From Saccoglossus kowalevskii (taxonomy: Eukaryota > Hemichordata > Enteropneusta > Harrimaniidae): a stretch of 52,789 bases of DNA. This document shows positions 1-52,789 of this stretch, piece by piece. Location of the stretch: NCBI RefSeq assembly GCF_000003605.2, contig NW_003126887.1, positions 262,984-315,772 of the forward strand. The letters run 5' to 3'. The notes beneath the pieces are model-generated. The model was given only the letters and a program-made list of their open reading frames with translations. It had not been told where the DNA came from and did no database searches. Positions within the stretch are counted from its first letter, which is position 1; the number at the start of each line of letters is the position of its first letter. The position numbers were made by a program, and so were the translations under genes.

Positions 1-1
1 C

Positions 2-585
2 TATTTGAAACAAGCTCATTTAACAGTTTTTCATTCTGCATCCTGCCATTTGATGCAACTTCGTTTGACAGCTTTGCATTCTGTATTCTGCCATTTGAAC
101 CAAGATCATTTGACAGTTTTGAATTCTTAGTCATGCCATTTGAAACAAGCTCATTTGACAGCTTTGCATTCTGCGTCATGTCATTTGAAGCAACTTCGTT
201 TGATAGCTTTGCATTCTGTGTCATACCATTTGAAGCACTGTAATTTAACATCTTTGCATTCTGCGTCATGGCATTTGAAACAAGATCTATCAACAGCTTT
301 GCATTCTGGCGTGCCATTTGAAACAATATCATTTGAAAGCTGCGTTCTGCATTCTGCCATTTGATGCAGCCTCATTTGACAGCTTTGCATTCTGTGTCAT
401 GCCATTTGAACCAAGCTCATTTGACAGATTTGCATTCTGCGTCATGGAATGTGAAGCAATGTTATTTGATAGCTTTGCATTCTGCGTCATGCTATTTGAA
501 ACAAACTCATTGGAATGCTTTGCATTCTGCGTCCTACTATATGAAGCAAGAATATTTGACAGCTTTGCATTCTGCGTATTTTTCT
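2..585. repeat. 45-bp degenerate minisatellite, about 13 units
   Basis: About thirteen head-to-tail units lie here, most exactly 45 bp (for example the units starting at 2, 47, 92, 137 and 182). Two consecutive units near 272-357 are 43 bp. The core reads TTTGACAGCTTTGCATTCTG on the plus strand. The array runs into the left window edge, so its full length is unknown. Because 45 is a multiple of three, several frames stay open. On the minus strand a unit reads MTQNAKLSNELVSNG, a hydrophilic 15-residue repeat, but the two 43-bp units break that frame. I see no splice sites that would prove it is an exon. Confidence 0.9.
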
Positions 586-599
586 AGCATGTTCTCTGT

Positions 600-2743
600 G
601 TCGAGTTTTAATGTTGCATAGTCCTTCGTTAGTTTTAACTCTTTTTGGTTTGTTTGCTTTTCAGTCTGCATTGTTTCTACAAAAACCTACTCGAGGAGAA
701 CGCCATTTCATCTCATATTTAAATTTTCTGAGATGAATATTTTTTTTCTAGACCGATAACGCTGGCGATAGTTCATTGTATCAAACATTGTCCATTTTGT
801 CATTTTATTGGAATGTCAGTAACCCTGATAATGATATCCAATCATGCAAATGGGCAATAGGTGAACTTAGTTAATGCATTTGCTATTGTTAAAATGAATG
901 TTCGTTAAAATGTTGCAGTCGTCAAGATATGAAACTGTTCAACTTAAATAGAACTGGGCAAAATCAGAACTGAATCAAAGCACCCTGCCTCTCGTGTTAA
1001 ATGTACCCCCAGCGGTGCTTAAAGAACTTAAATAGTGGTTACATATAACATACCTTCTCAATGAATGTATCTAGAATAAATGATCAAAACGTATAAATTC
1101 CCCCGGGAGTAAAAACAAAATTTGAACACAAATCAAACATACTGCTTGTTCATCTAAATATATCCAATCACAAACACCATTGCCCAATACTGACTAATGT
1201 TTAGCTGACAAGAACCTTTTATTATGTAAATAGTAACAGTAGCTGTTATTTAAAATATACCAGTGGCATGCCACAACATTGTAGATTGTAAATGCATCCT
1301 TATAGTTTTCAGTCAACATATTACACACAGCGTAATATCAGATGAAATACAATATTACTGTCAAGAGTTGTCAATGTAGTCCTGCACGGGTTCAGTTCAT
1401 TTGCAATAATAATTTTATAATCAGTAACATCGGTATACCGTGTTCATATGTTTAAGTGCAGCTTCCGCTACGTTAAGTGGTTCATGGACAGACGATATGT
1501 TGCCATATTATATGCAAGAACAGTGTAGGTTTATTATCAACAATAAACTTACCCGGCATAACAATAGTAACGGAACCACCTACAACAGAAGCAGCTACGC
1601 TGAGTGTCATTACTATGTCACCACCCGAGTTTGGGACAAAAAACAGACACCAGTCGCAGACTGTATTACAAGGAAATCAATAAATAAATAGCTAAATTAT
1701 ATAAATACAAGTAAATTATGAAAATATCCTGGAAGGTGGTTGGTTCTAAGGAAAAGATGAATGGTGCTATTGTCATTGGTCTCAAAACAACAAAAAGTTA
1801 ACCGAATTCATCTACTGGCATACGTCACAATTATGTTGACCAATCGTCACGCTTGTTGCACAATAAAAAGCAGTGAAGAACAATAAAAGGGTATGTACTA
1901 TCCGGGATAGAGAGGAAGAAGAGAAGAAACACCGAACGAACAACACCCTCACGTGAGTCTTCCGACTGACCCACAACTCTAATTTGATATACACAGGAAA
2001 TGTTCCATTAGGCATTTGATTAATCACTAAATTCGCAAAAACGAAAATATACTGTGTCCTTTATATGGTGTACGTGAGTCAGTATCAAAAATCCCATATG
2101 CGGTCTCAAGCTGAACGTGAGTTTTAATTCCTCAATATTACTTCCCCAATACCAAACGTTCCAACAAACCCAACCCTTTTTCCTTACCACGAACGACTAA
2201 CGGGGAAGAACAGTGAAGACCGGCGTTTTCCGAATTAGAAACGGTCACAATATATCTGGTTTGAATCTATTGTCTTATAAACAATAACAAATTCAGTTCC
2301 AAAATGTCAACCTACAAGTGTTTTTGTGAAATTATTCAAACTGCCTTACGTGCCATCTGTCAATGACAAAAATAAGTAGATGTTGTTAGTGATTTCCGAT
2401 AAATACTTTTGTTATACAAAACAGGTACTATCATCTTGACTGGAGTGACGTGTTCTGAAGCAATTCTTCTATAATATATGTATTAACAATAAGTTCCTTA
2501 CTGGGAGATATTGACATCATCAAATGGTTTGACACTCGTGTGATAGAGTACAATTGTAGGGGGCAAACAAGGGAATGGAGTACATTTCTACAATCGTAGC
2601 TGCTAGCGAGGCTGGATTGTACAATATTCATAACCAAATAATTAAATACTGAGTCTCCGAAAAAGTTGCTCTTGAGATCGAATCAATGTGTAAAGATGGG
2701 TTAATGTATCAATCAATCAGTCAATCAATATTTACTTGTGTTC

Positions 2744-2814
<71 letters not shown>

Positions 2815-3510
2815 GTTATTGTTTGTAACTTTAGTATGATATGTAGAGTGTGTGTCAAATAAAAAAAAATGTATATGTAAATATCAAGTTGAATTACATA
2901 TATTTACTGTAACTTGGGTAATAAGACACATATTTATATTTCAAAAGATATTAAAACATATTAATACAATGTCTGACAATGTTAGTGCTAATCATATCCG
3001 TGAATAGATAACATGAAGTAATGTTGTCTATTCGTATTGTGAGTAATTTAATTATCACCCAGGTTATATACTGATTGCGGATTATTCCGCACATTATTCA
3101 ACAATGGTGGCGGTATCAATAGTCACATTTAGGTATTGGCGAGAATATATGGATAGATCCAGTTACTAAGTTCCAATGGATGAGTAACCAAATATCAACT
3201 GCAATATGACCCAACATGTTTTTTAGAGACACATTCTCCAATATGTATATAGAAGCCGCCAAATGACCTTCGCTAAATAGATGGCCCTTATTATTAAACT
3301 CCACTTGACAACGTAAAATCACCCACGACTGCTTGCCCAGACACCATGAGTATATTGCATAAATGCTATCACTTTATTCCATTAGAACGATGAACTACAA
3401 TAAATGTAGAACAAAGACCAATGTCCAACATAGATAGGGGATACTATATATATATCAGTTCTTTTTAATTAGATATTGGCAATTTTGGGTCAGAGCGCCC
3501 TCTAGTATTT
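600..3510. other. Non-coding stretch, no gene seen
   Basis: AT-rich sequence with only short chance reading frames and no convincing exon. It contains one long ATT microsatellite, listed separately. No recognisable RNA gene was seen. Confidence 0.6.
2744..2815. repeat. (ATT)n microsatellite
   Basis: Near-perfect run of ATT triplets, about 24 copies, ending in a slightly imperfect TTATTGTTATTG. Likely length-polymorphic. Confidence 0.95.
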
Positions 3511-3512
3511 GC

Positions 3513-3572
3513 TTGGCATCATGTTTATTTGGAATGCTCTGATTGGCATCATGTTTATTTGGAATGCTCTGA
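3513..3572. repeat. 30-bp direct tandem duplication
   Basis: Two consecutive, essentially identical 30-bp copies containing GGCATCATGTTTATTTGGAA. No coding context. Confidence 0.9.
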
Positions 3573-5015
3573 TTGGATGGAAGTTCAAGACTAGCAAGGT
3601 GTGATAGAATTGGCCTGTTATGTTCAGATTCAAATAAGCATGAACCACTAATTTGACAGGGAAGTGATACTTATAATGCAGTAAGCTGTTTTAATTGCTG
3701 TTGTGATAGAGTTTATATATTTTCCTGTCAAATGCATTTATTGGTCAACTGAAAAATCAAAATAATATTCCGTGTAACTTAGACTCTTATTGATCAAGGC
3801 ATTTTTAAAAAATCATGGGTGTTAAGTCCCGTCAAGTTATGACCCGTTGTTCCCTATAAAATAATGGTTGCATCTAATATTAGAAAAAAGATGGCGGACT
3901 ATAGCTTTGATCATCTCGTTCTACTCTGGTTTACTTGGAGTCAATAAAGATCCTAGAAAGTTAGTATTTATATGCCTGTGTGTTGTTTTGTTTGTTGTTT
4001 CACTGTCTTTGACTTTCCCAGTATGTTTGTTGCTATTGACAACAATTCAGTCATTTGCAAGGCTTCAGTCAATTCTTTTCTTCCGACCTACCCAGATCCA
4101 CGTCGGGCGCTATGTAGCTGGTGTGGTATATTTATCACAGACAGTAGGGCAATTGTCACATTTAGTGCTCCAAGAAACTATTCTCTGTCCATGTGTATTT
4201 ATATAAATAAATACAGTTTCTTTGGCTTGAATAACATTCACTGGCTTCGTACATGTTTCAGCTGTTCTTAGCAGTTGGCAGGGGGATCATAATCACTTGT
4301 AGTGAGAACCAGTGTGACTGGCCTGCCAACGGGGTGATAAGGGTTTCATAGTAAAAGTTATCTGTCACATCCGTTAATGTAATTTTGTTGTACTTATCCG
4401 TAAATCACAAATCACCATACTGACATGTAAAGGCATGGGATGCTACTTTATTTATTTTATTTTTAAATTATGTAAATTATTAACTGTGAATGACAAAACA
4501 TGTACATTGCTCTTAGTTAAAGGAAAAGCGCCATCTTCAAATATCTTGACAATCTTCTAAGTTCCTTTGTTGTACAATTCCAAAATGTATTTGTTTTTAA
4601 CACCATGTGCAGTGGTAAATGTTCTCTCGTCAAATAAAACTGAAAACTGCGCTGATTGCTTGTTAGTGAAAATTTTGTAGAAATTTCACTGGGGTGTCAA
4701 GGAAACATAAACACACAATGTTGTCCTCATGGAAATCATGGATTTTTTTGGAATAGTATGTACAGCGCAGTATGTTTTGGTACAACAATTTATAATTCAG
4801 GATGCCCACAAATCTTGGGAATATAGTACGCCATATGAAGACATCTTGCTCATCGTACTTTTTCTTTACATTGGCAAATGTTGATAAACTTTCAGTTGAT
4901 TCCCTTGTTGTACCGACGAAGAGAGTGATTAAGACATTGATACTTCAAGTTGGTTAGTACGGCGTAAACGCACGATATTATCAAGAGATCTATTTCCCGA
5001 ATGTTTTCAGGGGAG
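3573..5015. other. Non-coding stretch, no gene seen
   Basis: No exon structure found. An open frame of 112 codons at 3868-4206 looks like hydrophobic chance translation. A 9-bp perfect inverted pair (GTTGGCAGG ... CCTGCCAAC) lies around 4272-4330 and could form a hairpin, but nothing ties it to a known RNA. Confidence 0.5.
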
Positions 5016-5017
5016 GT

Positions 5018-5125
5018 GACACGAAATTGTGCATGGGGGAGGGGATCTGCCCACCGCCCTCGCGCCTAAGGCTCGAGTGGTCGCGCATTTTTTTCGCCTC
5101 GGTGCCGCCGCCACTGGTCCCCACA
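5018..5125. repeat. GC-rich dispersed repeat, copy 1 (short)
   Basis: A sudden GC-rich island in AT-rich DNA. It starts with AAATTGTGCATGGGG, passes through GGATCTGC and ends near GCCGCCACTGG. The same order of motifs recurs at 5570-5770, so this is probably an internally shortened copy of one interspersed element. Confidence 0.5.
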
Positions 5126-5569
5126 TGTCTGCCTGACCATGGTTCACAGACACCCGTGGAACAGACGTCCTGTTGCGTTGACGGCAAAGTTGCATCATCG
5201 TAGTTTATATAGAATATTTAAGCTGCAAACTATTCAGTAAATTCTTTAATTTATTGCAGTGTTTTGATCTCCATGGTTATTAATTTGACTACATGCATGT
5301 CCGAAACTGAGTATTCTCAGTTTATTTACGGAATCCAGATAAACTGCGTCCATGATGTTGTAATGAAAGACATAATGTACTCACCTTTGACCTTGCTGTT
5401 TTTTGACATAGTTTCATTAGTCATGAAAAATATTTGATAATCATTTTCTGATCAAATGTAATGATCTAATGTTCGTACATTTAGACAAAAAGTCAGACGA
5501 CGGAGGTCAACGACTGTAGTTATGAACTTAACTGCCTTGAAGTAGCAGAACTAGCCGACATCCACTACA

Positions 5570-5770
5570 CAAAATTTTGCATGGGGCGAGATCTGCTCAC
5601 CAACCCATGCGCCGTGGGGATCCGGGCATGCCCCCTTGAAATGTTGAAATCTAGACCATCTGAAACGCTATGTCCTGCAGTTTGAGGGGCTAATGTTGCT
5701 GAAACAAATGGTTTCACCTGGATTTGATTGGAAGGGCGACCGCCCCACCGCTGTGTCGTCGCCACTGTGA
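5570..5770. repeat. GC-rich dispersed repeat, copy 2 (longer)
   Basis: Starts AAATTTTGCATGGGGCGAGA, continues through CATGCGCC and GGCATGCCCCC, and ends GTCGTCGCCACTG. The ends match the copy at 5018-5125 at roughly three positions in four. It looks like a non-autonomous interspersed element. No target duplication was identified and no coding capacity is evident. Confidence 0.5.
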
Positions 5771-5789
5771 TATTCAATGTTATCCATAC

Positions 5790-6960
5790 TGATATTCTTT
5801 TTTTATAATTTTTTTTGTTTGCCAATTTATGCAATAAATTAGCCGGACCCAGTAAATGTTTCGTGATTGGTGTACTAGAGATATACAAGTACACAAGTAA
5901 TTAGTTACAAAACAGCAGCAGATTACACTTTGAAGCTACAGTCTCACATGTCTAAAAAACGCCGGTGTTGACAGTGTTTGTTTTTTTGTGTGTGCAAATA
6001 TTAGCTAATCTGCTGAATTGTCTGCTCGCTTTCTCATCGGTGTTTTGCGCCCTCAACGAGTCATGTCACGGAAAGGTTAATGAACAAATGGAAAGGTCAA
6101 TCGACAACATGGCGTCCCCTCTGGTAAATGCATTTGCTTTGTTTCTGTTTCTCCGTGTGTTTTTGAGAAGGCGGCAATGACGATCGATCGACGTTCTCAA
6201 ATAAAAGGCTTTGTGACAGCGGCTTATTCCGTCTAGTGAGAACACCACTCAAGGTGTATTGCCCTGTGAACAAACAAATTGTGCAGCTTTATCTTGCTGT
6301 AGATTAATTTTGTTTTCATGGCATTCTCAAAGTCGACCTTTCAAGCTATGTGTGGGAATTATCAGGTGCTGGGCATTACATTATCTGTTGTAGGATTCTT
6401 CAACATTTTCTGTATTGATGATTTGTTAATGTGGCTCTCTTCTATTGAATGATTAATTCTTCTCGGCTCAAGAATTGAATTATCAGTGGAACAATCTAAT
6501 GAAGTATCCTATCAGTGACATGCCATGCATCTATGGTGTATGGTATTATATTGTTGATGGGTATAACAGCTCAGGATATACTTTTATTGGTGTCTATATT
6601 CAGGATTCAATCTTCCACTAATATTGATAATAAAACACAAAAATACTAGGCATATTCATGCAGATGGAAAACAATTTTATTAGTATTCTTGAATAAAACA
6701 ATATCGTATAATCTATTTTGACTTGCTTCAATTCCTAAAATGGAAAGGATGTGAGTTATTCACTTAGATAATTAGAATACAGCGATATTTCAAAGTGTAC
6801 ATATTTGCGCGTCTAGGTAGTAATTGTATCACTAATTTGACTTTAACCTTGAGTAAATAGTATTGTAATATCACCTGTGTAACAGCCTTAGTTAATATGT
6901 CTGTTCGATACTAGTTACAATTCAAATATTATAATAAAATAATGTCTTTCACACACTATT
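5790..6960. other. 3' flank and probable 3' UTR of the receptor gene
   Basis: No coding exon. Read on the minus strand this is downstream of the receptor stop codon at 6968. An AATAAA on the minus strand (plus-strand TTTATT at 6676-6681) is a possible polyadenylation signal about 290 bases past the stop. Confidence 0.4.
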
Positions 6961-6967
6961 CTTCTAT

Positions 6968-9251
6968 TTAAGCCTCAGACTCGTGTGTGACATCATTGCT
7001 GTCGTCAGTCTTCTTTGTTCCACGCCCCCATGCCTTTCTCTGCAATATCAATAACATAAATAATTATATCATTGTGGTAATTAGTTGTCGGTGTCTAGAC
7101 TACTTATCCGTCCTAATTCAACGCCGCATACACATTTTCTACTCATACTGAAGACGTTAAACTTATATAAATATTTCAGAAACTATAACCATCTTAAAAA
7201 TGTCTTTCAAACCTGAATGCATTTCTTACTAGTCAACATGATAAGTACTACATTGTATGCATTAACTCTAAACGTCCAGATGTATATATACTCCCTAACA
7301 TTAAAGCGCGATAGTCGTCGCACTGCGCATGTGCGAGATATATGGGTCTCATATAAACAAAGATGGCGATAATGATTGGGCAACAACAATTGAAACTGCA
7401 ACTGTTGTCCTGCAACATCCGGAAAGAGCAAGAATATGTCTTTTCAAAATGGACGCATTGCCAAAATCAAGGGAAAGAAGTTGATATACTTCCTGGCACA
7501 TTAGATTAATAATTACACTTACAATGGTATACTGAAAATAACATACACAACGATAGATCATTGAACGCAAATCACAAAAGGAAATACGAATTTACATACT
7601 ATTCTGTAGTAAGGCGCATCAAAGATACCAACAGTGAACTATAGAAAAAATATGCATTCTTTGACTGTTTTAGGTTGTCTTTTAATAACTGAAATAACTG
7701 TTTGTTATTCAAAATAATTGTTATGATTATAACAGGAGTAAACCACTCACAGCCAGATTCGGTCTCTCCACAAATCCAAATCGCTGTGGAACACTCATGA
7801 CAAGTTTAATCTCAGCTTCACCTTCATCATTCTCTTCCACTGTTGTAGCTCCACCTTCTACATCTTCTTCTTGTTCGTTTCCTTTATCATCCACCTCAGC
7901 ATTCTTTTTTAATACAAACACGAAAAAATACGCTTAATAAACGAATATTCAACGTTGCATGCCCACAGCTTACATATTACCTTGACAATCTTTTGGTGGC
8001 ACTAAAACAAATAAATATTGTTTCATTGTTTGTTTTTCTCATGACCGCAAATTTATAAAATACAATGCGGCATCTTCAGGTTTAATGAGAATGTTGTGTA
8101 CACAACGCACGACCATGTCGGACCGATGTTGCTTTGTAGAGTGTACAGACGTTAACTAGCATGAAATGGGTTTCTATTATTTTGACACACATGGGGAGAC
8201 AATTCATTTTTCAATCTGATTTCCATCTACCAGCCATGTTTCAGTATATAAAGGAAATAAAACTAATGAAGAATACAGATTTTTTTCATAAACTATACCT
8301 TCCCTGTCAGTTCATGAACATGCAAGACTGAATAATTAATATCGTTCAACCTGACTCCGGTGAAGAAAACAGATCATGTGACACAGTTGGCCTTACAGCT
8401 GCAATGTGTCAACGATACATTCCCTCTACATGTTTCAGGTGGAGAAAATCGCGTGAGCGCAATTTCAAAACCAATGCAAAGAAGTTGATATAGTTAGATT
8501 AATAATTACACTTACAATGGTATATTCAAAATAACATACACAACCATAGATCATTCAACAAAAATCACTAATGGAAAATAAAAAAAAAGTTAAACAAAGT
8601 TGGTTCACCCATAATGCTATAGATACCAATAGTGAACTACAGTCTTTGACTGTTTTGGTTGTTGATATTTGTAAACCATTATATTTTTTCCATTTAAAAT
8701 AACAGGTGGTTGACCAAAAATACATGACTCTCTCCTTTTGACTGTATTAAAAAAACTCGAACTATAGGATTACCGGAGATGTAACGCTGATGTAAGGTGA
8801 CGCATACTTCAGAATTTCACGCCATCTGTGCTGACGCTGGGCACAGACGCGGAATCAGTTGATTGTACAAAACAAGAAATATATGCCTCAATATCGCCCT
8901 GATAAAATGATTACATTCTTCCAAAATATGACCAAACATCACCCAAGACGATACGGGGCATGTTTTTCTGTTATAGAACAAGTTAAAATATTTTAAATTA
9001 TTTTAAAAACAGAAATAACATAAGAACCTACTTTATATTAAACCTATTTCCATTTACATACAACAATATTAAATTGGAGAATACTTACATTAACAGTTTC
9101 ATTTTGATTGTTAGAATCTAAATAATCTTCATGGGAGTGGGGTAACTCTTCCATTTCCGTTTGCCCCACATGTATCGCAGAACAAGGAACATCAGTAGTT
9201 TGCATATCAAACAATGCAATTTCGTGTAAAGGCGTGTCACATCTTTCTGGG
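6968..9251 (-). CDS. Receptor: cytoplasmic tail exons (3)
   Basis: Exons 9089-9251 (phase 2 to 0), 7751-7903 (0 to 0) and 6968-7039 (terminal, 24 codons including TAA). The tail is hydrophilic. The first exon carries a HEDYLDS stretch. The second is strongly acidic ([20 protein letters not shown]). The last is basic then acidic and ends in HESEA. All splice sites are canonical (donors GTAAGT and GTGAGT). No kinase, phosphatase or death fold is visible, so any signalling would be by adaptor binding. Whether these exons are joined to the membrane-span exon depends on the A9 run discussed for 9376-9544. Confidence 0.72.
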
Positions 9252-12200
9252 CTGAAATTGGATATGTATTTCTCAATAATGAAATAAAATCCTAATATAT
9301 AATTGATATGACTATTTTTTGATATTTACAGTGCATTTATAATTCTCAAAATATCATTAGCTTTAAAATAATTACCTAATAATCATCATTTTTTTTTCTT
9401 TAAGTACATTCTTCGCCAGACCAAACTGACCAAAATGAAGAATATCAATCCAGCGCATACACCAACAATGATCATTGTAAGTGAAGTTTCCTCTTTTCCG
9501 CATGGCCATTCGTAGTTATCACAGTGACAAATAAATCCGTTTACCTGCAACAAAGTTAGTGATTAACTGTCTAGTTACTAACTGTTATTAACTGTCTAGC
9601 AAATGTATTTGGGCCGTCACATTACGAATATCTTCAGAAATGATGTATGTAGTAAGGACCAGTTATGTTGCGATCAACTTTAAAGATTAGCGGCCATGAT
9701 ACTACCGCCTTGACGGAACTCATGGATATCCAGTGCCGAGATTCCTTTTTATATAAAGTGAACTGTTTCAATCGTTCCACAACAGCACAACAAAGTTGTT
9801 ACTGTTGGTAAAAATCGGACTAAGATTGAAACAGCATACTGCAAGTGATACAGGGGACGGTGAAGCCGAAGCGGTGTTCGATGTCATGCAAAATAGTGTA
9901 GTCAGGCGCAAACCCAAAACTATACACAATGTCGGTCAAGAAACATCAAGATAACTACCTGTTTTAGTTTATTATCAATATACCTTATGTTGCACCTTCA
10001 ATTGACATGACAATGTGTACATATACATACATACCTGGTCGGTACATGTGTAATTGTATTCACATGGGTTTGGTTCACATTCATTGACATCTTGTTCACA
10101 ATACTCTCCAGTATACCCAGGAAGACATACACATTCATATCCACTGAAACCATTGGATCTATCAGTTCCTGTACAGTCAATATCAGTGGCTGGACCTTGG
10201 CATGCTGCACCATTCATACATGGATTACTTAGTATATACACATCGACTATGAGTACCTCTGAATATGTACCTCTTGTATCAATGGCGACAATTTCAAATG
10301 TATCTTTACCGAAGTAATTGTCATCAGGGATATATCTAAAGGCACGGAACGCCCACGCCAATTGGTCAACGTCATGTGGAATATGTAATCCACATGGAAA
10401 CATTACTAAGTTACAGTCACTATTTTCATACGTTAACACGTCCTTAGTGATGTTTACGAGTTGAGAGCAGTCTTGGTAAGTAAACGTTGGTTGATTAATT
10501 TGGTTGCCCACCAGGAGTTGTCCATGTTTAGGGTGATCAAAGAGAAATGTTATTGAGTCATAATTGTCAACGTCAAAAGCCCCAACAATGCCATCAAACA
10601 GGTTTTGTAGAAGATCGGTGGTCTTATGCTGTTCCAGAGTGTAACTATGTCTGGGTCCTTGTGTTTCCGTCACATGGTTGACAGTCAGAAATATAACTGG
10701 GTTGTCATTGATTTCATGAATATCAATGACCAGTATTGATGGTGTCGACAAAACCTCAAATTCATCATACCTTTCTTCCACTGCAAGAAAATGGATTTGA
10801 GCTATACCAAAACAATCAAGGCACGGTCGAAATGAAAGATTACCATCGGATGACAATCTATGGGTTCCAAGTTCTGTTTCAGGAAACGAACTATCTAACT
10901 TGAAAATAATTATATCGCCCTCCCTGTCAACTGCCTTCAAAGAGAAAAATAATGTTCCAGAATCTTCCGACATCCACATATTAGTTTGTGACGTAACTCG
11001 AGGAGGGGAATTGACAAATGTCCCAATAGTTGCAACAGTGAATTCTGATGACCCTGTGAACATGTCATTACCAGTCGATCTACGCTTCATTGGTGAGTTG
11101 ACTGTTACTTTTGTTGAACATACCTAGTTAATATGATATAATATGAAAACTAGTTAATATGGTATAAATCATGAGTATTATGTTTTAGAGAAAGCTTCAT
11201 TTGAACCATTAAAATATCAACTGATATAACGTCAATTATACCTTGACAGTTAGTAAAGAGTTCGCCAAATCAGTTGTGTAGTCACCAAAGCTATCTTCAC
11301 AAGTATGACTAGCATCTTTCCATTGCTGCAATTCTGGACAAAAATATAACAAGTATTTATATATTTACCACGTTTTGCTCTTTTGACAGTGCAATACAAT
11401 GTTTTGACAATATAGTGCCAGATTTCATACTATGCGATAAGAAAGATTAGTAATTATATATTTACAACGTTTTGCTCTTTTGACAGTGCAATACAATGTT
11501 TTGACAATATAGTGTCAGATTTCATACTATGCAATAAGAAAGATGAATAAGTTTAACCATATGCATCATTAATTATCTACACATTTTAAAAAGACACTGT
11601 TTGCTTTTGTCCAAACTATTAAACCTAAAACAATAATATACCACGAATGAACTAACTCACTCACACACACTACTCACTCACTCACTCACTCACTCACTCA
11701 CTCACTCACTCACTTTACTCACCAGTGTGCCAAAAGATAATATGTGGACGAGGAACATCATCAGTAACGTTCAAGACATCTTTATCCACACTCACACTGA
11801 TATACAATGGACCACCCATATATTGATCACCGGGATAACTTACAAAGAATGAAGGTCCTACAATATCTTTGATCCTGGAAAATAAATACAATCATTTGTT
11901 TGTGCACAACACATGGTGAAAGTGTCAGCCATATCAAGATTACACGCTATATACCTTTCTTTTAGAAATCTGTCACTTTCTTCTTTGGTTGTTTCTGGGT
12001 TGACAATGTAGGGGTTGAAGTCAGGCGAAGCATCAGATGCATACTCAACCACTAAGTCTTCCTGTGACAACATACCGGCAATCAAAACCCTGCCATCATC
12101 GAGAGGGTCTGAAATGCAAGCAATTGGGTACTAATCAATGTATGGGTATATACATGTAGAAAATATTTGAATGTCATAATGTATGAGAACCACATGGTTC

Positions 12201-15200
12201 AAACAGTGAGTCCTGAAGTGAATACCCAAGCATACTATATCTTAAGTTGAAAGTAGCACATGAACATTAACAGAATTAATTATTTCTCTGTATGATCGTA
12301 TTTTGTTTATTCGCCATACCATATTGTGTTATGTCCTGAAACAGGCCAATAATTGAAACAGTTCTTCGAGTGTCATTCTTTATTATACCATTTTTTTCTT
12401 GTAAGGATATAACAACTGTTGAGTTGTCACTCGCTCTCCGCATTGTGTCATCTTCTCCTGCAAAATATATACAATCGCAGTTACACTTAAAACAGCAGAA
12501 CAACTTTGTTGAGTCCAAGTTTGAAGGCTGAATATGCCTTAATATGTAACCACTGATATTTATTTCATTTTTCTCAGAAGATGCTTTGGTCATGATCCGT
12601 GGTACATCATGGCCATTTCACAATGTAATCTCATCCTTACAATTAATTAAATAAAAAAATAGTGTATTAGTCATATTTGTGACTCGTTGTTAACATAACT
12701 CTGTCCTATGGTATTGATGATATATGAATTTGGTGCCATAGGATGGTACTTGATGGCCAACCAACCTAATCAAATATGTATTTTGCATTGTACGAGTGCA
12801 AAATAAGTTATTAGGAAATTAGGATATTAGTAACAGCTGTTTTATACACATGCGCATTGGCCGATCCTGTCAAATCTCGTCATCTGTTTTGGGGCGTGTC
12901 TGGTCGATGTGAAATTGCTTCAGCCATTGGGTAACGGAATTAACTGATGTCTGTGTGAAAACCGCTGTAAAGTGGCGGTTAAATGAATTTGCGCGGTTTT
13001 ACCAACATAGTAAACACTGAGTCAACCAAACTTAGAACTCGCGATACTAGTGCAGACGGCTATGGTTGAACAACCATGAGAAATAAATGGCGGGACTTTG
13101 GTGTTGCACATTTAGCACAGAAATAAAAGACACGCCCACAGTTGGACAACCAATCATTTTATTATTGGTCACGATGAACCACGGATCATCTGCACGTCCT
13201 TTGTAAACACCACATACACGATTTGCCGCCATCCAATGGCGGGATGAGCGGCTTCCTTTGTGTACGAAACACGACGCACTTGCTAAGCCAGTCCGTCTGG
13301 TGGCGCCCTACTATTTCATCAATAACCAAATATACTATTATCCTGTTCCCGAATTGGACATTTGTTTATTTGGAGTAATTTCCAATTCTACGCCAGGTCC
13401 TTAGTAATTAATGATTCCACGTATTTATTTGGCCATTATTTGACAGACGTAAAATGCCATAATATTAATTCGCGGAAATTTAAACACACTGATACTGATA
13501 ATGAATTAAAAATTTGCCAAAAAATACTAAATTTGCTATCTCATGAAAATAATTAAAATCAAAATATTTGGCAATATATTAAGTTTTGCGTCGCATGCAC
13601 ACGATTGAAATATCATATAAAATGGGCCTAATATACTAATGTTGTATTTATTTATTTGTAAGAACGAGTTTACATCCTGGAATGGCCATGATTTACCACG
13701 GATCGGTCATACATGCTACATGCAAAATGGCAAGTTGATTGGTTAAAGCATTCATAAGACACACATGTAAATGTGGCTATTTTTGTCAAACCATGTGACT
13801 GGTCATTTGTTGTTCCATGATAAGATTTAGCTACATGATAAATATCCAGTTGATTAAAACAGTATTTAGAATATCATTTCTGGCATTTTGACCGAAATCT
13901 AGCTTATCCAAATTATTTGTTTGCTGGCCGAGGGAGTTCGGTATAAAAATGCAACAAGGCACATTTCAAAAATCTCAAAAAAATGGCATCTGTGTTTTAA
14001 GAAATCAAACATGGCAGTCAAAGCATTTGTCCAATCACAAAGAGCTCCACAAACTTCAATTAGCATACATGGATGTTAAAACAATTCTCAATCAATGATT
14101 AGGAAGTAGATTTATAAGTGTTTTTTGCCATTATTATAATTACATGACCACTAATGTTTTCATTCGTATAGTTCGTAATAATTTTACTACAAACAATTTA
14201 GAATGACTAGACCATCGGAAAGGATTCTAAATTGCCACTTTCTAATCAACTTCAATCCAAGATGGTTGCCAAACCAGTCGACCAATCAAATTACTTATTA
14301 GGTAAACCACTTTCTATAGATCCCAGTGGAAGAAGAAGACAATATCTAAATATATCGCCTATATACTCACGAATTATTGTAGACTTCACCAAGGATACGA
14401 CTCCACATTTATGAACTTTATTGCAAGCAGTTAACTTTAAGAATAGGATCCTATAATATATATGTATATAGAATTACGGTTTTTGAAGAACATTAACGCA
14501 TTTTATACACATACAGGCTGGTTATCTTAATAGATTTACATTGATAACATTTCAGTTAGATTTTGAATTTGGTATACAAAGTGGCGTGCATCAATGTCCC
14601 ATTTATGTATCTATGTTTGAGCTGATGAAACGAGACAGATATATGTTTCCGAAAGGGCAGAAATGATCGATTTTCATGAACTCCAACTAAAATGACATCC
14701 ATTCGGTCATCTTAAATCAGAACACAAAAAGGAGTACATGTCAATATGTAACCCATAGGTATATATGATGTATGTGTAACGTGATCGAACCTGACATTTT
14801 TCAAAATATATGTATGGACAAATGCAGGGATGCACAGATGTTAAGTGCTCATTCCATTACTGCTAATGCATAGGCCACTAACCGTCCTGGTTCCATGTGA
14901 AATATGTCGCCGAATTCAGTATCAAGTGCGTCGTTATTGCCTGCTATGCCTTCATTTGTTCTCCTTAAACTGGACATATTATAGAGAGGTTCATCTCCGA
15001 TGTAAACATAACCATCTCTTATCTGAATCTCTCCAGAGTTATTCAAACCTACTTGTAATTCCGGGAAAATGTCCATAGAATCTTCTGCACTTCCAATTGA
15101 AAAAACTTGAAAACACACATAAAGGCAATATTTGTTATTTGTTATTTCACTTAAATATGAAATGATACAGACAAAATAGTGAATTCAGTCTCGAAAACAT

Positions 15201-15201
15201 A

Positions 15202-15276
<75 letters not shown>

Positions 15277-18200
15277 ATAAAACACTGGTAATATACATAC
15301 AATAACCATTAATGGAATCATCGTCTATCCGATCCCACATCATGCCAATGTTGGACTGGTCACCACACAAAACCAAGCCTGGCACACTGGTATCCATGTT
15401 ATCACAACTCAAAACAGTCTTTGTAGCATCTATATTTGGTGATGTTAGCACCAATGTTACTCCTGTTAAAATATGATAGTCACACACATAATGTCAATCA
15501 CATATCTACTATTGCGGAAATTATCATTATTCAGAACTCTACTGTTATTCTATCGACCATGACAACAGACCATGCATCGCTTTGGGCATGGCGATTTTAA
15601 GGCACACTCTTTCGCAGATGAAAGAATAGACCATACGCCGCTTTACACTACATGGACTGCTCCATTCACAACAGAAGCATAAATTCTGGGCATAATGCTT
15701 ACTTAACATCCATTCTGAGGCTCTAGGCCACATACCAGAGAACGCTGCTCTATATTAATCTACACCAAAAATAAGACGTCATAATTAAATAGTTGCACGT
15801 ATACAGTTAAACTTGAACTCAAAAGCTTCTTACCTGAGGTCACCTGCACAGTGGTCATGCCAGCATTATTGACTGCTTCCACAGTCACAAAATACGTGTT
15901 TCCGTCTTCTATGAGTCCAAAAAGTCCACTGTTCTCTACAAAGTCAGTTACGCCAACAGAGAGAAATGATTGTATATCTGTTCCGTATGGTTCACTGCCA
16001 ATAGCCCATCTAAACTCATATAGCTAAAAGTTTAACAACATGATATTAATTAGTGATCCTATAATTACAGTCAAATAATATCCAATGAACTTATCTTTCT
16101 TCAATATTACGTTATTCGCCAACCTGACTTCCAATGTCATATGCACTCCATTTTACAGCAATTGTTGAGTTAGATCCTTGATATGTAATTGTTTCATCTT
16201 CAGACCTTGACATATCCACGTGATAAAGGTAGTTAAAAACAGGTGGGGAATCATCAATATATACACCATCAGAAGACGCAACCACATAACGACCAGAGCC
16301 TAGAAGCACAACAATTACAAATGTTGCACATTAGTAAACACTCTATGATGTATTATAAACTAAACCCAATAGAATAGTATTTTCATTAAAATTGGTTGGT
16401 ACTATTAATTATACAATGGTAACTTGTTTAGTAGATTGGTTCTTCAATAAAGATATCAGATATGCTGCACAAACAAAAGCAAAAATACAAAACAAGTTAA
16501 CTTAAGGTCATCAATTTGACATTTCTGAAAGGGTTCTCAAGTTGAAAAGTGTATACAATTGAACGTTTTCCAGTCATACATGTTAACATTGTTTTGATGG
16601 TAACAGAAAATAAACTCACCAGTAAGAGCTTTAATTGAAAGATGGTAAATCGATGGAAGATTATTATATGGTTCATTATATTGCAAAGAAGAAGTAGGAG
16701 TCAACTGTAGACCATCTAAAACAACTTTGAACTCTGTTGTAATGTCCTCTAAACAACTACCGTCGCAGTTTATATCGCCGCAAGATAGGGCGCACGGTTG
16801 ACAGGGACGAGCAACCTAATATGTGTTCAAGTAGATATAACAGTAAGGCAATAGTCAGAGATTTACATAGAAGAATGAGATGCTCTTTTTAGGCATTTTA
16901 CTTGTTAATATTTTGGACTTCATTGCATAGTTGCATATATTTTAGTTTGCAATATAAACAGGGCTTGCTAAAGCGGCTTCATCATAATGAGGAATGTCTC
17001 TACTTTTGTAGATTACAGAAAAATGTCACAAGTACAACTTCAAAGAATTTCCTGATTTTATAGTTTGTTCTCGGAACAGCATAAATAAATATAACAATTG
17101 CTAATACACGTGTAAATGTACGCTCTGTCCACACATAATCATTAGCCCAGTGATAAATGACTAGTGTGCCTGACATGGATAGAAGGGGGATTCCAGTCCT
17201 GGACTACATTTTGTATGACACAATAGCTAGTTAAATGATTAAAAGTGTAAACGTGCCTCTCTAAATGGAACGATGTCATCCAGCAGCCTTGCAGATCCAA
17301 CGCCTGCATAAAATGCTACAATACTGTTATCTCCATTCCGGAATGGGGCACCAAAACGACACAATGAACTTGACTCGGGTGGAAATCTGAAACAAGAAAC
17401 ATCCAATCTCGTTAGAATTACCAGAGGGATATCTGCGGCCACCTCTACAAAACCGCTATAATTGCTATTGCAAGCATAGATGAGTTTCTCCGAACAACTA
17501 AACAAACGCCGCATTTACAATCTGTCATTCTAGTGGTGTGAAGTGAAAGTACTGTATATATACATTTAGAGGTACCGAATTATAAATCGTAATTGGTTCA
17601 CAACAAACATATAACCTAAAATACATAAAATACACGGTTACAGGTAATATTATTCCAACAAACATATAATGACTATACACAGGAAAAGTGACCTTATATT
17701 CCTAAAATGTGCGACAGAGTTCGGAGGCGTGAATATTCTGTCTATATCAGGTACAACTCCATCTCTATTCCATGACGTCAAAATAAACTTGGCAGTTTCA
17801 CTAAAAGACGGTAACCCTGACAGGTATAAGCATGGATTATCATCGACCAGAAGCTGTATTGACATTTCCTCCTAATAGCAAGCACAGTTCAAGTAAGTTA
17901 TATAGAGGTTAATGCACAACATAATACCCAAAATGTACTTCGATGTACGTAGTACAACCTCGAGTCACTTTCATGTGATACACTCTGAATTATGAACTTA
18001 TCATAAATTTTAAACTGTAATCGTTAGTACATTAAAACTTACCATATTGGATACTACGTCGAGGATGTACGAATGCCACGAATCTGATGGGTCAAATTCC
18101 AACTCTGTGATATCATATTGCACTTCATCTGTGTCGTTTTTGAATTTAAACCACAGTACAATGTAGTGTTTGATGTCACCATCAATTTTGATATCTGTGA

Positions 18201-21200
18201 ATAAACATTTTTACATGTAACCACTATATAACATTATTTGTCAGTCAAAGTTATTTACATTCGGCAGCAGTTTCAAGGTAATTACAAATCTAGCTACAAA
18301 TATGAAAGTTACGTTGTAATTGGATTGAACTAAATGTCGTTTAAACAATACAAGTAAAAGGGCATTTTTGAAATAGCAGTTGTAAATAAAATCTACCTGG
18401 GTGAAGCTGGATCCCCATTGATTGGTGGGTAATATGTTTGAAAGATTTTTCACCGGTGTATGTATAGTCAGGATTATCATCTTCGACGATGGCCCAGGGT
18501 AAACTGGTAGTAGCAAGTGGTTCAATAGTGGCGGTTGTAGTTTCAGTAGTTGTTGTCGCCAGAATAGTAGTTCGCTGAAAATACACTGTACAGTTACAGT
18601 CGCAGCCACTGTTATCTGTGAAAAAACAGTTGATGACATTGTCGGTGTTGTGCATTATTATTGTATAAAACAAATCTTACCTTGCAGTCGATACGTTTTA
18701 ATAGATACGTGGATCATGGTTTTTGTTCTCTTAAAACGTGCTTGCAGCGTCGAAAATTTGATAGTGTAATATTTGCATATACCTCATACAAAGTAATGGT
18801 GACATGTAAAATTAATGGAACAGTGAGATTTAGCAACATCGCTAACAGTGCTGATTATTTATACACCCACTAATATAATCTTACCATTGTCAAAGCCCGT
18901 GTCATTGTAGACACAACATAACGCACAATTGTCATACTCTCTGTTATTGTCAGCCCAATCCTTTTCACCAATTGGTGCATTGAAATCACCAACAACTCCA
19001 TCTGGTCCATCCCAAAATATTACGCTGGTCACAGCCGGGATATCACCATTAGCAGCAATCATATCGAACTGCCGAAACGTTAAAAGCATTACATTTCATA
19101 TGCCAATATTCCAACAAACAGAGTACACATGCGTTTGCTTTATGTATTGTTCGTGTTAAGCAAAACCAAAATATATAATGCCGAAAAACATACCTTATAT
19201 CTCCCTCCCTCGGCAATGCCAGGATTATTGTAAGTGTAGGCCCCTGAATATACTTGCTCATCTTTGACATCCCTTGAAAGAGTTATTGCCATGCCATCTG
19301 ACCCTCCAAAGGATAACTTTATTAAGATTTAAAGAGTTACAAATTATCAGCCAACATTACAATGTACCATACTGTAGTTATTATATTTGCAGTACTACAT
19401 GTTGATATATTTAAATGCCCAATGATTCAATCGTATCATTACCTGACTTTCCCTGAACATTACATGAATCTCACCAACTCCCCATACACCTTTCATATTA
19501 ACAGATGCCCAACCATAGGCATCTATCTGATCTTCCATCGAAAACTGTAGGCTAGGGCATGCGTCCCCCTCTGATGTAGGGCGATGAAGGAAGGCACCTA
19601 ATAAACATCAAATAGAGTATTACTTTGTTCCTGTACACGATCATTACCGGCACGTTACAATGATAGAATGGTAATTGTCTAACTTACCCTCTATTCTGTT
19701 CGTATCACTCTGGTATGTAATATCCGTTTTGAAAGATATACCGTCTTTCACAATTCCAGGAATTGGATCTGTCAGATCCAGTAAAATGGGTTTTGAAATT
19801 GTGGTGGTATGTAAACCAGCATTGTTGATTGCACTTAATTGCACATAGTATGGTCTTTCAGGCTGTAAATAGTTAAAGCATATTCACATATAAATGAATG
19901 GAAAAACAAGGTGAGGAGTTACTCCAACGTACGTAGCAACTTATACAAATGTGTGTTGTGTTCCGCTCAGCCATCCGAGAGTTCTTTGAAAGAACATTTT
20001 TAGATGCAAATTCATCTACTATATTTACTTAATAGGGGTTGTAAATGTATTCTGTTTATTCAATATAAGCACACCCATACAATATATTCATCTCGGAGTT
20101 AACAATATATATGAAACATGATGGTAGCATAGAAAATGTACAAAGTCTGTGCTATATTCTTTGTTAGCGTAAATAACCATGTGCGACCTATTTTGCCGCT
20201 ATTCACTCACAAAATCAAAGTAATTCCCAACGGGAAAATAATAAAAACTTCACTTCAAACATATAAATTATTTTAGTGAACGCAAATGTTACTTGGGTAG
20301 TACTGAACACGGCGCCATTGCATGAATATTTGCTAGATTATTTAAAACCTGATTTCACAAAAAAATACCTGTTTAACTACAGTACTTTGAATATACGTCA
20401 TATATATAATTATATAAATAAGACTCATACCTGTAAGTCCACGTCAATAAAGGTGTAAGAGCTATCTGTTGACGGAACTTTGATCTCGTTTTGTAACACT
20501 ATATATTTCCCAGTATAACCACACGATACACCATCATACAGTGTCATGGCGTAACTTTCAATACCGCTTTCCATGTCATAATAATCATGCCACGAAACAG
20601 AAAGTCTATCATTTCGGTCGGTGTAAGCGTTTGCCTGTAATGTATTTGTTAACTAAAATTATGCTACATTTAATTATTGCAATCAGTAATATATTTAATT
20701 GCATGTTCAATTCAATTGCGTTATGAATACTTAGATACATGATAGAATACTTAATAAATTGATGCTTACAAGATTGGGGAAAGCTCCTATTAGTACTACG
20801 CCTTCTTTTGGTGGCGTCAAGTCCACTGTTATATTCACAGAAGACAGCATACACTCAGCTGATTCGTCAGTTGCTATGACTACTACAGTGTAAGTTTCGT
20901 TATTTTCAAGTAGCAAGTTTGTTATTTGCATTGTCGTGTCCTTTCCAACATTCGTCAATGGATATTGATCAAACATATGTGAAAACTTCATATTCTGTCC
21001 CAAATGGCCGTCGTCATTATATATTTGCTAAAGAAAGTCCACATGCATGCATTTATTTGTATATGAAACACAAAATAAATTAAAGAATGAAAAAACCACC
21101 ATTCGACATATATATGACAATTAATTGTTAAGTCTTACCAAATCCTTACAGGAAATCATATTCCATTCTTCATTGCTGTGACCTATCCCCAGCTGATAAA

Positions 21201-24200
21201 ACATTACGGGCATACCAAATTCAAAGTCATTCCACGACAGACTTACAGTATTTGTTGATGCAACAAACCTATATACAATGAAAAACGTTTACTTGAATAC
21301 CAATAAACGATCATATTGGATAAAATTTGTATGACATATTTTAATTGAAAATTGTTACCTGGAAATATGGATTTCCCCTTTAGAAATAGCTTGGCCGCCA
21401 TATCCAACTTTAATACCATTGGATGTTACCTCTGCCATTGAGGTTGATACACTGAATGCTCTTACAGTAATATAATACGTGAGTCGACGAGGCACAAGGC
21501 GTAGGTCGTGAAACGTATATGACGTGTTCAGCGCCACGTTGGTAAAGGGCTGAATGTCGTATCTAGTCGTTGGATATCTCCTGTCTGTCCCAGCTGCTAT
21601 TTCATAATGTTCAATTTCTTGGGTACCAGCTGGTATAGAAATACAATATGTTCTCAGGTTTGTGGCATTCATATGTAGAGTTAAAGATATCCATTTGGTG
21701 TATGAGTAATGAGCTCAAACTATAACATTACTGAGACTTTCCGTTTTCGATATTGTGAAATTCTTTCTGTTTTATGGGGAAAAAATACAATCTTTACTAA
21801 AAGTTGTTGTTCATATATAAGTTGTTAAACACGCTACATATTTTGTGATTTCATTCAGCAGCTTTCAGTCATAATTCAAGACAAATGGAATTTATGAGAA
21901 TATAACAAACTATATTTGCCATGAATATTCGCGTATAATCGGTAATCATTATTTGTATGCATAGGAGTTACATTTCGTTATGAAATATTCCTAATATATC
22001 TCTGAAAATCACTGTCAATCAGTTGTTAAAATTATTTTCCTCAAAAATAGAATTTCACAGTGTTGAAAACGTAAAGCTTTATCGCAGTGTTTTAAAAAGT
22101 AACTAAATTGATTATTCTTGCTGGTGTGCAGTATTGGTATATAGTGTGTGTGAACAAATAAATACTTACTACCATCTATTCCAAAACCATCCCAGTTTGC
22201 TGCTAGATATGTTACTGACGCTTGGGAATTCAAGTCATAACCCCAAATATCACCATCTCTGACATTTCCTGGTAGTAGTGATTCTTTTTGAATTGTGATG
22301 CCATCAGATCGCAGAGAATATGTGAATCCTAGTAGATTTGTCGCCCTAACAACGATATAGAACGACTCTCCATCCTTCATATTCAGACCATCATACAAGC
22401 CATAAGTTGAGCCTAGTCAAAGCAAAAATTGTATTACATTGGAATTGTGTGTAAAAATCTATCAGATATATAATTAAATTGATATATTTTCACGTCTGTA
22501 GCGAAGTTAGAATATTTAGAATCTTTTTACCAACAGGTAGCAACATCATTGGCGTGATTACAGTTCCATCAAACCTCATAATCGACCACTCATATGTTGC
22601 AATTGGACACGGATCACCATTAAAGTTCCAATGACCTGATAGCTCGTCTTCGTCACCTTGATAGTCTCTGTTATATACACAGACGTTTGAAAGAACACAG
22701 ATTAGCAACATATATGTTATTATATAAGAAATATAGTTATAAACAAATGTTTATACAGTAGTGCAAACCCATACTCACAAATCTCCATCTTGACGTCCAT
22801 CCCACACATAACTTTCTCCAATCGGTGGAAGATTTGCACTCACTCGACTGATGTATACCGCATTCGATATACTTGTGTTATATTGCCCAACTGCGTTGAA
22901 ACCTCTGACCGAGACGTAAGCTTGTTTAACCGTGTACAGACTGAGTCCCGTTATCATGGCCTGTCTTTCTAAACTTGTAGTGTCGAAGAAATCCCTCAAC
23001 TGAGTGCCGCCAGGACTTGTTCCAGCTGCTATTTGGTACCTAAAATTTATGAAAATACTGAAAAATCACACAAATGAAACTTCTAAATATCTGTTAAAGG
23101 TTTGACATATTGAAGGCATATATGAGTAAATCATGAAAACATGTGTACCTAACTATAGGGCTTTCGAAATCTTCGAATTGTTGCCAGGTTACAAATATTC
23201 GGTCAAACGATGTTTGGCATACCGCGTCTTTTGGGTTGACACAAGCTGGAACAATCAAAATTAATTATTACAGGCTTATTGCTTTAAGTTTTTATGATTT
23301 AGAAATTATGTATCTTTCGATAGTATATCGGCTATTATTGTAATTTGAGGGCAAGTTACCTCCGAATTCACAGCCGACAGGATGGGTGACGTTTTCAGTA
23401 CTGTTATAGACGGTGTCGATACCGCTCAACACCACTACTGTTCCGGCTATTGGTGGAGTATCGTCGAATGTAATCGGTTTCGAATATCCAGCCGTTTTAC
23501 TTCCAATATTATTCACAGCGAACACGGTTGCATAATAGGTATTGTGATGCTTAATGGTCAATTCTGAAACCATGACAAAGACAATTACGTTGCAAACATG
23601 TACAAAACCAATTGTGTAGTGAACTATAAAGAAAATAAAAACGTGGTGACTTCATTCAACAAATGCGAACACAATTTCACATATGTACGTTTAATCGCGA
23701 GTCGTGCACACCTTAAGAATTAATGCATTATATATCATACCCATCATTCATACTATGTCAGTGCAATAGTTGTACCTTCTACTGATATTTTATCAGTGTT
23801 AGCAGGAACTATCGTGAAAGAAAACAACGAATCATCTCCTTCTGATATCCCAATGCCAAATATATAATGAGATATCCCACTCTCCGTGTCTTCGAAGTTT
23901 TCCCATGCGCAAGATATTGGTTCCGATGAAGTAAGGTATTCTTGGCATTCCACAGTACCCGCTACAGGCGGTGTCGTGTCAGTGATAATTGGGTTGGATA
24001 TAGTAGTTGATTTTAGACCGACCTTTAATTAAAACAGATTATGTGTATGTTCAACACAGTTACTGCAATTTGCCAGCCAAATGAGAATAATTTACAGTTA
24101 GGAAATATCGGTACCATTATGTACTCACTCGGTTTTTGGATGTGATAGATATGAAATTAGCCACCCCGGTGGTTTCTGGCCACACTCCTGCATTTAGTAA

Positions 24201-27200
24201 GTTGTTGAGTCCTGTTGCATCTGTACAACTGTGTATATCATTGCCACCCGGATAACTGCCATAGCATACTTCCGTGTAGCTCACTGCGCTTTCCTCTTCA
24301 AAAATATCCCATGTTGCTAGGAACGAGTCAGATGGGCTCTAAAAGAATATAAAATAACGTGCTTACAAATTAATCAATGTATTTCATACTACGAATTCAA
24401 ATTTGTTAATTAATCATGAACAGACCTGATAGATATTGTTGTTGTTCGACAGGTATGCTGTCTCGTTGTCAGAAGACCGTCCAGCCGATGTGATAGTGAT
24501 ACTTGGCGGTGTTGTGTCTACGGTAAATCCATCAGATGTAGAATCTAATACATTTCCAGCGCCAGTAATTGCTCTTATCGTTGTGTAATAAGTTGACCCT
24601 GAGTTAAGTGGCAGCAACGACTGACTGTGTCCCACAGAACCACTTACATCTGGTGTGTAAATTAATCAAACAAATATGTAATCACAGTATTTCATTACTT
24701 ATCGCGTTTAAAATACCTAAAATGTTTAGAAGATCGTACAACTTAAAGGCACGTCAGTGACTAGGGTAGAATCTAAAATCAAAAAAAAAAATGAAACAAC
24801 CAACTGTGACATCAAATAAATCTTATAATGAACTCCCGTGCTGGAGGTATTGGAGATAGGAAGTGCAATTAAGAAGCACATCTTCAATACAGTTAAAGCA
24901 AGAATTCCGTTTATTGTATGCACAATCATTGAAATATGTATTACTTTGACCATTGGCTTGTTTTTGTCATGTATATTTGCAGTAAGCAAATGTGCTTCTA
25001 ATAGAGCAAATACAGCATCTAACACTATAATTGTAAGGAATGATCAAATGGATATGATTTATAATCATAAATATTTAATGAAATAATAACCATATCTGAT
25101 GATTTGGTTATATATCTTGTCAAACAACACAATTATAGCATTGTTTGCAACAGAACTTAACATATTACAGTTCTGCATAGTATTGTGTTCAAATGACAAC
25201 ATGTTGTCATAGTCATATAACATTATATGGTATTCAAGTTATCTGTGAAGTACCTATAAATGGGTTTATATATGCAAATTAGGTAATTAGTAAACACAAA
25301 ATTGTACGCTAAACTGAACTTGTATATGGCTTATCTAAACGGAGTTTTACTGAAATCTATTGAATGTTTTTGACAAAAAGTAAAAAAGCTTAACCATGGC
25401 AAATTATGCAAATTAGGTAATTTCAACAACAAAATAATTGAAATATGTTGAAAAACAAGTGAAAATGCTTCAAATTGTATGGATTTAAACCAAAAACTAA
25501 ACGCGTATGTATATTATCCCAAAGAATCGATGTGTCAGGTTTTATTGAAATATGTTTAATAGTACATGAGAAACAAGTGAAAACGCTGGAATTTGATTAA
25601 TATGTAAAATAGGTAATTAATATTCACGAAATTCATACGAAACTATTCAGGATTGGACATTGATCAAGAACATCTATGTACCCAGCTTCATTAAAATTGG
25701 TTCTTGAGATATCAGTGGAACATACACAGAGTCGGGAGTAAAAAATAACACAAAACAAACAATAATTCTGAAATTTCAATAAGCTGAGTCAAACATTACT
25801 GGAAGTGTTCCAATGGCTCTGCTCGTGTGCTACATATAGAATGTGCTTCGCGTCACAATTTCAACCAAATCAAGTCGTTCATATGTTTATAAAAGTTGCT
25901 TCAGCGCCCAATGTAACAAAATGCTCATTATATATAGACTAATAAAGTGGTTGTTTGTTTAAGTAAAAATTGGACTTCACCTTCTTCAATGAACACTCCA
26001 TAGCTAACATATGGTTGAATATCATCTAGTCGTGGCGCTGTTCCTACCGCCCACTCATAGTGAACAATGCCATGCTGTGCACTTTCAAACCCAGTAAATC
26101 TGGCGGTTACCGTACCAGTTTCTTTCTGATAATCAACATCGGGGTTATCTGTATCTGGGTCATTCGGTCCATCTTTTACAAATCCGACTTTATCCTTCGC
26201 CACAACCTTTATTGGACTGTAAATGAAACAACGACAAAATCATTATCAATAGACTGAAAAATATTAATTAGCTTGTATATTGTGTGATGACGTTATCAAA
26301 TCGATGCTATGTAGTTTTTAGATATGACACTATACTACCATTAACACCTGAGCAGAGCGAACAGACTACCAAGCTTAAGGGCAGACACCAATGATGAATG
26401 TAAAGTAATAAAATTATGATTGTTTCCTCCAATAAGCACGGTATATCTTTATAATAAAGCAACAGTGTTTGCATTTTCATTTTTAAATGGTTTAAGTTTA
26501 TAAATTTCGTCATTTATACAGTCTGATTTCAAACATCTCCTCCACCAATGGTCATAACATTATCATTTTACTCTCATTGTAACCACAATTGACTACGCTG
26601 AGTGGTCTTTTCGCTCCGTGTTAGCCGTCATATATCAAGTGCGTTCTTTATATATCCACTAACTCACCTAGATGTCATGTAATCAGAGAGCGTACCTGCA
26701 CCATTGCGTGCTCTTACCGACAAATAATATAGTTTATGGTTAATTAATTCGAGCTCAAGATTTATTCCACCAATATATCCGCCTTCCGTAGAACCCATGC
26801 TCTTATCAGCTAAAATGTCACTGCCACCTAAAAGCAAAGGCAGTAATTAGTAATTATCGTTCAATAAGCTAATCCAACCTGATATGAATATTGCTGTTAC
26901 ATAATGGTAATTTAATTGTATTTTGGGATCCTACTCCAATATTGCATCGTAGCATTTTTTTAATGAACTGATATCGCTAACTACAATCTACGTGGCACAG
27001 TAAATTCTTGCAGAAGGTCTACTAGGTAAGAAAAGGTCGAATTTCACCCAAATTAGTAAGATTGCGTATTTATATATTTTGGTATGTATTCAGTAAGCGA
27101 GTACCAGTAAACTTACAAATGTCACATGATATTTAAGCGCTCACAAATAAATGCCAGAGAGCTGTTACCTTCAGTTGTTCCAAGACATAACAAGTATTCG

Positions 27201-30200
27201 CTTATTCCACTCTCAAAATCAGTAGCCATCCAGTAAGCAACAATGCCCTCAGTGTCCGACTGGAGAACTTTCCCATCAATTACCTCTTCCGGAAAATTGG
27301 CTGTTTGAACTCCAATTGATACCTGTCTCATCTATAAAAAATAAAATGAGAGCATTATTCAAATATATAATTTACATATACAAACATTAGCACTCAAAGC
27401 AACAAATAATTCTTAATAAACATCGTGAATTAATTCAAAAATTGGGTTGTTAATAGAAACTCTGAATAATTTATGTATATGTAAATTAGGTATGTATATG
27501 TGCACAAAAAATAGTGCAATACAATTGAATCACATTTAAAAACTGAATTGAATACAGTATTTTTTAGTTTTCTATTGATGTCATTGAGCAAACACTTCTC
27601 TCTTGGTGTAAATGAGAATGTTTGAGTGTCCGAATAACTAGCTAATCTGATGCTATTACAAAGCAGTTATTGCACTGTAAACCAGTGATCATGATATCGC
27701 AATTACATAAACTATGGTCGCCTTGATATATAATTTGTCTACTAGATACAACAATTGTTTTTTGGGATCGATAAATCTGTATATAGACTTTGACCGGGGT
27801 TTACACTATTTATGTAACAATCAAAACCTTAATTAACCTTTGGAGGTGATGTATCCACAATGACGCCATCAGTATCTTGAACATTGCTGAGTCCAGCACC
27901 ATTCACAGCAATGATTCGTAAACTATAATGTGCACCATTAATTAATTCCAGACTGTCCTGTGATGTCCAGCTTGTTGCGGCTCCCTCTAAAGTTGCGTGA
28001 CTTCCACTGAAACCAAACATTGTACCAGCTTGAATGAGAATGCACGTGATCATGAAAGTCAACACAACTTAGTAGAAACCCATGCTTATAAATAGTATTA
28101 GAATTTGACTTTTAACGAGAAATAAAAGTTTTATAAAATGTTCAGAACTTCCATATTGTACGATTATTGGTTGTTAAGATAAAGAAACATGTTATTATAC
28201 ATAGGCTCGGATTATCATCCATCTACACACATGCGAATGTGCGATTACCTACCGTTCGGCTGGATATATTTGATATCGTAATCCACCATATGTTTGAAAA
28301 ATTGATATTCTATATGACTCCACACCTGAATCTTGATCCCCAAATTCCCATGACGCACTGAGTTGTGTTTCACTAGACTGCGAAAAAAAGCAAGGCATAC
28401 CAAGTGTCATGATCAAATGTGTGTAAAGCCTATGTATGTCGTGTTGAAATTTTGTGTATATATGATTACAGTAAGTTTTATTAACAATTTATATTTTTTA
28501 TTTAATCAACATTGATTTATTCTTTTTCTTGTATGGGCATGTTCATATATTTTGTATTGTTGTATTTATAAGGTAGAAGCCCACTAATTAAATTAAAATA
28601 CCCAGAATTTATTCATTTTGCAATAAACTGTACTGCAAGACAATACAAGGATATTGACCTAAAGAAGTCTGGGGTCACCAGCTCTTTTTGCGAGAAAATG
28701 ATGGTTGTATTTTAGTGGAAACTCGCCATTTTGTCAATGTTATGACATTTTTACCATAGGTTCCTATGGCAGAGATATTATGCAATATCTCAAAATCTAG
28801 CCTGGTGACAATCATATATTGTTAATGAAGGAGGACTTTTTCTACCTTAACTACCTTTGAACAAAATAAATATGATAAATCATATGAGATACTTGAAATA
28901 TTGAAACATAAAAAACGTCGTATATTCTCATAAAAAATGTGAATGTGTAATACATTTTTCAATTAAGATTACCGTATATTGTTGTAACCTATTTCCTGAC
29001 GCGTCACTGTCATATAGATAATAAAATAAAGGTTCAGTGAGATCAACAAAAACACCATCAGATGACTCTACAATTGAATTCAATGCCCCGTTGACAGCTT
29101 CTAATTCTATATAGACAAAGTCTCCATGGTGAAGGTGAAAATGATGCCAGTTGATGAAGGAGGTTGCGCCTGATAATGACTCGGGACCGTGTATGTTGGT
29201 TGTAGGATATGCCGTAATACCTGAAATAAAAACATAACACATATATTACAAAATTCAATTAGAAATTAAGTTAAAACATATATAAATTAATAATTATTGA
29301 TGTGAACCATACCATCGTCATCGGCATGCTTCCTCCATACGTTTACAAAGTAGTTATCGATGTTCGACTCCGGATCGTAAAAATCACCCCAGTTAGCAGA
29401 TACAGTTGATGCCTCGGATGTGAATTCAATGTCTTCATCCGCATTTAAACCATCATGTATCCATCCTACCAACGGCGATGTCTCGTCACACAGAACTACA
29501 CGTTTAGTGGGAAAGGAGGAACCCCATGTAAAATAATCCGAATTAAACTAACACAAGATTAAAATTAAACTCACAAGCGGCATCGGAGCGGCCTAAGTCT
29601 TTTGCAACCTATTTCATAAATAACGTGGTTGTCATTAAGGTAGTTTAAATGTACCATTAGGTCATAATGCAGTTCATAGTTATGGCGACATTCATTGGAT
29701 TAACTTTTAATATAGTTGCGTTATGTGTGGATTAAAACTCGACTCAATATTAAAGAGTTGCGATTTAATTGTAATTTAATTAAACTAAATTACATTGCAA
29801 TTAAATATAGAAATGCGTTTTAAGGTAGCGGGACTATTATTTGCATACTTGTTTTCATCTTCTAATTGTGACTAAATGACTACAAATAGACCCGGGAAAG
29901 TATATATTTTTAGAATCGCCAGACTTCAAGCTTTTCACAAGTTTATTTTGCATGCCCATATCTGCATTCTATGACGCGTTACTCATNNNNNNNNNNNNNN
30001 NNNNNNNNNNNNNNNNNNNNNNNNNNNNNNNNNNNNNNNNNNNNNNNNNNNNNNNNNNNNNNNNNNNNNNNNNNNNNNNNNNNNNNNNNNNNNNNNNNNN
30101 NNNNNNNNNNNNNNNNNNNNNNNNNNNNNNNNNNNNNNNNNNNNNNNNNNNNNNNNNNNNNNNNNNNNNNNNNNNNNNNNNNNNNNNNNNNNNNNNNNNN

Positions 30201-33200
30201 NNNNNNNNNNNNNNNNNNNNNNNNNNNNNNNNNNNNNNNNNNNNNNNNNNNNNNNNNNNNNNNNNNNNNNNNNNNNNNNNNNNNNNNNNNNNNNNNNNNN
30301 NNNNNNNNNNNNNNNNNNNNNNNNNNNNNNNNNNNNNNNNNNNNNNNNNNNNNNNNNNNNNNNNNNNNNNNNNNNNNNNNNNNNNNNNNNNNNNNNNNNN
30401 NNNNNNNNNNNNNNNNNNNNNNNNNNNNNNNNNNNNNNNNNNNNNNNNNNNNNNNNNNNNNNNNNNNNNNNNNNNNNNNNNNNNNNNNNNNNNNNNNNNN
30501 NNNNNNNNNNNNNNNNNNNNNNNNNNNNNNNNNNNNNNNNNNNNNNNNNNNNNNNNNNNNNNNNNNNNNNNNNNNNNNNNNNNNNNNNNNNNNNNNNNNN
30601 NNNNNNNNNNNNNNNNNNNNNNNNNNNNNNNNNNNNNNNNNNNNNNNNNNNNNNNNNNNNNNNNNNNNNNNNNNNNNNNNNNNNNNNNNNNNNNNNNNNN
30701 NNNNNNNNNNNNNNNNNNNNNNNNNNNNNNNNNNNNNNNNNNNNNNNNNNNNNNNNNNNNNNNNNNNNNNNNNNNNNNNNNNNNNNNNNNNNNNNNNNNN
30801 NNNNNNNNNNNNNNNNNNNNNNNNNNNNNNNNNNNNNNNNNNNATATAGGCACACAGATTAAACCTGTGTTGTTGATTTTGGAAAACACTACTGAGGCTG
30901 CCTTACTTCCCTTCAGAAAATCTACATTTTAACCAACTTACATGACATTCTATGTTATATTGACTTTATCATATGAAAGTTTATGGTGCATTTCATCAAT
31001 TAATAAATAAATGTGAAAATCGTAATTTTCAACACAAATAATAGTCTCGCTACCTTAATTCAAGTTCAATTAAATAAAAATAAAGTTCAAACATTTTGTG
31101 ATTTAACAAAGAAATTATACATACAGCCATCAGTGGTAACTTTGGTTGTCAGTTTCTTATGTCCCATGTTAACAGCTACTATTGTATTGTAGTATGTAGT
31201 GTTGTGTTCTAGAACGAGATTATCTTGACACGTCCTGTATTCAGTATACGATAGATCAATGGGTTCGATTGTGTCATTGGCTCCTGGCGTTGTTCCAACA
31301 AACCAAATGTATTTTTCTGTGATATGATTTGACAAAATTATTATTTGATGAACTGACAATAAGAGTTGTTTTCAACCAATGCATGGTATTTAACTTATTT
31401 GGTTAAAAACAGGTTGAGAGGTCGCCCATGCTCACCTATGCTACTTTCTTGGTCCTGAAATCCACTCCAACTTACGCATATTTCATTGCTCACGAATTGG
31501 TAATTAATATCGTGATCATGTACTAAACCATCAAATACGTTCCCTGTCGTCGGCGGGCTGGTGTCAACTATCAATGGCATTAGTCCGTAACGAACAGCTC
31601 GTAAATCGACTGAAATAGTAATTAGTCGAGTACCAATCAACATATTTGAATATAAATAAAAACGGAATTTGACAAGGCTTTATAAAGTCGGATCTCAAAT
31701 GAATGATACATCAATTTACGATCTACTACAGATATAATTTACTAATCTTTGGAAAACTCAAATAATCGAATTAACAACATAAAATATTTCCAGTCTGCAA
31801 ACGCCATTTAACAAAATAAATATATAAACGTCTCACCGTTATTGATTGCCCGGACTTTGACCCATGTTAACACACCATCAGCTAAACAAAATGCCAAGGC
31901 TATATGTGTAACGTGTATTCCCTTTCCCAGTCCATAATATAAACATCGTGTGGTGTTTCTCCCAGACCAAAATCTATCTCTCTGATATTTGATAAGTCGT
32001 CACTTTGAAACAAAAATAATGTCATATATTATATATCATTTTGTATTATATATATATACAACGTTATTTTACATAAGTACTGATATGTATATACTGACCT
32101 ACAATTGTATTCTTCAGAGATAATACAGGTGTCTTCATCATATTCAATATTGAAAATATCATGCACATATGGGGGCGTGTTATCTATTGCTAATGGCGTT
32201 GAATGACATACTGTCGTCGCTAGCGGGCCACCGAACTCCACATTGTTTATCGCTCTGACAGTGACATAGTAAAAACCATCTACAATAAGATAAGGAAAGA
32301 GGTGGTCAATAAGAAAAATGATTCTCGTTGCCGCTAATGAAAGTCGTACTACCAAATGCAATACATCTCGCAGTCACTAAAATGTTCTCACCTGGCAAGG
32401 ACAGAGAATGTGCAATACCCTTATTAGTCCATTCATGTGGATCTGTATGAGGATGAATGTCTTCCTGACACACATCGGTCCCGACAGCCCAAGTATATCC
32501 CAATATACCCGTCTCATCATCGTGGAATCCATCCCAATTTGCTATAAGAAATTGTATTTATCCTGTGATATGAATGTTTTATGATAACAGTGTTTTTACT
32601 CGTTACAAATATATAGTCTTTGGGTGTTTGTGCATACGTGAAGATGTAAATACCTGTAACAAACTTGTTTGATCTAGTGTACAGGAGATCAACAAGCGGT
32701 TCTTGTCCGTTGAACACAGTAGCTGATCCTGGACCATCAACAACATGTCTGTAAATCATTAAAATGATTCAGATCCATTTTATATTTTACACGTACATAT
32801 CATGATGCCAACATCTACAAAAACAATAAGTACGCTGCTTCTCAATTTGAGAAAATAAAAAAATAGTACAAAAAACCCACGCCATTGCTGCGCATTCTGT
32901 ATGCGATTATCTTTTGTGCTTTTATTGTGTTACTAGAAATGAAAAGAAATTGAGGTAGTCGGAAATGGTCGAAATTTGCATATTTTGGTCTGCTTTATAT
33001 GAAAATTCTGAAAACATTCCCACTGCCATGATCGTGAGGTCTAATCCTGAGATTCATGTCGTAATATATGTCTGATTGTTTGCATGAACAATTTTCTAAG
33101 TAAGTATCCAGTGTGAATAATTTCTCCAAAAATGCATTGCATATGCTTAGTAACATGCTCACAAATTCGTCGCTCTCTTAAATGACAAGAATATAAGACC

Positions 33201-36200
33201 CAGTCTATTGTTAATATTGTGTTTTTATTATGAAATGCAAACCATCGTTGGAATGAATTACATGTTACATATTCACACCATGTCAGCCGATTCAACGGAT
33301 TTCAATGCCATGTGAGTTTGAATGTATTGGTTGGCAAGTAACTAATAAATATGTATGTACTTTTTTATTCTGAGAAAACTGTTTAATGTTTGCTTACCGA
33401 TGATTTTCGAACATTCTCGCTTCAATACATTTGTAATGCCACTTGCTGGGAACGAAACTTTCACAACTCGCATTGTATTTAATATCAGACACTGTATTTT
33501 GTATCGGACCAGTGGAAGGGGTTTCGAAATCAGCAACAATGGGACCTGAATTAATGATGGTTTCATAACCTTTAAAATAAAATTAATACAAAAAGTACAT
33601 GTTGAATACATGATTTGTGTCATCCGTATTTTTGTTTTTCGTTAAGCATGGGAAACTCGGGTATTATTCACAAAGAACCAACCAAAGTAAAAAAGTTGGC
33701 TAGAATTTGACGGTAATACCAAAAAAGGTTTCTCTTCCTAGGGAAAATTTAAAAATTCACCGGTGACGCGGTTTTATTTTATTTTTGTGTTTTGGTACAG
33801 ACCATTTAAAATCACAGCGACGTTTATCATATACCTAGTATTACCCGGCCTCGTAACGCTAAGGGAAGTGCGTCCTCACATCTGGGCTCGAGCGCCACCG
33901 CCACGCGAATTATCCACTCCATAAATATGTGCCACTTTACCGGTATGAAAAATTGAACAAAATTCTAAATGCGCGTGATGACGAAAAGTACATTTTGTTG
34001 TTATCTAAATCAAGTAAAAGAAGTTCGCAGGCTATATGTGCTTGTTGATGATACACCACATATCAACTTACCCAGTGTATTTTGTAAATACATGTTGAAG
34101 TAATGCACATCACCGTGTCGTAAATTTAAATTCCGATGTTCAAACTCCATTGACCGGCTTACACCATTTCTCTCATAATAGTTTAGCTGTTTAGCCTGCA
34201 AAATAGCATATACAATATAGAAAACGGGCACTATAATTATTGATCATATATCGAGAAACCGAGGAATTATACGCAACACAAAAACAAGACAGCTTGTTCG
34301 AGTTGTACCGAATAATACAGTCAGAATAACAAAAGGGCTTTCTACAATAATTAAGTGTAAGCCATGCTGACAACATATGGTAATAAAATGAGTATTGTTT
34401 CATTGAAGTTGATGTGTCATCTTTATGAAATTGCATAGTAAATCAAATTATACCATGTTAACTAATATTAGAATTACATACAGATTTACTTCAATTATCA
34501 TCAAACATTAGCCGCTTTACACAACCTTCATTGCGTTTCATGTGGTAATAAAATGTGGAGCACTGTAGTCTCCTTATGTGTACTCAATGACTAGAGTTCT
34601 ATTTTTGATTGTATCAGTTTTGTTGTTCCAAATGAAAATAAAAATAACATAATGTTAATTATGTTGGTAAAATGGTGAGGAGGATTTGATAGAACTGACG
34701 CTCAATGTGTTAACTTGAATGATGCCAAATTCTTTTTAACACAGTCGTTTTAGCTACAGCTGAAAGTTTCCTTAATGACAAAAACCTAAGTATATTTTAA
34801 ATTTCATTTAGTTTGGAACTGAAATTAAACTAACGGAATTTTAATGCCAAGAACGTCAATTAGAACCTCACAATCTGTAGAAAGAGAATACACAACCAAA
34901 TAAGTAAGAGAAAGATTCATGTATCTTGAATTATTGAATGATTTTAAAGATTGCTAATAAAAAGTTCGCGATTGTACTATACCCTGGTGAACCGCCGGAG
35001 CATGTGTGCTACTTTCTGCCAATAGTTCACATGTGCCACTCTCATGTTTGTAATTGAAACTTGTACACATGTCATTGTCTTGGTGACAGTGCTCAGCGCA
35101 GATACTTTCATTGATGAATGATATTGTTAGATACGGGTCGACATTTAATTTACCATTCGCTCGAGTCAAGATGTTGTTGACGAGAAAATGAATTGCTACT
35201 TGAACCGAAATCATTCCAAGGAACAATCTGATCCGCAAAATGATCGTATCCAAATCCCATACTTTTCTGTAATTGATAATAATATGTGTATTAAAGCGAA
35301 AGACAACAAGAAATGAGACAAGACATGTACAGAAACACTAGCAAGTATTGTTTGATATAATATATTGATTTCAGGTGATAAATTAGGTAATAGTGAATAC
35401 GTGATAACCACACGACAAATTAAATAATATATTAACTAAATAATGCATGTAAATGTTGGTATTGTTCTAAAATTTACAATCTGAAAATCGGTATATCGTA
35501 TTATTTATACCAATATACACCATTTTCAATATCTTCAAAAACCTCTTTTCTTTGAAATCAACAAATTTGCATCATGACATAACTAAACAATCTTTACATT
35601 GATGTTTTAACATTATACCAATGTTAACACGTATGCGACGAACTGATATCTCCTACTTACCATTTGCACACTTATGGGACTATCATCTGTAATAACCACA
35701 GACCCTTTCAATATATCAGGACGACTAGTAGATTTGAAAGTTGACAATATCCTGCCACTAGGTAGAGTTGTGTCATACGTTGGTAACACGCATGTTGCCA
35801 TTGACGTTGATTTTGCCGAGTTTGTTGCTTTCACTGTAAAGTGAAGCGGGATTCCACTTGGAAGAATCTGCCAACACAAATACCATACAATTCTCTAATA
35901 TATTGATTATAATTTTGACAGTGATTTGATGTTAAGTTTAAGTCTCGTGCACAATATTTTCTCTGTATCATGAATGTGCGTTAAATGAGACTTGATTGTG
36001 TAATGCTATTAGTTATAATATATAATATAAAATCACACGTTGAATCTAACAGGAACATATTAAAAACAATACGCGGAACATAGCAATAAACATTTTATCT
36101 GACTTACGTCAAAAAAACAAAAACAAAAAACACCAACCGTACCAATTAAAACGGCCCTAAATATTTGTTTGGCTGTAGATCCAATTGGTTCGTGGCCAAA

Positions 36201-39200
36201 AAAAGTGTCAATTGAAGTGTGTGAATTGATGGGAATACGCATATTTCATCTTTTTTCTGAAAATACTAGCTCACTGAACGCCATGTAAATTAATATTGAC
36301 AGATTAGTGGGTTTTCAAGCGTTCATAATTACGTTTTTCTCCGCTGTGCTGTATAACATGTTTTAGCTAGTTTTGTGGTGGGTGAGATAGGGTTGCATTG
36401 TGCAGAATAGTAGAACATGAGACAAAGTCAAAATGAAAATTTGTGAGGTCCACTTCATTAATACGTCACAGTAGCCAAAACAAGAACTACTCCCTACAAA
36501 AATTTGTTAACTGGAATATTTTCATAATGTTGTCAAAATACAATACAGAACTATGATTGGTCCAATTCAAAGTGGTAGATTCCACTATCATAGCAATAAG
36601 TAACTAGTCTTAGTTACGGGGTCAAAGGTTATAAAAAGAGGCGGCAAGACCAACATATAACAAGATACAAGATACACATCAATGATTCTGATCTTGTAGT
36701 ATGTGAATTCGTTCAGCGGCCTGTATAAGCTCCAGGTAACTCGTGCTAGCTGCCAATTGACACGTTTACTAACATCTTTATGTCATGATCAGAACAATTT
36801 CTGCAACTCGAATACGATTTGATGTGGTTCCCTTAATTTCGTTCAAATGTCGCTCAGTAAGGGAAGTCAGATATTCATTTGCCAGGCGTTTGCGAAAACC
36901 ATTCTGCATTCTATAGAGAGATACTGCACTCGATTGTTAGCAGTAATGTTATTCAGTTTGAAATTAGGGTTAATGTCACTGACATTGATTTTAGGCAGAC
37001 TTCTTAGTGGACGACCATTTAGGAGATGGGATGGCTTCAGGGGTAATAAATCATCAGCAGTTTGCGACAGATGAGTCAGGGGTCATTTACTGCAGATTCC
37101 ACTTCGGATAATAAAGTTGATAATACAATTACGTTAGCCTCCCCCAATACCTTGCGTATACACTTTTTTGTTGTCGATATCAGCCTTTCAAACAGTCCAC
37201 CTGCCCAAGGCATGCGTTTCGGATTAAGCCGCCATGTATTGTTGAACAGTTTGATTGCACATCAATTTAGTTAGTTCATTTGCTGCTGCAATGAATTGTT
37301 GATCCGTTATCAGTTACCATGAAGCGAGGTGTAGAGCTGTGTGCGGTAAAGCATCGCGTTGCTAAGGGACTGGTCATTTTCTTTGGCCGGGGGTGCCGGA
37401 AATCTGATTTCGCAAAAGTAGGAAATAACTCCAGTCCAAGCAAAAAACAAAACAAGTTGACCCCCTCACATCATCTGAAAATACAGCGACCCCTCACCAA
37501 GAAATTTTTGATTTATGTTACTACTTGTAGCTTCGTAGCGAGTAGATTTCGCAGTGAGTAGGACTTTGTCACAGTAACTGGTCCGTTCATCAATGTTGAG
37601 AATTAATGTTTTATGTGTCAATGACAAATGGTTTTAATCTGGAAATACCATCTTTAGGAGCTGTTAATTTGTGCAGCTGCTCTGGCAGGAATTCCTAAAC
37701 AAGATTCATGCTGTGATATTATCACCTAGTCTCTTATTTTGACCAAAAAATATTTAAACATTTATAGAATGGGCTTTGCATCATGCATACTTGTTATACT
37801 GCTTTAGTGACATACTGTAAGTATTGGTGTTCCAGTTTTATTCACTCTTGTGTTGAAAATGGCAATGATAATTAAAAATGACGACAAAGGTGCAAAACAT
37901 ATTTATGCTAATAACTACTTCACCACGAGGTTTTTTTGTGAATTAATGGCGATGGCAACGAAAATTGCGACTAAATCGATATCGGTAAGATTCCAGCAGG
38001 AACGGCAATGATGAATCCCTATTTAAGGCAAATGAACACGTGAAGCACACGAAACTGTTTTAAATCATAGTACAAAACGCGAATTAACCATTGTGTACTC
38101 TTGAGGAAAACTAGAATCACTCGATGGGTGCCATAGTAAGCGATGGTAAAACCCGTATTTATCTTATCAAACATACTTTTTTGCAAAGTAATTATTTTAT
38201 TGCTTGGCCGTTCAGGTCTATGTGCTGCACGTTAGAGTGCACATACCTAAGCGACTATCCCTCATCAAATAATTTAGCCTAGACATTTTCTGTGTCAAAA
38301 TCACGAACTACCCGTTTTTACGCAATCTTGGAAGTCTGAATTACTAAATGAAGTACAGGACGACGAAGCTGAAATATACCAAGAACAAACACATACTAAG
38401 GAGTATATCTCAAAAGTAAGTAATATAGTATAACTGGACCGGAAGTGAAAAATATATTACTACTCTAAATACCCAAACATATTTTAGTATAAGGTGATGA
38501 TGTCATCCATGACAGTGTTGTCGGTCATGACAGTGCTGATTATGTGATCCATGTTGGTGTTTTCCATGACAGTAATGATGAAGGCGTTCATGAAAGTGTT
38601 GTTGGTCAGTGTACGTTACTCGCTAAACATCACAAACATCGAATTAATACTCCTCTAAAAAAATATAATAAGGCAAACATAATTTGACAGGAACCACACA
38701 TTGCCCAAGGGTGACCTGGAGGTAATTGTGGAAAAGGGTAACCTCATTCTCCCAAGTCCAAAAACTCCACAACCGGATACAGTTTTAACGTCATACCCAG
38801 GATATACATATTTTAGTATAAGGTGATGATGTCATCCATGACAGTGTTGTCGGTCATGACAGTGCTGATTATGTGATCCATGTTGGTGTTTTCCATGACA
38901 GTAGTGATGATGGCGTTCATGAAAGTGTTGTTGGTCAGTGTATGTTACTCGCTAAACGCCACAAACATCGAATTAATACTCCTCTAAAAAATATAATAAG
39001 GCAAACATAATTTGACAGGAACCACACATTGCCCAAGGGTGACCTGGAGGTAATTGTGGAAAAGGGTAACCTCATTCTCCCAAGTCCAAAAACTCCTCAA
39101 CCGGATGCAGTTTTAACGTCATACCCAGGATGTCAGTATAGTAGTTATATCTAAACTCATGTACACGCACGTTACTATGGGTGATATTTGTGCATTTACC

Positions 39201-42200
39201 TCTGACTTTAATCAATGTAAAATTGCACTGAACATAAACACGATTGATTCTGCACTATGACAAGAAAAGAACTGATTCGGAATTACGAAAATAACTGAAT
39301 CAAGGTGTTGAACCTTCCAGTCTCGCATTCGAAACAGCAAATTCTTGTTACTTACGTTCACTAAAGCATGGTGAACTATACATAATCGTATTCATAAACA
39401 TATGGGCAATGTAATTGATTCTGTTGTAAAACTAAATACTAACACTGAAGATCAATTCTGCTATCTGCTGGATTATTTAAATGCCAGTCTTGTTTTCCTT
39501 ATGATTTTAAACGTATTTAATTAATCGATTTTATCCCATCCCTCAATAACGGCAGTTGGATGTAATTTTAGAATGAATAAGGTTAGTTATGTTTCTGTCT
39601 GTAGAATAATGGAGTGTAGCATACTTGTCTGTGGTGCAAATATTCACTGCGCGACTTTCTGGAAACACTAAGTATTACCTAAATAGCACGAAGATAACAG
39701 CATATAATGAAAAACTACTACATGACCTGTATCTTTGAAGCATATCATTTTGACAAACTGCATCATTCGAACAATCATTTGTGACGATGACCAATCTTTA
39801 TTTACTTCAAGATCAGTTACAGCAACTGAAACCATCGACTTCTATGTCTTATTAAATCGCCAAAGCCAAAAAACCTCGGGTTTCAGTAAGGATAAATTCT
39901 GGTAATACATCATGCTTTGAAATAAGTATTTGCAAGGGCAATCATAATATAGATTGTGTTGCGTATTGGGTTACGTCTGAGTTCGGCGTCGAGGGTGTAG
40001 GGTATATTATTTAATTGTTCGTGAGTTGCTTTGTAAATAGTTGTTGTTATCGACCACAACTATTATATATGTATTCTTCACTTTAATCACGCATGAAACA
40101 TTTTCGCCTTTTTTAACACATTTCAATTTAAATTTCTGCAACAACCATTACAATTTTGCAACTGAAACGGCAACATTTCTGTCAGTAATTTCTCCCAAAA
40201 TAGTGGATTTATATAACTTTTTATTTTTTGTTTATAAGAATATTTGAAATTCATAAATTTAATATTTTGTGTTGGGGTGAACAATAGAAAGAATATGAAT
40301 CTACACAAATTAGCAATAACTACTGTGGAGATATAAACGAGTGCAATAAAACTTCATTTCAGTCAGGTGCTGAAATGAAAAAGATCGATTATGCAAAATA
40401 TTCAGGATTTATTATGCGTATATATCTGTGAAGATAGTAAATGTTGTTCACAACATGATATTTGGATGGTCGGCCATCTTGAATTTCGAATAGGCTGTTT
40501 CTATAGGCCAGTTTCTAGATAAGATTGAGACATGAAATTAGTGTTGAATCCCATATTTACTAGGTTAAATAACCCGTTTGTGGGTTTTAACATAAAAAGT
40601 CACACTACTGGCTAGAACCGTCTAAGCAAGCCTCACACATAACTGTGAAGAACCCATTATACCTAGTAGTTGTGCTACTTATATGGACTCACCCTGAACA
40701 TACTATTTAACATATTTATACAGACTGGCGGAGTAGTACTCATAAGTGGAAATGATATCACTCATACATATTTACTGCACAGTTTTTATTAGCGAGATCG
40801 ATTGTAAGACAAACGTTGAAATTGAACAAATTGAGCGAGCAAATTGATGTTAATCTGTATATGGTAAATGTAGGTTTTTGTTTTAGAGTTAGTAGAGTAC
40901 CTGTGATGATGACATCATATTAGCACTGTAAAAACGACAAAATTTAGATTAATAATTAGTTGAGGTATTACTGTTTAAATAATGTATGGTACGTTGTTAT
41001 CTAGCATATAAAAGAACAGAGTTCATTAGTAACGACACAATGCATGGAAAAAATACAATTGAAATCGGGTCAGTGTTTTCATCTAGACACCTCGTGTTTA
41101 TGCATTGATAGACCTGAGCACTCTTCTTGGATATACTAACCGACTATCTAGGCCACAGACAGAGATATTGTATCTTTAGAAAGCCTCCATGTCCAAGAGT
41201 ACCAGTTTCATTTTATTTTTCAAATAATTTACCTCTCAAAATATTTTTAATATATATTTTGACGGACGTATCATACATTTAAAAGTCCTAGAATATGTAA
41301 TCACCTATGACGATACGTGAATTCAGAACACGTGTGACCGATCGTCGAACTTTCAGAATGTGTAGTCACTGTTACATATAATTTGCATAATCAAAGTGTA
41401 AACTATACTAGAAATTTACATAAGATCAACTTGTGATCGATGAATATTCATGATCTGACTAAAAAAACAGTGACAGACACTAAGTTCAAGGTGGTGCATA
41501 AAGGCAGCGATGTATTCTATTGCTCATTTTCGGGCGCCTGAATTTAAAACTAGCTTTGATGTGTGTTTTTTACTATATAACGTAATGTACCAATACTACA
41601 GACACGAAGTTTAGCGATATACTCACCGCATGCCATCATTGTGCATATCTCATGCCCATTCACGCAGTTGCTAATGGAGACAATTTTTAAAAAGGTAATA
41701 AACATATTGGCTACTTTAATTTATGGGGGCGGGGGTGAATTGACATATTGTTCGATACACATTAATGCATTTGAGAATAAACAAACGTATATATTTAAAG
41801 TCAAATTTATGATAATCGTCTTCTCAAAAGTTAATGTCTTCGTCACCATACTCACAGGTCACCTTATTCATTCCATATGCGGCACATATGACATAACCAC
41901 AAACGACGAATTTTAAAAATAGCATTACACCAATTCCTTACACTTACCAAGTGTTACACCCGTCCCCTGCTGAATATGTTGTTCCATCTACGTGCCCATG
42001 ACAATCTGGTCCTAAAATTAAAAAGACATATGACTGGACCTACATGTCATTAAAGTATAGCCAGATAGCATATACACTACTTTACAAAAACATTAAAACT
42101 GATTATGCCATAATATGCGTCATACATACTACATACAAGATATTCAGTTGTTCTGTTAAAACACATTATTTACACCTACACCCATCTGCAACATGCTACC

Positions 42201-45200
42201 TGCAAGAACACGTTTCTATTTAGATTTGGTGAACGAATGGAAATACGTAAGATAGGTTGAACTAGCTAATATGTAAAAACACGAAGCAATTTACACACTT
42301 TCTTAAATGTTCAAAAGTGACAGATATTTTGATCAACGCTTTTGAGTCACGACGTTCATGAAAATGTTTCCGTTTCAATATAAAGGTGCCAAGAACAAAT
42401 TGTTCATGTATCAGCGTGAAATCAACACCCCTGAGAGATCCCGTAAACCTGAAGTGTGTATTCTATTGTTTTTGAATGGAATGCTTGGTTATCAGATTTT
42501 CAGAGATGCTACAGTTTTTTAACCAGTAATACTTTCTAGTACTCCCTTTATCACATGTGTATACCTGTTTCTAAATGTGTGAACATAAATTATATATTTT
42601 ATAGCGAAATAAAATTGTGTTAGTTTGTAGTGTTGTTGATGTATACTTACCACATACCATCAAAGTACACATTTCACGCCCATTATTGCAAGTACTAGTA
42701 AAATATAACAAAAGTACATTTTAATCCCATACAGACCAAATTAGTTTTTTTTTTCAGAAGTAATAATATACATAACCGATCATGGCATCATAATATACTA
42801 AAACGAGTACACATTATTAATCGCATTCACATTCAATATCACTGATTAATTTTGAATATCGTAGCATAGAGAAGTATAACATAGGGGAACGTACCAAGTA
42901 TTACATCCATCATCTGCTGGGTATGTTGTACCATCCTCGTGCCCATCACAGTCCTCGCCTGAAATTGATGATATTTTTTGACGTTGAGGCTAATGACTCT
43001 ACCCTTGTTCACCATATCTAATATTGTTATTGATATTTAATTAACTTACCAATACAGTCTACTAGTTCTCCGTCAACATAGAAATCAGCATTACACCCAC
43101 CACAATAATTGGCTACACACTTTGCCTCTGGATACGCTGGGCATTCCGTGACTCGACAGGGGTCGGCAAAACAGTAAACCATTGGGACACCAGGCCAACA
43201 GCCATTATCTGTTTGTGGATGTTAGAACGACACTTAATTCAGTCCATTAATTAATTGGTTATTGTCTTTAAAATGTGAATTTAATTGATAGTTGTTACGG
43301 CATTGCCCGGATGTTATAATAAGCAAATAGCATATCTATACTGATTATTGCATGACAATTTCGGATAACCTGTCCATCTTTAATATTTCATTTTCTAACT
43401 AAAAACAAACCAATTGTAATCGTTACGAATAATGGCCGAGTAAATAACACATAACATTAGTAGATATATAAACCTTTCCTATACTTATTTTACCCAATGA
43501 TGAATACATTTTACTGCCTACTTGTTTTTCTTCGGCGCTATAAATACAGATTGTTGTCCCCTTAAAAATGTGCATTTTTTCATCTAAAAAGCTATAAGTT
43601 CACTATAATGAAAAATACATATTTTCGGTCACAATAAACTCTTGGGTAGATTTAGGACAATAGCGTGCCTTGTGTATATTGAGTATCGATTTCAGAATGT
43701 TTGAATAAACTACGTATTGTTTTCAGTGAAAACGCGATTCCTTTTATTTTAAAAACTATATATCCTATAATTTAAGACACTTCATATTAGCTAATATGTA
43801 CAAGAATCGTTTGTGAATATTTCAGACAAATAGGTTAAGATGGTGTTAACTTAAATTGTTTTCAATTTTCTATTCTAATTTTCATAACTTATCAGTTGAT
43901 CAATGTACAAAGTGATGCTTTATATTCAAGGTAAGTATGAGCTTGTTGAATGACCTCATTGAGTATATAAATTGTATGCAAATAAATAAATTTGTTTGTT
44001 AAAACAATAACATGTTCTCATTAGCGTGTAATTTGGAAATTTGTTCATGTGTTCCATACGAGATATCAAAGCGAATTACAAAAACGTTTTATAAATATAG
44101 TATCTGTTCTGGAAACTATTGTTGCAATACGGTAACAGTGGATTGCTTGTAATTTTGTGATACGTCTAGATCGCTCCTCTTTTCTCGGTGTTATCTGGTA
44201 TATTTTACACACAGCGCGCCATCGTTATTATATCGTCGTAAGTATGACTGTCCGAATAATTAATGACAACTTTGAAAGCTCAAGCTTGTCGTGTCTCGAG
44301 TTTTTTACAGAATTTTTTCACGATTTTTGTCATGATTGCTCAAATTTTCTGTGTTTAACTCTGAAAAGAATCAATATTAACACATTTGTAACAAGGAACA
44401 AATGGATGAAATACCAGCTGATATTTCATATCGAAACTCATACAAAATTAAATGCACTGTTGAAACATCTAAATAAATATTATCTAAAATATTAACATTT
44501 ATTTTGTCTACTAGCGGGGCTTCCAAGATAATGTCAATAATATAAAACAAAAGTGGGGAATACAAATTCGGAAAACAGATTTGGGAAACTTGTATTCAAG
44601 ATCATTTTCATGTGACACTTCAATCACCATTTTTACCTTTTCCCCTCCTGTATATAGATATAGAACACTGAAAGTCAAGCATTTTTCAATAGCAATGATT
44701 CTAATTGTGTTAAATATATAGTAGTCACGATTCTATCTATTGTTGTAAGAACTGATGCAATACTACACTACAAGAAAGATGAAAATATCAGTGTGCTACA
44801 TTTTACTCATTGGCAGCACATTTCTCGAGTTTGAAGGCATACGTTTTGACTAGATATCGACATCATAATGGCAATAACACATATGCGGTTAAATTTCTAT
44901 AGAATAGTTAAACACAAAATTTAAAGAGAAACAATCTTGTAATGTCACATTCCGATATATTATTGATCCATCATATTTCCATTAACAATCCTAATTTCAG
45001 TGATTATATTTCAATGATATATCCTGCTGAATTCAACTTCTTCTCCTTCATACATATTCAGATTTGTGCATTGAATTTAACATCGGCTATTAAGTGGATT
45101 TTAATTTTCTATACCTTCATAGCAATGTCCTATACTCTCCCACGTATGCGGTATACATATTCCAGTCCAGTCCTATGTGGGTTTCTGGGTATATGCGGAC

Positions 45201-47540
45201 TTTTTAAAGACATATTGTCTTCTCTCGTCAAACTGTTAAACCCATAGTTTTGTAGCGAACGACACTACTTCACAGACGATGATCTGATGACATAAATGCC
45301 ACTTGTGTAATTATGTTATTACACTTCAATATGAAATAAGCTTGTTCCCCCGTTAAATGTAAAACTAATAAGACGAGGCACTATCTCATCCATGCTGATA
45401 ATCAACAATTCACGATCGTAGAAATTTGATGGGGATGCAAATCATTGGAAAACATTTGGGTCAAATAGAAAACTAGGGTATTGTATAACACTATTATAAC
45501 TCGCCTATATCAGCAATGATTTTCTTATAGTCGCTCAATGCACAAAGACACTAAAGGGAAATCATTTAGTGTTCACTATTTATACTTACAATTGATTCAC
45601 AATTGAGAGAAATGCAGTTGACTTAATTGCATGCACATATTGTAAGAGACCCGATGAAACGATGTTCCATCCGTTCAGAGTGGAATAATACATCAATTAA
45701 TCTCCATCATTCATTGATAGATAGATTCCGAGTATCACACTTGATACTAGCCCCTTTATTGTGTTTCTCAACATGTGATTTTTGATACTAGCAAAAAAAT
45801 GACCAATAACCTGAGTAATATATGCTATTAAAATAATCGAATTTGCATTTCACATATGAAAGTAATAAATGGTTGGGAAACGTTATGCCATGTTATAAAT
45901 ATATTAAACATATTAAAACATTTGAAATGACACAGAATCATAAATAGTATAACACCTCTACAAATTAAAGGGCTGTAATCTAAGTGGAATACTAGTTTAT
46001 GACTATAGTTTTATGCTTCATGATGTAACTCTCACCAAAAGGGTTTAGTCACACAACAAACTTTGCCGATTGACATAATATTGACAGAATAAACAGCATA
46101 CCGTCAGGTTCCATGCACACATGACCGCATCCAGTGCTGCAACACTTCATAGTACCATCACAGTCTTCATCGTCACCGCAGAGTTCTACACACATGCTAC
46201 CTCCTTGTGGAATGGGACATTCCCCAGGCTTGTCAACTATTAAATAATACACACATAAACTCACATTCAGTTAGAAGATTTAAATGTGGCGCTGTATAGT
46301 AAATGTATTAATAAATGAGTAGAGGAGTTATTCTGGGAAACATCCTAATGTTTAGGTCTGATGGAGTATAATGAATAATACCTTCACACTGTCTACAAGT
46401 ACAAAGTGTTTATTGTATGATCCAGTTTGTTTAATTAGCATGTTAGTTATGTAAATATTCTTTATAATTTATAGCATTATAATATATGCATGTCAAACTA
46501 TGTAAGGACCAACTTACAGCAATAATGTCAAGAGTTGAAATAAAACATAATTAGAACAATGGCCAGCCGTGCCATACAATGATGTGACACGGGTTTTACA
46601 GTCTGGGATAAAAGTGAAAATAAATTGATAAGCAAACGTCGTTAGAACAGTTCAAATTATTAAATGTGGTATACCTGTACAGTCCACTTCTTTTCCCTTG
46701 TGATAGAATACAGCATTACAACCACCACAAAAGTTAGCCACACATCGTGCTCGTGGGAAAAGTGGACAAGTTTCGACTTCACATGGATCAATCGAGCACT
46801 GAAGCTCAGGAACACCAGGGGGACATTTTTTACCTGTCAAAAAATTCATCCATGTATATATACGTTCACTAAATCGAAAATAAGCATCTTATTTGAAACA
46901 AGATTAAAGAAATTTTAGATAAACCAAGCCTTATTATTATAAGATCTACATACCTGCCTTCCTTGTGTCTACGTATTTGGCCTAAAACGGACAACAATAA
47001 GATGTAATTCCATTTTAACGTTGTTACTACGAAACATTTATCATTTAATACATTGCGAACTTAGAAGAAAAAAAAATGCTTCTCTTAAAATATATTGTAA
47101 TTTATTACAATTATTTATAAAATTTAAATAAGAATTATTCTCTTAAATTACACCGGATTCAGGTTTCGCAATATATCATTGATCACATGAAGATGGGGAA
47201 ATACTTTTCTCAAATAGTCTAATCAGTCTAACGATACAATGCATCTAGTATTTCGAACACAATCACCTTTGCATATACTTTGAGTGTTGTGCATTGTTAA
47301 ATAGTGACATAATAGAAAAGAGTGATTAAATCATTAATAATTGTTTTTCCAGCCGTATTTATTGGGCTGGAAAGCTTTTTAAACTGGGTGAAATCAACAC
47401 AATACATGAATGCACAAAACCCAGAATAGATTCTCAAGTGTAAATGGTTTACGGAATCAGACTGTGTTAATACTTACCGTTACAATAGTAACAATGACCA
47501 CCAATATATACACAACTCGTAGCTTGTCAGATGAAAACAT
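6968..47540 (-). CDS. Giant mosaic type I membrane receptor-like gene (61 exons mapped)
   Basis: I read one minus-strand gene from ATG at 47540 to TAA at 6968. Sixty-one coding exons, about 10.8 kb coding, were placed by acceptor/donor sites, and exon lengths agree with intron phase at nearly every join. Order: signal peptide, Cys-rich, WAP, Cys-rich, two pacifastin-like modules, about sixteen FN3-like repeats with a PAN domain, an unassigned Thr-rich block, more ectodomain, cadherin-like and CSPG-like repeats, two EGFs, one membrane span, acidic tail. The N-terminal part has a signal peptide but no stop, and the C-terminal part has a stop but no signal peptide, which favours a single gene. 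No connecting exon was found between 36256 and 41627, and the 14883/12457 join is out of phase, so two genes cannot be excluded. Five exons need a small indel correction. The architecture implies cell-surface adhesion or ligand binding; no ligand can be named. Confidence 0.75.
7465..7735. repeat. Diverged duplication of 8455-8706
   Basis: Shares TTAGATTAATAATTACACTT, ACAATGGTATA, AACATACACAAC and GTGAACTA with 8455-8706 in the same order and orientation. The copy lies just downstream (minus sense) of tail exon 7751-7903; the exon itself was not duplicated. Confidence 0.7.
8455..8706. repeat. Diverged duplication of 7465-7735
   Basis: Second copy of the segment described at 7465-7735, in the intron between tail exons 9089-9251 and 7751-7903. 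Confidence 0.7.
9376..9544 (-). CDS. Receptor: end of EGF 2, membrane span, A9 run with stop
   Basis: Exon from GTAAACGG at 9544 to the donor AG|GTAATT at 9376. It completes the second EGF ([10 protein letters not shown], then WPC), followed by a short stalk and the membrane span [21 protein letters not shown] basic stop-transfer [10 protein letters not shown] then follows. In the given sequence a run of nine A (plus-strand T9 at 9389-9397) is followed directly by TGA at 9386-9388. With one more A the frame would run to the donor in phase 2, exactly the phase the next exon (9089-9251) needs. So either the protein ends after KKKK, or the run is one base short here. Confidence 0.85.
10035..11123 (-). 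CDS. Receptor: cadherin-like and CSPG-like repeats, EGF 1 and start of EGF 2
   Basis: A single 1,089-nt exon (363 codons, phase 0 to 0), far longer than any other exon in the gene. Its first half is cadherin-like, with DREGDII and the linker [10 protein letters not shown] resembling the calcium-binding DxNDN motif. The second half resembles CSPG/cadherin-3 type repeats: [14 protein letters not shown], then [15 protein letters not shown]. It then carries an EGF domain (CMNGAACQG ... [14 protein letters not shown]) and starts a calcium-binding EGF ([10 protein letters not shown]), which the next exon finishes. Splice sites are CTAG|GTATG (acceptor) and CAG|GTATGT (donor). This is the membrane-proximal stalk. 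Confidence 0.9.
11242..12457 (-). CDS. Receptor: unrecognised ectodomain, 4 exons
   Basis: Exons 12320-12457, 11955-12108, 11723-11874 and 11242-11333, all phase-consistent with each other and with the cadherin exon. The sequence is extracellular in character: [39 protein letters not shown] and [16 protein letters not shown]. The W...W...TC ending recalls the last strands of GAIN-like or other beta-sandwich modules before a membrane stalk, but I do not recognise the family. The upstream join, to the exon at 14883-15105, is out of phase, so one exon is probably missing between them. Confidence 0.7.
11358..11551. repeat. 97-bp tandem duplication in intron
   Basis: Two adjacent copies, period 97, of a segment containing GTTTTGCTCTTTTGACAGTG, differing at only a few positions. 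A recent local duplication. Confidence 0.9.
11653..11714. repeat. (CACT)n microsatellite
   Basis: Run of CACT tetranucleotides with a short CA-rich preface, directly next to the donor of exon 11723-11874. Confidence 0.9.
12594..13704. mobile_element. 1.1-kb terminal-inverted-repeat DNA transposon, non-autonomous
   Basis: Left end starts GATCCGTGGTACATCATGGC at 12594. The reverse complement of the right end (from 13704) starts GATCCGTGGTAAATCATGGC. Similarity continues for about 80 bases (CTTACAA, then TATTAG), so the inverted repeats are long and about 80% alike. Both ends are flanked by the same 6 bp, GGTCAT (12588-12593 and 13705-13710), a target duplication. A third GATCCGTGGT core lies inverted inside near 13186-13195. 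No transposase is visible. A 6-bp duplication narrows the superfamily (IS3EU- or Dada-like are possible), but I cannot assign it. Confidence 0.75.
13711..14880. other. Intron remainder, no exon found
   Basis: AT-rich sequence between the transposon and exon 14883-15105. One coding exon is expected somewhere between 12457 and 14883 because the flanking phases do not match, but I could not place it. Confidence 0.4.
14883..16299 (-). CDS. Receptor: last FN3-like repeat and following module, 4 exons
   Basis: Exons 16124-16299, 15834-16023, 15301-15462 and 14883-15105. The first begins [20 protein letters not shown], the typical end of one FN3-like repeat and start of the next. The second gives the FN3 core [16 protein letters not shown] and then [14 protein letters not shown]. 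The third and fourth ([35 protein letters not shown]) leave the FN3 pattern and are not recognised. The fourth exon's donor, CG|GTTAGT, is weak and ends in phase 2, while the next mapped exon needs phase 1. This is the least certain boundary of the block. Confidence 0.75.
15202..15275. repeat. (AAT)n microsatellite in intron
   Basis: About 23 AAT triplets followed by AAATAAATAATAAA, just past the donor of exon 15301-15462. On the minus strand it gives a meaningless poly-Tyr frame. Confidence 0.95.
16620..19597 (-). CDS. Receptor: unassigned block with Thr-rich linker, 8 exons
   Basis: Exons 19443-19597, 19194-19316, 18885-19068, 18397-18615, 18043-18194, 17693-17871, 17257-17386 and 16620-16815, all in consistent phase. 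This block does not follow the FN3 pattern. It looks like two related beta-rich units ([20 protein letters not shown], and [13 protein letters not shown] with [10 protein letters not shown]) separated by a Cys cluster (CALCC, then CDCNC) and a mucin-like linker [18 protein letters not shown]. It ends with another Cys cluster, [18 protein letters not shown]. The donor at 17257 reads GAG|GCACGT, so the intron 16816-17256 appears to be of GC-AG type. I do not recognise the fold. Confidence 0.72.
19688..24649 (-). CDS. Receptor: FN3-like repeats, middle block, 13 exons
   Basis: Exons 24426-24649, 24129-24338, 23776-24022, 23360-23563, 23149-23245, 22779-23039, 22531-22667, 22173-22412, 21359-21629, 21139-21268, 20770-21027, 20431-20634 and 19688-19862. 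All joins agree in phase. The repeat is an FN3-like beta-sandwich with a Trp in strand B ([34 protein letters not shown]), a strand C ending in a GT-type turn ([18 protein letters not shown]), a Tyr-x-Val strand ([24 protein letters not shown]) and a linker of the form [25 protein letters not shown] or [10 protein letters not shown]. Repeats are commonly split into two or three exons, usually before strand C or in the linker. Confidence 0.85.
24660..25960. other. Intron with degenerate short repeats
   Basis: No exon. The motif GCAAATTAGGTAATT and weaker copies recur near 25275, 25407 and 25600. GAAATATGTTGAAAAACAAG at about 25440 has a looser copy near 25545. This suggests a decayed tandem or interspersed repeat with a unit of roughly 130-200 bases. 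Confidence 0.4.
25981..29495 (-). CDS. Receptor: FN3-like repeats, second block, 7 exons
   Basis: Exons 29313-29495, 28973-29220, 28253-28377, 27838-28028, 27169-27331, 26668-26827 and 25981-26216. Diagnostic pieces are [84 protein letters not shown] and [17 protein letters not shown]. All joins agree in phase except one. Exon 28253-28377 is 125 nt and leaves phase 2, while the next exon needs phase 1. Removing one base from the A5 run at 28297-28301 (T5 on the coding strand) makes it 124 nt and in phase, with the alternative frame also open. Confidence 0.8.
29987..30843. other. Assembly gap (857 N)
   Basis: Unsequenced bases. The gap falls in the intron between receptor exons 31125-31316 and 29313-29495. 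Those exons match in phase (TTDG then FLCDETSP), so no exon need be missing here. Confidence 0.99.
31125..34195 (-). CDS. Receptor: FN3-like repeats, first block, 8 exons
   Basis: Exons 34072-34195, 33398-33545, 32654-32748, 32392-32541, 32099-32279, 31837-32002, 31436-31609 and 31125-31316. Pieces include [79 protein letters not shown] and [14 protein letters not shown]. Exon 31837-32002 contains an in-frame TAG caused by an apparent extra TA in the plus-strand TATATG at 31901-31906. Without the two bases it has 164 nt and joins both neighbours in the right phase, giving a normal FN3 ending ([10 protein letters not shown]). Confidence 0.82.
34978..36256 (-). CDS. Receptor: first FN3-like repeat and PAN/apple domain, 3 exons
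   Basis: Exons 36138-36256, 35661-35867 and 34978-35266. The first two form an FN3-like repeat: [14 protein letters not shown], then [20 protein letters not shown]. The third starts [17 protein letters not shown] and then holds a PAN/apple-type segment, [31 protein letters not shown] and CELLAES, with Cys spacing of that fold. Two exons need a one-base correction: 36138-36256 is 119 nt (one short of phase, A7 at 36198-36204), and 34978-35266 is 289 nt (one too many, A4 at 35185-35188). With those, both are phase 0 to 0 and fit their neighbours. The donor of the PAN exon (ATA|GTACAA) is weak. Confidence 0.65.
36780..37330 (-). mobile_element. Broken BEL/Pao retrotransposon integrase fragment
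   Basis: Minus-strand translation gives integrase pieces typical of BEL/Pao elements: FMVTDNGST near 37320-37290, then [42 protein letters not shown], and a C-terminal [11 protein letters not shown] close to 36870. The pieces lie in different frames and are interrupted by stops, so it is a decayed fragment. No long terminal repeats were recognised around it. It lies in the presumed large receptor intron (36257-41626). Confidence 0.7.
37340..38470. other. Presumed intron, nothing recognised
   Basis: No exon or RNA gene seen. The first few hundred bases may belong to the same decayed BEL/Pao element, since integrase-like sequence ends abruptly at about 37330. Confidence 0.35.
38477..39132. repeat. 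329-bp tandem duplication with internal CATGACAGTG motifs
   Basis: Copy 1 starts ACATATTTTAGTATAAGG at 38477; copy 2 starts identically at 38806. The copies are about 97% alike by eye. Near the left of each copy CATGACAGTG and relatives recur three to four times. No protein is evident. Confidence 0.92.
39133..41620. other. Presumed intron, connecting exon not found
   Basis: Exon 41627-41670 leaves phase 1 and the next mapped exon starts in phase 0, so at least one more exon should lie between 36256 and 41627. I could not identify it with confidence. Confidence 0.4.
41627..42011 (-). CDS. Receptor: pacifastin-like module 2, exons 8-9
   Basis: Exons 41948-42011 (64 nt) and 41627-41670 (44 nt) together encode [20 protein letters not shown] followed by [14 protein letters not shown]. 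The C-N-x-C-x-C core and the C-T-x-x-x-C ending match pacifastin-type (and similar small VWC-like) inhibitor modules with six cysteines; the first spacer, 14 residues, is slightly longer than usual. An intron in phase 2 splits the module between the third and fourth cysteines. The exon sizes are identical to those of the preceding module, so the exon pair was duplicated as a unit. Confidence 0.8.
42651..42958 (-). CDS. Receptor: pacifastin-like module 1, exons 6-7
   Basis: Exons 42895-42958 (64 nt) and 42651-42694 (44 nt) encode [20 protein letters not shown] then [14 protein letters not shown]. Six cysteines are in the pacifastin-like order. This is the sister copy of the module at 41627-42011, with the same phases (1 to 2, 2 to 1) and lengths. 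Pacifastin modules are serine-protease inhibitors in arthropods; inhibition here is only a possibility. Confidence 0.8.
43050..43208 (-). CDS. Receptor: Cys-rich module 2, exon 5
   Basis: A 159-nt exon, phase 1 to 1, encoding an 8-Cys module: [48 protein letters not shown]. It is a paralogue of exon 46675-46833, with the same length and the same CVAN(Y/F)CGGCNA signature. Such modules neighbour WAP and Kunitz-type domains in secreted invertebrate proteins. I do not assign a named family. Confidence 0.85.
43215..46095. other. Intron, nothing recognised
   Basis: AT-rich intron of about 2.9 kb between exons 46102-46236 and 43050-43208, which match in phase. Open frames such as 44157-44495 have no splice or domain support. 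Confidence 0.5.
46102..46236 (-). CDS. Receptor: WAP domain, exon 4
   Basis: A 135-nt exon, phase 1 to 1, encoding one complete WAP (four-disulfide core) domain: [42 protein letters not shown]. All eight cysteines and the CxxDxDCxxxxKCC spine are present. WAP domains are often serine-protease inhibitors or antimicrobial. The symmetric phase is typical of a shuffled module. Confidence 0.95.
46675..46833 (-). CDS. Receptor: Cys-rich module 1, exon 3
   Basis: A 159-nt exon, phase 1 to 1: [20 protein letters not shown], then [20 protein letters not shown] and [10 protein letters not shown]. Eight cysteines in the same pattern as exon 43050-43208. The acceptor ACAG|GT and donor G|GTATAC are canonical. 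Confidence 0.88.
46954..47540 (-). CDS. Receptor: signal peptide exons 1-2 (start)
   Basis: Exon 1 (47478-47540) opens with ATG at 47540 and encodes [20 protein letters not shown] plus T, then donor GTAAGT in phase 0. Exon 2 (46954-46981, 28 nt) continues AKYVDTRKA and leaves phase 1. A short basic n-region followed by about eleven hydrophobic residues makes a signal peptide, with cleavage likely after the VTA. This is the only in-phase start I found for the gene. The upstream flank has no clear core promoter. Confidence 0.8.
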
Positions 47541-47544
47541 GATA

Positions 47545-48960
47545 TTCTGAATGGTACGCATTCAGTTTGATTTGCTATATATGTCGTATGAGACAATAAG
47601 TGCTCGTTACATTTTGCATCCATTCAGATTTTGATTCCTCATCGGGTCATAGTTCGTCAGATTGTCTCTATTATCTAACGGCCAATCGCATTTAGTAAAA
47701 TAAAAAAAAACATCGATTATCAGAACTTTTCCGTTACATTATTTGTGTGGATGTCATATCGCGGTCAAATATGGTCTTAAAATGACCTATACAGTAATTC
47801 ACGAACTCTGGAAACTAATAATCTAGAATGTGTTACCATGGTGGTATTAATATATATATTTCAGGAATTCTCTCGGCTAATGATGGGTAGCAGCATATGG
47901 AAGTTAATAGTTAATTGGTATCCATGCGTATTTATTAATACTGTCACACTACTCATTACTTACGCTGTACAGTATGTTCGTGCAATAAAATTAATTTGTT
48001 TTTAATTACTCGTAAATTCATTTTCCGAATATTCAGTAAAATCATGAACATTGGCGACTGAGACCATAGTATTGTATGACATGTACTCAGATACACTGAG
48101 ATACAATTGAGAAACGTTTGTTAAATTAAGTGGCATGATCAACCAGATGATTTCCTTGTGTGTTTTTTTAAATATGTGGTTTTTTTTATAAATAAGCTTC
48201 AGTTTACTTAACCCAGAAAAAAATATGTGATCATCGAACTATTTTTCGTAAAAGACAAGGGTGAAATATCCACGAAAATGTATTCATTCAGTCATTTGAG
48301 CATGCATTTATATCTAATAACATCCTGGCGCGCATCAATCAGTAAGTATACGAATAATTGGATGGCTAATATAATGTCATGTCAGATGTGCAACATCTGG
48401 GTATGTTTGCATTACTATCTGCATCGCCCCCTGTCTTCACCGTGACCACACTCAGTGGATTTATGTTTTTCTTTTTCAATAATGATTATGCCTATGAAAC
48501 TCCTAATGGTTTCGTTCACCTCAAACTGACCCCGTACTACACTACATTGCTATGATACATTACTATCGTTACGATGGATGCAACTATAACATAGTAACAA
48601 TTTATTTCAATTGTAATAATTTACCGAAGATCTGAACAAATGAAATTACTACACATGTTTTTTTTATAATCATATGACATACAAGTACGTACATTAATAT
48701 GTCATGTGACGTGTGACGTATTGTCAAGTTCGACGTCAGGTAGACATTTTAGACTTGGAAATCGTAATATTGCTAAAAATAATAAAATACAATGCAAAGT
48801 ACAATAAAATATTACACCACGATACTACTTGATCTTTGGATGTGAACGCATGCAGGTAATATTGGATACACCCATTATTGAACGCGTTGTCATTTGCTCA
48901 TTATCAATTCAGTACAATTTGAATACGTTGAATTTGCATTACAACCCACGCATTCTCATG
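47545..48960. other. Intergenic: receptor 5' flank and homeobox 3' flank
   Basis: No exon seen. This stretch separates the receptor start (47540) from the homeobox stop (48967), both on the minus strand. It should hold the receptor promoter, but no TATA box at a convincing distance was identified. Confidence 0.5.
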
Positions 48961-48966
48961 CATTTT

Positions 48967-50064
48967 CTAGTGAAGGGAGCTGCACCTGCCGACGAGGGCT
49001 CCGACCACAAACTTGGATGCCGGTTCCTCGTTTTCTTTGACGTCATATGAACACCTCTTGTCAGCACAGCTTAAATCTAGAGGTTGCTCAGGGGGTCCTG
49101 AATTTGGCCCTCTTGTCTTTGGAGAATACTTGGCTCTAGAGTGCGCAGGAACAACGGGATAGTAGTGATGCATATATGGCGGGTAATAATATGGGTTATA
49201 CTAATATCTATTAACACCGGGTGCTGGTGGATCTGCATCTTTTGGGTCGAAATCATGTGTACATTTGATACTGGAAGGAAGTCGTCTTGGTGACGAAGGC
49301 TGTAGAATCGAATCCATGGCAAATAAGCTAACGCGACTCGATGTGGGAACGGGGGTTGTGGGCGGCGGTGTTACAATTGTTTCTTGTGTGACTGAAACAG
49401 CATGTTCCTGGACTTCCTCTTTGACTGGCATTATGTTATCACACCGGAACTTAGCCGGATTACGTCGGAACTTAGCTCGTCGGTTTTGAAATCATCTCTG
49501 TAAAGGTAAATAAATGTATCATGAATGGCATATTTACGAAGGAGGTGTTGGAGGTCGTGTCACGTTGACAGTATTGAAACATTTTTAAAAGCGCAGATGG
49601 CACACACGACATAAAATGTTAACTAAATTGACTACAATAATACTACTAGTAATGTACATACCGTGATTGTGTCAAATTCCAACTCCAGTACATCTGCTAT
49701 TTGTTGGCGCTGAGCCGAATCCGGATACTGCTCTTTTTCGAATACTTGTGTGAGTCAAGTGATTTGGTAGGCATAGAAAGTGGTTCGTCGTGCCCGACTG
49801 GTTTTATGAAGTTTCTTCTGATTATTGCAACCTAAAAAAATAACAGAATAACTCATTTAGTGGTGGGTGAAAGGCTAAATATGAACATACTATTTGTAAA
49901 ACCAATACTTTAGTCTGGTATTACACTTTCTGCAGAACACAATTACGAATACCTACCGCCTAGACTGGACGATGAGTTACTAAGACTCGGACTGCCGTCT
50001 CGGCTGCAATCATCATTATCACTCATACTTGGTCCTGGTGAAATCAACGAGGAATTCATAAACT
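48967..50064 (-). pseudogene. PRD-class homeobox gene with three in-frame stops
   Basis: Three exons: 49957-50064, 49662-49831 and 48967-49497, with canonical splice sites and consistent phases. The homeodomain runs from RARRTTFYAYQIT through QYPDSAQRQQIADVLELEFD to FQNRRAKFRRN, with L16, F20, Y25-P26-D27, L40, Q50, N51 and R53. The intron lies between homeodomain residues 46 and 47, the position shared by PRD-class genes. C-terminal parts hold an eh1-like repressor motif (LFAMDSILQP) and a PLDLS CtBP-binding motif. Stops: TGA at 49755-49757 (homeodomain position 15), TGA at 49492-49494 (invariant Trp48), TAG at 49201-49203 (just before YNPYYYPPY). No frameshift is present. It would encode a nuclear transcription factor if intact. 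A 5' exon may be missing; an ATG lies at 50059. Confidence 0.8.
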
Positions 50065-51114
50065 CTAAAAAAAAAATGGGTGTATGAGAACATGTACTCG
50101 TCATAAACTCTGGACATTGTAAGGATTAACCAAAATAAAGTTATCGCTTGAACAGTTGGTCACGTGTCTAAATGTGACGTAATACTTTTTGAGGAGATAG
50201 TAAAAACCTTTTTCAATTCGTTTAGTTGTGTTTGTAGATATACAATCATTTGTCCTGTTGGTTCTTTTTATTTTACAAAATTGTTAAATTTGTTTCGCAG
50301 TTTACTAGTGTCAACTAATGCCAGGTAAGAAATGGTATGTTGTACTGCTACAATTCTCAAATGCAACACAGTCGTGTTCACAGTCCAGTATAGGAAGATG
50401 TGGTAAACGTGGCATACCTGGAAGGCATATTTGAAATGAGTTGCGATATGGTTTTGACAAAAGACTAACCCCGAAGCACGTATTTTATATTTTACTATTT
50501 AAATAATTTATCAGCACGATTTTTTTTGCATTGTTATAAACAACTGTGTGATTCGAGAAAAGAGCGTCTATTTCATTATTCATTATTGCCCAAGGGGACA
50601 CTGTATGCTTTTGTCGAATTTATAGTCCATAGGATGAATTCATTAGAAAAAAATCATTCACAAATATTATACAGTTTTCGGTCAATTTAGATCCACTTGT
50701 GGACGGTCATTCTTCGTGGCGAGGACGTTGACGTCCAGTGAGTCTTGAATAATAACGGCAATGAGAAAGTTTGTATTATGTTATTCTATGATCTCTCCTT
50801 ATAGGGCGTAACAATAACATCTCTGATCGGTTTCTGGGTTGGGTTACATTTTTGGTTTAAAAAAAACAGTGTTCTACGTATAGTTTGTATGCAAGGAATT
50901 TTCCCACACAAAAACGACGAATTTGACTTAATGTTGCCCAAATGAATCGACTGGCTAAGAAAGTTTGTTATTTTTCCTTGATTTGTAGGATCTGAATATT
51001 CTCAAGCTCACCTTTGCACTGGGTTCAAAGTTCAACAAAACAATGTAATACGTGTAGTCTAATCGTGTTGTCAACAAACGCCTCATATAGTTTAATGCTT
51101 TGGGGGCACACAGA
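50065..51114. other. Divergent intergenic region between homeobox locus and tyrosinase
   Basis: About 1.05 kb between the homeobox exon 1 (minus) and the tyrosinase start (plus). It probably contains the tyrosinase promoter and 5' UTR. No further exon was recognised. It carries one CACGTG E-box, listed separately. Confidence 0.5.
50159..50168. promoter_or_regulatory. CACGTG E-box upstream of tyrosinase
   Basis: GTCACGTGTC, about 950 bases before the tyrosinase ATG. In vertebrates MITF binds CACGTG and CATGTG boxes to drive tyrosinase. Whether this one acts is inference from context only. Confidence 0.3.
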
Positions 51115-51837
51115 ATGGTTCAATCTCAACAGTGTACTGTCTTATTGCATGTAGGCATCATACTATCATCTGTACTTTTCTTCAAATGCAGTGGCCAGTT
51201 CCCGAAAGTATGTGTTTCACCAGAATCTTTGTCGCGCAAGGAATGCTGCCCACAACCATTTGGTTATGACTCAAAATGTGGAGGACCTGGTAGAGGGGCG
51301 TGTGTTGATCTTATGCCACCAAAAGCCGGCGACTCTTCACAATTCGGTGGTGATCTCGACCGTTTGGCGTGGCCGAGTACATTCTTTACACGTGCGTGTA
51401 AGTGTGACGGTAATTTTGACGGTTATGACTGTGGTCAATGCAAGTTTGGTTATAAGGGAACGGAATGCGACCAAGAAATTCGTGTGACCAGACGAAATAT
51501 CTTGTCAATGCCTCAGTCTGAAGTTAAGAAGTTTCGATCGTACTTATTAAATGCTAAAGACAAACTAAGTGACTATCAGATAGCGACAAGTCTTTATATC
51601 GATATGTTAAATGGTGATAACCCACTCTTTAATAATATAAACGAGTATGATCTTTTTGTGTGGAACCACTATTATGCAGCGCGAGAAAATATTCGACGAC
51701 CTGCCAGTGTTAATGACGGTAGCACTATTATCGATTTTGCGCACGCTGGACCCGCCTTCTTAACCTGGCACCGGGCGTATCTACTCTTATTTGAACGCAT
51801 GATACAACAGGCAAGTAATAACTCACACTTTATGGAG
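51115..51837 (+). CDS. Tyrosinase, first coding exon (partial gene)
   Basis: Copper monooxygenase of the melanin pathway, which oxidises tyrosine to dopaquinone. Start at ATG 51115. 241 codons follow to the donor GAG|GTAAAT in phase 0; reading on meets a stop. A signal peptide is seen (residues 8-25, LLHVGIILSSVLFFKC). A Cys-rich EGF-like region follows (about 33-118; CKCDGNFDGYDCGQCKFG). Then comes copper site A with ligands His185 (FVWNHYY), His210 and His219 (DFAHAGPAFLTWHRAYLL). An N-glycosylation site NNS precedes the donor. The domain order and RRNIL and YDLFVW motifs are those of vertebrate TYR/TYRP. Copper site B, the membrane span and the tail must lie in exons beyond the window. Catalytic type (TYR or TYRP-like) cannot be decided from this exon. 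Confidence 0.92.
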
Positions 51838-52789
51838 GTAAATGTCCGGGCAAAAGCTGAATTATGAAGGCTGCGTATTGGTTTAGTGACGCGTTTATCA
51901 GTCTGAGCGTGCGGACACGTTCAAACACAAAATGAATGATGAATATTAACCTGAACTTTGTGATATCATTTTAACTGGTGACCTTTCATCAACTAGTCAA
52001 CATTGGCCGATATCGAAAGACAAACAGTTCAAAATGTTTGGAGAATTTGACATTTATTTTTACGGTAATACAAATAACCTTACTCATTGTCATACCATTA
52101 ACAACTGAACGATTTTGGTGATTATTTATTTTCACCGCGCAAACCTTAAATAAGTAATGACTAAAACTTAAACCCGTCTTTTAAAATTGTATCTTTAGTT
52201 CACTTTATGAATTCTTATTAATGGAATCAGCTTGGAAATTGAGTTTAGTAATATGTGGTGTCTTTGCCCAATGATAATTACCAAACGCTTCAGCGTGGTA
52301 TTAAGAGTTTGTTTTCAGGGGTGGGTGATACCAAGGTGGGAAATGGATGCACATATGGGGTTAATTCCTTGAATTGCAATATAGAGGGTTCAAGCTGAAA
52401 TACAATATATAGTGTTTTCATGTTTCGTCTGATATTTCTGTGGTATTCTGCTGCTGTAAGTAATGCACGATTTGTTCCGAAATTCAGTATATTGTGTGTA
52501 TTCCAGGGTTATTCGTTTTTTGCTGAAAACACCCCTATTTTTTTAGTGACATAGTCGAATAGTCTCACTCCCACTGGGAAATCTGCATTGTTGCTTGAAT
52601 GTGAGTTAATTAAACATATTTTCCAGACCGGCGAAAGAGTATACAACAGCCAATTTTAACAGCCTGTCACGTGATTTTAGTCTGAATGTCAACATGAAGA
52701 GGCTAGTCCATTTTACGCAGGAGTAATTGGGAGTAGAATATGTGAGGGATAGTATCAACAGAGATGTGTATAGTGAAAAGTAATATCTA
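51838..52789 (+). other. Tyrosinase intron 1 (incomplete)
   Basis: Follows the GTAAAT donor at 51838. No second exon with copper site A/B residues was found before the window ends. Confidence 0.6.
52667..52674. promoter_or_regulatory. TCACGTGA palindrome in tyrosinase intron 1
   Basis: A perfect 8-bp MITF/TFE-type E-box (TCACGTGA). Its position in the first intron of a pigment gene makes an enhancer role conceivable, but a single 8-mer can occur by chance. Confidence 0.3.

Follow-up and report, generated by a model that had tools for sequence, protein, structure and literature searches.

How can a gene with a frameshift-free reading frame and intact splice sites carry three internal stop codons, two of the three inside its DNA-binding homeodomain? 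This question is raised by a homeobox locus on the minus strand of a 52,789-nt stretch of Saccoglossus DNA, which we analysed as a whole and refer to as the window.

The three-exon gene model itself is real, because exon and phase structure, base composition, homeodomain match and stop counts all support it. Three exons on the minus strand, separated by GT-AG introns (50059-49957, 49831-49662 and 49497-48967), have lengths of 103 + 170 + 531 = 804 nt and join in consistent phases, without a frameshift, into 267 codons plus a terminal TAG stop. The GC content of the exons is 43.5-47.6%, versus 30.6% (a stretch that is nearly intron 1) and 34.1% in the introns. The coding frame of the joined sequence holds four stops, the final one included, versus 9 and 23 in the other two frames, and when the bases of the 801 nt were shuffled 5000 times, a count of three or fewer in-frame stops came up only once. 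Furthermore, the joined protein, with an X at each stop, matches the Pfam homeodomain PF00046 over profile positions 1-57 of 57 (E 1.7e-14). The features of the gene are as follows.

49957..50059, minus strand: exon 1, coding part, with the ATG at 50059 and the phase-1 donor G|GTAGGT
49832..49956, minus strand: intron 1, GT-AG, 125 nt
49662..49831, minus strand: exon 2, homeodomain through residue 46 (Pfam homeodomain match of the joined protein)
49755..49757, minus strand: in-frame TGA at homeodomain position 15
49498..49661, minus strand: intron 2, GT-AG, 164 nt, at homeodomain 46/47
48967..49497, minus strand: exon 3, homeodomain from residue 47, C-terminal part and final TAG
49492..49494, minus strand: in-frame TGA where the homeodomain should have Trp48; the frame continues with FQNRRAKFRRN
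49303..49326, minus strand: eh1-like motif LFAMDSIL, codons 149-156, found by eye
49201..49203, minus strand: in-frame TAG in the C-terminal part, in the tyrosine-rich stretch RY*YNPYYYPPY
49069..49083, minus strand: PLDLS, a CtBP-type motif, codons 230-234

An earlier note on this DNA had described most of this structure, and our analysis agrees with it on the identity and position of the stops (TGA, TGA and TAG, at 49755, 49492 and 49201), the absence of frameshifts, the splice junction 49662/49497 with its phases, the intron at 46/47, the residues Q50, N51 and R53, the eh1-like motif and PLDLS.

At the 5' end, base 50064 is the first after an acceptor-like T-run and AG, and a second in-frame ATG lies upstream at 50104, with the frame open down to 50059. 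An 11-nt direct repeat, AGAGTTTATGA, was seen by eye at 50111-50101 and 50066-50056 (minus strand), each copy containing one of the two in-frame ATGs (50104 and 50059). The second copy overlaps the acceptor-like T-run and AG, and an upstream 5' exon of the homeobox gene is therefore possible.

We take the gene for a paired-like homeobox gene (PRD class, Q50). The residues R5, F8, Q12, L16, F20, Y25, P26, R31, A35, L40, F49, Q50, N51, R53 and K55 are kept. The nearest PDB chains, among the best 60 of 75 matched sequences and thus among solved structures only, were PRRX2, DUX4 and ALX4, with homeodomain identities of 27/58 to PRRX2 and 26/58 to ALX4. At positions 49-59, the FQNRRAKFRRN that follows the second TGA, 11 of 11 residues are identical to PRRX2 and 8 of 11 to ALX4. 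Positions 41-48 (49679-49662 and 49497-49492, minus strand), which flank the intron on both sides, share no residue with either protein (0/8 each), a mismatch that may reflect family divergence or missense decay. The homeodomain of NOBOX also departs at these positions. The intron at 46/47 is common in the PRD class, but not universal. In Nematostella, the genes hbn, otp and rx are reported to share it (PMC2938728).

The likeness to PRD-class and PRD-like genes such as PRRX and ALX lies in the nearest solved homeodomains, this intron, the residues F49, Q50, N51 and R53, and R5, L16, F20 and the YP at 25-26. The locus differs from them by the stop in place of Trp48, the divergent residues 41-48 and the lack of an OAR motif or a paired domain. 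Neither of these two was found in the joined protein, nor was a second Pfam family at E ≤ 0.001. As OAR is reported in over half of the PRD-LIKE proteins, and not in all (PMC4901127), part of them do without it, and its lack does not exclude the PRD class. An open frame through the homeodomain, as expected of a functional gene, is absent, with TGA at positions 15 and 48.

Both short motifs are located C-terminal of the homeodomain. Together, the eh1-like motif and PLDLS, which we take to be a CtBP-binding motif, suggest that the former product was a PRD-like repressor. Binding of eh1 to Groucho has been described (PMC4901127). Paired-like homeodomain factors also make up the phb1-pmar1 family of echinoderms and hemichordates, which we liken to the locus by description only. 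Its member Spu-Pmar1 has two eh1 motifs that are required for repression, the family is reported to have duplicated repeatedly in sea urchins, and a phb1-related sequence is present in a hemichordate (PMC4709884). As the family to which the gene belongs, phb1/pmar1 is a lead only.

What do the stops tell about the history of the locus? The earlier note had argued that each of them is one transition away from a sense codon. This is true yet uninformative, because it holds for every stop codon: TAA can arise from CAA, TAG from CAG or TGG, and TGA from CGA or TGG. For the TAG, a Tyr codon (changed by transversion) is also a likely ancestor alongside CAG, since the stop sits in a tyrosine-rich run. 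The same note had seen an oddity in stops unaccompanied by frameshifts. The pattern was indeed observed, but it is only mildly unusual. We used a two-class neutral decay model, in which both the indel:substitution ratios and the frameshifting share (0.8) were assumed values and not taken from papers. Under this model, three disabling lesions consist of stops alone with a probability of 0.007-0.18 for ratios of 1/5 to 1/20; for 1/10 and 1/14 the probability is 0.03-0.11. Random substitutions create a stop in the coding frame in 3.7-5.2% of cases, and three stops imply about 58-80 of them. In simulated decay, both motifs remained untouched in 89 of 1000 runs at 65 substitutions, and in 57 at 80. 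The number of expected substitutions, the rare survival of both motifs and the lack of frameshifts favour, but do not prove, that the loss was recent or that the hits were gathered under relaxed selection.

Very probably, the gene was lost to nonsense mutation and is now either a (probably recent) pseudogene or a null allele of the sequenced individual. The earlier note had proposed a pseudogene or null allele, and this reading is the best supported one, given the frame, the homeodomain match, the three internal stops and the failure of splicing to circumvent the two in the homeodomain (see below). A plain, long decay is in tension with the absence of frameshifts, the intact splice dinucleotides of both introns and the presence of both short motifs. 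These tensions are all mild, but the locus is better explained by a small number of hits after a recent loss. The ancestral product would have been a DNA-binding repressor, which recruited Groucho through eh1 and perhaps CtBP through PLDLS, and the nonsense mutations would have abolished this protein. Splicing of a transcript may still be possible, but a protein begun at the ATG at 50059 would reach 59 residues and stop short of the recognition helix. Nonsense-mediated decay would be expected to target such an mRNA. In published practice, stops in or before the homeobox lead to a locus being scored as a pseudogene (PMC8208926).

Could the stops be bypassed, or not exist at all? Splicing around the two homeodomain stops is rejected. 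When exon 1 and the beginning of exon 2 were kept constant and the intron was required to have at least 40 nt, none of the 1075 GT/AG joins between exons 2 and 3 gave an open protein containing both YPDS and FQNRR, and thus both homeodomain halves. The longest open alternative join, of 136 residues, skipped most of the homeodomain. A reassigned nuclear code is unlikely too, as neighbouring coding stretches of 245 codons (the tyrosinase-like exon) and 382 codons (an open stretch of the other neighbour) lack TGA and TAG, although both were taken from the list of open frames and give support rather than a blind test. It is highly improbable that the stops are removed at the RNA level, by A-to-I editing that turns UGA, UGA and UAG all into UGG. 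Such editing would restore the expected Trp at position 48, but a Trp at position 15 would be unusual, where PRRX2 has Ala and ALX4 has Glu. A U before the edited A is a favourable ADAR context, as found at the UAG, and a preceding G, as found at both UGA codons, is a poor one. Furthermore, the region 49400-49850, which contains stops 1 and 2, is not more stably folded than shuffled versions of it (z +1.18, with 89 of 100 shuffles folding at least as well), and an editing duplex in this region was rejected for lack of structure above the shuffles. A precedent is reported from a fungal kinase gene, in which A-to-I changes affect two tandem stops (PMC4817773). The scenario of a living gene with recoded stops, which yields a homeodomain with its Trp48 solely under active editing, has hardly any probability. 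If true, the editing of stop codons would be the on-switch for a developmental repressor in an animal.

It is unlikely that the stops are sequencing or assembly errors in a truly intact gene. The assembly is gapped, with an 857-base N run in the window, and a single sequence is the basis of our reading. However, had random base errors produced the three stops, the 801 nt should contain tens of other errors as well, and frame-shifting indel errors are absent. Base error is an unlikely source, because only the small share of random substitutions given above creates a stop. The N run itself extends over 29987-30843 and marks the window as part of a gapped assembly. It is quite unlikely as well that the locus still serves through a shortened protein. 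Such a protein could be the N-terminal piece of 59 residues, or it could begin internally, for instance at Met114, in which case it would lack the homeodomain, keep the eh1-like motif and could titrate Groucho. Between stops 2 and 3 lie 96 codons, with the eh1-like motif among them, and the medaka psi-hoxa2b, whose transcripts could yield a shortened protein (PMC5831782), offers a precedent. On the other hand, PLDLS falls behind the third stop, and nothing points to selection on the truncated pieces. None of these alternatives comes near to the loss of the gene by nonsense mutation.

As a lost gene, the Saccoglossus locus is a further case of a known kind of homeobox pseudogene. Among human homeobox loci, 65 of 300 were estimated to be pseudogenes (PMC2211742). 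The transcribed psi-hoxa2b of medaka resembles our locus in its several premature stops, and the word frameshift is absent from the main text of its description; it differs in belonging to the Hox class, in having its stops ahead of the homeodomain, in being transcribed and in having a functional paralogue (PMC5831782). The mammalian ETCHbox loci are PRD-class and often lost, through stops, frameshifts or splice changes. Some of these loci are still polymorphic, and the two polymorphic null alleles reported are both frameshifts. Unlike our locus, they often form tandem arrays (PMC8208926). Here, no second copy of the gene was found in the window, where the tblastn hits were the gene's own locus and two matches at chance level (E 4.1 and 4.9). 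Read in this way, the locus is one more homeobox gene lost by nonsense mutation, and its main use is to mark gene loss in its lineage. Its importance would be great only if RNA showed edited stops, or if related species had kept the same stops.

Searches for relatives elsewhere gave 15 pattern matches in viral contigs and 139 in bacterial and archaeal contigs, of which 0 were confirmed in either, as expected for such collections. Within 44000-52789, no repeats were tied to the exons of the gene, and scanning the window for Rfam families and tRNAs gave no hits. A blastn search in the window yielded one match of 26 bases, between upstream non-homeobox sequence and 15953-15979 (E 5e-4).

The window contains further stretches that look coding. 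The first exon of a tyrosinase-like gene lies at 51115-51850 on the plus strand (Pfam Tyrosinase, E 8.4e-10; EGF_laminin, E 2.5e-4), with a signal peptide seen by eye. This gene and the homeobox gene are divergent, with about 1.06 kb between their ATGs. On the minus strand, many short open stretches within 9975-35337 resemble exons of at least one large extracellular gene. PAN_1 matches at 34954-35337 (minus strand), the other eight of the nine stretches scanned having no Pfam match at E ≤ 0.1, and Big_9 matches at 9975-11123 (minus strand, E 3.8e-7), with EGF-like cysteines visible by eye.
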